From positions 273,501 through 337,500 of the forward strand of contig CALZFC010000059.1 of the NCBI GenBank assembly GCA_945643635.1: 64,000 nt of DNA, read 5' to 3'. Position numbers and translations under genes: made by a program. This document shows positions 1-64,000 of this stretch, piece after piece. The DNA comes from Allodiplogaster sudhausi (Eukaryota; Nematoda; Chromadorea; Rhabditida; Diplogasteridae). How positions within the stretch are numbered: the stretch's first letter is position 1; each line of letters begins with the position of its first letter. The notes under the pieces were generated by a model. It made no database searches. It was not told the origin of the DNA and saw nothing but the letters and a program-made list of their open reading frames with translations.

Positions 1-163
1 ATAGCAATGTTCAATGAATCTCAATAATCTACTATGAAGTCTTATTGAAGGAATAGCTATTTCGTTGACAAAAAAAGTTGTTGCTGCAATTTTTTCACTT
101 TGAAAAATTCAAGAATTCCTTTGGTTTTTTCTGATAGAGTGCCAAGCTATCACCTTTTTGCAG

Positions 164-993
164 ACTACAACGCATGCTACGTTGAGCCGTGCAAGAACGG
201 CACGTGCAACAATATTCCTGCTGGCCCCAACAGCACGCACAGCTGCACATGCTTCGCGGGCTTCACAGGAGCGGACTGCGGCACGAGTTAGTCACCTTCT
301 CGAGTACGGTAGCTTACTGTCGTGTCGGGACTTGTTTTTTTTTTAAATTTTAATGTCGCTTAAAGTAATCGACAACTGCGTCGAACTCAAGCCATGCAAG
401 AACAACGGGATCTGCCACAACATGATCGCCAACTACACGTGCTCTTGTCCAGTTGGTGCCTACGACTATAACTGCTCAAGCAGTTAGTGACTTGGTTCTT
501 TACATTATATTTGATGGTTTTTTTCCTGAGGTTCTATATTTTTATAATATAAGGTAAATTTTTTTCTCGATTTTTTTACTCCCAAAATAATTTTTTAAAC
601 AAACCTTCACAGATCCGAGTGACTGCACTCAACGGTGCGACTACAGTACAATCACGGCGCCCTATAATACTCCTGACTCACCAGAATGTAAATCAGGTGA
701 GTTCGTGGTGCGAATATAACTTTGCAATTAGCTTAAATACATGTATTCATGTATATATTAACGCACACTTCATGTCTTCTCTTCGACGTTCTATAATTTT
801 CTTTCGTTTATTCATTATATGTACATATGCATGTGTTTAAAGCTCATAACATTATACTACATACTTGATATCCTTCAATGACAGCGCCTTTCCTTGCAGT
901 GGCCAGCATAACAGGTCGGCCGGCCTTTGGCGGGAACGATACGGTCAACTGGTGCAATGAAGTCAGTACAAACATCATTAGTGGTCAATGAAA

Positions 994-1033
<40 letters not shown>

Positions 1034-4000
1034 CAGCATGATCTGGAAGCTGAATGCATGGATCTCCTCGATGGCCACACCTGCGTTTGCTCTGCGGAGT
1101 ACACGGGCGAGACATGCGATATGAGTAAGGAGTGAGGAAAGAAGATGAGAGAGAGAGGGAAAGAGAGAGAGAGCGAGAGTGAAAGAGAGACGAGAGAGAA
1201 TAATGAATGAGAATGGAGCAACCAAAAAGAGCAACGAGAAAGTGAGAAATGGTGAGAATGATGATAATATAGAAGATATCGAATCCAAAAAATCAGAAGT
1301 AATCGTCTACAACGTCCTCATGATGATCTACGGCAAAGTTGACGAGGAAATGCTAGGTGTACGTTTATTTTAATTTACTTCTACTCCCACGTTACATATT
1401 TAAGCTAACATTCAAAAACTAACAAATTTTGTCATGATATCTTACGAGAGTCTCTGTAAGAGTCAAGGAGGGCACTCTTGGTGCCTGCTGCCGATACCGA
1501 TGTTCAATTCTGAAGAGTAGAACTAAATTAGTGATACATGAGAAGCATGTGAAGAAAACTGGAAGGTCAAAATATTCTAATTTTTTTATATTTTATTCTT
1601 CTGCCTTGTGTCAGGCAAAAAGGCGCGAATTCAAACGTGCATTTTTGGCTCTTTTATTTATGTTTATTCGAGAGCTTCTTCAGCTGCTGAACGACTTGCT
1701 CGCGAATCCTTCATCGATCACTGCGCTCGTTCCATTCATCGTTGGCCTTCTGCCACCTGAGAATCAGACGAGACTCTCGTGGAGTCATGACGACATGTTT
1801 GAATGGATGGCCTTCGAGGGCAAGAGCATCGACTATACGTCAGAGAGAGAGAGAGATAGAGACGGAAAGATAGGGAGAGAGAGATATAGAGAGAGGGGGA
1901 GATAGTGAGGGAGAGCGAGAGAGAGAGAGAACAAAAACCCTGTCATTTCATAAACAATTAATTGATTATATACTTGAACCTTAGTGACGAAATATTCAGC
2001 GAAAGCACATTGATGTGGACGGACGCTGTGCTCGGGAACTGCTTCACCTTCAATCACAGAAATATCTCTTTCCCATACCAGAAGCGATCGGCAGGTGCAA
2101 GCGATATTTTATTACTTGCCTTTTTTTCTTTTATTGATTGGTCAAACGCAAAAAATTTCAATTAATTGATTGTACAAATAAACTATGTAAAATAATCGAC
2201 GACTTAACAAAAAACATACGCCTCAGGCAGCCATGGCGGATTAATCGCCAAGCTGAGGGTCAACCTCGACGAATATGCTCCGTGGACAATGACTGCTGGA
2301 TTGATGGTAGAGAAACGAAGAAGAAGAAGAGGAAAATAAGACTGATTACAACACATCTCACCTGGCCGTTTTTGATTTCATTCGACTATTTTTCTTTTTG
2401 TTCGAAAGCGAAATATGTGTATCTCCATTGAATGTTGCATTCAATGTCTAACTTTGCTTTTTTGTTGTTGTTGCCATATATGATGTGCAAACTAACAATA
2501 AGCTAGTTTCCCTATTTGACCTGATTGCACCCTCATATACACATGTAATAGCTAATCAATTTGCTAAACAGGTGTTCATCCACTCGAAAGACATGGACAT
2601 CTTCTCGGAGTCGATCCGCTACAATGTCAAGCCGGCCGAGGCAATCAATGTCGACGTTGTTCAGGTCTTGGCATAGTGGCATTTCAGACAATATAGTCCT
2701 TTGAAAAAAAAATAAGTGTTTGCAAAATATATCAACACTTTTCAAGATACAATACACTCACCTTGGCGGCAAGTACGGCAAGTGCGTGAACAGTCCGAAA
2801 GAGGTGGACTCGTACTAATACTCGGGCGCTTATTCTACCGACGTTAGTTTTCTCTTTTTAAGTCTACTGATTTTAAATTCATTTATGCATAAATTACAAC
2901 AGTAACAACAAAAAAACCAGAGAACTTTCCTCTGCGCCAAGCATCAGGGATGTCCAAAACCATATCCTGGTCATCTCGTTCTCTATGCGGGCCCGGACAG
3001 GTTTTGGACTTCCCCGATTCCAATCCTTTCGCCCCTCAGGGTTGCCTCCGCTCCTGCTACCAGGACATGATCTACAAAGCGTGCGACTGCATGGATCCAC
3101 GCTATCCCGTGCCAGAGGGCAAGGAGCCATGCGGCCTTCAGAACAGTCAGAGAGAAACGGGGCAGAATCGACTAGTAAAAGAAATGGAGGAAAAGAAAAA
3201 GAGGCGTGTTCAAGACATGGAAAAGGCATTGACTGTTCAAAGTAGTAACGGCAAGAATATCTTTATTCTCATACAATATCTTACTTAATGAGATACAATT
3301 GCAATGGACTCTTCCCTTGTGCATGCAATACGAAACATAGATTGACAAATCAATCTCAATCTATGCAGTGAAGCGATCGATATCATCTTGTATCTCATTC
3401 CCTTCTAATTAATCGCATTGATATTCCCTCCAGGAACATGTCTCGATAACGCGACGTTCACGAATCGTGATCCGTCCACATGGAATTGGTGCGCGTGTCC
3501 GACGTCATGCGTCGAGAAGCTCGAGAGCGTCATCGTCACGCAGACCGGATACGCCGATGACGTCAGTCTGCTATGATTCTTTCGATCGAATGAGGGGAAT
3601 CAAAGACGAAAGGACGACGGGAGGAAGAGGAGAATGTTCAGAGAGAACGAGGAGAGAGCTAGAAAGAGAAAGAGAGAGAGAGAGAGAAAGAGAGAAAGAG
3701 AAAGAGAGAAAGAGAGAGAGAGAGCGAAAGAGAGAGCGAGAGTATTTGGTTGACAGTGCATGTCTAAAGTGAAAGATATACATACCTTTTGCCTCCGGCC
3801 TCTCCAGACGCTGCTCTGCTCCGAGATGAAGACGGAGGAAATGCGCGCGAACTGCCGACTCAATCATAACGACACGGCCGTTGTTCAGGTGACTGTAGAA
3901 TGCTGAATTTATCAATCGATAATGATTGAAATCAATCAATCATAAGCAAATCAATATAATTTCTCTCGAGATTCGACTCCTGTCGCTACGCGAAAACGTC

Positions 4001-4278
4001 TACGGCGAGACGGCAGCGATGGATGTCAGAGAGAAATTCTCTAAATTTGCTTGATCTATCCTCATATCCTTCACTTTGATCTATTGCTTCCTTCGTAACG
4101 TATATTGATTGGTTTGTAAATATTGATTGAATTGCAGTTCAAGCGCATTCTGAACTACCTGGGCGGGCTGGTCGCCTCGATCATCGGCTTCTCTATGGTG
4201 ACTGTCGTCGAGTTCTTCGAGCTGATCGTCCGTGTCCTCTGGTGGTGCGTCCGGCCGCTGCCCAAGCCACGCGCATAA
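164..4278 (+). CDS. EGAS-type DEG/ENaC sodium channel (EGF + ASC domains), 5' partial, one in-frame stop
   Basis: Exons 164-286, 366-482, 613-696, 900-961, 1037-1124, 1297-1356, 1673-1838, 1985-2094, 2227-2306, 2572-2664, 2747-2842, 3040-3145, 3434-3561, 3808-3888, 3971-4024, 4138-4278 join in one continuous reading frame. The first exons encode Cys-rich EGF-like modules (CYVEPCKNGTC, CTCFAGFTGADC, CKNNGICHN, CVCSAEYTGETC). The rest matches the extracellular loop of amiloride-sensitive channels: GNCFTFNH, YSGAYSTD joined to GCLRSCYQDM, CDCMDPRYPVPEG, CACPTSC. The last exon gives the pore and second membrane segment, with GFSMVTVVEFFEL as the selectivity-filter region, and ends in a short basic tail. 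EGF modules in this family lie in the extracellular loop, so the first membrane segment and start codon should be left of the window. Such channels conduct sodium in nematode sensory or epithelial cells. An in-frame TAA at 2816-2818 interrupts the model. Family assignment is strong; which egas paralogue is unknown. Confidence 0.88.
1003..1031. repeat. (TA)n microsatellite
   Basis: About 14 TA dinucleotides lie in the intron before exon 1037-1124 of the EGAS-like gene and run almost into its acceptor. Confidence 0.95.
1600..1665 (+). repeat. Dispersed CAGGCAAAAAGG repeat, copy 1 (in an EGAS intron)
   Basis: It contains CTGCCTTGTGT, the exact core CAGGCAAAAAGGCGCGAATT (1612-1631), CAAACGTG and TTTTGGCTCTTTTA. 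It lies in the intron before exon 1673-1838, ending within about ten bases of that acceptor. Confidence 0.8.
2816..2818 (+). other. In-frame TAA inside the EGAS-like channel
   Basis: In exon 2747-2842 the codons read Asp-Ser-Tyr-TAA-Tyr-Ser-Gly-Ala-Tyr-Ser-Thr-Asp. The frame is set by both neighbouring exons and by the conserved YSGAYSTD/GCLRSCYQ junction, so the stop lies in the middle of the conserved extracellular domain. A single substitution from TAC or TAT would account for it. No alternative GT donor that skips the codon in phase was seen. It is a real nonsense allele, a pseudogene lesion or a base error. Confidence 0.75.
3620..3745. repeat. GA-rich tract in an EGAS intron
   Basis: GA and GAAA repeats occupy most of the intron between exons 3434-3561 and 3808-3888. 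Unlike the receptor and mlt-10 introns, the purine strand here is the coding strand. Confidence 0.9.
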
Positions 4279-4300
4279 CGGGCCTTTTTTCTCTTTTGTA

Positions 4301-4306
4301 AATAAA
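4301..4306 (+). promoter_or_regulatory. Polyadenylation signal AATAAA of the EGAS-like gene
   Basis: A canonical AATAAA begins 23 nt after the TAA stop at 4276-4278. Nematode 3'UTRs are often this short, so it is the likely cleavage signal for the upstream gene. Confidence 0.6.
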
Positions 4307-4666
4307 ATGATGATCTTTAGCCAGTTAAAGCCGGGAAAGACAAAAACGGATTTCTATTTTTAACGAAAGATATTTGACAAGTACAAGACTATTGGCGACA
4401 GCAAGCAAGATTTCGCTGTGTGGCTCCTACTACGGATGAGAGCAACGACTTCGGGCGGCTGTCACTCCATGATCACCTCGAAAATCCGCTCAAAAAAAAT
4501 TTCAGCAAAAAAAATTTACTTTAGAAATTTGTGACAATTACTCTTCTTAGAATATGATGATGCCAAAACGTTGCCTGCTTGTCTACACATAATATGTATG
4601 TATGTATGTGACAACACCGCCATGTTACTAACAAGTTTTCCGAACATGTTCCAAGCTACATACCTA

Positions 4667-5160
4667 CAGTCCCGCCCAACATTTCAGGTACATAAATTAA
4701 TTAGATTAATTAGATTAATTTAAATAATTTCAATTGAAATTTGAGCGATATTAGGCACTTTTACGCAGTACCTTGTGTTTGTAAGGGTGGTTTTTGAAGT
4801 GCTGAACAAGTACATACCGTTAGATTTTAAAAAGAATCTCAAATGACCGTTTAAGATCGAATTCTGCCGGTTTTAGGAGGGTCATGACCGTCTTTTAGGT
4901 GCTGTCGATCGTGTGTTTTCGAAGGCACCTAAAACACGGCCATGACCCTTCTAAAAACGGCCGAATTCGTTTTTAAACAGTCATTTGAGATTCTTTTTAA
5001 AATTTGACTGTATATACTTGTTCAGCATGTCAAAAACCACCCTAACAAACACAACAAACTGCGTAAAAGTGCCTAGTATCGCTCAAATTCCAATTGAAAT
5101 TATTTAAATTAATCTAATTAATCTAATTAATTTATGTACCTGAAATGTTGGGCGGTACTG
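4667..5160. mobile_element. Foldback (long inverted repeat) element, about 494 bp
   Basis: The segment is almost entirely two inverted arms of about 235 bp (roughly 4667-4905 and 4925-5160) around a small centre. It starts CAGTCCCGCCCAAC and ends with the near-complement, with one extra mismatch in the right terminus, and a TA dinucleotide abuts each end. The arms include repeated TTAATTAGA units and long A/T blocks. CAGT ends with TA flanks are typical of Tc1/mariner-derived non-autonomous elements; that link is inferred. No coding capacity is visible. It shares its terminal bases with the element at 13998-15045. Confidence 0.85.
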
Positions 5161-5436
5161 TACATATAGAATGATTGAACGGTGGACACCAATATGTTTG
5201 CTAATGAATTGTATTTTTTTATAAAATAAAAGCGTCCATTCTTTGCAACGCAACTGTGCTTATACATATGTACGTTAATGAAAACAATTTTCTGTTTACT
5301 GATTTTAAAATTAGCTTATTTGTCTGCTACTGCGCTGGTAGCACAACTTTAGTAAATATATTTCCCAAAACAACCAATCTCTCTCTTTTTCCATCTGCTC
5401 AGTTAGCACATAATTTGTTTTAACGATGATTTATTG

Positions 5437-6150
5437 TTAGTGAAATGTAAAATTTTAAACTAATAGTAAATTTCTGGATGTAGGTATTCTTTCCACATTT
5501 ATAGCCCCCGGCGCAAACGCTAGCTATGCATTGGAGTTGGCTTACCATTACTTTAATTAAGCGCTCGTCCCCGTGCAAAGACACTTTTTTTACTTCATGA
5601 TAGGAGAGGTGAACATGCATGTTGGTCCCACACGAACATGCATGTTGGTCCCACACGAACATGCATGTTGGTCCCACACGAACATGCATGTTGATCCCAC
5701 ACGAACATGCATGTTGGTCCCACACGAACATGCATGTTGGTCCCACACGAACATGCATGTTGGTCCCACTCGCCATTAAATTGGCTATTCTTGTACATAT
5801 GTATTACAATATATTATCCCTATTTTAACAGGTCGTCTAAATGAAAACGGATTCCGCTTTGAAATTAGGTATAAAAAATATTTTTCCACACAACTTCGTC
5901 GGAGAGTGTTGCTATTGAGTTTTGCGCCATATTCGGCGAAAACGTTGCCCTAGCAGACGATGGAAGAGGGGCGAGGTCGTCACTCCCATGACGTGTCGAG
6001 TTCAACGACAACGCTTGCTACAGTTTTCGTCTAGCAGCGAGCTCTAAAATAACTTGCTCCAATTTCTCATTCGTTTCACATGCTTTTGGTGTGGCGCCCG
6101 CCCACCGAGCACGAGTTTATCACATCTCGCTCATGACGCCTTCTTCTGTT
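5437..6150. repeat. Diverged dispersed repeat, copy A
   Basis: This segment aligns by eye with 6330-6880. Shared landmarks in the same order are a block around GGTATT..TATAGCC, GCGCAAACGC versus GTGCAAACGC, the CATGCATGTTG..CCCA block followed by CCATT-AATTGGCTAT, a TATTCGGC block, and a CAGC-GAGCT block followed by TTCTCAT and TTCACATG. Copy A additionally carries the 23-bp tandem array. No gene is recognisable in either copy; together they look like two old insertions of one non-coding element. Confidence 0.65.
5611..5770 (+). repeat. 23-bp tandem repeat, about seven units
   Basis: Units of the form ATGCATGTTGGTCCCACACG plus AAC repeat about seven times with almost no variation; one unit has GATC in place of GGTC. 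Each unit contains the palindrome ATGCAT. Because 23 is not a multiple of three, open frames appear in several frames on both strands, none with other support for coding. The related copy at 6460-6500 has a single unit, so the array expanded inside copy A. Confidence 0.9.
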
Positions 6151-6329
6151 CTGAATGATTAAATGAATTATACATTATCTTCTAACTCTCTTGTCAGCTA
6201 AGAAATAAGAATAAAATATAACAAAAATACATATGAAAACTGTTTTACTTCAAACATTAAAGGAGGACAGAAATCAACCTTAACTATTATGATTTTTGTC
6301 TGATAAATATTAATTTAATTTAACAAACT

Positions 6330-6880
6330 ACCTATTTAAATATAAATAGATCAAATTCTGGACAAAGGTATTATTTTCAAGTATATAGCCGCTGTGCAAA
6401 CGCAACCCCCCTCGCAGGCTGCTTCTTGCTCTTCTCCGTGCAAGAGAGTTCTTGATATGTGAGGAGAGCATGCATGTTGCTCCCATTCACCATTCAATTG
6501 GCTATCCTTGCTGTAATATGATCCCTGTTTTAACTCGCCATCTAAATGAAGACGATTCTGCAACGAAATTATCGTTGGTTGTAAAACAAATTCCCTCACT
6601 TTCGTCGATGAGACTTTCGAGAGAGGCTTGGGAAATATTCGGCTGAAAAGCTGCTCAAGGATATGACGTTTGATAAAAGGGGAAAAGGGAAAAGGGGAAA
6701 GCGTCACTATCCAGATGTGGCCAGGTTAGTGCACTGCACTTTTACACGGTTTTCATCCAGCATCGAGCTTGAAAACATGATTGAATTTCTCATGAGATTC
6801 ACATGTCTTTTCTCATGACACACGCCGATCTAGCACGTGGATCTCATGTGCTTCTCATGGCTTGTACATCATAATGATGT
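6330..6880. repeat. Diverged dispersed repeat, copy B
   Basis: This is the partner of copy A at 5437-6150, with the same landmark blocks in the same order and orientation but a single CATGCATGTTG unit instead of an array. A short run of GGGGAAAA-like units occurs near 6680. The stretch 6900-7826 that follows holds one dispersed-repeat copy (7085-7170) and no recognisable gene. Confidence 0.6.
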
Positions 6881-7084
6881 ATTGAATAAAAAATAAATTA
6901 ATAATTAAACAAACCCTTCCCTTCCCTTCCTTTTTTCTCTCATGTCAGATATTAAATAAGAATAGGATGAAGAGACATATGATAATTTCTTCACTTCTAA
7001 TATTAATGAAGCACGAAACGTGCTACCGTAATCATTTCAATTTTTCCGAATTTTTTTTTTCAATTTTTTTTGTCTCGTCTCTGT

Positions 7085-7170
7085 AAATTACATGCTCTTT
7101 CTCTCTCGTCCTTGTATCAGGTAAAAAGGTGCCAATTCAAGCTTGAGTTTTTAGTTCCTTTAAACACGAT
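7085..7170 (+). repeat. Dispersed CAGGCAAAAAGG repeat, copy 2
   Basis: This copy reads through the same ordered blocks as the others: GTCTC, ACATGCTCT, TCTCTCGTCCTTG, ATCAGGTAAAAAGGTGCC, AATTCAAG and TTCCTTTAAA. It lies in the intergenic DNA before the trehalose synthase gene and is more diverged than the copies at 1600 and 34900. Confidence 0.7.
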
Positions 7171-7826
7171 TGTCCCTGGCCGTGTCTGGCATCAGCTAGA
7201 CATGCATAGATGATGCCATGCATTGGCATGTGATTAATCTTCGTCATCGTAGCTCTCTCAGCTGAAGAGGTCTTGGCAGTATGATACACTAATGGTAAGA
7301 CCTTTTTCTAAGTTCTTTTTATGTTTCTTGGTATGTCGATGCAGAACATTAGATTTGTGATGAAATTAAGCGAAGACTGGTAACCGTTATGGGTATTTTT
7401 GCGCTCTAACGACAATTCATGGGTTGAACCGGCAGTTTCAGCAATGACTGTAGTTCGCTAAAAGGGCGACGGTTCAATGTAATGTGAAAGGATTTCAAAC
7501 TCTATCGTACTTGTCTCGCTCTCTTTCTTTCTCTTTATTTCTCCCGTATCACCCAATAGAAAATACTATACAGTGTACAATGTCTAACAATCTTACTACC
7601 TGCAAAGATTGAAGCCTACGTCGGTTGTGGTCTTTCTATGCGCAAAAGCTTCTGAAAGAGTATGGCTTGCGATAAAATACTCGCAGTGCGAGATCGTTCG
7701 TGGAGTGAAACACACAAACTAACAAAACGACGATAAAATCATGTCAAAACATTCCAAAGTCTGAAATGATGTTTAGCGAAACTAAGTGATTTGTACATGT
7801 TAAGAAAAATTTCTCCAAAGGACTCT

Positions 7827-10800
7827 TCAGGCTTCGAGGAAAGCTTCGCCCCATCGCTCGGTGTCGTTGGCGATAATAAACGCCTTCATTGCGGAACCGC
7901 CCTGGAGTTGAGTCTTTTCATCCTCATTGGCCGCTTGGAAGAAGGCGACTGCTATCGACTGAAAGGAAGCAAATTTTTATTTCTATTTAAATATAATTAA
8001 TTTTATTATTTTCTTCGATTAGAACATCTTTCAAAATAGTCTTTGTCAGAGAGAAAGAGAGAGCGACAGAAGGTGAGAGATTGAGAGGGGGAGTTAGGGA
8101 GATGTAGAGAGAAATTGCGTGCCTCAATGTCTTGGACGTTCTCGACTCTCGTGTAGTTGTGCCGGCCGGTCTCCGAGTCCTCAAAGAGGCCCGCTCTATG
8201 GAATTGACGCTCCGCCCCAGCCCCAGTCGAGAGAATCAGGCGGGCGGCCGGATTCACGACGGCCATCTCTTTGGCCACCTGATACATACAAGGAATGATG
8301 ATAGTGAAAAAGAGTACTCGGAGAGAATGAATATGATATATGCGTGACTGATTTTCAGAAGTCGAGTATATGAGCTGATGAGAATAAATATTTATTAAAT
8401 AGTACATATGTAGAAAGAATGCCTTTCCAATTATTAGTTTAAAAAATATTTGATTTGCATACAAGATTCAAGCCATCCTGGCGCGGCGTCACGACCCCGA
8501 CGTCCATTGCGGAATAACACGCAATGAGCTCGCGGCGAGTGCGGCCTGCCAGTAATGGATTATAAATGTAGTTGGCAGAAGCATAAAACTCATGTACATA
8601 CATATCTGACATACTACTTTTACGGACACTATATGAAAGAGAGTTGCAATGACCTTGTTCTAATAGAGTTTTTTTTTCGAAATAAGTGGGTAATGATTAA
8701 ATTATTACCGTTTGTTTCTAGTATGATCGGCTTCCAGTTCTCCGTCTGAAACTGTGCGTTGATTGCAGCGGCGATTGCAAGACACTCATCTTGATAGGCG
8801 GCATAGTAGTCGGATCCCTGAAAATGACATGAGATAAAACAAAGATATCACTGATCAACATCAGTTCTCATTGAAATTTTATTCATAAAACTATAAGCAA
8901 TCGAGGTTTGATACAAAGGGCAATAATTCTCAAGCAGATCATTTACATAAATAAACAATCAAAAGCGTACACTGCTTTCACACACCATCTTGGATAGGCG
9001 GAATTTTCTACAGCAACTCGCCACCTGAATGTTGAAGACAATTATTTCTTTTAATTATTGGGATTTTTCAAAATTCTGTCCCTTTACATAGAGTGTGTGT
9101 TTTTGTGTCCGTTCGTTGTGTTTTTTGTCAATTTGTGTTGTACGTGAGTTTGTAAGAACCCGCCTGATATAAGACGTCTTTCCCCTGTCTCTCCGGGTGC
9201 TTAATGAGATAGCGACAAAAGCCTAGGAGCTTTTCTCTGATTCCCTTCGTGTAATCGAAACGTTCAGCAGAGAAGAAGAGACGCGCATCCGCCGAAGCAT
9301 TGTCGCCAAGCGCCTAAATATTAACTTGTTTATTTATTCAGCTAATTATTTGAGATATCAGACAAAGTGTGCGCATTACACTATGACAATTTAAAATTAA
9401 TATTATTAAAGACCTTTCTCCGGATTGCCTGCGCCATTTCGGCAGTCTCCGGCGAATGTTGGAGAAAGTCTGCGGTGGGAATGGAGACGGGAAAGACGCC
9501 GATCGTCGTTGAGCGTCCTGCCATGCTCGCAGTGTACACGTCGAAGTCGCCATCGTACTCCAACTGCAAGCGAACGGGCGATGCTTGGCATTCTCCCAAC
9601 TATTTGAATTTTCTGAGTATCTATTGTCTCTCTAAATCACATGTTCTCTCGCCTTTTTGTTAGGAAAAAAAATGCGCGAATTCAAATGTGTATTTTTTTT
9701 ACAATTTCAATTCGTTCAACACATATGTATATATGTTAACCTTGGCCTCCTTCACATTCTTCTTCACTTCTTCCACGAATCGCTCTCGGTCCTCGTGCGT
9801 TTGAAAGCCGACCTGTAAATGGTGGTAATACTGCAGGAAAGCTTGAATGATGAAGAGAGAATGTGAAATATTGAGAGAGAGAAGGCCAGCGACGAAAAGA
9901 GAAAAGAGAAAGACCTTTGAGAATGCTAGCAATCCGCGGAGCACCGAGATGCCGGCGAGCTCGAACTCCTTGAAGAAGTCGGCCGAGGGATGGAAGGGAA
10001 TATGCAGGAAGAAGACGACTTCGATTCTCGCATCCATCGACTGCAGCTGCTGCCCGACCAGGAAGAGGTGGTAGTCGTGCACCCAGATGACATCCTGATT
10101 TTAATAATTTATTCATTTATTGATTGACTTATTGATCATAATCATCCATTTCTATATATATAGATTGCATTCGCTGAAATGCACAATGAAAGACATGAAA
10201 AGTAAAAGCCTAAAATATATCTTCTTCTTTCCAGCCCTTTGCAATTTGAACTCTTCCTAGTATATCCTTAAAATAAATACCCGTGGCCGGCTGATCTTGG
10301 CAAGTTCCATCGCAAACTGGTAATTGACACGAATGTAAGAACTCCAGTGTTGATGCAGGGTCTGGAAGGAAAAAGGATTTTAATACTGTAATTAATGTTT
10401 ATTATTTATGCATTTACTAACTACTATATCATTTATGAACCTTTTCATCTCTGTAAACGTCAGGGATGTACTCGTCGAGTCCGTGGAGAGCCGGCCAGAG
10501 TAGATTGTTGCTGATGCCGGTGTAGTACTGCGAGAAGTCGCCCTCGTCCACCAGCACCGGCTGCAGTCTGTAGCCGCCGCCGTTGTAGTCAGCCAAGGCA
10601 TCGAGCAGCAATGTTGTCTCTCTTAGAACACGATACAGTAAGATGGCAGTACATACTTGGCCAATACCGGTTTTTTCCTCTCTCAAATGGTACTTATTAG
10701 CAGTCACGGTTAAGGCATAACTGCATCATGTTCAGCAAAGAACAATCCCACTTCTAATGTGGACATGGTTTCTCTCTCTCACACTCTTCTTTCTCTCACG

Positions 10801-11758
10801 CACTCTCTCTCATATCTCTGTTCTTCTCTCTCTCTATTACCCGCCCTACTTTCCTCTCGCTGTCTATTCCTCATTCCAGCTCTCTCACACACTCTCACTC
10901 TCTCTCCCTCTAGTCTGCCTTGTGTTCTCAAGTCAGAATAAGTACAATACCGTACCGCGCCTTCTTGCCATAGGAATGAGCAAAGTCGGATTCCTCGTGC
11001 TCGGCCGTCAGCTCGACGGGGATCTAATATATGTTAATATATAATTAAAGAAAATAAATATTTTTAAACCAATATTATAAACCTATTCTTTTTAAACGAA
11101 TTTTAAAGCCATCTATCCAGTACATTTTGAATATTCTTTTTTTTTTAACATGGGGCAAAACAATACCCGTTGGTTCTCGAGCTTCATAAGTGGACCTATC
11201 GCATTTGTCCGCCGTGAAAGAGGCGCTTCAGTTTTGTTGGAGCCTGCGTTAGGACCAACTGTCATGATTCTCTCTCTCTCTCTTTGAATGTTACTATTTT
11301 TCCGTTAAAAATAAACGACGGATTGTTTTGCTGACCAAAATTGGCCAGCCAGACATTGTTCGCGTTCTTGCACAGAACGGGTTCGACGCAAGCGATAAGG
11401 CCACCGGAACCAGGTTTCAGTTTGTAATTGCCACTTCCGTCCTTCTCAACTAGAATCGGAGGGGCGTTGGAGACGGTGATGAGACGCGCCTATAGAGAAA
11501 CAAAGTGAGATGGGGAGAAAAGGAGCGAGAGAAAGAAGAAGTGAGAGAGACGGAGAGAAATAGAAAATTGAACAAAAGACACAAAATCTAATAGCGATCA
11601 AACGGCAAGGTAGAGATGAAATCAAACCTGGCAAGAAGGAACTTTTGCGGCCGAGCGAGACGCGCTGAAGGAAGCATTGAAATATGCATTGAAGGCTGCA
11701 TTGAAGGAGGAATTGAAGGAAGCATTGAATGGTGCACTCACGTTCTCCGAAGCCTCAT
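7827..11758 (-). CDS. tps: Trehalose-6-phosphate synthase (GT20), start not resolved
   Basis: Exons in transcript order: 11758-11628, 11489-11336, 11243-11167, 11023-10956, 10621-10459, 10361-10281, 10094-9915, 9812-9741, 9563-9414, 9313-9164, 9024-8986, 8817-8709, 8545-8463, 8278-8123, 7958-7827 (stop). All phases agree, giving about 581 residues. The enzyme joins UDP-glucose and glucose-6-phosphate in the cytosol. GT20 landmarks appear in order: RLITVSN with SGGL, NLLWPALH, WVHDYHLFL, VVFFLHIPFHPS, SAERFDYTKGI, YAAYQDE, then VTPRQDGLNL joined to VAKEMA. The protein ends soon after the catalytic fold (WGEAFLEA-stop), without the phosphatase-like C-terminal domain of the long nematode enzymes. 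The usual Arg in the N-terminal SNR motif is Ala here (VSNAPP). Introns after 9164 and 8123 need GC donors. The first exon starts mid-codon, so an upstream exon is missing. Confidence 0.92.
9620..9705 (+). repeat. Dispersed CAGGCAAAAAGG repeat, copy 3 (in a tps intron)
   Basis: Blocks TTGAATTTTCTGA, TTGTCTCTCTAAATCACATG, TTCTCTCGCC, TTGTTAGGAAAAAAAATGCG and CGAATTCAAATGTG match the other copies in order. It lies in the intron between exons 9812-9741 and 9563-9414 of the trehalose synthase gene, antisense to that gene. Confidence 0.75.
11640..11745 (-). repeat. 12-bp in-frame repeat in the tps 5' exon
   Basis: About six 12-bp units of the type GAAGGAAGCATT occur on the plus strand. On the coding strand they read as tandem Phe-Asn-Ala-Ser-like tetrapeptides (FNASFNSSFNAAFNAYFNAS). 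The unit length keeps the frame, and the exon continues in phase to a CAG|GTTTGA donor. This makes a low-complexity N-terminal linker before the catalytic domain. Coding status is inferred from frame continuity. Confidence 0.6.
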
Positions 11759-12484
11759 CTAAATTGTTAAGATTGTCAACATGAAATCACTATTCGGACT
11801 GTCAAGGAAAGTGCAGATATCGTGAGAGGGATGCTCTCTTTTTGCCTCCTGGACTAGAGAAACCAAAAAGGACATCGTTTCTAGAACGACAGATCGTGAC
11901 TAACAAGTTTCGCAGTCTTTAGCCTGCTGAGCGAGTGCAACCATTCACGCTGAGATTGCAGAGAGAAGCTCTCCACAGGGCTTCGACTCTGTCATTGTTC
12001 GTATTAATAGACGAGGAGAGGAGGGAGGAGCGTGAGAGAGAGGCCGAATTCGAGAGACGGAGGGTGAAAAAGCGGAGAGAAGAAAAGGTGATGATCATGC
12101 ACTAATTGGACATGCACTATCAGCAAAGTGCAAGACGGAGAGAGAGGAAGAGCTGGAGGAGAGAAGAATATCCAGCAAGAAGGACAAGTCGGAGAAGGAC
12201 AAGACTGTCGCAGGTGTTCGGATGTTGCAAGTGATTCGAATTTTAATATATCCCGCCTTTCACTTCACATTTTCGCTTCTAAAAAATATATCGGATTGAT
12301 TAATGTGTTATTTTTTTTTAGGAAAGAAGAATATCAATGAGTCGAAGAAAGAAAGTTTTTTACTAAAATGTAAAAAATTTTCGAATTCGTTGAAAGGATG
12401 CTTTCTTCAAAATTGTACGTTCATCGCTGTATTCGAACAGCAACATCTTACTCTCTCGTTTTGTAGTTATGAAGTGTCGTGGGT

Positions 12485-12528
<44 letters not shown>

Positions 12529-12529
12529 T

Positions 12530-12582
<53 letters not shown>

Positions 12583-13429
12583 GACCAGTTGCTTTGACGA
12601 ATAAGCAAAGGAAGAGGAAGCAGACGACAAAGGAGGAGAAGGGAAACACATTCGCACTTCATTTTGTACACTTTCACAATTCATTCCAAATTGATGTAGG
12701 CTTGTTTCGCAATATTTCGAAAAAAGGCTTGACATCGATTAGTAATACATATTTGTAAACATAATGAAATGACGTAGTATGTAGTTCGATGATGCATGAC
12801 GACCAGCCATCCACATAGCTATCAACAAATAGAGTAACACTCTGGTGGTCTATCGGTTTGTGCCACATAAGATGTTGTATCGGAAAATACATATGTATGT
12901 ACATATGTAGTTACATACATACATATGTGAATGAATATAAACAAATTATCTGTCTGAGCGGTAAAATGGCAGCGCGTGGTTGCTTGTATAAGACGGTAGA
13001 ACGAAAGATCGCTCATTCAACACTGCCCGTGATAGTAAATAATCTTATAGACTTCATTATCTGATGAAGAACTCTCCAGGTCTTTTAGATTTTCGCTTAA
13101 AAAATTGGGTCTTTTTTTTTCGCCAAAAAAATGATTTGTAGAGAGTTGGCTGAATAAAAGGAGTGAAATAACAAGTAGCATTAAGAAATTTTTCGATGTT
13201 GGTTGAAAATCTTATCGTTGGTACTTATGATTAGTCATTGGCGAAAAAGATGGAATTTATATTTCAAGAAACTTTTCTGTTACAAATGTATATATATATA
13301 TATATATATATCTATCTAGATATCACTGTCTGATCAGCCACAAATTTCATATTAATAGTCGATAACAAAAGGAAATTAATCAAAAACACCAAATTCTGAG
13401 GAGTTGTCAACGAGAGCTAAATATGTAGT
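11759..13429. other. Non-coding stretch between tps and a gene fragment
   Basis: No exon with supporting splice signals and protein character was found. The missing 5' exon of the trehalose synthase gene should lie at its left edge or within it. The stretch contains GA-rich DNA from about 12010, a long (GA)n tract at 12487-12578, short CATATGTA/TACATA microsatellites near 12880-12930 and an (AT)n run near 13290. Confidence 0.6.
12487..12578. repeat. (GA)n microsatellite
   Basis: This is almost uninterrupted GA dinucleotide with a few GAAAGAGTGA interruptions. It is one of the longest dinucleotide tracts in the window and creates Ser-Leu and Arg-Glu open frames on both strands that should not be taken as genes. 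Confidence 0.95.
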
Positions 13430-13640
13430 TTGACTAATTGATCTTGGATAGCCTCAAGCAGTGTTTGTGCTGATGTGTCCTCCTTGGCGACGAATATCCA
13501 CAGGCCAGTAGTAGGTCTCTCACTCGGTCTCAGGCCCGTCCCAAAGATTAACCGGGAGAAGGAAAATCACCATTAGGCCTTCATCCGCACAGCCTTGTAA
13601 ACATGGCTGATGTCCGTGAATCCTTTAGGGCGAATTCGTG
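13430..13640 (-). pseudogene. Unrecognised coding fragment, probably decayed
   Basis: On the minus strand one frame reads ..KGFTDISHVYKAVRMKA, two stop codons, then RLIFGTGLRPSERPTTGLWI continuing FVAKEDTSAQTLLEAIQDQL and ending in a stop. Amino-acid composition is protein-like in a low-complexity neighbourhood and the blocks share a frame, but there is no start, no clear splice pair and two stops between blocks. A further minus-strand block at about 13800-13910 (CKELEGRLRELEYEAILCPI) may belong to it. I do not recognise the family. It could be a broken gene, or exons of a gene whose introns I could not place. Confidence 0.35.
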
Positions 13641-13997
13641 AACATCTCGAAAGAATATTCGGCTAAGCTGGCTCAGAAAGAGGCATAAAATTCTTTTTTT
13701 TCTAGATAATTAAATTTCGCTCATGATCTTAACATAAGATATCTTGTAAATTAAAAGCCTTTGCGAATTTATAATTGTTTTATTTCATTCTATGCCTTTC
13801 CTTAGCCTTTGCTTTGTATTATGGCTGCGATGAATTGGGCAGAGAATTGCCTCATATTCAAGTTCCCTCAGCCTTCCCTCAAGCTCTTTGCAGATATGCG
13901 CCACAAGCGTCATGGAGCCTGAGGTGCCAGTCCATTTTCACCGTTCCGTGGAGCAGTCAGTTTGGTCATGTATTCTTTCGTATGAGATATCTACATA

Positions 13998-15045
13998 CAG
14001 TCCCGCCCAGGATCTTGGTACCAAGGATGCGTCGGACGCATCGGACGCATCCAAATGCATCCTCGTTAATAACTATTTTCCTAGGAAAGACTAAAATATT
14101 TTAACTTGTACATTAGTTTGCTTATAGAGAACGGATGCTACTGATAGAAAATCGATAATTTCTAATCATTTGATAAGAAGTTATCAGTTTTTGCTTATAA
14201 AAAACTTCATTTCTAATATTTTTCAATGAAATTTCTCCTGTACTATTATTTTGTCTCTACCCACATCCCCAAATAACAAAATTAGAGATTGTATCATTGA
14301 TAACGGAAATCGATAAATCAGACTTTATCACGCATGTTCATTAGCTGAGAAGAACCGCTTAACGATTCTGAATCTAATTATGTAATCAGTTTTACAATAA
14401 AGTGCCGGTTAACAATATATTCTTGATTGTGAATACTCTTCATGACTTTCTTCAGGATTCCCCGTTGTCTTGGTCTTTGTCAAAATTTTGGCCCGGTATG
14501 ATGCTTCAAATCTAGGGTGCTGCACTAGCATTGAAACTTAGACATGTAACACGCGCGCTTTCCGTCGCCGGTTTAATTACCCAAGTTTGAGGTAGCGAAA
14601 TAGCACAGGCAGAGAAAAAAAGGGGTAGGCCCCGCCCCCTCGGCCTGCGATAATTAAACTGATTAGATAATTAGATTCAGAATCGTTAGGCGATTCTTCT
14701 CAGCTAATGAACATGCGTGATAAGGTTTATCGATTTCCGTTATCAATGATACAATCTCTAATTTTGTTATTTGGGGATGTGGGTAGAGACAAAATAATGG
14801 TACAGGAGAAATTTCATTGAAAAATATTAGAAATGAAGTTTTTTATAAGCAAAAACTGATAACTTCTTATCAAATGATTAGAAATTATCGATTTTCTATC
14901 AGTAGCATCCGTTCTCTATAAGCAAACTAATGTACCAGTTAAAATATTTTAGTCTTTGCTAAGAAAATAGTTATTAACGAGGATGCATTTGGATGCGTCC
15001 GATGCGTCCGACGCATCCTTGGTACCAAGATCCTGGGCGGGACTG
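13998..15045. mobile_element. Foldback element, about 1.05 kb, with SL1 in its spacer
   Basis: Two inverted arms of about 400 bp (13998 to about 14395 and about 14650-15045) match almost base for base; sparse differences show the arms are not an exact palindrome. The ends are CAGTCCCGCCCAGG and its complement, and TA abuts both (13996-13997 and 15046-15047). Near each tip is a triple GGACGCATC unit and a GGTACC. The 250-bp spacer is unrelated to the arms and contains the 22-nt spliced leader. No reading frame for a transposase is seen. Ends and TA flanks suggest a non-autonomous Tc1/mariner-like element (inferred). Confidence 0.9.
14570..14591 (+). ncRNA. Exact SL1 spliced-leader sequence (fragment, not an intact SL RNA gene)
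   Basis: All 22 bases of nematode SL1, beginning GGTTTAATTACCC, occur here, followed directly by GTA as at the donor of a real SL1 RNA gene. After that the match fails: the TAAAC that pairs with GTTTA in stem I is absent, and no Sm-site plus terminal stem is seen in the usual place. Short SL-RNA-like words (CATTGAAACT, AAAATTTTGG) occur upstream of the leader instead of downstream. This is best read as a captured or rearranged piece of an SL1 locus within the foldback element. Confidence 0.8.
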
Positions 15046-15050
15046 TATGT

Positions 15051-16551
15051 ATGTATAACAAATTGATTAAAGCACATCTTCAAAACGTTGGAGAGGACAG
15101 GTCGACATTTTCGTTGTCGCTCCTATTCGTGTACAGAAGCAACCGACAGGTTGATAGAACACGGCTTGCAATAATTATCGCAATCCATCATATGCTAAGC
15201 TCTAATTTTAGATTTATTTACTTAATCCCTCTTTCACTAGTGTATTTCTTGATGTACACGTATCCTGTTATAAAGTACATAAATACATACATAGTACATA
15301 TTTAGAAGTTTTGTTGCAGCAGATGAGGCAAGCCTGGTTGGTAGAGCGTACATACATACATATATGCAGGAAACTTACGACAATGTTCATATAGATTAGA
15401 TAAGGAAAAGAATGAGAGGAGCCGGAGATAAGAACGAGAGAGAGAGAGAGTGAGCGAGAGAAGAAAGGGAGAAAAGAAAGATACGGACAGAGAGAGAAGA
15501 GAAAGGATAGAGAGAAATAACGAGAGAGAGAGAGAGAGAGAGAGATAAGGAGGGAGAAGGAGAGAGAGGAAGAGGAAGAGAGAGAGAGAGAGAAAAGGAG
15601 AAAGATCACGAGAGAGAGAAAGAGGGCATATTGATTGACTTGATCCATGACCTCGACTGTGAATCACTTTGAGTAGAACAAAGAACATAATGACGTTCCT
15701 TCGATCGACATGTTGAATTAATTTAAACTTGGCGGGAGATTTGAAAAAGGAGAGAATCGTGGAAGTACTCGTGACCGTAAATCGGTCATCTGCAATTAGA
15801 ATGAAGATCAATTCTTAACGATGCTAACGATAAGAGAGATTATGGGATGAAGAAGAAGGACGTAATCATTGGAGACTAAGGAATCAGAGCAGAGCGCAAA
15901 CATTTGCAAGATCATTCTTCTTGTTTTCGTTTGCTCTGTTAATCATGCTCACTGATGACGTAGACAATGCAGAAGAGAACTGCTTTCCCGGTGTTCGCAT
16001 CTTCTCTTCTCTGTTTATCAATCTGATCAGTCGCGCCTTCCTGGAAGAGACGGAAAGGAAGAAGAAGAAGAGACAAAATCGACTCCAAAAATGAATGAAC
16101 GGCTTCATTCTCTCATCATTCCAATTAAATGGAGGGCAAGGAGGGAGGGAGGGAGAGAGCGGTTGAGAGAGATGAGAGAAATTAAAGATGAAGTAGAGAA
16201 AGGGAGAGAGAAAGACAGGGAGAGAGAGCGAGAGAAAGGAAGGCACGGAGAAGAGGAGGAGAGACAGAGAGCGAGAGAGAGAGAGAGAGAGAGAGAGAGT
16301 TAGACAAATGAGGCACATCACCACATCGAGTTGTTTACCTCTTATACAGTGAGCTTCTTCACGCCTTGCCACCATGTGAGACGCGCCAGACGGACGCATT
16401 CTTCTGCTTTTCTCTCTCTCACGGTCGCCCATTTCCCTTGTTCGTTCTCTCCCTCTCTCTTTCGCTCTTTCAGCTCTCTTGCTCTCTCGTCCTACTCGCT
16501 CTCTCCCCTTCTCTTTGCCTCTCTTTGTCTCTCAGTCTCAATGACCCTCCT

Positions 16552-16599
<48 letters not shown>

Positions 16600-17205
16600 T
16601 GTCTTCCTGACAATTTAGACTAGCGCCCAGCACAAAGTCATTCACTCGCCGCGAGCAACAGAGAGCGCCGTTCCTTTCCTCTTTCCTCTTTTCTCCTCCC
16701 CCCTCACCGTTCTCCATTTCATAGCCCAGTAAAGTGTGTAGTAATTGGAAAAAGTTCATCCGTTCTTCTTCCTCAATTCCGGGTTCCCTTCTAAATGTCA
16801 TAATAGACGAGGAAGCGAACGTTTCTCCGTGCTACCCCGGATTCCTACTAATTTCATTGTATTTTGCCCAATTTATTATCTTATATTATTAAACCAATAA
16901 TGGTCATTCCACATGTTCTTTCTTTTAAGATGTGTGTTTGATATTTACAGCGTACAATAACATATATATTTTCATATCGGAAAACACGAGCTATTTACTG
17001 ATTCGAATCTCTATGTTATATCACTTACTTTTGTATACACTTCAACTGAACGAAAACTGATGTAGGATTAATGTCCGATTAATCGCTTCATTGATGAACA
17101 TTAGTGTCGAAACATCACAAGCAACAATTACCATGTGTGGGTTATCTCATGCGCTCCCTCTCTGTTTTTCTATCTCCCTCTCGTTCGGTCTGTCCCTCAC
17201 CCCTT

Positions 17206-17248
<43 letters not shown>

Positions 17249-17429
17249 CTCTCGTCCTCTCTGCCTTAACTTCTCCTCATACCTGTTATTCATACCTACC
17301 GAGCAAGAGAAAGAAATAACAGGTCGTTTACTGATTGAATGTTTGATTAGCGGTCAAAATATGGCGGAAAAATACATAGCGCTTGATTCAGGAAGTCCTC
17401 CTCTCTATCCTTCTCCATCTCACTCTCTC

Positions 17430-17476
<47 letters not shown>

Positions 17477-17836
17477 CGCTCTCTATATACCAACGGGCTG
17501 AGATAAATAAAGGATATAAGAAAACAACACGGAATTCCGAAAACGGCATTCTCGAAATTGTCTTCTGTTACCCATAACCCTGTTGGTGCACTGCCTGCGA
17601 GATTTGTTTTGACCGCTCAACGTATACGAGAGGACACTTTTTATCGTTCGCCCTCTACACTCGTGTACTTATGTATATGATGGGGAAAAATAAAGTAGTA
17701 AAAAGATTATTTAATTGAAAATGAAATCCGTATGCATTCATTTCGGTTTCTTTTGTAATTGAATCCTTCATCCGGCAATGTGCATTTACTCGTTCGAATT
17801 CTCTTTCGTACGTTATATTTCGTTATAAGATATGTA
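15051..17836. other. Intergenic stretch rich in GA and CT tracts
   Basis: No gene was recognised. GA tracts lie at about 15430-15630 and 16140-16300; CT tracts at about 16400-16605, 17205-17250 and 17410-17480. The rest is AT-rich with no splice-supported coding block. Confidence 0.6.
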
Positions 17837-17908
17837 CATATAAGACAGTGTGAATTAAAAAGTTTGGTTTTTCTCTGCATTTTTCAGTTTTGCTGTTATT
17901 TTTGGCAA
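17837..17908 (+). repeat. Left terminal inverted repeat, 72 bp
   Basis: This begins CATATAAGACAGTGTGAATT and ends TTTTTGGCAA, and is identical to the complement of 27970-28041. The base outside it (17836, A) differs from the corresponding base on the right. Confidence 0.92.
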
Positions 17909-18420
17909 GCAAATTTGCCAGTTTTCAAACCCAATTATTATGCCACGGCAATTTGTACGATTGTCAAGAATGCCACCAAGGTTTATTCATTAATATTGAT
18001 CATGCCAAAATTAACAGCTGTCTAAAATGGCAAAAACAGCCTAACCAAAAAATAAACGAGTCAAAAGGGGCGGGGCAAAATTGTACAAGTGTTAAAATAA
18101 CATGGCACAGAAAACGGTCGAAAAATTTGTCACATCTTCTCGAGGAGGAGTGGGCTTTTTTGCCAAAAAAACCAGCTGATAAATCTGCCAAGAAAACCTG
18201 CCAGAATTGATCAACTGCTAAATTTGCCAAGCCAAAATATTAGAGTGAAAAATTTGCCAAATCAGCTTGCCAATTTTGGCGGCTAGCAGAAATGGCATGG
18301 CAGTTTAAACAGGTGGCAAAAAAGTCTGGCAAAATTTATTGCTATCAAAATTGGCAAAGCCTTTTTGACGGTTGTCAAAACTGGCTCGTCATTTTCAACG
18401 ACCGTCAAATTTGGCAAAAA
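17905..18420. repeat. Left subterminal array of TTGGCA/TGCCAA motifs
   Basis: Roughly twenty copies of TGCCAA, TTGGCA or one-mismatch forms, often extended to AATTTGCCAA or CAAAATTGGCA, are spread over about 500 bp in both orientations at intervals of about 15-40 bp. The array stops near 18420, before the leftward gene's last exon. Such clusters next to transposon ends commonly serve as transposase binding sites; that role is inferred here. Confidence 0.8.
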
Positions 18421-18732
18421 GTGGAATTTCATGATCGGATCAATTACAACATAGTACAAGAAATATGGAGCATGGAATAGTCGAAAAGGAATGAGATTTA
18501 AAGTGATACGGTAAACTGCTACAGATATGTTGCAAAGACTGGGGGCAAAACTGAAAGGATTCATATTTCGAAAGAATATAACAGTATTGAGATCAAATTG
18601 TCCGTTAAATTCATTAAATTCACAGGCGGACAATAATAATGGATCTATTAATCGTGTTAACTATGTAACAAAACCGGAATGAATCAGTGGAGTTACGAAT
18701 TATATAACGGTCAAAAAAAGAATTCAAATGAA

Positions 18733-21700
18733 TCAATCATCAATATCCCGACTGACATCATCATCCGATTCCACGTCAGCTTGAATCGATAGCCTCTGGC
18801 GATATGCTCTGTAGGCGCCTTCGAACTCGTCACAATTTGAGTCGACGATTCGAATGGAGGAGGAGGCGACAGCGAAGATTGCCACTGAGCCTAAAATAGA
18901 CTTTGCAAAGTTTCGATATGAAAACGGTATGTTGTGCCCGTATATGATTCTGGACTTACTAAACGAACCTGACGATCAACTAAGGACCGCGAGACTTTGC
19001 TCTCTATTAATTGTAAGACTACAAAAAATCTAGCAAATTGATATAATTGAGGGAGCTTACTCTTGAATGACTCGATCGGGCCAAAGAAGCTTGTACTGAT
19101 TGCATTAGGGCTCTCCTCATCCGCACACATGGCGTACATCTTCCGGAAGAGGCTTATCGAATCATTCTAAAACTGCCAACAAATTGAACATTGTAAGGTG
19201 GATATGACGCCTCATTTTATTGCTATTAGAATACAATCTATTGCTCTCGTTGTAGTTCATGTGAAAGCAATTAAAACATTAAATACTTATATTTAATAAA
19301 ACAAGTTTCGTACAACATGTTAAAAAAGCTGACCATCGACAAGAGAGTCGATCGCACATGAAATGTCTCGCAGATCTTGGGAAGCGTGTATTGTTCGCCC
19401 GTGAGCTTGAAGAGGAGACGAAATGGCAGGATGGCGTTGTGAATGTAATCTAAATGTTAAATATGTTGCAAAATGTCAATGATGCTTATCAGAAGAGCCA
19501 GAATAATCCGGCTATAGATCATTTAGAGAGAATAAAATGAAGCAGATACCTCCAACTTGCTTGGTGAGAGACAGGTACAGTTGGTGGATCTCGCTGACTC
19601 CTAGACGACAGCGCAGAGCATCAAAGGCGCTGTTTCCGTTGCCGAGCAGAATGACGAGGCATGATCGTCTCTTCAGCATGGCCTCGATGAATACATTTGC
19701 ACCCTGCGATACAAAAATGATTAAGAAAATAGATTGGAGCTACATTTTCATACAACTAACAGGCTCGGCGACAATTGCAAAGGGAGGTGAGTCGCAGTTG
19801 ATGTCGACAGTCTTGAAACTGGCGCAAGAGCCAAACTCCGATCTTTTTGCCCGATCCTTCTCAATCGACATCAGCAATCTTCTTCTAATCTCAGCCCCAT
19901 CCAGTCTTGTCATGCGTGATGAGCGAATTAGTCTGGGTAAAGTTGTAATTATCATAGCAAAGTCAAAGTAAACTATTAAGCCTAACACAATAACACTTTT
20001 AATCCAAAAAGTTTTAATGCACCTACCGTAACCCTCGGTAGGCCTCCTTGTTGCTTAGGCCTTCTAGAACGGCGCTCGCAACTTCTTCAGAGTATCCTTG
20101 AGAGAGAAGGAGCTGTACGGCGCATTCTTCCGTTTGCGTCAACTTCTGTAAAGGAATATGAAAAATAGATAGCAAACCGAATATGTTTGGAAGCAAATAA
20201 TACAAAAGTTATTCTACCTCCTTGAATTCTCTTGCATCTATCTTGCCGTCTGCCAATTCAGAGAGGAGGGCGTTGATGGCGCTCGTATTATGCTTCCTTT
20301 TCTTCAGAACCACTTTCCAAACCGAGAAGTTGTTGAAGTAGTCGAACTCACGAGACTGCATCAAATATGTAATTAAAAAGTGAACTTTTCCTATTGTTGT
20401 TTATGTGAAAATAACGCACCAAGACTCATGTGAAGGGGTTGTATATGGCCTCATCCGAGTCCGCCAAACGAATAATCGGCTCAGAAGGATACTGCGAAGC
20501 GGGAAGCAGAAGATGAACCTGAACAAAAACGAGTTCATAGTTTTAAAGACAAATCTAACTAATTTTTTGCGTGACATCTTTTGTAAGCCGAGAACATACC
20601 TTCCGCTGTTCTCTAATTATTAGAATAAAAAACAATGAAGTAATCCAGGATATTAAGATTCTAGCACATAAAAGGTAAGAAAAAAGTAGAACGGACAGTT
20701 TGTGACAGCAGTCGCATCCTTGGTGCGTCCGTGAATCTTGTCGTTTCCGCAGAAAGAGTTGATTCTCGAGAGAGTCCTAGAACGCGCAGCATCCTTCTCA
20801 CGTGAGATGCCTGAAACAGTATTCCAACAATACTTAAAAAGAGGTTTGGCAAAAGCGAATAAAATCAGCTTTATGACGTCTTAATGAAATTCATAATAGA
20901 AAAACGCTGCTGCAATTCATAATAGAAACGATTAAGAACAAACTTTTTCCGCCACGGTGTACTCCTTCTCGCTCTTCGCAGACTTAAGTGCAAGGAGTGA
21001 TGCTGCATCTCGTGACAGTTTAACGGTGACGCACTTGAGCTGTAAAGGAAAGAAAGTCTAAGCTTATGTTTACAATAAAATTAACATTTGGAAAGAATGA
21101 AGGTTTAACTAGAGAATGAAAACATGACGTTCTTTTGTACATTATAAAACACACCTTTCCTTCAATGAATGGTGTACCGCCTCTCTTGACAGATTCGCCA
21201 TTCAATTGGTGCAGGGCAGTCACTCGATGCTGTCCATTTAACACCAGGAATCTGCACAAAATATTTAAATTTCATTAAAAAATAAATAAATGTATCTGAA
21301 TAAAAGTGCAATTTTTTTCATTTACATTCCACACTTCATTGTTTACAATCAGGATAATAAACATACTTTCGCCCATCGTGGAACACGAAAGGGACGACAC
21401 TCTCGGGCAGCATATGACGCGAAAGAAGAAGCTGCTTCATCCGCTCGACATGGTCGGGGTAGACACTTCGCAGAATGCCGTCAACGAATAGTTCCGCGAC
21501 AGCTAACTGAACATTATACAAGTTATAAGTTGCTCAAATAGACAAATTACGCTTAAAAAACTTTATTAGCGCTGCTGGAGGGCCGTGGGTCCCATAAACA
21601 TTTCGAGAACATGAACAGTACACTCACAGTAATGATTTCATAGATGGAATACTCGACTGACCTCTACAGACTCCTTCGTACTAGACATCCAGCCGTTGAT

Positions 21701-22336
21701 GACTCCTTTTGCAGTTTCTGAGGAATGAAGAAGCGTGGATCTCGTTTCAATCGCGGTCATGCGACGCTTCTTAGCTTTCGTTGGCTGCAACAATTAAAAC
21801 GGAGGTAATATTCGGTTATTCCCGCACCAAAATTTTCTACAAAGAAATGCCCCTCAAAATCGAAAGTGTTTTTTGATGCGAAGAATGCGAATATAACGAT
21901 CCAGTGTTCGGTAATTAATTTTTTTTATATATTCTCAAGGCATGACCAAAATATAGTTATTGAAACTATAGTTATGTAACTGAAGGATTCAAAACGAAAG
22001 GATGAATACTATAATACTGAAAAGATGTAATATACCGCAATAGTGTAGTTGGTCGCGGGGCTCGACCAGGTCGATAAGTTCGAAATATCCCTTAGCGGCC
22101 TTGCATTCTCGCTTCCGAATTGAGTTTCCTGAACGGAGCTAATTGTAGTGGAATTCCTTCCCCGTGTTCACAAAACTTTAACTCGAAGAAAAGAAAAACG
22201 ATCGTATAGAAAAACGATCCTAAAGTGGAAAAATCATCGAAAATAATAAGGCTCTTACCGGGACAGTGTCAGAGAGTGAAGACCGCCTCTCCATTTCGTT
22301 CGCTGCCAGATCAGCCATGTAAGACCTCAACGGCAT
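18733..22336 (-). CDS. ParB/sulfiredoxin-like domain protein of the 10.2-kb element, one in-frame TGA
   Basis: Exons in transcript order: 22336-22259, 22128-22036, 21784-21662, 21506-21367, 21251-21155, 21039-20944, 20810-20697, 20518-20420, 20355-20218, 20145-20027, 19932-19761, 19703-19550, 19449-19334, 19166-19061, 18890-18733. All fifteen join in phase to 600 codons. The first ATG lies one base after an acceptor-like CTCAG, fitting trans-splicing; a second in-frame ATG is six codons on. Residues about 57-66 carry a basic, NLS-like PTKAKKRRM. Residues about 99-210 match a ParB/Srx fold: a helix, MLPESVVPFVFHDGRKFLVL followed by NGQHRVTALHQL, then a TVAEKASHVRRML helix. The C-terminal 300 residues are mainly helical and unrecognised, ending in an acidic tail. 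Codon 278 (20428-20426) is TGA. Domain recognition is by motif only; nuclease or NTPase activity is not shown. Confidence 0.75.
20426..20428 (-). other. In-frame TGA in the ParB-like gene
   Basis: In exon 20518-20420 the codons read Tyr-Asn-Pro-Phe-Thr-TGA-Val-Leu before a GTGCGT donor. The exon is in phase with both neighbours and no other donor avoids the stop while keeping the frame. A single CGA-to-TGA change would explain it. The 322 codons downstream remain fully open, so the lesion is recent, is a base error, or is bypassed in a way the sequence does not show. Confidence 0.7.
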
Positions 22337-23564
22337 TCTGAGATTAAATTCTTAGGGTGTGGAATGGTGTTGAGGTAAAAGGGGAACGAGTTTGAGCAAG
22401 GTAAATCGAGTTGGCAAATCGAGACATCGGCTTACACTACTAACGCACAGTCCTAGGTGAGCATTTCAAATTTATGCGCTAAAAATTTAGTAAAAAGCGG
22501 CAAACATTTAAAAACAAAAGACGCCAAATCTCAGAAAAAGTTAATAACAAAAAGTTCATGCGATCCATGAAACCACCGCTGCGGCTATTGCTGACAATAC
22601 GAAAATACTTGGCAATTTGCCAGCCTGCGTTGCGGTCACGCGTCGCGCGGTTTTTGATGTGCAGAAATTTTTCAAATACTAATAAATGACAAATGAAACT
22701 AGTTCAGTGTTAGGCTTGTAATTGTGTCAATGTTTCTGTTTTTGCCTTTCCTTTTTTCTTCAACTATAATTCATATGAATAGTTTACACTTTAAGAGAAG
22801 ATTGAAGCGTGGCTGCTTCTTCGCGCTTCTTCGAGTGAGCTCCCACTACTTTGAAGGTTTGGAATTCTCTTTGGAATCTTTTTATATATTTATTTTGCTT
22901 TTTGGGATTATCGAGCTAATTTTATTTTAAGCGTCACCTTTATATTGGGTTCGTTAACACCATGATTCTCAAATTGTGCATCGGGGGTTCTAGGACCAGG
23001 AGAACAAGTATATGACATTTGTTCCTTTTTCGTTATTGAACCAAGCCATGCGAGGCAATTCTTCCTCAGTTCTGTGATAAATTCTGTTAAAGGGCTGCTT
23101 TAAATGTGATTGTATGTTCGTAATACGATTCATGACTGCTGTAATGCGAATACGTTGCTGTGCTCACTACTGCTCCAGCTACGTGACAAGGTAGAACCGA
23201 TAAATATAAGCAAGTATAAGTCATCAAATTAAATTGAGCATAATTTATAGGAGCATTTAAATTATTCACACCCAAAGGCCTTTTTTCGAAATTTAAGTTT
23301 CCCAAAATTTATCGGTACGGAGAACACTAAACTGGTATTCCTATACTATATTGACGTTGTATTCCAGAGTTACGGTAGGTATTCGGTATTTGCACTTTTG
23401 GCACCCAGCTAATGATAATTCATAGTATTATTTTAAATGGAGAAGACGAAGATACTGTTAATTTTTCTCGTTAACCTTTATTTCAAACAACGCCGCAAAG
23501 TTATGACTTGCACGTAGTTACGAGCAAAATTGCATGAAATGTATACTTACCGTACATTGGGAAA

Positions 23565-23572
23565 ATGACGTC
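23565..23572. promoter_or_regulatory. TGACGTCA palindrome (CRE/ATF-type site)
   Basis: A perfect 8-bp palindrome matches the bZIP CREB/ATF consensus and lies about 67 bp upstream of the ATG of the transposase-like gene. A chance occurrence in 1.3 kb is possible but not likely (roughly 2%). Confidence 0.4.
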
Positions 23573-23612
23573 ACAAATTTTTGCTTTTTCTTAACATAAA
23601 ATAGTAACGCTG

Positions 23613-23618
23613 TTTCAG
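23613..23618 (+). promoter_or_regulatory. Putative trans-splice acceptor before the transposase-like gene
   Basis: TTTCAG preceded by T-rich sequence ends 13 nt before the ATG at 23632, with no matching cis exon found upstream. That is the usual geometry of an SL acceptor in nematodes. A missed upstream cis exon is the alternative. Confidence 0.5.
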
Positions 23619-23631
23619 ATTAGATATCAAT

Positions 23632-26600
23632 ATGATTCGAGCAAGGCTATACGAGGAAATGCGAGAGAAGGGGAAGCGAAACCGAGGAGAAGTCCTTCGA
23701 GCACTGGTATGTCGTGGCTTTACTTCGTTTGGAATGTTTTATTTCTCCATATTTTCGAATTGTTATTTGTTTCCTTATTTTCGGCTAATAGCGAAAAGTT
23801 ACGTCGCATTGGAAAGGTATTTGAATTAAACTTCAGGCCCTGAGTAGTGCAACTCTGAATGGCGACGAAGCGAGCATTCTGCCCATCATAAATGGGAAGT
23901 CAATCTGCGCCGAGCTCTTCTGCGTGATCGTGAACGTCAGGCTGACAAGGTATGATTATATAATTTCATCCTAGTTATCAATTTATAACTTACTCACTAA
24001 TAAGTCAGTGCTAAAATATTAGAGATGGCTGATGGGAAGGTACAAGAGGTTAGAAAAGGGCTATCCCGGGGCTCTGGGACATCCTACCAAGGAGGGGAGG
24101 TTTTGTCACCGAAAACTAGACCTATTTCGTCATTGTTCTAAGTTCCTTGAGAATAGAAGCTTTCTCTTTTAGACTGGTGGACTGGCTTCGGAAGGCTAAG
24201 AACGGTCAGGCTGAGCACGTTCACGCAGCCGCGCAATCTAAAAAACAGACTACGATTGATGCGTGCTCGACTATGATGGCAGAGGTGCTTCGACATGGGC
24301 ATCATGGTGGAATCATGATGCCGGCCGGACTGAACAAGAGGTATCATTTCAATACAACCATTGAGAATTTCAACTATATGTCGTTAGAATTTTAGAAGAA
24401 ATATTTTGGCTTTCTTTTTTATCTAACAGCGTATCTTACGCTACAATACTTCTTCAGTCGTAACCACACTCCACCTTTAGCTCCTTTCTTCGCCTCTGCG
24501 ACACGCCGCTCCGCTTTTCGACTTTCTCTAAGCTCACAGGGATGCAAGTGCGATTTAGAAAGGTGAGTAATTGTGATGTTTATTACGAACTTTCTTTTCT
24601 GCTTTCCTTTTTATTGTTATATTCCTTATCTTTTTCATTTATCTTTTTCAGTCCGATAATCATCTGCGCTGTGACATCTGTGTCGGTCTCGCTCACATCA
24701 TCTCTACACGTGCTGGGGCCGAAAAGCAGAAGGCATTAGAGCTCAGGAAGCAGCACTACGAAGCCATGTGGTGCGTATTTACGACATTTTGGGATCTTTT
24801 TTGCTGCTTTATTAAATACTAGTAAGTTAATGAAATAACAATGTGGTATGATAAAAATTGTTAAGTCATCTACTACATCTGACATTAAGATATAAAATAC
24901 AAGACTGGCAAAATATCATGCATTCAAACACCTCAGCATTTTTTTTTAAACATTTTTTTATCTATGACTGTAACTGTTGTCAGGATTGATCGGGTAACTG
25001 TCGGAACTGCTGACCAGATCTCGAGAGCGTCTCCTAGCGAATTACTTGTGCTGAGAGTGGACGGAATGAGCAAAAAATCGACGAAGGTTTTAACATTGAT
25101 CTCTGAAATTCTATCGTTAATATTGTATTACGCTGCAAACCACATAAGTTGATTTCACTATTTAAAGAATGTTTTCACTTTCATTCCGTTAAGATAACCA
25201 TTTCAGATTCCTTGTCTTGTACGGAGACCCAAGAGAATTGGTGACGTGAGTCGCCAGAATGTCGACCTGACTGCTGTACAACTCTCACGAATGCGTCAGT
25301 TGTTCATTTTATGCATTCTACTGTGCTGACAATACCGTAGTTTGTTCTCTTCATTTGTCCGATTACCGTAACTACTGAGAGTCTTGCATTATGTATAATT
25401 GTTTTGAGAATAAGAGTGTATTCGTTTAGACATTGATGGCAGCAAGTTCCATAACATTGCCTTCTTGAATGTCTTCGAAGCACATACTGGAGGCGCTGAT
25501 CAACTTGGAAGCTACATCATTCACGCGCTTTCACAGGTAAGGTTTTCGATATTGTAAATTATGTACTATAATATGGGGAGACTGACGAAATAACTATCAA
25601 AATGTATTGTTTGAAAGGCGGACGTGATCCCTTCACGTCTCGTCGTTATTGCTGACAATGCGCCGTGCATGAAGTCGGAGAAACTGCATGCATTCTTCGG
25701 CTGGGTGATGCTTCATCTGCCAATCGATGAGGTCCGTCTTTTATATAACTCTAAAAAAAAGTATCACAGTATGTTGAACTAGAAGATAATGTTCGCAACA
25801 TTGCGCATGTGAATTCGCAGGGTCAATTTTCTAGATATAATCTACCTTGTAAATAAGTCTGGTGTGATCTCAGATCATCTGTGCTCACTTGGCAGTCGGG
25901 CACACGCACAACGAAGTGGATGCTTTCTTTGGCTCCGTCTCTCGAGCTCTCCGAAGGGAAAACATTTACACTCCTCAAGGTAACTAATTATTAAAAAAAT
26001 AGAGCCAAGTCAGAAAAATTCTTAACAAGCATTATTACGGTAGGCCTATGCTCAGATCTCTCTGAAGTCATCGCTGGTATTGGATACACTACCGTCCTGC
26101 CAGCGTCGACGCAGTACATGTTCAGCGAGCTTGGTCGATTCGCTCAGAAATACAAGAACCGCGTTAAGCAACGAGTCTTCCGCTTTTTCAAGCGCAATGG
26201 AGGTTTTAATTGCTTTTTCAAGTGCAATGGAGGTTTTAATTAATTTTTACTTCTCTCTTAGCTATATTATTCATGCCTTCTAGTCGAAAAAAGCTCGCCC
26301 TTCTTCTGTTCGTTGGAAAGTTGTTTTTTCAGCAATCCGATTCAAGGCAGCTGCTTGTATGACTCCAGATCTGTTGTCGCGCGCGGCAACCGATTGCGAC
26401 GGGCCTTCGCTGAATCTCTTCACTGTTAGTCTCTTTTTCAGTTATCTTGCGCTATTAAAGTGGCTCACCATGGAGCTTACATTACTATCTTTTCCTGAAG
26501 ATTACGGTAGTTGTTAAGGCCACTCAACAGCCTGTTTTTTTTTCAATTTTATGTTGATTCTGAATCCGAATTGTTATTTTTCATTTCTCTTTACAGGAAG

Positions 26601-27147
26601 ATGCGGAACAGGAACTAAAAGCGACTCTTCCTGGGCAGATGCTTCCTGACGTCGCGAAGGCCGAAGCAGCGTGTGCTGCCCTTCTCAAAGTTGTTGCTCC
26701 TTTCATGAACGATGAGCGGAAAGCAGAGATTGCAGAGCTTCCAGCACGGCTACGGAGGCAACAGGGTATGAACATATGTCAATTGCATCCGATAAAAAAA
26801 TTATTAAACAAGCCTAATAATAGACATTTATGAGGCCTTGTGATCCGTCTACCGTCCAATTATAGTTTCAAAACAAGGGCTATTTTGTATTTTTGCATAC
26901 AGTTAATTTTTTATGATAGTTAATATCCTGATTGTCAGCCGTTCCGCTTGCACTGCTGCTCGATGATCTGCTGGAAAGATGTGAGGCCTGCAATAGAGAA
27001 GCTGAAACAGTGGACGTTGTTGAAGAGGAGTGTATCTACGACTTCTTGCATGGTCACGGATTCCCCATGGGCAACTCACACGAGAACATGCAGCTCGCAG
27101 CTAGAAGAATTGCTTCTTCCAGTGACGACGGCGACTCGAGTGCCTAG
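23632..27147 (+). CDS. Transposase-like protein, RNase H-fold/DDE type (DUF7869-like), 570 residues
   Basis: Exons 23632-23706, 23837-23949, 24173-24340, 24481-24562, 24652-24770, 24984-25086, 25207-25294, 25430-25536, 25618-25731, 25874-25979, 26044-26162, 26284-26424, 26597-26765, 26939-27147 join in phase without any stop. An N-terminal region (NGKSICAELFCVIVNVRLTR) is followed by a C153-x2-C156 motif (HLRCDICVGLAH), then a beta-strand with D212 (LLVLRVDGM), HNIAFLNVFEAHTGG, D298 (LVVIADNAPCMKSE), and GHTHNEVDAFFG with H333, H335 and D339. Three acidic residues on alternating strands in this spacing fit an RNase H-fold integrase core. The layout resembles the family I know as DUF7869; that label is from memory and needs a profile search. 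The C-terminus is acidic and helical. It sits inside the inverted repeats, opposite the ParB-like gene, and is the best candidate for the mobilising enzyme. Confidence 0.8.
26182..26241 (+). repeat. 30-bp direct duplication in a transposase-gene intron
   Basis: A 30-bp unit beginning GCTTTTTCAAGCGCAATGG is repeated in tandem with one difference (AAGC versus AAGT). It lies in intron 26163-26283. If the intron were retained the frame would stay open through both units before a stop, giving a shortened protein. Confidence 0.7.
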
Positions 27148-27384
27148 TATGTCTTCTTTGCTAACATTTATCAAATAACATCTAGAATGTAATGGTGAAC
27201 GCTAAATGGTATTTATTTATGCAGAAATCTTATTGTAGAACTACTCTTGTTTCATGACTGATTGAATGTGGTATTGTCATTGCTTCCTTCTTGCATTTTC
27301 TTTATATATGCTGTTTATGAAACTTTAGTGATCTGAGGAAGAACGCGATTTTAATAGGAGCGAGAAGACTTTTTTTGCGGTCAG

Positions 27385-27975
27385 AAAAGGATTTGCCTTT
27401 TTTAGCGGTTGTCAATACTGCCAGCCATTATTCATAGCCGTTAAAATTGGCTTGCCACTTTTGAAGGGTCGAAAATTTGGCTTGACATTTTTTATGCCCG
27501 TTGAATTTGCCAAGTTGCCATTTTTGACGACTGTCAAAATTGCCAAGTTGCTCGGCCGACAGTCGCTTCCTCGTGGCAAATTTCTCAGCTGCTAAAAATG
27601 CCGAATCGACTTGACAATTCCGATAGCTGTTTATTTTGGCAGTGACATTTTCCATACTTGATAGACTTGCCAAAACGTTCAAAATTTTGGATCCTTGCTA
27701 ATTGTGCCATGGAAAATTTTGGGGGCCATCAAATTTGGCATGCTTCCCATCCATATTTCACGGCCTTCATTTTTGCCGGAACAAATTTTTTTGTTGCTAA
27801 ATTTGCCGAAGCCCGGTTGTCAATAATTAGAGCATATTTCTGTGGATCATCCATTTTCTTCGCTTGTACATTGTGTCCGTCATTTTATTAACCGTCTTAT
27901 TTGCCATGACAAATTTGAATCAATGAATAAAATATTGCCATATTTGCTTGTGTGTTTTACTTGCCAAATTTGCCA
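27385..27975. repeat. Right subterminal array of TTGGCA/TGCCAA motifs
   Basis: Roughly eighteen TGCCAA/TTGGCA motifs or near matches, in both orientations and with the same extended forms as on the left, run from about 240 bp after the rightward gene's stop to the right terminal repeat. Beyond the first 72 bp the two arrays do not align base for base, so they share motif and density but not order. Confidence 0.8.
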
Positions 27976-28041
27976 AAAATAACAGCAAAACTGAAAAATG
28001 CAGAGAAAAACCAAACTTTTTAATTCACACTGTCTTATATG
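27970..28041 (-). repeat. Right terminal inverted repeat, 72 bp
   Basis: This is the exact reverse complement of 17837-17908. The flank immediately outside is CATGAATGTATGTAC, an ATGT-rich microsatellite-like sequence that obscures any longer target duplication. Confidence 0.92.
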
Positions 28042-29002
28042 CATGAATGTATGTACATACTTTATCACCATATGTATTATTGGCACTGTTGCCTCTGCGT
28101 TGCTATTGTATGACTGCTGAATCGTTTATGAATCTGTTACAGACCAATAGCACTGATCGTGAGTTAACAAATATCGGGGCGAGCTGGAAGAACTTTGCAT
28201 AATCTTACATGATTCTATCCTCTCTCTCTCTCCCTCTCTCTTTCTCTATGTAGTGTTTTTCTCTGTCTCTATCTGCCTCTCTCTCTCTCTCCCTATCTAA
28301 GCCTCTTCATCCTGTACTTCTTCCTCCACCACTTGATTCTGTCCTCTCGCATTGCAGTGTATATTCTCGCAATGTTTCTCGATCTGTCGTCATCTTCCAC
28401 TTTCTCTTTATCCTTCCTTTATTCGCCTTCCCTCTCGCACTCCATCATCTCGCTCCTTCTCTTATCTCGCGTTCTCATTCTTTCTCATGCCTATACTCTC
28501 TCGATCTCTACCTACTGTTTCCAAAATCTAGCAGGCCTTTCCGCCAAAACTCTTCTCGCTCGTTTAATGTAGCGTTCTCGATCACCATTTCATGCTCTTA
28601 TTTTGAGAATATTAAGTGGGCATGCAGTAGTTGCGGAGAGAGAACCAGGTAAAAAGGAAGGACAAGGGAGTGTACAAGAGGAGAAGAGACTGGAACAGAC
28701 GAGGCAGAGAAAATTAGAGAGAAAAAGAGAGAGATGGAGAGTGAAACAGTAAGAGAAAGAGAAAGAGAAAGATCAGAGAAGATAGCAATAATGAGACAGA
28801 TTTACCACAGAAAACGACCCGCGGTCTCTAATCGCCTGGTAAAAAGGAATCTGTTACATGCGACGACTATGTTTTCGCACTTTCCAGCCGCTCGTTTTAT
28901 TTGGTAATACAGACTTTTAGAGTATCTTTATGTTTAATGCCCTCTCTTCTTTTTTTCTTTTCCGCCTTCTTCTATCTTTATGTTCCTGTTTTCCCTTCCT
29001 TC

Positions 29003-29055
<53 letters not shown>

Positions 29056-30033
29056 TCTTTCTCGTTTAATCTCCATCTATCTCTCTTACTCTCTCTGTCT
29101 CCCTGTCTCTCTCTGTCTCTCTGTCTCTCTGTCTCTTTCTCTCTCTCTCTCTCTCTCTCCCTCTCGATACCTTCACCGTCATGAGTCCACTTATTCGTCT
29201 GTCACCACAGAGCGTAGACTCATCAGAAATTCCTTTCTCCACTAATATTCAGCGAGGACTTCCGATATGAAACTACTATGTATGAATGTTGCAGCCTATT
29301 CACTTCTCGCGATGTACTAATTTTTAATAAATTTTTTATATATTTAAAATACCGATTGCTTAGCTTCTTTTTATTGCTTATTTACAATAACAGGTTTACT
29401 GTACTTTTTTCTCAAACGATTGCCTCCTCCCACTCCCCAAGGCTTATTTTCTAATCTATGCTATCCATTACTAAACAAAATACTGGTTTGTTTTCCGGAT
29501 CTTTTTTCGTTATAGTATCGGTTTTCCTTGCAAATTTCTCCTATGCATTTCGCTCTATCTCTTTTTCTTCAATCTCTCTGTCTCTATCTTTTTTTACCGC
29601 ATGCTATCTCTCTCTCCCTCTTATTTTCTTAATCTATTTTTCATTCTCCATATGTCAGTTCTCCTTCGCCATTTTGAAGGGAAATAAACTGATAATTCTC
29701 CTCGTAATAATTGTTGTATTTTCTGCCAAATAGAGAGGCGCCTTCGAATAAATTATGCATCATTTTTATCTCCTCAATAAGATTATTACACGGCCTCGAG
29801 ATCCAGACGGAATTTATTCGAAGTGCGATTCGTAACCAACGATTTATTGCGGCGACATTTTTAACTAATTTAAAATTGACTTTCTTCACTTTTACTCCCA
29901 CCTTGCAAGCATTTGCCTTTCTTCAACTCTGGCATATTCGATTTCAAAATAACCATATGCTTTTCGAAATTCAATCATTTATAGCTTCCGTTTTCACAGC
30001 ATATTACGTTATGCCTCTCCATTCTCTCCCTTG

Positions 30034-30065
<32 letters not shown>

Positions 30066-30868
30066 CTCTCTCTCTTCAATCTATCTCTCTCGTTCTCTCT
30101 CTCTTCATTCTCTCGCTCTCTCGTTCTCTCTCTCTATTTCTCTATCTCGTCCTCTCTTTATCTTTATTTCTCTCTCTTCTCTCTCCCGCGTTCTCAATCT
30201 ATCTTAACTCTCTCCCACTCTCTCTCTCCCTCCCTGCTCACCCTCTATTTGTCATAAGTGGCTGGCCCATTTGGCTGCCCTTTGGCATCATCGCTCACGG
30301 TGCATCTTAGGCCTTCCGCTGCCCTATCCCCCCCTCCCTCCCTTCTCATTCCTCTCCAAATGTCCACATGAAACCATCTCGCATTTAGAGCGACTGGCAC
30401 GAGGATGCTCTCTTTTTCTGCGTCTCTCTTCTCTCCCTTTGATCTTTTCTGTCTTTGCTCTAATCACCTCCAAGACTGTTATCATTTTCCTCTTGTTCTT
30501 TTCTTTCACACTTTGTCTCTAGCCATCGCTCTCCCTTGTGATGTTTCATTGCCTGTCTCGTTCTGTCACTCTTTGTAGGCTCTGTTTATCTCTTTCTCTC
30601 TCTCGTTCTCTCTCTCTCTTTCTCTCTCAGTCTCTCTCTTCTCCTCTCTCACTCTCTTCCTACCATTCCGTGTTCCTACTTCATGTGCAATTTCCTCTTC
30701 CCGGAAGGGCCGAGGACGGAATGGAGACAGGCATCGAATGCAAAGTTGCCAGGGTCTTCCTGTCCGTCTTCGTCTGACAATCGCTGCTTGCTTTCTCTGC
30801 ATCTCTTCATTGGCTTCACTCTTTCTCTCTTTCTCTCTTTCTCTCTCTCTCGTTCTCATCCCACCTCC

Positions 30869-30915
<47 letters not shown>

Positions 30916-32341
30916 TTAGCTGGCTACTTTATCTACGTCTTCGTCGCTTCCACGCTTTATTGCGTGACCATTTCATCTTGCCGATTCTCGGAATATCTCC
31001 ACGCGCGTGTAAGTGACAAAACTTGGAGAATATTGATTGACTTCATAAATTACTGCAGCGAATTTTGTAGCTGTAATCATTTCCATTTTGAATGGCTGTT
31101 TTCATGGCCTTGCTTACAAGTAGAATCCATTCTTCATTTTTGTAGTCAGAGCCAATTATCCATAGTCATAAGCAAATGACAATGATCAAATATGCTTCGT
31201 CTTGCTTGTTTTTTTTATATATTAAAAGACTCGCATTCATGCTTATTCATGCATAGGTAATAATATCGCTGTCCAGAATGATAAGTATATATTGAGAAAG
31301 CGTTTACTTAGCCAAAGCCGCTTTGCAATTGAATACGCCATTGACACAGAGAGAAATATAGACTGCATTTTTGACTGAAGACCGTAATCGTATTCTTTTC
31401 AGTGCACTTTTCCGGTTTGCATTTTTTTTAGAGAAGCCATAAGCAATCCACCAAAGCAGTAAATGTTGCTATGGTCCGTCAGTAAATACAATGCTCTCCT
31501 TCCCAATAAAATTTGCATACAACAAATGTATGCATTTATCGATAAATATTCGGCATACTGAAACGCAATATTATCATTCGTAAGACGTCTCCTCCCGGCA
31601 ACCGGTCACACTTTCTTCCTCTTACCAATAATTAGTTGCCATTCCCGACGATGCAATTACTTGCGAGTGTTTTGATGAACACAGAACACTTTCTCTCGAA
31701 CTCTTTCTGGTTTTCGACTTCTTGTTATCGTTTGTCTCTCAATTTTTGGACTTTTAATTATAATAGATATTTTTACGCCTGACGATGAGAGATGATTTTT
31801 ATTCGTGACGTTTAGTTTCATATTTTTCACTGATATTAATTTATGTCAACTCGTTGTTTCTTACAATTAATGTTTTTAATGCTTTTTTCTGACATGCACT
31901 CGCTATATCTCTCAGCCTATGAATCCCTGAGTTTTCTTCACTAATATGTATGTATATCTGATGGTGCGCAATTATTGTTTTCCTAGTGGTATTTGTAAGC
32001 AGTCGAAGCAAAAATCTTTACAACTCATAAAATTAATATGTATACATACAGCTGTTCCTACATACTATGTACATACATATGAATGTATGTATTTCTTTGC
32101 CACGAGGAGACCTGCATACTTACACATTTGTATTTTGTATCGCATGGCTACGGGAATTGGCTAATAGTCATTCATGTCTCTTCCGCGCTTTTCATCTCTT
32201 TGTTTGTCCAGGTTTTCTTCTCAATATTGTTTAATTGCTTGGTCCAGAAAGATTGATGGAAATTATTCCATTATGAGCTTCTTCAGGGTGCCTGAAGGAT
32301 AAATACTTAATAGATTGATTAATAGCTCTTGTAATTGTCTA
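28042..32341. other. Intergenic stretch with many CT tracts
   Basis: No splice-supported gene was found. CT tracts occur at about 28215-28300, 28340-28520, 28998-29165, 30020-30240, 30590-30655 and 30825-30912, with a GA tract at 28700-28780. A few longer open frames here are composed of Ser/Leu repeats or of AT-rich sequence without protein-like composition. The 31200-32340 part is AT-rich and featureless apart from CATACATA microsatellite patches near 32040-32095. Confidence 0.6.
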
Positions 32342-32345
32342 GAGG

Positions 32346-32665
32346 ATGGAAGTGCACGGGCCGAGGCGCGCGTCCGTGCTAGCGACGCCGGCCAGCCTCG
32401 CCGCCGCCACTTCACTCATCTCGGCCGCCACCGCTGCCGCAGCAGCTGCTCCGACGCCGTCAGCCGGCACACCCCCACTCGCCACTTTCACGATCAGACC
32501 TGAGTCAAGGTTAGAGAGAGAGAGAGAGAGTGAAGAAAAAGAGAACAGAGAGTGAGAGGAGAGAGTGAGGAGTTAGAGAATGCGAGAGAGAAGAGAGAGA
32601 GAGAATGAGACTGAGAGAGAGAAGGTCATCATAAAAGACAGCAGCAGTGATAGAAAATAGCATAC

Positions 32666-32708
<43 letters not shown>

Positions 32709-33889
32709 AAGGGCAAGTGATGACTGCGTATATTTGCAATTGCAGAGTCGTTTTCAATAATCAGCATTCATTTATGCATTTCTCTGTGAAAATGATCCAA
32801 AAAACCACCGTTGAATCTACATACATATATCTTTAGTTTTAATTTCATTCGCTCGCTCTGTACTCTCTATTTTTCTCTCTTCTCTCTCTTTATCTCTTTT
32901 TCTCTTTCTCTCTTTCTCTCTTTATCTCTTTCTCTCATTCTCCCTTTCTCTCTCTACTCTCTCTCTCTTTTCCTCCCAGTTGCTCGGCGCCATCTTCCTC
33001 TGCCGTCTCGTCCACCTCTTCTTCTTCCTCGTCGACAACGTCGCCGGGCAGCTCAACCAGGTTTTTTTTGTCCTGAAAATATAATTGCATTTTTATAAAT
33101 AAAAAAAAGTAAATAAATAAAAAAAATTATGTAATACAATTGTAGGAGCTCCCTGAGCCTTGGCGCCGACGCCTTCTCGTCTTCCGCCAACGACACCACG
33201 GACGCGCCTCCTTCGTATGCGCCGCCGTCTCCGCCAAAGTACCACTAATTTATTCTGTTTTACAAAATCTCTTTTATCAATTTCATTTGTACCTTTCATA
33301 TACAGCCAACTTATAGTTTTTTTTCTTTTATAATTATATTTTTGAAAGTGTCTTATAATCTTATTTTTCAAAGATAAGACCAATATTTTCCCGAATTCAA
33401 TATTATTTGCCGGCTTATCGTTTGCTGACACTAATTAGTTATGGTATAATAAATTGTAGGCCACTGGACGTGACTGAGCTCGAGGCGACTCTGGCAGAGA
33501 GAGTGCGGAGAAAGGTTCACTGATCAGCTGATGCTCGTTATCTTATCACTCTTTCCGTTCATGATAATAACAGTTTATTTCCATGCATTCACATGAAAAT
33601 CAGCGACCCCTCCTGGTAATTGCACCCTATTTTTCCCGGAAGCCATGCTAATTGATGTTCCACATTGACGGCCACAACGAACAAGGGCTTTAGCTTAATT
33701 TTTTCTCGATCTCTTTCGCTCTCTGATTCTCTCTGTCACCTTCTTGTTCTCTCGCTCTCCCTTTCTCGCCTTCAATTCTCTCCTACCCTCTCGTTATCTC
33801 GTCTCTCTTTCTCTTTCACTGTTTCTCTCTCTGTGTCCCTCTTTCGCTCTCTCTCCCTTTCCCTCTCCCCCTCTCTCTTTCTCTCTTTC

Positions 33890-33929
<40 letters not shown>

Positions 33930-36900
33930 CACTCTCTAAGTCTCTTATGCAGTCTCATCGTCTTCTTCCAAGCCTGACGAATCGCCAACTTTAATCTGCC
34001 GGGATTAAGCCAAAAGCCACGCGCACCCTGTCTTAATTTGATTAGCCGTCCGGACGCATTCATTGGCAATGCGCTAGAGGCATCTTAAATCAGTCTCACC
34101 TCTTTGCTCTCTTTTTACTTCTCTATCTCTCTCCTTCTCTCCCATTCTCTCTATCTCTCTCTCCCTCTCTCTCTCTTTCTCTTCCATTCTTACTCTCTCT
34201 CTCTTCATCCTCTCCGATTCATTTCTCTCTCTTTCTCTCTCTGTATGACTCTCTCTCTTTCTCTTTCATCTTCTGTCCCCTTCCAGGTGCCGCTCCCTCC
34301 TCACTCTCCCCTGTCTCCACTATTTTCTCTCTTCCCTCTTCTTCCCTAAACATCCTTCTCTGTTATTCTCTCTTGCCCATTCCTCTCAACCACCGAAATA
34401 ATATTCTCTACGATTTGTGACGTTGAGGCACAAAAATTATTCTTTTTATGAAAGAGAGCATCCAGCAGGGTCTGTTTGTTTCTCTTGGCCCATGAAATGT
34501 GTGCATGCATCTTGGTAATAAACGGCCACTCTCCTAATGCGTCTCTCTTAGTGTTCTCTATCTCTCGTCTCTCTTCTCTTTCTCTGTTTCCTAGAAGTCT
34601 CTCTCAATCTGCCACATGCCTCGTACCCTCTTTCTCTCTCTCTATTATTTCAATTTCTCTCTTTCTCTATCTCTCTCTCTTTTTTTTTCTCTCTCTCTCA
34701 GGTGACCTTCTCTGAGCTGCCTCCCGAAAAGCGTAGCCTGCCGTCGGCGGGCGATGAGGACGAAGAGAGTGAAGGAACGCGAGGAAGTCGCGGTCAGTCT
34801 GAGGCAGAGTATCAGTGAAGACTACTAATATTCATCCTGACTGAATGGAGCACGAAACTCATCCATAGCGCATTTCAATTTTCCTGGCCATTCTAGTCGC
34901 GTCTCTCTAAATCGCATGCTCTCTCGCCCTTGTGTCAGGCAAAAAGGCGCGAATTCAAGAGTGACTTTTGGCGCTTTTGTTTAAATGACAACCTTACATT
35001 AGCGTAGTTCCAGAATAGATAAAAGTGGAATAAGATAGGTTCATTTAAAAGAAAAAAGCCGAATCACATTGATCTGACGACTATACTAGAGATGATGAAT
35101 TCAACAAGGACTATCACTCCCTTTATTTTTCATCAGTCCCTACTTCTTCGTTTTTTAAGGTCCAGATTTAAATTTTGAGTGAAGGCAACAAAGGAATTGA
35201 GGGAGTAGCTGCTGAAAAGCAAAGATCACCTGAATGTTTTGCGAATAATTTGACCGGTCTCCCTCCCCTCTCGGCAAATACCAACTAATTGGCTTTTTGC
35301 CTGGAATCTTTTCTTTGTGTGGATAGGTGCGCGCGTTCTAATAGTCATTAGCTCAGTGGACCGAGAAGTTTCTAGGACCGCTCCCCCCCCCTCCCCGTTA
35401 GTCCTCTTTTATTCCGTAGTCCTTCTTTCCATATTTCCATCCTCTTCGCTAATTCGCTCTTGCTTAGTCTAGACTCGGCTGCTGAACAAAATAGTCTCAA
35501 TCTAAATTAGGCTCAATTGAATTCGTTAAACAATTCGATAAGCGAATTCGTCATTCAATTCGATGACGAGTTCTGGGTGGATTGGTGTAGCTTTCATAGA
35601 TTGTTTCCGTGATGCGAAGTAGGGATGCTAAGAGATTTATGCGTAATGACAGTCGCGCTCTTTAGAAATATATTTATGAATAAATAAAATAATATATTTT
35701 GAAAAAAAATCCCTTTTCTTTTAATAGCCCTCTTCACCATTAAAGCTTCCTATTCAAAACCCCCCTTCATAAGATCAAGCTTCATTGCACTTTGAAACCG
35801 CTTAACAATCAAGCTGGACTTCACTTTTCGATCCCGCCGGCTCGAAAATGGTAATTCATACGAAAAGAAAAAAGAGCGCGAGGAAGCTTGTGAGAAATAG
35901 AGATGAAAAGGGGTTTGAAGCTTTGTCTTTATTTGATTTCTGCTTGCTGTCCTGTATCTTGGAGAGGGAAAGAGAGAGCGAGAGTGTGTGAGAGAGAGAG
36001 GGAGAGAGAGAGAGCAAGAGAGGTGGGTGAGAGAGTACGAGCAGTGGAGAGAGGAAGAAAGAGAGTGAGAGAGAAAGGTGTGACCGATGCGAATTGCCTT
36101 GCGAATGAGCTAGACGCCAGCGCAGAAAGCATGGCCATTCTTCCATGACAAACGAGATCACTCCGTGCATTTCGAGGTGGCGACGTGCGTTCGAGGCAGC
36201 TGGAGAAGAGAGAGCATGGCAGAGGAGGAGGGAGCGAGAGAAAGATAGTGATACGAGAGAGTAGGGAAGCTCGAGTTTGAGGGAGAGAAAAAGACAGAAG
36301 AGGTTCGGCGACATTCCCATGAAGGAAGTGAAGACAAAAAGCTCATAAAGACAAAGAAAGGAAGAATGGCGAAGTTGGACTTCATTGGATGGCAAAGGTT
36401 TCCGTTTCTTGCTGCTAAAAGAACGGTTCAAGTTAGAGAGAGATAGAGCGAGAGAAATTGGAAAAATGGAGACACGGTGAAAAGGCAAGGTATAAGAGAG
36501 ATGCAAATCTGTATGGCTTTCCACGCCTTTAAAAAAATCAAGCATGACATTTTTTACCACTTACTAAAATTTGACAGAATAGATAATTGATCAATGTTGG
36601 TTGCCTAAAGAAAGAGCATCCAACCTTACAAGTTTCCATCCCAATGGTGAATGGAGATGAGACGCTAAAGCTAAATCAGGCTGACCATGAGCGATTCTTT
36701 TTGTTCGTGGCGTTTGAGGCCGAGGCGTACTTTTACGGCAGCTGTAGCTGGCTACTTCAATAGATTTATGATCGTGAAACTTATGGTTAGGATCCCGAGA
36801 GATTCACTGTACTTCCATGGATAAACGAGTTCGAAGGCCGGACTCGCGCAAAAAAAAGATGGAATTAAGAATTACGGCCAAATAACGCCGCTTACCAGAT

Positions 36901-37725
36901 CGCGATTTGATTACCCCGAGCGGGTGACGGCCATTCTTGATTCCATTGTGCGTTCCAAGCTGATCTTAATGACCACTCGAGGGCCGTAGATTTCCTTTTA
37001 ACATCATTTTTTGGTTTTTTATACTCATTAAAAAATTAAGTATACTTTTTATTTAATAAAATCTTATTTTGCGCTGAATAATTCAAATAAATTTACACAT
37101 GTAAGAGGAAAGAAGAAGAAAAAACAACCCAGAAGTTGCAAAAATACAGGTTCGAGGGGCCGCCGGCTGCTGGCCGCACTGCGTGGCGTTACCACCATGA
37201 CCGTCGCGCTGCTTGTGATTGTATTCATCGCTTTCTTTGCCGTACAGGTAACACTTCTCTCTCTCTCTCTCGTCTCTCTCTCATTCACTCTCTCTCTCTC
37301 TCTCTCTCGTCTCTCCCTATCACTCTCTCTCTCTCTCGTCTCTCTCTCTCTCGTCTCTCCCTATCACTCTCTCTCTCGTCTCTCTCTCTCACATCTCTCC
37401 CTATCACTCTCTCTCTTGTCTCTCTCTCCCTATCACTCTCTCTCTCGTATCTCTCTCTCGTCTGTCCCTATCTCTCTCTCTTCTCTCTCACTTCTCTCTC
37501 CCATTCTCTGTCTCTCGCTTCCCAAGCACTCCTTTCATCGCCCCTATTCCTATCTTCCATTTTAGCTTCATTTTCTTTACCAAAAATTGTCAACTTAAAA
37601 ATTTTTATTCATTAGAATATTACCTATATTTTCATACAATGAATATGTACTAGATATAAAAGAAAAAAACTTCTTCCTTGCAGAGCTTCAACCACAGTCG
37701 CTCGCGCGAACCTGCTTCTCGTTGA
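32346..37725 (+). CDS. Small membrane protein with PPxY and RVxF-type motifs, 207 residues
   Basis: Exons 32346-32509, 32980-33060, 33146-33238, 33460-33514, 34702-34792, 37150-37247, 37684-37725 join in phase. The ATG follows an acceptor-like TTGTCTAG by three bases, fitting trans-splicing. The first 110 residues are Ala-, Ser- and Thr-rich and disordered-looking. APPSYAPPSPP contains PPSY, a WW-domain ligand. LDVTELEATLAERVRRKVTF is a short helix ending in RKVTF, which fits the RVxF docking motif of protein phosphatase 1, followed by an acidic block (GDEDEESEG). TTMTVALLVIVFIAFFAVQ is a single membrane segment near the C-terminus, followed by 13 residues, so the bulk is probably cytosolic. 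I do not recognise the family. Motif functions are inferred from short patterns only. The two longest introns (1.2 and 2.4 kb) hold CT tracts and a dispersed repeat. Confidence 0.7.
34895..34985 (+). repeat. Dispersed CAGGCAAAAAGG repeat, copy 4
   Basis: This is one of the best preserved copies: GTCTCTCTAAATCGCATGC, CTCTCGCCCTTGTGT, CAGGCAAAAAGGCGCGAATT, CAAGAGTG and TTTTGGC in order; homology continues upstream to about 34845 (CGCATTTCAATTTTCCTGG). It lies in the 2.4-kb intron of the small membrane protein gene, in the sense orientation. Confidence 0.85.
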
Positions 37726-40404
37726 TTAGAACGAATCAACACTCCGTATCACCTTTTTTACACTTTTGATTAACAATATGTCCAGTTTGAGAGAAAACAG
37801 AGAGAAAGAGAGGGAGAGTGAAAGATTTGGAGGAATAAGTTAAGTCTTGTGAGCGTGAAAGGATGAGTAATACATATAAGAGAAAACATAATTGATGACG
37901 GAGAGAGAGAGAAAGTGGCAATGAAAAAAAAATGAAGACCACTTATCACTACATAGTAATTGTTTAAAGTGCTTGAACAACTTTTGTCGCGGTAAATTCT
38001 GTGATTATTCAGAAATGGCCAATTTATTTAATATTAATAATATTATATTTGACTCATCTGTGCAATTTATTGGACAAAATGCCGCCTTTTTATGTCCGAA
38101 TTGTTATTTTTTTTTAAATATCATGCTATGAGAGATTGCAGTCGTCCGCGTTTATCATTAATGTTGAAGAGAGATTTCCTCGTGGCTTATTCACTTTAAT
38201 CCTGCCGGGTTCAGCTCAGTTCCATTGTCCATTCTTTCGTCTTGCTATCGTAATGATAAAAGATTCCTAAACATTCCTGTGAGCATCTTACATATATTAA
38301 TATGAACATACATCAATCAGTTCAATCTTATGTGTAGTATGATGAACCTATTCGTGAAATGAATATCCCAGAGGAAACGCCCTTTTAATGGCCGAACGAA
38401 TAAAAGAGAGAGTGAGAGTGATAAGGGGAACAGAGATGGGGGAGTGGAATAAAAGAGAGAGAGAAGGAGAGAAGAAAAGATTCAAAAAAGAGATAAGTAG
38501 AGAGAGAGAGAGAGAAGGGAGAGAGAAAGAGAAAGAATGAGAGAGAGAAAGAAAGAGAAGCAAGGGAAACGAGAGTGAGTATGACCGAACAGCTTTCACA
38601 TTTCCTTATCCCCCTCAAGCAGTTCAAGGCCGTGTCAAACTTTCGCTTTTTTTCTCGTCGCTTTTCCCACGATACCCATTCCGAGATCTTACATCTTTTT
38701 TCACTCAATGCTCCGCTATCCCCTTTATTGCGTCTGTTGCTGTCTCCCTCTCTCTTTATCTTACACTCTCTGTCGCCTGTCTCTCTCTCTCTATCTCTCT
38801 ATCTCCTTCTCTCTCTCTCTCTTTCACTTTCCCTCTCCCATTTTTATCCTTTCCTCACCTAATTGATAACTCGATGTTCTGAAGCGCTTTCTTCCATACC
38901 CGCTTCTCCCGTCACCTTGACTTGCCTTAACTTTTATCCCTTTCACTTTTCACTCTCTCTCCCCTTCTTTCTCTGTCTATTTCTTTCTCACTCCCTGACT
39001 TTCTCGGTCTATCCTTCTCACTGTAATCTATAACAACTTCGCTCTCTCCTTCTCATTCTCGTGATACGCTGATAGAATCATTGGTTGGCTTATTGCTCAG
39101 TGACCAAAGACCGATGTTGTCTATGTTGTTTTGCGTGATTTATGCTAGTTCACTAGCTAGAAGACTGCATTCGAGTCAAGCACGATTGCTTTATTTTAGT
39201 TTTTTAGCTATAGAAAAATTTCTTAAAACTGCTACAGATTGTAGATAATTCTTGTATTTATCAACGAGCCGAGTTCATCTACCAATTTCATTGTTTTCTT
39301 AGAGGAGGTGGTATCTAAATAAAACGTGTGATTAATGGTTATGACATTTTTCTTATCGTCTGCAGATCTTTCCCTATGCTTCTTAATCTCTGCTGTATCG
39401 CCGACTCTTCTGCCTTGGTAGTGACTCTCAAGGAAACTCGAATTAGCCGAGGCATTCACCTGCCAGAGAAGGAGGTGTTCGAGAGTCTAAATCTTCGTCA
39501 ATAGCACCCATTTCACCTTTGCGCGTCCACTTGAAGGTCCACGAATCTTAACCCTGATTTTTTCCTCGAGTCTCTCTTCAAAAAACACATGCTCTTCCGC
39601 ACTTTGGCCAGTCTAAAAGGAGCGATTTCAAGATTGAGTTTTGGTTCCTTTGATCTACATATACATATGTATGTGTGAAATGTTTTATTTTTGTGTGTCA
39701 CCTGCTATTGTTGCATGTCTTCTTCACAACATGAAATCGGGATCGGTTTTTGTTAGTCTCTTTTTACGTCAATAACTGTGGAAACTGTAGCCAAAGCGAA
39801 AATCGGATACAAGATGTGTGTATGCACATATATATTCAAAAACCTCTGTACTTTCTACATTTCTCGTACGGAAAGGTTCGCGCTATACATAAATCGCTGG
39901 ATTACCACTCATTTATGCAGTTCTTCGGAAACAAAATGGAACAAAAGGAGGACAATCTTCTAATTCAGTGTGGAGTGGGGTGAGAAAAGGATTGAGAGTT
40001 AGAATGGGCAAACGCATGAAGTTCCCTTGTTTTGCTAATTTTTTTTACTCTGCTTATCTTTCTCAATTTTGTTCAGAAATTAATGCAATTCAGACTGGAA
40101 ACTCTTTATCGTGATTCTCTGCTAACTTCTTTACTTTTGTTTTGTACTAACCATAAATTAATTTTTTCGTGCAGTGGAGCAAGATGAGCATAAAACTATG
40201 TATGCTTTATATTCTATTGTCCAGTTTTTTCTCATCTTCCTTCCTTTTTTTGTACCTGTTTTCTGTCTGTTTCTTGTTTCATAAGCACACCTGGCTTTCC
40301 GCTACTTCTTAATTGATGCTCTTGCATTTACCGGTCTTGCTCTCTCCGACCAACACGTAGTCACACTTTTCACGCGTTGTACGACAAGAAAGCAATGTTT
40401 TAAC

Positions 40405-40458
<54 letters not shown>

Positions 40459-40779
40459 ACGAGAAAGACAAAGAGAGCGAAAGTGAGAGTCCTGCGAAAT
40501 AGTGAGTGAGAAACAGAACGCGAGAGTGAGAGAGAGAGAGGGGGAGAGATGTAGTGTTGTAAACAGGAATATCTCTCAAAATTCAAGCCCAAGGCGACAT
40601 CCTGTAAGAAGCATAATAGTGAAAGAACAGGTAGGATTAAAGTGTTGCTTGCTGCTCGAAGTTCACCCTGACAATTGTGAGCTGATCAAGCGAGCTTCGT
40701 TCTTTTTGTCCTTTTCTTCCCTTCTTCTCTCTTTCTGTTCTTTTCCTTCTCTCTCTCTCTATCTCTCTCTCTTTCTTTG

Positions 40780-40823
<44 letters not shown>

Positions 40824-41304
40824 CTCCCTCCATCTATGCTAGTTCCCTTTTCCTTTTTCCGCCCGACGCGTCGTTCAGACAGAAAAAAGAGAGAGAAAGT
40901 GTGAGAGAGCGGAGTTCTCGAGATGGATAGAGAATAAGTTGCTTGATGAGTAAAAGAGGGCGATAGATTGTGGACGATGATAGCCCTTTGCATCCCTCTG
41001 CCTCCGAATTTTTCTCTTCCCGCACTATTTCGATCACTTTCTACTTATCAGAGGTCTCTGTTATCTCCAGCTCCTAAACCATTACATTCTCGCCTCTCGC
41101 TACCTCTCTTTCTTACTATCCTTCCTCAAATCACTTTTCTCTTCACTTACAACAGGTCACTCTCACGGTGGTCACTTTCACTCTCTCTCTCTCTCGCTCT
41201 CTCTCTCTCTTTCTCTCGCTCTTTCCCTTTGTCACTCTATTTCTCTCCCCTCAGTTTCTCTCTATCATTTACACCCTTTCTCTCACTCTCTCTTCCATTT
41301 TCTC

Positions 41305-41345
<41 letters not shown>

Positions 41346-41677
41346 GTCTGTCTTCGCCCTCCCTATCTTTCTTTCACTACCTTTATCTCCCTCTCGAATT
41401 AGTTCTGCTTCCATCTGCATGTCCAGCTTTTTCTCGCAGCTCAATTTTTGTTAAAGACTCTTTGTCTCAGAGCTCTCCATATCTCTTCTCTATCATTTTT
41501 CTAATCTCACCAGTTTTTCTTCGCATTGCCTGTCCACTCGGATATTTCCTCGCATTCGCTCTCTTTGTCTCCCCTTTGTCGCTATCTCTCTCTGCCTCTC
41601 CCGCTCTGTCTCTCTGTCTCTCTGTCTCTCTCTCGCTCTGTCACTCTGTCTCTCTCTCTTCCTCTTTCTCTGTTTTC

Positions 41678-41723
<46 letters not shown>

Positions 41724-41816
41724 ATCTATTTGAGTCTTTCTCACTGTCTCTCTTTCACTTTGGCTCTCCTCCCTTCTCTCTTTCTCCTCTCTCTCTCTGT
41801 TTCTCTCTCTCCTCCT

Positions 41817-41865
<49 letters not shown>

Positions 41866-42001
41866 GCCTGCCCAATTGCTAGGATGCGCCGACTCTTCCT
41901 GGTGCCTTATCAGTTGGCTCTCGCTCGCTTGCCACGCCCCCTCCGGCCTCTCATTAAATCATCTGTGTGCCCTCCCTCTGTGACACATCCCCCTCCTTCC
42001 A
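37726..42001. other. Intergenic stretch with CT/GA tracts and one dispersed repeat
   Basis: No supported gene lies between the small membrane protein gene and the MLT-10-type gene. GA tracts occur near 38400-38570 and 40408-40460; CT tracts at about 40740-40825, 41175-41345 and 41560-41870. A diverged dispersed-repeat copy lies at 39570-39655. A minus-strand open frame at 39232-39459 has ordinary composition but no splice or motif support. Confidence 0.55.
39570..39655 (+). repeat. Dispersed CAGGCAAAAAGG repeat, copy 5 (diverged)
   Basis: GAGTCTCTCTTC, ACACATGCTCTTCCGC, TTGGCCAGTCTAAAAGGAGC, GATTTCAAGATTGAG and TTTTGGTTCCTTT follow the same order as the other copies with more substitutions. 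Confidence 0.65.
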
Positions 42002-42029
42002 GAGAGTGTTCCCCTTGCTCTCCCTGCCG

Positions 42030-45000
42030 ATGCCTCTCACGACATCGGCAATGCTTCGGGCAGCAACAGGCGTTCTCCTCATCGGTATGGTCTTCTCTCT
42101 CTCTCTCTTTCTCTCTCTCTTAGCTAAAATAGCCCCAATAATAGCATCTCCCACAATTATTACAGTAATTAAACTATGAGATCCAAAGAATTCAAAGGGC
42201 ATTTACCATCTTTTCCTAGTTCAAGTGTGCCAGTTGAGAGCCATTCCCTTGATTCCCTCCCTGCCCATTGCCAGTCTCTCTCTCGCCATGCACGGCGCGT
42301 GTGGTGGACGTCGCGGGTCGTCCTTCTGACGACGGCAAGGCCACCGTGATCGACCTGAATGAGACGCACTCCCTCGAACTGCTGCAGCACTGGCTCGACC
42401 AGGCTCTCTCCGGCTTCATGGCCGCTGTCGCCACTAAGAAGTTTGTTTTTTCCTTTTAATTCATACCGCTTTATCTCTCACTCTTTCATGATCTTCCTTT
42501 ATTCTGCCAATTAAGAAAGGAAATTTTTTGATGTTAAACATGTCAAATTGTCTCAAATGCTTCGGGAGCATTCTCTTCTTTCCCTGAATACGAAAACTGC
42601 GAGTTCTAGACGACCTTTCGATGATAGAGCAACATTAACTGTTGTTGTAAAAAAACAACAACTCTTCTTTGTTATTGCCTTTCTGTCTTTCTGCATTTTT
42701 TTCAATTTCTACGCTGGTTTTAAGCTTTTTCTTTTTTCGCTCGGTTTTCACAGTTCCTTTATTGCTGTCTATTCTCTCACTTTCTATTCTCTCACTTCTC
42801 TCTCTCTCTTTCTCTCTTTGTATCGCGCTCTCGATCTTCATGCATTCAATCATGCTCTCAATCGCTGAAAGTGCAATTGATAAATGCGCGCAACCCTGTC
42901 CTGTGATAGGCGTGAAGATAATGATGGTTTATCTAAGCTTGATCTGTCTGCGATTTCTTTTTTTGCCCTCGCTCCGCTTTGCGCTTTAAGACTGACTAAA
43001 TAGATGGTGACTCTGAAAGAACTTCCGAGCCTTTTTCTATTCACTCAACCTATGCGCTATTAGCATATGTGTTACAGGTGCAGATGACTGTTTGTTAATA
43101 TTTGTATGCTTATTTTATGCTGCTCGCGAGGTCCGTAATGGTCACTGTAAGTCCATTTGCGCCACAAGTTACAAACAAAAAAAAGTGGAGAAAAAAATGA
43201 TAAAGCTGAATTTTTATGAAAAAAATTATGAACATTTTTGTGCCATCTTTTTTTTTTAAATATTTGTGTCGAAGTTGTGAATTCTTTCAATTAGGGGCAT
43301 GCGTTAGCATCTAATTGCGTTATGGAAGAATTGTGTTAGATATTGCATTAGATAGAGGGAGGGAGGGATTGAAGAAGGGGGGGGGGGTTAGGCATGCGTC
43401 AGCCACTCAATAATGTGCCAATCCATTGCATGGACAGCGGCTGGATGATAAGAGACCATAAATCATCGAGATAGCGGAAAAGCGAAACGCGAAGAACAAC
43501 GGGTAACGGTCTGCTGTTAATGAGTCATGGCGGTGCAAAAATAATAATACAACTGTTCATTATAATTCATTGCTCATAGTAATCACGATTGCTTTGCACC
43601 CAGTGCTCAGCAGCAAGCTATCGTGATTACTATTCGCAATAAATCATAATAAATATTTTACTTCAACAACTTCGTTGTCTTGCAAAATATAACATTGGAC
43701 ACGCTGAAAAAGCTGTACATATGATAACAACATTGTAATTTGAAAAGAGTAAAGAAACGAAATTGTCTTATTCCATGAAGATAATTTAATGCAGAATCAG
43801 TGAATAAGCATTGCAGGATAAATAACGTGAATAACGCGACGAGAGAGGCACATGAACAGTGCTCGAAAGCGGCAAAGGACGTGCCGGTCAGCCATTTCAT
43901 GAAATTGTTTTTAAAAAAAAAGTTTTTTTTTCGCATTGTTCTTTTCTCTGTTTCTAATTTCTAAAAAAAAACTGTTTTCAAGTCAGATATAGATATATTT
44001 ACATTTTCCTTACTTGATCAATGATTTAAATCATTGAAAAAAAATAAAACGAAACAAAAAATAAGAATTGAGGCCCACGCCGAATGCGTGGTGCGGCTAC
44101 TGGACGCGGAGAAGATCTTCATGGCTCGCCAGGCGAAGAAGGATCACACCATGAAGAAACATTCAAGGAAGCACAGTTAGTCATTTCAATATCTATATGT
44201 ATACTAGAGTATATATTGTATACATTATTATAGTATAAACAATTATGCATTTTTGCTTCGCCGTATGATTTAGTGACAAATTGATTTCCACGTTCCATAG
44301 AAGTCCCATTCGCTTTATATATCTTGCAAAATATTGTCTGAACTGTGCTGATTGTGTCTTCTCCTCTCTCTCTCTCGCTTCCTATTTCTGTGAGTGAATT
44401 TTGATTCCGAAAGCTGTTTTTCTCAAAAAAAAAAATAATGGCTGAGGAATGTGAACATGGCCATTGCGAGTCGTTCGAATTAGTTGCTTAATTTTGTCGG
44501 GCCGCCCGATTGCATGTCTGCTTGCTCGAAAACAGGGCTTGGATTGGAGAGAGAAGTGGCCACCCTTTGTTGAGACAGTCAAGGCGCGTGCCGGATCAGT
44601 CAATTATCCCCCCTCCCCCCTTTTCTCGCCGGCGCCTTCGTCGACTGTTGTCGCTGTCGATTAGGTGTCCTTTGGCCTCTCTTTTCCTTCTCTCTCTATC
44701 TCCTTCCCTCTCTACCTCTCTCTCGCTCACTTTCTCTCTTTTCTGAGCTAATCTCTCTCTCTTCTCTCTTCACTCTCTGCAATTAATTTACACTTTCTCA
44801 CCTTCAATCTGGCTGCCTTTCCATGTTGTTCGATTCATCTAGTCGAACTCTCTCTTTCTCTCTCTCTCTCTATCTATCTCTGTCTCTCCCTCTGTCTGTC
44901 TGTCTCTCTCTCTCTCTTTCTCTCATTATGTCAAGATTCTTCTTAATCCACATTACGTTGTCTCTCTTCCTCGAATTTTTCTTCTCTAGCATTCTTTCTT

Positions 45001-46677
45001 TCTCTATGACTCAAAATTTGCCAGCCGCCTATTCCAGTTCATTCTAATTTTGAGCATCTTCGAAAAGGTTCTCATCGTCAACGTAATCAACCGGTAGCTT
45101 CTTGAAAAAGTGATTGGAATTTTGTCAAAGAAAGCGAATAACATTTGAATTATGTCCGAGACATGTATAGTTACTAAAAATTGGGAAAATATTCAGGTTT
45201 ATCGGGAGCCAAAAAGAATTTTTAAACGTCTTCTACACGTGGGATGCTGAAATTGAATACAAAACATTCATTTCAGCATCCCACACGCAGAAGACGTCCA
45301 TGTCAACATTTGCGTTTCAAAAAACGAAAGGTAATTTGATCGAGAATTATCTGCGGTAGTTATATGTCCCAAAATAAAATAAATAAATAAGCATACTCTG
45401 ACAGCTCCCTGAAAATCACAAGCTCTCCTTTATTTGCACTTCACATTTATTGAGACTTTATTGTTATCTTTGTAATTGGAAACAATAATTTGGAAGAAGT
45501 TGTAGCGAAATTTATTCGTCGCCCTCGCTCTTAAACAATATGTTAGCACTGTACACGCTGAAATCAAACACGACCTGTGCCACTATTGTACTTTGTAAAG
45601 AAATAATTATCTTCACACTTATAACAGATTACATGAAACGTTTATTCTTACAATTATAAAAGATCATTGAAATTATAGTCAAAACAATTTAATATAATGA
45701 CAATCTTTTCCTTTCCGCAGCTCACAGACGGAAGCCGAAGCCAGCGACTGCCACCTCAGCCGCCGTCCTTCCGCACGACATGCCCGTCGCCACGTCGACC
45801 ATGCTCGCCTTCGTGGACGCGCAGAAGAGGCTGCAGCAGAAGGCCAAGCAGCAGCAGCATCGGAGACGGCAGCAAGCTGTCGACGAAGACGAAGGCAGTT
45901 TTTTGCGAATAAAATGACGAATTAAAAAGTAGATTGTAAGAAACTGTAAAGTAATATTCACTTGAAAAATAATAAAACAAACTGCTTATTCGTTACGGAA
46001 GGCAAAATATTAACACTAGTTCTATGTATATAAACCTCTTAAAGGAGCCATAAGTCACTCAATGATGAACCTTTTTGTCAGATTGAAGAGTGAGAGAGAA
46101 TGCGGTGCGGTTTCAGGAAAATTGAAATAGATTATTGAGTACGCTTGGTGAGATTAATTAATTACAGAATGGGTCGGTGGCTTCAAGCAAGTCCGCCGTG
46201 CCCGGCGCTCCGTCGTGACCAAGGTACATTCAGGGCTCGTTTAAAGGAGCCAAAAACTCATTCTTGAATTCGCGCCCTTTTGCCGGACACATGAGCGAGA
46301 GAGGGTGTGCTTTTAGAGAGACGCAACGGCGAGGCTCATGAAAATTCAAGTAGATTACGTTTGAGTTTCCAGCTTCTTTCACAAGCCGGGTTGATTAATG
46401 AAGAAAACGTTTTCAATATCCGGTTTATTTTATGTCTTTTTTATGTCGTTGTCACTGACGAAGTGCGCTCAGGCGATATTATCCCAATGTAAGGACAGAT
46501 CGGGTTCATGTGGCCATGTGGTGTGACGGAGATCCATGAGTGGTGGAGAAAAGATAATAAAAAGGCAAGGCGGTAAGCGGTGGAAAATGCGGAAAGCAAG
46601 GAAACGAAGAGAAACGAAAACAAGTGCAGCCATTAATCAACTGTCTCTCTCTCTCTATCTCTCTGTCTTCTCTCTCA

Positions 46678-46716
<39 letters not shown>

Positions 46717-48465
46717 CTCTCTCTTGCAGTCCGAGTACACTCTGCAGTCGGACGGTGACCGTTCTCCCTTCGCGCTGCTCGCTCGCCAGCTCACTCGTGC
46801 CGTACGAACCATGAAGCACAAGGACGCCAAGGAGGCCAAGGAGTAAGAATGCCGACAGAAACTATTTCTATCGCAATATTTTATTCATTCATACGTCGTT
46901 AATTGATGTACGTCGTTAACATTGAGAAATATATAGGAATACCGCGTATTTAAAGCAAACTAGGGAGGAAAAGAAAAGGCAGTGGAATGCTGTAGCATTT
47001 CTGATCAATGAAATACAATCTGGCAAATAAGACCGAAAATTGTGAGAGAAAACGCGACAAAAAAAAGCCAAAGCTTAGAATTACCGAGAAAAAAAATACA
47101 TTAAAAATAAGAAGAAAGTTAAAGAAAGAATATAAAGAAGAAAGAAGCACAGTCCGTATAAAAGGAAAGCGATGCTAAAGTTTTTGAAATTATAAAAAAG
47201 ATATTCTTTTTGCAGCTGGAACGCCGTGATCGACGAGATTCAGGAGGAGGCGGCAAAGTTGAAGGCGCAGAAGAAGATCAAGAAGATGTTCCAGAAGAGA
47301 CTCGCAATGATTCAGGACAACACCACCACAATCGACGAGCATCGCCCGCTCGCTATGAAGGTTTCCCTTTTTTGCTAGATTAAAATACCCCATGAAATTG
47401 TTTTTTTGGACAATTACTATTGCATTACTTTAAACAATTATCTGATGAAGAGATTTTAAATTCCTACAGCCCTTCGCAATCTATTAGCGCGTCTGAAAGG
47501 AGGACGATCACCGAAAAAATTATGTGATATTCCAAATTGCCTCGGCCCTTCTCACTCTCATTCGCGCGTGCTATTTTCACGCAGCGGGTTTGTGCGACCT
47601 GCGAAATAGCACGCGAGAATGAGAGTGACGAATCACAGGGCAGACGTGGCAATTCGAACTTCCATTAAATATTTTTCGGTGATCGCCCTTCTTGAAGCAT
47701 ATATTCATACAGTTTTTTTTTGCGACATGAGAAATACCATGTGAAAATTGGTGCCTACTCTCTGGTGAATGCGAGCTAATTCAAATATGCATTAGTTATT
47801 TTCGTCCTCCTTTAAAGGAGCTCGACGACCTGGACGAGTCGGATCCGCATGCGTTGCTTGAAGCGGCGCACAAGATGGAGAAGCAGATGACGAGCGAGGA
47901 GAAGGCCATGCGCGAGCCCATGAAACTCATTCGGCAAGGTCGGCACCGCTCAATCATTTCACGAACAAAAGAAATATTGATTTTAAAAAATACATTTTCA
48001 TCACTTTTGCAATCCCTCTGCTACTTTTACTTCAAACAACATAATACCGTTGCTTAAAAAAACCTTCGTGTACAATGAAGCAGACTTAACTAAGAATATC
48101 CTGGATTGTAACAGGAGGACAGCATTTAATGAATAATATTTTAATTGCAGCATGTTTCAGTGTATTGAGATTCGTATATACAGTAATGTATTAGTATTAC
48201 ATGACAAAAAATTCATTCTTGAATACGCGCCATTTTGCCTGACATAATTGAGCATGTGTTTTTATAGCGTCGCGATTACAGTGTCAGGAAAATATGATAT
48301 AGATTAGTTGTTGAGTTTCGTGCTTGCTTAAGCGATCAAACTGGGCGTAATGGCTGGCGGCGGAAATGGCTCTGACATTGACGACAAGACACTCAAGCTC
48401 GCATCGCCAAGACTCATGCCCATCGTACCCGAGGAGGACGACGCCGACAAGAAACAGGCAAGACT

Positions 48466-48496
<31 letters not shown>

Positions 48497-49779
48497 TTCT
48501 CTCTATCTTTCTCTCTCTTTCTCTCTCTCATTCCTTCTCTCCCACATTCTCTCCTTGCTCCTCTCTCTCCCACATTCTCTTATCTCTCCTCTATTTCTCT
48601 AATTCTTCTCGTTGTTCCCTCATCATTCTCATCATTATCTCTCAGCACTTCTCTCTCTTCATGTATATATGTATTCAATGAAAAAAGTCTAGTTGTTTCA
48701 TCGTTGCATTTCCGCTGGATGAAGGCTTAAAAGGCATAATAAATGTGTCTTTCCATCTCAGGTGAATCTGCTGTCGCCATCGCTCTTCTCTCTCCACCGC
48801 GGCGGCAAGGGAATCGAGAGGGCGACGAGTCTGGCGGATGGCTTCGGCCTCGTGCACGGCAGGGATCACGAGGAGTGGCTCAACTTTGTCATGGAGGCCG
48901 CGGGCGTCACCGACGCCGTCGACTACATGAAGGCACGATTGCGTTTCAAATAATTGACATTAACTATAAAGACTTATTTCAATAATAATAATTCATTTCT
49001 GATTACGGCCATAGGAACCAAGAGCCATTCTCTATTTTCATTCTCTTTTTTCCTCTGAAACAATTTCATGCTTCGATAATGTCTATCAATATCTGTGAAG
49101 AGTTCTATATCATTTTTGCATCGATAATCATACTAGGAATTAGTTCTTTAATGAAAAATATTGAACAACATTTTTAAAAGATCGTGTATATAAATATACC
49201 TGCTTAAATGAGCAGGAAACTCTGTCGTAATCGACTTAAATTTTCCTGACGCCCTTGTGTCAGGCAAAAGGGCGCGAATTCAAAAAGAGTTTTCGGCTCA
49301 TTTTAGGACGAGAAGATCAAGAAGGCGTCTGAGCGCGGGCTGGACGACTCGGAGCTGCGCTCGCCGTCCGGCCAGCCGCTCTTCTTCTCCAAGCAGAACG
49401 TCACGGAGATGTACGGCGACCCCGAGCTGCGCAAGATCGAAACGTTCGAGCGACTTCAACGCACTTTCACGCCCGAGCAGGTCGAGTCCGCCTTATAAAA
49501 ATTATTGAATTTTCTTGTCCTACAGTTTTCTAACTTAATCTAAATACTTAAGTATGTATGTACATACATCAATAGTTTGAAAGAAGCAAAATTAAGATTT
49601 CAAAAATTTTCTGCAGGCGAAGGAGCAAGAGGAGACGGGCTACTTCATCATGACCCCCGAACAGATTCGCATTGTCTACGGGCCAGAGTCACCCTTCAAC
49701 AACTCCAAAACACTCAAGGAACTCTCCGCCATTCCGAAGGAGGACATGCATCATCACATCGAGGTTGCTTGGCATTTTA

Positions 49780-49812
<33 letters not shown>

Positions 49813-50512
49813 CTCTCTTTTCCCTTCCCTTTACATCTCTTCTTCCTCTCTCTCTCTTTCCTTCCCTCTACATCTCTTCTCCCTCCCTCTCTCTCTCCCT
49901 TTCTCTTCAGGCCAACATCCGCTCGATGTCGCAGATGAACAGTTCTTCGTTCGCCCTCCGTCAGAAGGACGTCGTGCTGACTCCGGTGCTCTTCACTCCG
50001 CTGGTTGCGCAGTCCGCCCTTCTCTCTCAGCCGATCATCCTATCGCCCCTTCTCTTCTCTCCCTCCATCCTCTCTCCCGCTGTGCTCGGCCCGTCGTTCT
50101 CGGTCCGTGGGTCTTCGTGCCTGTCATCCTCTCTCCTCGTGTGCTTGCTCCCCTGATCCTTAACCCGTTGATCTTCTCTCCCATCGTTCTCTCTCCCCTC
50201 GTTCTCCATCCTCTCATCCTCTCTCCCGGCATCTTCAACCCGATCGTCCTCTCTCCCCTCGTGCTCTCTCCCTTCATCCTCTCCCCTCAAGTCTTCACTC
50301 CCCTCATCCTGTCTCCCTTCGTGCTGAATCCACTGATTCTCAACCCGATGGTCGGCTCTCCCCTGATCCTCTCTCCCTTCGTCCTCTCTCCCATCATTCT
50401 CTCTCCTCAACTTCTCTTCGCTGTCGTCCTCTCTCCGTACGCTCTCTCCCCCTTGATCCAGTCCGAGTTGATCATCTCCGAAGTCGTGCTCTCGCCGTCA
50501 TGGCTCAGTTAG
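42030..50512 (+). CDS. mlt-10: MLT-10-type moulting protein, secreted, with ILSP repeats and one frame break
   Basis: Exons 42030-42084, 42275-42440, 44066-44175, 45721-45897, 46168-46223, 46730-46842, 47216-47360, 47818-47938, 48333-48457, 48762-48932, 49307-49480, 49617-49763, 49911-50512 join in phase to about 720 codons. An acceptor-like TTCCAG at 41997-42002 precedes the start. Residues 1-28 form a signal peptide ([14 protein letters not shown] core), so the product enters the secretory path. The middle has basic helical stretches, [42 protein letters not shown] and [20 protein letters not shown], as in MLT-10 family proteins needed for cuticle moulting. The C-terminus is about 150 residues of VLSPxxLxPLILSP-type repeats. 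Introns after 48457 and 48932 use GC donors. The frame shifts near 50088-50098. The family has many paralogues, so the symbol is for the family. Confidence 0.9.
43560..43650. repeat. Hairpin-forming inverted repeat in a mlt-10 intron
   Basis: Arms around CATAGTAATCACGAT (43573-43588) and ATCGTGATTACTAT (43618-43632) extend outward with mismatches to about 30 bp each, with a 28-bp loop. It lies in the 1.6-kb intron between exons 42275-42440 and 44066-44175. It may be a short MITE or its relic. Confidence 0.7.
45226..45297. repeat. Inverted repeat with 28-bp arms in a mlt-10 intron
   Basis: Arms 45226-45253 and 45270-45297 (ACGTCTTCTACACGTGGGAT type) match at 27 of 28 positions by eye around a 16-bp loop. 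It would form a stable hairpin in the pre-mRNA. Neither a target duplication nor a related copy was seen in the window. Confidence 0.75.
45721..45897 (+). other. Gln/Lys/Arg-rich exon of the MLT-10-type protein
   Basis: This exon of the mlt-10-type gene encodes a basic start ([12 protein letters not shown]) and a Gln-rich helix ([18 protein letters not shown]) ending in an acidic turn. It is more polar and repetitive than the rest of the mature chain. The following splice could use GT at 45898 or a GC two bases earlier; the GT donor is preferred. Confidence 0.5.
46038..46135 (-). repeat. Dispersed CAGGCAAAAAGG repeat, copy 6 (reverse, diverged)
   Basis: In the plus direction it starts TTAAAGGAGCCATAAGTCAC and ends GGAAAATTGAAATAGATTA, which is the reverse complement order of the other copies. 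It lies in the intron just before exon 46168-46223 of the mlt-10-type gene. Confidence 0.6.
46238..46360 (-). repeat. Dispersed CAGGCAAAAAGG repeat, copy 7 (reverse)
   Basis: TTTAAAGGAGCCAAAAACTC, ATTCTTGAATTCGCGCCCTT, TTGCCGGACAC, AGAGAGACGC and CATGAAAATTCAAGTAGATT define a well-preserved reverse copy of about 120 bp. It begins about 14 bp after the donor of exon 46168-46223. Confidence 0.8.
46644..46714 (+). repeat. (CT)n microsatellite before a mlt-10 exon
   Basis: The CT run ends about 15 bp before the TTGCAG acceptor of exon 46730-46842 and forms the polypyrimidine tract of that intron. Confidence 0.9.
47496..47696. mobile_element. Short foldback element (about 200 bp) in a mlt-10 intron
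   Basis: GAAAGGAGGACGATCACCGA at the left matches in reverse complement CGGTGATCGCCCTTCTT at the right. Inner blocks TCACTCTCATTCGCGCGTGC and GCACGCGAGAATGAGAGTGA also pair. The arms cover most of the segment. It lacks the CAGTCCCGCCCA tips of the two larger foldback elements, so it is a different family. Confidence 0.75.
47745..47817 (+). repeat. Diverged dispersed repeat ending at a splice acceptor
   Basis: GTGCCTACTCTCTGG, GCGAGCTAATTCAAATATGC, and TCGTCCTCCTTTAAAG resemble the tail of the dispersed repeat. The final CTTTAAAG is the acceptor of exon 47818-47938, so the repeat end and the intron end coincide. The alignment is weak. Confidence 0.4.
48205..48300 (-). repeat. Dispersed CAGGCAAAAAGG repeat, copy 8 (reverse)
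   Basis: AAAAAATTCATTCTTGAATA, CGCGCCATTTTGCCTGACAT, GAGCATGTG, TATAGCGTCGCG and TCAGGAAAATATGATATAGA give the reverse order of blocks. It lies in the intron before exon 48333-48457. Confidence 0.75.
49215..49306 (+). repeat. Dispersed repeat, copy 9, ending exactly at a splice acceptor
   Basis: ACTTAAATTTTCCTGACGCC, CTTGTGTCAGGCAAAAGGGC, GCGAATTCAAAAAGAGTTTT and CGGCTCATTTTAG follow the canonical order. The last bases are the acceptor TTTTAG of exon 49307-49480. Thus the repeat supplies the 3' splice site of this intron. Confidence 0.8.
50088..50098 (+). other. Apparent one-base frame break in the MLT-10 ILSP repeats
   Basis: Upstream of this point the repeats read in one frame ([15 protein letters not shown]); downstream they continue in another ([15 protein letters not shown]) to the stop at 50510-50512. 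One missing base in the GGCCCG stretch reconciles the two. Total exon length is one short of a multiple of three, in agreement. It may be a real frameshift or a sequencing deletion in repetitive C-rich DNA. Confidence 0.75.
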
Positions 50513-52410
50513 ACTAAGAATACTCACCGTCCACATCATTCCATCCGGTGCATTTATTTATCCCTTTTATTGCCCCTTTATCGCAGTTCAAAGACAGTGC
50601 AGATTTTTTCTTTGTTAGAAGTGCTAATATTCATCTTGTTTAGGTTATTATATTTAATTAGCAGCCCAAGGCTCCATCCGTACAAGGCTGCTATATTCAG
50701 CGAATTGTAAAAAAAGAGAGAGCTTATCCAGTATTCCTTCCCTCCCAATGCAATCTGTTTATCCTCGCCTCTTCCTGATTCATAGTTTTATTAGCTGCAC
50801 TGAATGAAACCGGGTGTCCTCCTCGCTAGGTGCTTCATTTCTCAGTCCATTCCAGTCTTTCTTTCTCTCTCTCTCTTCTCTCTCACTTCTCTCTCTTTCT
50901 CTTTTCTCTCTCTCTCTGTATTTCTCGCTCTTCATCCATTTCGTCCTCATGTGTAAAGTACATACATCGAGGGTGGATTTCATGTCCAAATCCCTCCCGA
51001 TTATCAAATCCAGCCAAGCATATCTTATAATACAAAAAGTGCAACTTTTGCTTTCAATTTCTGATGGATACAAAGTGTGATTTTGTCCGAATTGCAATAG
51101 AAAACAAGGTATTAATCTATTTCTAAATTCTTAAATCTTAATTTTAGATTGTTTTGAACTCTTCTCAAGTCTTTCAGTCGTCTTTTGCAGGGAATGTCTA
51201 CAAATTCTTTGAGCTCCGGTGCAAAAGCTACTATACAGTTTTTATATATTGTCTTTCATCGCTTAATTCACTTAAGCTTGAAATATTTTGTTACGAAATG
51301 CTATTATTATTGTAAGCGAAATGTTCTAGACGCATGAGTTCTGATTCTTTTCTTCTAGGAATAAATTTATTTCAGCAAAATAAAAGAAGTTTAATAAAGT
51401 GAGAACAAAAGGAACTGTTCATGAATCGTTTCTTTGTGGTTAAAATAGTAGTAGTTTGCAAACCGAAGCTTCCATGCATCATTAGTCTAAAATTTGATGA
51501 TTCTGCACAATTCGCATTGCTACAGGTTTGTTTTATATCTTTTTTACCTTCAACATAAAGCAATTATTTTTGCAAGAGAGCACAAAGTAAATCTTAGGTG
51601 TCTATTGCGGTATTCTGAAGGTAACCAAGCCTCCCGATTGTCAATTTCTTTTGCATGGAAAGTACGCACGAATATTTGATCACTAAGATGTGTAAATATC
51701 TTTATTTCATTTCTATTTTACTTTTTATGAATAGGTAAAAAAAATTACACAAAAGTATTTAACCAAAAATACTATGGTTTATTGATAAATAAGATGCTCC
51801 TGAGCATTAAGCATTTTGCTTTAGGAGAAATTTATTTTTCAAAAAATTAATATTAGATGCATACGAGTCGCAAGATACGGAAGGAAACAACAATCATCCA
51901 CAAATAGAACACAGCTCAAGGTAATATTTAACACGCAGCACCACGATATGTTTTAGATGAAAATATTTAGAAGAAATAATAAGGTAGTCAAAGATAAATC
52001 CTCTGGTTTATCCGCACCTCTCTGTACTTCTCCCTCTGTCTGGCTCTTCTTCCTTGGTATTTCTCCATCCCTCGGTAGTTCTCCCTCCTTCTTTGCCTCC
52101 CTCTGGTCTCTCTCATTTTCTTTCTCTCTCTTTCTCTCCTTCTTTCACTGAATGAGGCAAGGGTAGTGTTTGTCAGGGAAGTGTTTCTCGACGAACCGTC
52201 CGAGCCATCCCCCTCTTCTCCTCCTCACATCCACCGGCAGCCATCGGCCGCTGAAGAGCAGACGGAGCGAGCCATAGAGAGAAGAGGTGGATTGGGTCTG
52301 CAATCCAGAGAGAAAGAGATGAAGAGAGGGGAGAGAAAGATAGAATGAGAGAGAGAAAAAGAGAATGTGAGAGAGATAAAGAGAGAGAAAGAGATAAGAG
52401 ATAAAGAGAG

Positions 52411-52458
<48 letters not shown>

Positions 52459-52721
52459 AGAGAGAGAAAGAACAATTGAATCAGAGAGAGCGAGAGAGAG
52501 AGCATAGAATAGTAGATATGTATTGAGAGAGGAAGTTGAGTAAGACACTTTTAGCTTCCTCTGTTTTTCTGCTTTTTTTTTTAATTGGTCCAATATGTTT
52601 GTTCTCACTTTCGAATAACTCGCTATCCTTTTCTCTCCCTCTCTCTTTCTCTTTCTCTCTTCGCTTCAGTCTCTCCATCTCTCTTCATCTCTCCCTTCCT
52701 TATAGCTCCCTCTCCCTTTTC
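50513..52721. other. Intergenic stretch between convergent mlt-10 and receptor genes
   Basis: This lies between a plus-strand and a minus-strand gene, so it holds their 3' ends. CT tracts occur at about 50860-50935 and 52085-52150, a GA tract at about 52310-52505 and another CT tract at 52620-52750. No supported gene was found; a minus-strand block at 52178-52250 could be an alternative last exon of the receptor gene, but is weak. Confidence 0.55.
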
Positions 52722-54995
52722 TTATCTCTTTCTCTCTCCCTCTCTCTCACCTGATACTCGTGGGAAGATAGAGCGGCTCCGGAGACGAAAATGCGTCTTT
52801 CGCCGAAGCTGCAGAAAAGCGAAAAAAGGCTATATTATAACTTTGTATTTTTCATCCGATTTTTGATGTATGCATGTATCTATGTAAATACATATGTAGA
52901 TCCCTCGAGGAGAGAAGGGAAGGGATCATAAAAGCAAATGGTGACTTGCCGCGCGTAGAAGATCTCGAGAAGGAAGACAGCGATGGACATGCTCAAGCCG
53001 TAGATGAGCGTCACGAAGATCCCGTCGATCCGGTTCAGCTTCACCGCCGACGCGCCAACCTCGAAGGAAGCAATAAAATATATATGCTTTTATTTTTTTA
53101 TGGTTGTAAAATATACATATACATATATATATGTCCATATTGCCGCTACGATGTTAACATTCGTCTCTGTGTCACAATCAGCCAGCTCTAAGTAAAAATC
53201 GATTGATACTACGACATTTGAAGAATTCAGTCATCACAAGGTATGTACATACATATGCATGTATGTATCAGATTTGGTTTTTTTCTGAATTGTTCTAATG
53301 CGTGTTCATCACCGTCATTGTCATTGTGGTGCCCGCCAAACGGCAATAGAGGGTCGCGGCAGCAGCAGGGGTGGCCGGATGCCAAAAATATACGGCATCG
53401 GCCTCGGGCCCCGGCCGGGGGCTGGGGCCCTAGGCCGGGCTGGCACCCCTTATGCAGCAAGCAAACCTCTTTGGAGGGACTCGTCTTCTTCATCGCGCGA
53501 TTCGTGTACTGCCGCCAGAAATGCGCGTAGATCTGGTAATAAAAATTTATGGATATGTACATAAATAGTATATATATATATATATATTCTCTTTAAGTGG
53601 ACCTTGTCATAGTCGAAGACGCGTAGCACGACCTGATTGAACCAGTCGGCGTACTTGCGAGGAATGCGACGGTCAAAGTAGAATGCGAAGGGCTGCTCTT
53701 GCTTGATCGCATCCACTGTCTTGATGTTAGAAGGAGCGTGTGACGCGTCCACCCTGGAGAGAGATCAAGAGAGGGAGAGAGAGAAAAAAGAGAGAGATCA
53801 AGAGAGAGAGAGAGAGAGAAGAGAGTGAGGAGAGAGGGAGAGGAACTAGAGAGGGAGAACGAGATGGAGAGAGAGCAAGAGAGAGAGTTTGAGAAAGAGA
53901 GAGGAGAGAGAGGAACTAGAGTGGGAGGACGAGAGGAAGAACGAGAGGGACAGAGAGAAAAGAGAGGGCAAGAGAGAGAGAGAGAGAGAGAGATTGAAAA
54001 GCAGAAGGCATGTCGTCACTTTTATATAATTAACAGAAAATCAGAACAAAAAATATTTTCAAACAAATATAAAAATCTAAAAAGATGATAAAAAGAGCAG
54101 CAAACTCGACAAAATCGCATGGCGGACGGAAGGCCTTCGCGGGGTTCACAGTGGAGAGACGGTAGTCTGGCACGTACGCGAGCACGCGCGCATCCTCGCA
54201 CACCAGCACTGCCATGTCGTCGTAGTTCGGCACAATCTGCAATCAAAATTGTTCTGATTTCCCGCCAAAATGACAATTTGAATTTTGTAGTTACATTTCA
54301 TACTTTACACAAGCAAGGAAGAAAGGCAAATAACCTTTAGCCTCGATGAGTCATGACGGACATTCATTCCGTAGAGCTCGAGCATCTGCGAAACAAGAAC
54401 ATAGTTACATGATTATTAGGCCAGAAGATGGCCAGGGACTAAAAATCTACCGTAATCCTCAAGAAGAGAGTATGTAAAGAGAGACTCGCAGACGGGAAGA
54501 AAAAAATAAAGGTCCATGGACAGCACTTTAATGGTAAGCTTTTTTTCTTGATATAAGAAACTACATGCAAGACACGGCACCTGTTCATCGTAGATCAAAC
54601 TGGGACTCGTCACTGCGAGTGCCTTCGTTCCGGCACGTAAATCATCGACTAGTTGAGTAAACGTTCTAGAAACTTTTTGGTCATTTCTTTTTTTTTCATA
54701 GTTAAACGCGTGATAATATGATCATAAACAAATTTGCTCGAACAAAATTCCAGTATTTCTCTTACGTTCTCGTGAAGACGACAATATTGGAGTTGCCTTG
54801 AAATTCAGCGTTCCAAGTCACAAAGAGAACTTGCATCGCGAGAAGGTACAGTGCGAAGGTTCCGATGTGCACCTTGACGCGAAAGTATTGTTAGAAAAAA
54901 TAATATTTACACATATTTATCTTAGTACATATAATACTAGTTTATATGCATTTTTATAACCTACCGATTAAACTAAGAAATGCGGTAGATTGGCG

Positions 54996-55032
<37 letters not shown>

Positions 55033-56526
55033 TGGCGATCATTCACGAAAGTAAAGTGTTCTTTTGTTTATAAGTTATAAAAAAATTTCGCCAGCTCTTT
55101 CGATGGATTTGTCGTTGAAAAGGAACACGAATATGAGATCGCGATTTAAAATTTACAAGTCTTCAGCTCTTGTAAATGCTTCAACCTGCGGAGGCTCGAA
55201 AAACGAAGCAATCGAAGGCCGCAGGAAAATGTAGTCTTTCCAAAAGTCAATAATTCTGGAAGCAAGGTTAGAAATAACTTTGAATTGGTTTTGTAATTTT
55301 GTAATATATTTGGTATATATTTTCGTTAGAGCTGACTTGTGCTTGAGTCGTGGCCGGACTGGTCGGCGGCCCTTCAGAGACATTCGAAGGACGAAGATGA
55401 TGCGCTCGATGAAGAGGATGAGCAAGAAGCTGCCGACGATGTAGTAGAAGACCGTGATCGGGTACACCAGGTAGTCAATCGACATTGCACCCTGGTCTGT
55501 GCTGCTACGCGAATCGAAGAAGGTGTCCTGCGAGAAGAGAGAGAGAGAGAGAGTAGAGAAAAGAGAAGAAAGAACTGATGAGAAAGAAGAGCGATAAGAT
55601 AGGAGAGATCGGAGAAGAGAGCGAGAGAGGAAAAGAGAGAACGAATAGTTCAGTTAGAGATAGAAGAGACCGAGAGAGAGAGAGAGCGAAAGAATGGGAG
55701 AATATACATAGAAGCTGGTTGAATCACAAGACATGTATATGGCTTCTTTTAGCAGTTTGATAACATAACTCGCGCACAAACCTTGCTGTAAAGCACTGGA
55801 AGAGAGTAGCGGAAGCCGCGTATTCGGCCCTCACGATAGGAATATCTACAAGGCGTTGTCTTTAGTATTCATGTAAATTTATAACAAACATATTCAACGT
55901 TATTATTTACTATGTAATTGTTTAGGATAAGAACAGATGTATCATTCTCTCCATGTTCAATACTAACTTGTCCAGCGTTGCACTAATCGTTCCATTCTGA
56001 ATGAGACCGAGAAGCCCCGCCCATTTTCCATCCGTTCCCGCGTTCCAGCCACCTTTATGCATTTTTTTTGTGAATAAATAAATAAATTAAAATATATAAT
56101 CTACATTCGCTCGAGCAAGGATATTTATTGCATATTAAAAAAAAATTTTAAGTAATCTTACCGTATCCGTCGCCGCGCACGAATCTGAGCTCGAGATTGA
56201 ACTTCTTGGCAAAGTTCGTGAACATGTCCACAAAGATGCCCCTCATGATGCCGTCGCTGTCGTGGTAGAGCACCGGGAAGTCCTCGTTCACCCAGCCAAG
56301 ACTCAGGATGCGCTTAAGACCGAACTTTCACAATGTCACATTACTACTTCAAACGTTCAAATGATAGTATATACATAAATATACATAAATAGGTAAATTC
56401 AAAACATTTAAAAATACAAAGCCGACTGACCGGCTCTGTTCGAGGCTCATGGTCAGTTCGAGACGTTGGAACCGCGTTCTCCTCGGTGTCGCCCCAAAAC
56501 GCATCATTTACTGCTTCCTCCGCCAT
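52722..56526 (-). CDS. Ionotropic glutamate receptor-like ligand-gated channel, paralogue 1
   Basis: Exons in transcript order: 56526-56431, 56312-56162, 56052-55968, 55845-55782, 55527-55337, 55255-55186, 54872-54766, 54665-54581, 54385-54335, 54236-54106, 53753-53603, 53532-53467, 53059-52946, 52808-52722; in-phase total 482 residues. RILSLGWVNEDFPVLYHDSD and GIMRGIFVDMFTNFAKKFNL form the first ligand-binding half, ending in SLPVLYSK. Membrane segments lie at about 152-178 (VFYYIVGSFLLILFIERIIF), 222-240 (TFALYLLAMQVLFVTW) and 428-451 (IFVTLIYGLSMSIAVFLLE). The second ligand-binding half includes LIYDEQ, ARVLAYVPDYRLST and QPFAFYFDRRIPRKY. There is no amino-terminal domain and no evident signal peptide, so an upstream exon may be missing. 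The usual SYTANLAAF motif of the third segment is absent. The ligand is unknown. Confidence 0.82.
53345..53455. other. GC-rich block inside a receptor intron
   Basis: This block of about 110 bp is far richer in G and C than its surroundings, containing CCCCGGCCGGGGGCTGGGGC and short complementary ends (ATGCC..GGCAT). It lies in the intron between exons 53532-53467 and 53059-52946. No function is recognised. Confidence 0.4.
53762..53995. repeat. (GA)n-rich tract in a receptor intron
   Basis: Over 200 bp of GA repeats with AGGAACTAGAG interruptions lie between exons 54236-54106 and 53753-53603. On the coding strand it is CT-rich. Confidence 0.9.
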
Positions 56527-57861
56527 GGCATCCTCAAAATTAATTTCACAGTAAATATTTAAAAAAAATGTATCAAAGCAGTCAAAAGAACAAACTGCTT
56601 AGATATGTAAATCAATAAGGAAAGAAGTAATTAGCATAAGGATAGCTTTATTTTGGAGCGAAACAAACTAATGTCAAGTCGCTAAGATTATTATTATGTA
56701 AGGTATGTAATATTCGGAACTCAATAGTGTCAAGCAGAGTATAGAGAAAGTGAGGGCAACAGTCCACATCTGTTAATGTTCTAAATCGCCAGAGCAGCGC
56801 CCGCCTCTTGTAAGAGGATGCCGTAGAAGGCCGATGCCAGGAAGCTATCAATATCACTCTGTTTTCCGAATTCCTAATGGTGAGAGATGCTGCAAGAGGG
56901 ACGCGCCTGAGGCGAGGATACAAAACGTGGGAGTCCAGATATCATCATCATTGCAGTGGAGACCTTGATGGACTCCCCCCGAAAAAAAAGCATACACATT
57001 TGAGGTCTGTTTTTGACGCAAAATAGCACAGAGTGTTCGGTTACACTGTTAAATTGAGAAATCGGAAGATTCAGGCTATCATTCTATAAGAAATGCATTA
57101 GACTAACCGAAACATATTGCATATACACTTCATGCTTTCTATATCAACATAGAGTGAAATAAAATAAATTCTTCAAAATATTTTCTACTAGAATTCTTGA
57201 GACGAGAGAGGGGGGCAGATGGGAAGGCAGTTTGGCAGCCATTATTCACACGTGCAAATATTCCCCGAGATCTCACGGTTGCCCTCTTCTTACTTACTAA
57301 GAGCACACACAACACCTTTGTAAGTTGGAAAAGTGGCGAGCGTGCAAAACGGGAAGAAGACACCCTTAGGATTCGGCCAGCTAGCCTCCCCCATCCCGTT
57401 CTGATATTCTATGCATCCTGTGGTTGATGATGTTTTCCCAGACACCTATTCGCCTCCTTTACCACATCTACTGCCACACTATCTGAAGAAACATTTATGC
57501 CTAATAAAGACCTTCGCTATCTTTCTCTATCTCAATCTCTCCTTTTTCACTCCGAAATTTTGACACTAAATTTCAGATAGTGACGGCCTATAAGAGTACT
57601 GAATACCGGAGGAATATACTTCGAAATATACAGATAAGATAAAAACTCGTCAGCCCGCCAACTCAACGCTCCTCACGTGACAGTTTCAGTTACTGGTGCA
57701 TGCACTCTTTGTGCTTCAGTTGTGCAACCACCTCGTGAATAGTACATTGCTCTTTTTTTCTGCCTCTCTCTCTCATCTCTCTCTCCTTCGTTTTCACATC
57801 TCTCTTCATCTCTTTCTTATTCTATGCAGTCTCACACTTCCTTTAATCAGTTTTTACGTGG
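56527..57861. other. Intergenic stretch between the two receptor genes
   Basis: About 1.3 kb separates the head-to-tail paralogues. A minus-strand open frame at 56648-56923 has ordinary composition but no recognisable motif or splice context. Nothing else was identified. Confidence 0.5.
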
Positions 57862-58124
57862 TTATCGCGCAAAGAACTTTAATTCTAGGAGTGCCCACCA
57901 GAGGACCCTGGTAACAGGGGGCCAGCAGAAATATTATTTCGAGAAAAGAGAGAAAATTAAGAGAGAGGGGCGGAAGAGAAATAGGGTAGATAGAAAGAGA
58001 GTGAGAGAGAGAAAGAGAGAGAGAGATAGAGAGAGAGAAGAAAGAGAGAAAGAGAGAAGGAGAGAGAGAAGAGAGAGAGAAAGAGAGAGCGAGAGAGAGA
58101 TGGAAAGAGAGAGAAAGAAGAGAG

Positions 58125-58165
<41 letters not shown>

Positions 58166-58401
58166 GACCTCGAGCAATGCCCGCGAGCGACTGCGAGCTC
58201 GAGAAGGAAGGCGAGTGCAGAGAGTGCGATGCCGCCAGCCAGAAAGCCGAAGGTCGTCTCCAGTTTCGGCAGAGAGATTGGAGTCGTGCCAATCTGTTTG
58301 CGGCCGAGATGTCACTGGCCATTACTCTGCCTTCCCTACCCTCCTCCTCTCTTACGCTGTTTTGCTTTTCTTCCCTCTTTCTTCTCTCTCTCTCTCTCTC
58401 T

Positions 58402-58435
<34 letters not shown>

Positions 58436-58939
58436 CTCTCCCTCTCACTCTCTCTTGCTCTCGCTCTCTCTCCTGCTCTCTTTCTCTCTCTCTCTAACTA
58501 TCTTTCACTCTGGCTCTCTCTAACTCTCGCAGTATACGTCACTCTTCTTTCAAACATGCTCTTGGTGCGGACGAAGAGACACCAAATATTAATGCTAACA
58601 TTGGTTTCTGCACAAAATATAAACGCTAACTTTGATTGTTGGCCGGAACTTCTTAAACGGCCGATTCGTCCAATAGCGCCACTCGAAAGTGTAGATCTGG
58701 CAGAGAAAGAAATGACCTTTCATCACAGTTTGTCTTTCTAGCTGGAGATGGGAAGAGGGTTGAAACACCAGAGAATTGAAATTAAGCGATAGAGAGAGAG
58801 AATAGCGAACACGAGAGAAAATATGAAACAGCAGAAGAAACCGACATTGGGAAAGGAAGAGAGAAAGACAGATCAGCGAGAGACAGAGAAACAAAGAGAG
58901 AGAAACAGAGAGATAGGGAAACGGAGAGAGAAACAAAGT

Positions 58940-58989
<50 letters not shown>

Positions 58990-60482
58990 AAAGACTCCAC
59001 CGTGTCGTAGTCGTACATCCGTAGCAGCATTCTGTTGAGCTTGTTAGCCTCAGCAGTGCTCAGGAAGCCTCGTCGGAAATAGAATGCGAACGGCCAGCTC
59101 TGCCGCATCGCGTTCGCTGTGTTCGATGAGTGCGGCGCATTCGAGACGTCGATCCTACAAATCTCTTTTCTTTTTACTCCTAAAAATGTTTTACTGTTCC
59201 TGGTGGCTTCATGAAGCCATTGATGAAATAGGGCCTCTGAATATTGAAAAGCCTGTTAACTATCGCTAGAGATAGACAAAAATGCTTTTGCAATATGGAC
59301 TCCTGCACAACATCACTTTCGGCACTTCTGGGTTGCGGGCCAAAGTTAACCGCGGTCTTAAAAGTTTGCCCTAATAGTTAGCATCTAATTTTCACAGCTC
59401 AAGTAACCATCTTAAATAGTTCAATGATTACCTGCGAATATGTGGACATCATTATTACTATTGGCATAGTAGTAAATGATTGATTTTATCCACCTGAACC
59501 TTCTGGATCCCTGGCCGACTGCATGAATCGAGCACGGGAGGAATGTAGTATATAAAACCATGCTATTAAATTGCAATTAGACTACAAATCTGTCGTTGGG
59601 ATGTTCTAAAATATAACTAAAATAAAATTGCATTAAAAACTACCCGGAGATCAAAGAAATAAATTATTTTGTCCATTACGCCTATATGTGCAATCTGGGT
59701 AATTTGAGTTATTGATTTTTTTCTCGAATAATATGGGTCAATGAAAGCAATAACTTGAAAGTTGAAGCGTGTCTGTATAAATAAACAACCCTGAAAATTT
59801 CATAAGCATTCTTCAACGTTGAAGAAGGATATGCATGAAAAGCCAAAAGGTGATAACCTTTTGGCCAGTACTGTATATGTATTTTGTTTAAAGAATTTAA
59901 GCTCGATCCGAGCAGTTAAATATGCTTGTCCTGACGCGACAAAGTCGCAGGGTGGCTTGTAGTTGGTGCGTGGGTTGGGCGTGGCGAGGCGATAGTCGGG
60001 CACGTACGCGAAAACACGCGCGTCCTCGCACGCCCGGAGAGCCATGCGGCTAATGTCTGGCTCGATCTGCAACGTGCGCATTCTATTATAAATATATGTA
60101 TTTGGATTATAGACAAGCCACAGGCATATGTATGTATTACTCTCTACAATTTTGACAATTATTACACGTATGGAATCCTCAAGGTTTTTTCTCCCTCGTT
60201 CGAAAATTGAAATTGACCTGCAGACGCCACGGATCGTTGCGGACGTCTTCTCCGTAGAGTTCCATTATCTGAATAATTACGTTTATGTCTAGCGATATTT
60301 ATATTGTAATATTTATTTCGAATTTTAAATTTCCCGCCTGTTCATCGTAGATCATTGTCGGATCAGTGACGACAATCGCCTTTTCAGATGAGCGGAGTCC
60401 CGCGACAAAGTTGTTGAAGTCGCTGTAAATACTTTTTTTTTATTTCTCTCTCTCTCTAGCTATCTCTCTCACCTCTCGCTCA

Positions 60483-60520
<38 letters not shown>

Positions 60521-62442
60521 AAAATACGTCACCGGAAAATTTAGGAAAACTTTCATAATTATTACTTCTCAAAACGAAAGTATGAAGCAAGAAACGTTTG
60601 CTGAAAGACGAGAATGTTGGAGGTGCTCTTGAATGTGGACTGGAAGCCCATGAGCAACATGAGTAAGGCGACCATGTAGATGGCCACCGTGTGGCGGTAG
60701 CACTTCAAAAGACATTGATTGATACTTTTTCAAAACTCGTTCTAAGTTATCGATCCGTTTGCCTCGAAATAAAAAAATCAAAAAGGCAAAAACGGGTCAA
60801 CCTGAAATGGCAGGAAACATTGATAGAACGGCGGGGATGACAAGAAAAACATTCGCGTAAACCCGGCCAAGCTAGCGGTCTCTGAAACGGTGGAAAATTG
60901 GAAGATTGTAAAAGTTCAACTGAGCCTAAAGGGGGAACATATCACTCTCAGCAGAGGAACAAGGGAAATTTCTGAGGCGCAAGTGTTCAACCGCCCATAG
61001 TTATTATTCTTTTTTTACTCGAATGGTTCGATTAGGTATTTTGCTTTACAGCATTATTGCACGTTGTAATAATTTTTTTTAGTTTGCTTTCGGGAATATG
61101 TTATTTTGTATAAACCTAAACCCACAGGGTACTCATATGTATATTAAAACCCGAAAACCAGCACCCCCAAACACTCTTCCAAGACACCGACCCCCTTGAA
61201 GAATACATCGGCGCAGAGAGAGAACGGCCTTCTCGACAGTGGCCGCGAAGAAAATGGAGAGGAAGAGGAGAGCGAGCACAGTGGGAGAGTACACGAAGAG
61301 ATGCATCGAGTCTCGGCCCTGCGTCTGGCGGCGAGTGTCAAAGAAGGCGTCCTGAAAAGGGAGTAAAGAGAGACAGAGAGAGAGGGAGAGAGAGAGGGAG
61401 AGAGAGAGAGAGTGGTTCGTGGAGGGAAGAGGAAAGAGAGAGAGAGAGAGCGACATTTTGAGAAATGGGAGAGAGAGAAATAGAAAGAGTGGTTCATGGA
61501 GAGACACGGAAGAAGAGTGAGAGAGAGAGAGAGGAGGGACGGAAGAAGAGAGGGAGAGAGAGAGCTTGAGGTAGGGAGGGAGAGAGAGAATGGTTCGTGG
61601 AGAAGTCGGAAAAAGCTACAAAATGAGGAATGTGGAAAATCACGATAGGGGAAAGCAGGGGTGAGGAAGAGAGATTCAGCGAAGAGATACAGGACATGAA
61701 AAGAGAAATAACACTACGATAGCTAGAAGAAAAAAGGTGTATGATGCTGAAAAATGAAGCTAGAAATGTTAGCCATGTGTTTTTTTTTAGCGTGGAGCGC
61801 AGAAAATCTGAGAGTCATAAGCGGTATGATACAGTATACATTTTTAACTTGGTTGTCGATTTCGTCGGTTCGCTCCACTCCAAATTAAATGAAAAGCGCC
61901 AACCTTTGAGTAGAGCACTGGCACTGTCACTGCGAAGGCGCGTATGCGCTCTGATCGAAAGGAAAATCGCTCCAGAGTAGCGTCCGCTTCTCCTCGATCC
62001 AGGAGACCGAGGACGCCCGTCCATCCGCTGGACGACGGCGACCAGCCACCTGAATTAGATGAGCGAAAAGAGAGAGAGAGAAAAGTGGGAGTGAGAGAGA
62101 AAAAGAGAGAGAGAGAGAGAGAGGGAGAGAGAACATGAGAGTGAGAGAGACCAAGAGAGAGAGTGAAAGTGGGATGGTGAGCGAGAAGAGGAGAGAGAGA
62201 GCGAGTTAGAGAAGAAGAAGAAGAAGATGATGAAGAAGAGACAGAACAATTTCTCCGAAACTGTATCCTGTGGTGCGGACGAATTGAAGTTGTGTTTTCG
62301 TGACGCTCGCGAATATCTTCCACATCCTGACAAAGATTCCGTCCATGATACCGGTGGGCTGGCGAAAGAGGAGCGGAAAGTCCTCGTTGACCCAGCCAAG
62401 ACGGATCACTCGTGAAGATTCCAACGACGCGTTGTTGCTCAT
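57862..62442 (-). CDS. Ionotropic glutamate receptor-like ligand-gated channel, paralogue 2
   Basis: Exons in transcript order: 62442-62262, 62049-61904, 61351-61192, 60881-60802, 60702-60596, 60422-60338, 60268-60218, 60066-59936, 59154-59001, 58696-58631, 58293-58169, and tentatively 57907-57862. All phases agree, about 443 residues. IRLGWVNEDFPLLFRQPTG opens the first ligand-binding half and VTVPVLYSK closes it. Membrane segments: FVYSPTVLALLFLSIFFA, TVAIYMVALLMLLMGF and TFGFLAGGIALSALAFLLEL. The second ligand-binding half has MIYDEQ, ARVFAYVPDYRLAT and QSWPFAFYFRRGFLST. Exon sizes 107, 85, 51, 131 and 66 and their phases equal those of paralogue 1, showing tandem duplication. The intron after 60338 needs a GC donor where paralogue 1 has GT. 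The last exon is uncertain. Confidence 0.8.
58795..58988. repeat. GA-rich tract in a receptor intron
   Basis: GA and AGAAAC repeats run between exons 59154-59001 and 58696-58631, ending 12 bp from the donor of the former. The tract is CT-rich on the coding strand. Confidence 0.9.
59798..59873. mobile_element. Possible Tc1-like terminus with adjoining palindrome
   Basis: Read on the minus strand from 59873 the sequence is CAGTACTGGCCAAAAGG and onward, preceded by TA, closely resembling the end of nematode Tc1 elements (CAGTGCTGGCC). Next to it is a palindrome centred near 59818 (CATTCTTCAACGTTGAAGAA). No second terminus was found in the intron, so this may be a solo end or a truncated short element. 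Confidence 0.5.
61360..61600. repeat. GA-rich tract with GTGGTTC units in a receptor intron
   Basis: GA runs are interrupted several times by AGTGGTTCGTGGAG-like units, giving a loose higher-order repeat of about 60-110 bp. It lies in the intron between exons 62049-61904 and 61351-61192. Confidence 0.75.
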
Positions 62443-63806
62443 TCTTGCTGCTTTCTATTATCAGTTCCCAAAGAAGGAAGATAAGGAAGATCTTTAGAAA
62501 GGAAGAACGAGGAGGGCGACGGGAAGGAAAAGCTCGCGAGAAGTGGAGACTGTTGCGAGAGCGCCAGCCTCCTCCACTGTGGCCATGGAAGGGCAGCCTA
62601 GCGTTGTGTGCTCATTTGCATTTCAGATAAGAGAAAACAGATTGAGCGGTGAGAAGAGAAAGAGAGAGAAGGGAACTGGAAACAAATAAAAGGATAGCAG
62701 GTAAATATGCAAGCAGCGGAAGCAAGATTGCATTGAATTTGACAAGAGATACATTCCATCCTGTCTCTTGTGATATCAGATATCTGCATATTATTGACGT
62801 CACGCCCACCGCCTTGGTTTCCACATAGCAGCTATCATATATTCTTCATGATATTCCGTGGATAAGGACTCGAGAATCTTTGAGCTTTATTTTAATCAAT
62901 GAAATACTTTTTGCATTTCTTTTAATAAAACTAAGAAGAAGAAGGAGCTTTTCCGGTCGTTTTTGTTTATGTTTATCAAACGTTGCAAGGAAACATTTAA
63001 TTATTATGTTTATAAAAATGTTTAAAGGATGAATATTAAGCAAATGAATACAAATTATACCGAAGAGTGGCGTCGACAGTGAGATTCGTGGTTGAGAGCG
63101 CTGAGAGGTGCGGGATGCAGCCAGTAATGAATGGAAGGCGTACGGTACTCTCTCCGCTATCTTTATCTCCGATAGCAAACAAGACCTGAGGATGAGGCTC
63201 CGATTCGTCTTCCAATCTTTATAGAACTTGGGCAGAGGCTACATTCGACATCCAGGGAACATCCAGAAAAGTTGATAGAGAGGAGAAAGAGAGTGAGATA
63301 GAAACATAGAGAGATAGAGAGAAATAGAGAGAGCGAGAGAGAGAACGAGAGAGAACGAGAGAGAACGAGAGAGAGAGAGAGAGAGAGACAAAGGGAAATG
63401 TAAACTGGAGAACCTGTTACTTGTACCGATCGATCTAATACTTCAATCAGTCCATAAAGTGGACTACTTTCTATTAAATTCGGGTATGTGAAAGGCAATG
63501 AACGCTCTTGAAGTTCTAATATATTCGCCGCTTCCAATGACCATTCGAACAGAAATGATGAGCTATGACAACGCGGCATAACTCTTCATCTTCCCCCCCC
63601 CCCCCATCTTTCCAAAAAATCCCAGATATTTCCGGAAATTCCCAGAAGTTGTATCTCACCGCCATTACAGGACTCACATCAGCTTTTCTCTCCATCTCTG
63701 TCGTTCTCTCTCTCTCTTTATCTCTGTCTGTCTTCCAAGCCTTCTTTGCCATTCAATTAATTCGAAACCAAGTTAATCAGCTTTATCAAATCATAACTTA
63801 TTTCAC
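62443..63806. other. Upstream region of receptor paralogue 2
   Basis: This holds the presumed promoter of paralogue 2 and perhaps missing 5' exons. A GA tract lies at about 63285-63390 and a run of about 14 C at 63593-63606. Minus-strand blocks near 63516-63650 are open but unconvincing. Confidence 0.45.
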
Positions 63807-63917
63807 CTCGGAGCCCTCGCATGTCGCCTCCGTGTGCAGATCAACTCGATCGCCTTTTTCCACTCTGATTGTGAGAGTTGGCTCATTTGGCGATTCGTCA
63901 AATGCAGGTGGGGAACT
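63807..63917 (-). CDS. Isolated plausible exon, gene unknown
   Basis: On the minus strand TTATCAG is followed by 37 in-phase codons reading SSPPAFDESPNEPTLTIRVE and KGDRVDLHTEATCEGSE, then a GAG|GTGAAA donor. Composition is protein-like and both splice sites are good. It could be an upstream exon of receptor paralogue 2 or the last visible exon of a gene mostly beyond the right edge. No family is recognised. Confidence 0.4.
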
Positions 63918-64000
63918 CTGATAATACTGGCTTTGGTGCTGGTTTGCACGCATTCTTTCTCTCTTACTTTATTCTTTCATTTTATCTTTCAATTTCGCTA

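What the first reader, a model, noticed from the sequence alone, without database searches (positions are those of the whole stretch)
17837..28041. A 10.2-kb transposon-like unit combining a DDE-like enzyme and a ParB-like protein
Seen: 72-bp inverted ends with no mismatch, motif arrays inside both ends, and exactly two genes, divergent, filling the interior. Known: an RNase H-fold enzyme with three acidic residues next to inverted ends is the signature of cut-and-paste transposons. Inferred: the ParB/Srx-like partner is part of the mobile unit, perhaps as a DNA-binding or nuclease accessory. I know of no described eukaryotic transposon superfamily defined by this pair, though I could not search.
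Basis: partly seen in the sequence, partly recalled or inferred. Interest (0 to 1): 0.92.

Follow-up and report, generated by a model that had tools for sequence, protein, structure and literature searches.

The report
Nematode two-gene DUF7869–ParB DNA transposon
A nematode genome carries a recently active jumping gene of about 10 kilobases that pairs an uncharacterised enzyme, from a family so far named only as a domain of unknown function, with a bacterial-type ParB-like protein, which gives that enzyme family a likely job: cutting and pasting DNA.

Summary
The window element has perfect inverted ends and two divergent multi-exon genes. Two copies on other contigs are identical over the whole element; others are full at 99%, deleted, 94% older, or gene-less with the same ends. 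End queries gave 563 and 521 first-look candidates; the 40 scored of each all matched. The plus-strand gene matches Pfam DUF7869 (8.6e-14), no named transposase family, with D-67-D-38-E. The minus-strand gene is ParB-like by PHROG only (2.5e-5); here it has one premature stop, absent from six of nine copies. Against the older copy both genes show dN/dS below 1 (0.37, 0.43). DUF7869 is in no paper of the library; a ParB accessory gene has one precedent found, Ectocarpus Sola1. Candidate new superfamily or deep lineage; the ParB role is inferred.

The parts
17841..28037 (.). the mobile element, about 10.2 kb, 5'-TAAGACAGTG...CACTGTCTTA
   Evidence: flank comparison of 19 copies seen whole; 100% identical copies on contigs C46 and C16
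17839..17840 (.). target-site duplication TA, left
28038..28039 (.). target-site duplication TA, right
27970..28037 (-). right terminal inverted repeat, 68 bp, perfect
17892..18420 (.). left subterminal array of ~20-bp motifs (like GYTGTCAAAATTTGSCAA), 11 hits
27408..27990 (.). right subterminal array, 13 hits of the same motif
23632..27147 (+). putative transposase gene, 14 exons, 552-562 aa (one junction uncertain), Pfam DUF7869 PF25273
   Evidence: dN/dS
25060..25062 (+). codon of first catalytic-candidate Asp (D212, VDG)
   Evidence: catalytic role inferred
25654..25656 (+). codon of second candidate Asp (D280, ADN)
   Evidence: catalytic role inferred
25913..25915 (+). codon of candidate Glu (E319, HNEVD)
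   Evidence: catalytic role inferred
18711..22336 (-). ParB-like gene, 16 exons, ~615 codons, with one in-frame TGA in exon 8 in this copy; reading frame of last exon uncertain
21155..21506 (-). exons 4-5, with the ParB-box-like segment (FLVLNGQHRVTALHQL)
   Evidence: phrog_1033 match covers residues 113-225, which spans exons 4-7
20420..20518 (-). exon 8 (99 nt, frame-neutral) holding the premature stop
22337..23631 (.). intergenic region between the two divergent genes, presumed promoters
   Evidence: gene models; function inferred

Best explanation
This is a two-gene cut-and-paste DNA transposon of a lineage marked by a DUF7869 transposase. Shown by comparison of copies: the unit between the TAAGACAGTG ends is dispersed as a block, is flanked by a 2-bp repeat (TA), sits in palindromic TACATATGTA-like sites, and has deleted and gene-less derivatives that keep the ends. 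Inferred: the DUF7869 protein is an RNase H-fold DD38E transposase that cuts and joins at the inverted ends. The ParB-like protein is the end-recognition or assembly accessory: it binds the arrays of ~20-bp motifs inside both ends, gathering them into a synaptic complex or loading as a clamp, as accessory proteins of two-component transposons do (recalled).
For: Copies C46 and C16 are 100% identical over 10,204 and 10,205 bp. C345 and C27 are complete at 99.3-99.5%; C270 and C242 carry deletions. All 19 insertions seen whole have a TA (18) or TG (1) repeat. One insertion sits inside a TACA microsatellite and the 2-bp duplication keeps its 4-bp register. DUF7869 hit E 8.6e-14. D-67-D-38-E (fold strands assigned by eye). 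Window against the older C128 copy: transposase 21 synonymous and 25 nonsynonymous changes, ratio 0.37, one-sided binomial P 0.0009; ParB-like 16 and 22, ratio 0.43, P 0.009. Coding length differences are in threes: 9-nt and 3-nt in the transposase, 3 gap columns in ParB-like exons against 272 in its introns. ParB-like by PHROG, 2.5e-5. Subterminal arrays: 0 of 500 shuffles.
Against: No structure was predicted and there is no biochemical evidence. ParB similarity rests on two PHROG matches (2.5e-5, 0.0024); Pfam, NCBIfam, PADLOC and PDB sequence searches gave no ParB hit. Overall exon identity to C128 is only slightly above intron identity (97.9 against 97.0% in the ParB-like gene; 97.1 against 96.7% in the transposase, where gap columns are 12 in exons and 15 in introns). 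C128's transposase has two premature stops. The 2-bp duplication is mostly the palindrome TA, so its exact extent leans on one TG copy and one microsatellite insertion; no empty site was seen. Three left ends lack a right end in 7-11 kb. Gene models are mine, without transcripts. That ParB binds the arrays is not tested.
Confidence: 0.85

Rival explanations
1. The element belongs to an already described superfamily (for example a Tc1/mariner-, PHIS- or CMCT-related group) whose transposase is too diverged for Pfam profiles.
For: TA duplications also occur in PHISTA and ESTA transposons (PMC12730594 passages). DDE transposases diverge beyond profile reach (recalled). Repbase could not be searched.
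Against: Pfam returns only DUF7869 above its cut-off and no transposase family at E<=1. No C(2)C motif lies between second D and E (sequence), which the CMCT groups share.
Confidence: 0.3
2. The ParB-like gene is a passenger captured by the transposon, or serves the element outside transposition (anti-silencing, self-modification, retention), rather than acting in the reaction.
For: Three identical, presumably recently moved copies carry a premature stop in it, so it is not needed in cis. The Ectocarpus Sola1 ParB protein also has a DNA methyltransferase domain and is proposed to bind and modify the element's own DNA (PMC12477816).
Against: dN/dS of 0.43 and few coding indels suggest it is kept; trans-complementation would explain movement of copies with a broken gene. 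This does not separate a transposition role from another useful role.
Confidence: 0.35
3. The inverted ends are an assembly artefact or a chance palindrome around two host genes.
For: None found.
Against: Copies with different flanks share the same ends.
Confidence: 0.01

Closest known systems
DUF7869 (Pfam PF25273) proteins
   Same: residues 260-392 of the putative transposase match the family, E 8.6e-14, above its gathering score
   Different: the family is listed as unknown function; no paper in the library names it. That such proteins occur in dinoflagellates, oomycetes, cnidarians and arthropods is recalled, not tested
Sola1-1_Ec32 of Ectocarpus (PMC12477816; passages read)
   Same: a ParB-like gene on the strand opposite the transposase inside a eukaryotic DNA transposon
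   Different: Sola1 transposase, 21.5 kb, and the ParB domain is joined to a DNA methyltransferase; here Pfam matched no methyltransferase
KDZ / Zisupton elements, present in Pristionchus (PMC9297572; passages read)
   Same: multi-exon transposase gene in a nematode DNA transposon with inverted ends
   Different: PF18758 not matched; Zisupton makes 8-bp duplications (PMC12730594 passage), here 2 bp
PHISTA and ESTA elements of rust fungi (PMC12730594; passages read)
   Same: TA duplications, extra genes beside the transposase
   Different: TET/JBP dioxygenase gene; transposases related to Harbinger and EnSpm
KolobokP (PMC9587614; outline and abstract read)
   Same: animal DNA transposon with a DDD/E transposase and a second enzyme-like gene
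   Different: long terminal direct repeats and a His-Me finger nuclease; Kolobok transposase
Two-component transposons such as CACTA/EnSpm and PIF/Harbinger (recalled)
   Same: transposase plus separate DNA-binding protein; EnSpm's binds subterminal repeats
   Different: different transposase and partner folds

Membership tests
[quoted passage not shown]
   19 of 33 left ends examined have their right end in the fetched sequence; 14 not seen, mostly because the stretch stopped short
[quoted passage not shown]
   2 bp in 19 of 19 seen whole (TA 18, TG 1); exact extent partly ambiguous because TA is palindromic
[quoted passage not shown]
DUF7869 (PF25273) | profile score above gathering cut-off | tested here: met
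   52 bits against 26
KDZ / Zisupton | PF18758 transposase domain | tested here: not met
   no hit at E<=1
KDZ / Zisupton | 8-bp duplication | tested here: not met
   2 bp
CMCT (EnSpm, Mirage, Chapaev, Transib) | C(2)C and H(3-4)H between second D and E | tested here: not met
   the CxxC at residue 153 lies before the first D; an H(4)H is present but no C(2)C between D280 and E319
Tc1/mariner | TA duplication | tested here: met
   18 of 19, one TG
Tc1/mariner | Tc1/mariner transposase profile | tested here: not met
   no such Pfam hit at E<=1
PIF/Harbinger (PHIS) | Harbinger transposase profile and Myb/SANT partner | tested here: not met
   neither matched in Pfam
ParB/sulfiredoxin fold | profile match to ParB | tested here: inconclusive
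   phrog_1033 2.5e-5 and phrog_4715 0.0024; Pfam, NCBIfam and PADLOC none
ParB/sulfiredoxin fold | CTP binding and DNA clamping | not testable with these tools
   only a GxHRxxA-like box is seen; motif recalled

The most novel reading that the evidence does not exclude
DUF7869 proteins are the transposases of an undescribed eukaryotic DNA-transposon superfamily, and this lineage uses a ParB-type DNA clamp, loaded at subterminal motif arrays, to assemble or bridge its ends: a partition-type protein turned into a transposition cofactor in an animal.
Probability: 0.3. Interest if true: 0.85.

Novelty: new variant of a known kind. Interest (0 to 1): 0.66.

Why it matters
It ties a domain of unknown function to DNA transposition with direct genomic evidence of recent movement: three identical 10.2-kb copies, 2-bp duplications and derivatives. 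If DUF7869 is a transposase in general, proteins so annotated in other eukaryotes would be reclassified as transposon genes. The conserved ParB-like partner and the motif arrays make a concrete, testable question: does a ParB-type protein act in transposition in an animal?

Tried and rejected
Protein homologues: three searches of the 5.8-billion set found nothing (E<=1e-3 and E<=1, each scoring the 7,999 best candidates; E<=10, 22 candidates). That set may hold few spliced eukaryotic proteins, so this is no evidence of rarity. Viral contigs: end 30-mer, 0; transposase core, 8 pattern stretches, none a relative. Bacterial and archaeal genome contigs: end 24-mer, 0. PDB sequence search: the ParB half hit TAL-effector chains at 0.0007-0.014, but with no single stretch passing, so taken as chance; the transposase had nothing below 0.5. 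A Pfam match of the transposase core to V_cholerae_RfbT (0.012, below its cut-off) and of the ParB C-terminal half to BioW (0.049, below cut-off) were taken as chance. Ends AGACAG with a TATA duplication: fails in one copy (L043, TGTA/TATG) and breaks the register of the microsatellite insertion. AGACAG with a TA duplication is not excluded, but TAAGACAG with 2 bp explains the TG pair and needs fewer odd units. Flanks compared among the fetched loci and the window only gave no empty site. The last exon of the ParB-like gene could not be framed from the older copy. Ten other long ORFs of the window were scanned; two had Pfam hits. dN/dS between the near-identical copies is uninformative: 3-6 counted changes per gene and pair, more nonsynonymous than synonymous. 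The paper search was too loose to tell anything.
Full report
1. The observation. The window holds a perfect 72-nt inverted repeat, 17837-17908 and 27970-28041. A 19-mer from it, with up to three mismatches, matches only there. Just inside each end is a dense array: TTGCC/GGCAA 12 times at each end, 20-21 per kb, against 1.7 per kb outside the element and 1.9 in its interior, and no shuffle of 500 reached 12; of six word pairs counted, GTCAAA/TTTGAC was not enriched at the right end, where 59 of 500 shuffles reached it. The arrays consist of ~20-bp motifs resembling GYTGTCAAAATTTGSCAA in both orientations. A 16-mer consensus that I wrote from these ends (so biased to them) has 29 window hits, 11 in the left end, 13 in the right, 5 outside the element, none in the interior.

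2. Genes. The minus-strand gene (22336-18711) has 16 exons with GT-AG introns in consistent phase. Exons are 52% and 50% G+C, introns 33% and 31%. Pfam gives DUF7869 (PF25273, 8.6e-14, 52 bits, cut-off 26) for the first; the next family is at 0.15. D212, D280 and E319 stand 67 and 38 residues apart; their assignment as a catalytic triad is by eye. The second has no significant Pfam hit and, for its N-terminal 277 residues, none in NCBIfam or PADLOC, but that part matches PHROG ParB families, 2.5e-5 and 0.0024, over residues 113-225, which hold FLVLNGQHRVTALHQL. Its C-terminal half matched nothing below 0.4 in PHROGs.

3. Copies in the genome. The window lies in an assembly of 351.8 Mb, 382 contigs. 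The left-end query gave 563 first-look candidates and the right-end query 521; only 40 of each were scored, all with E below 1e-57, so the totals are neither confirmed nor complete. I examined 33 of the 40 scored left ends. Two copies (C46, C16) are identical to the window's over 10,204 and 10,205 bp. C345 and C27 are complete at 99.3-99.5% with about 170 bp more in the middle; C270 and C242 carry deletions; C33 and C4 are short deletion forms of 3.5 and 5.2 kb; C245 matches only its left 1.5 kb. C128 (L032 plus L049) is an older copy, mostly about 94% identical, of 11.0 kb with both genes. Of the 32 left ends compared belong to a second subfamily: 83-92% identical over the left end; nine of its copies or of copies not typed inside were seen whole, about 0.7 to 6.1 kb long. 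In the stretches fetched these have neither gene, except remnants of the last transposase exon in five of six that I checked with looser settings; several stretches stop short of the right end. One of them (C355) contains reverse-transcriptase-like reading frames, apparently a nested retroelement (by eye). Of the 33 left ends, 14 showed no right end: mostly 6-kb stretches that stopped too soon, but C245 and the two ends in L037 had 7-11 kb fetched.

4. Ends and target. In the 16 whole copies and three more, the bases just outside TAAGACAG...CTGTCTTA are TA and TA, except L043 with TG and TG. Farther out the flanks differ between copies but favour a palindromic site, consensus near TACA-TA-TGTA. 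The left query included the four bases outside the element, which could favour copies with that flank; the right query did not, though most right flanks used belong to copies found by the left query. One insertion (C1:7114690) lies in a TACA microsatellite; removing the element with one TA leaves the repeat in register apart from one changed unit. The best reading is a 2-bp duplication and an element of 17841-28037. A TA duplication next to AGACAG is not formally excluded; a TATA duplication fits worse. Among the fetched flanks no empty site was found.

5. Selection and breakage. Against C128 the ParB-like gene shows 16 synonymous and 22 nonsynonymous changes (ratio 0.43, P 0.009) and the transposase 21 and 25 (ratio 0.37, P 0.0009). 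Coding indels come in threes: transposase one 9-nt insertion and one 3-nt deletion in C128; ParB-like 3 gap columns in exons against 272 in introns. Limits: the binomial tests ignore codon bias and rest on one pair; overall exon identity is only slightly above intron identity (97.9 against 97.0%; 97.1 against 96.7%); in the transposase the gap columns, 12 in exons and 15 in introns, hardly differ; and C128's own transposase has two premature stops. Between the near-identical copies the few changes are mostly nonsynonymous. In the window, C46 and C16 the ParB-like gene has a premature stop; C242, C4, C270, C345, C27 and C128 have a sense codon there. So three identical copies carry a broken partner gene, which means it is either dispensable or supplied in trans.

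6. Mechanism. Shown: the block between the ends is dispersed, flanked by 2-bp repeats, sits in palindromic sites and has non-autonomous derivatives. Inferred with good support: the DUF7869 protein is the transposase, since it is the better candidate of the two genes of a mobile unit, with suitably spaced acids and dN/dS below 1. Inferred with weak support: the ParB-like protein binds the subterminal arrays and helps assemble the ends. Alternatives are self-modification or anti-silencing, as suggested for the ParB-methyltransferase of Ectocarpus Sola1 (PMC12477816, passages read), or a passenger role.

7. Known relatives and novelty. DUF7869 occurs in 0 papers of the library. Searches for ParB with transposons (too loose) gave one paper that I judged relevant, PMC12477816. 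[quoted passage not shown] I did not read those. Searches for new nematode or TA-duplicating superfamilies and for superfamily lists (listings only, plus the outline and abstract of PMC9587614) showed none with this pair in title or abstract start. KDZ, CMCT, Tc1/mariner and PIF/Harbinger fail tested features (membership table; PMC12730594 and PMC9297572 passages). Repbase could not be searched, so it may already hold such elements under some name. I rate it a new variant of a known kind, with a fair chance that DUF7869 marks an undescribed superfamily.

Noticed in passing
window 13992-15052: An inverted-repeat unit (about 460- and 400-bp arms) with 88-96% matches in the right flank of a transposon copy elsewhere in the genome (L044): probably another dispersed repeat family.
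   Followed up: no
C355 locus (L027/L028), about 3900-8700 in transposon orientation: Reading frames resembling endonuclease and reverse transcriptase of a non-LTR retroelement nested inside a gene-less copy of the transposon (by eye).
   Followed up: no
L037 (C26:4408211-4418210): Two left ends 2.8 kb apart with identical 40-bp flanks: a local tandem duplication that includes a transposon end.
   Followed up: no
window 49596-50153 and 9702-10100: Moulting-cycle domain (PF04870) and glycosyltransferase family 20 (PF00982, trehalose-phosphate-synthase-like) reading frames, the former in keeping with a nematode host.
   Followed up: partly
window 5423-5803 minus: A reading frame made of a short repeated unit (GPTCMFVWDQHACSCG-like), not identified.
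   Followed up: no
window 26182-26241: A 30-bp tandem duplication next to the exon 11/12 junction of the transposase gene, probably intronic.
   Followed up: partly
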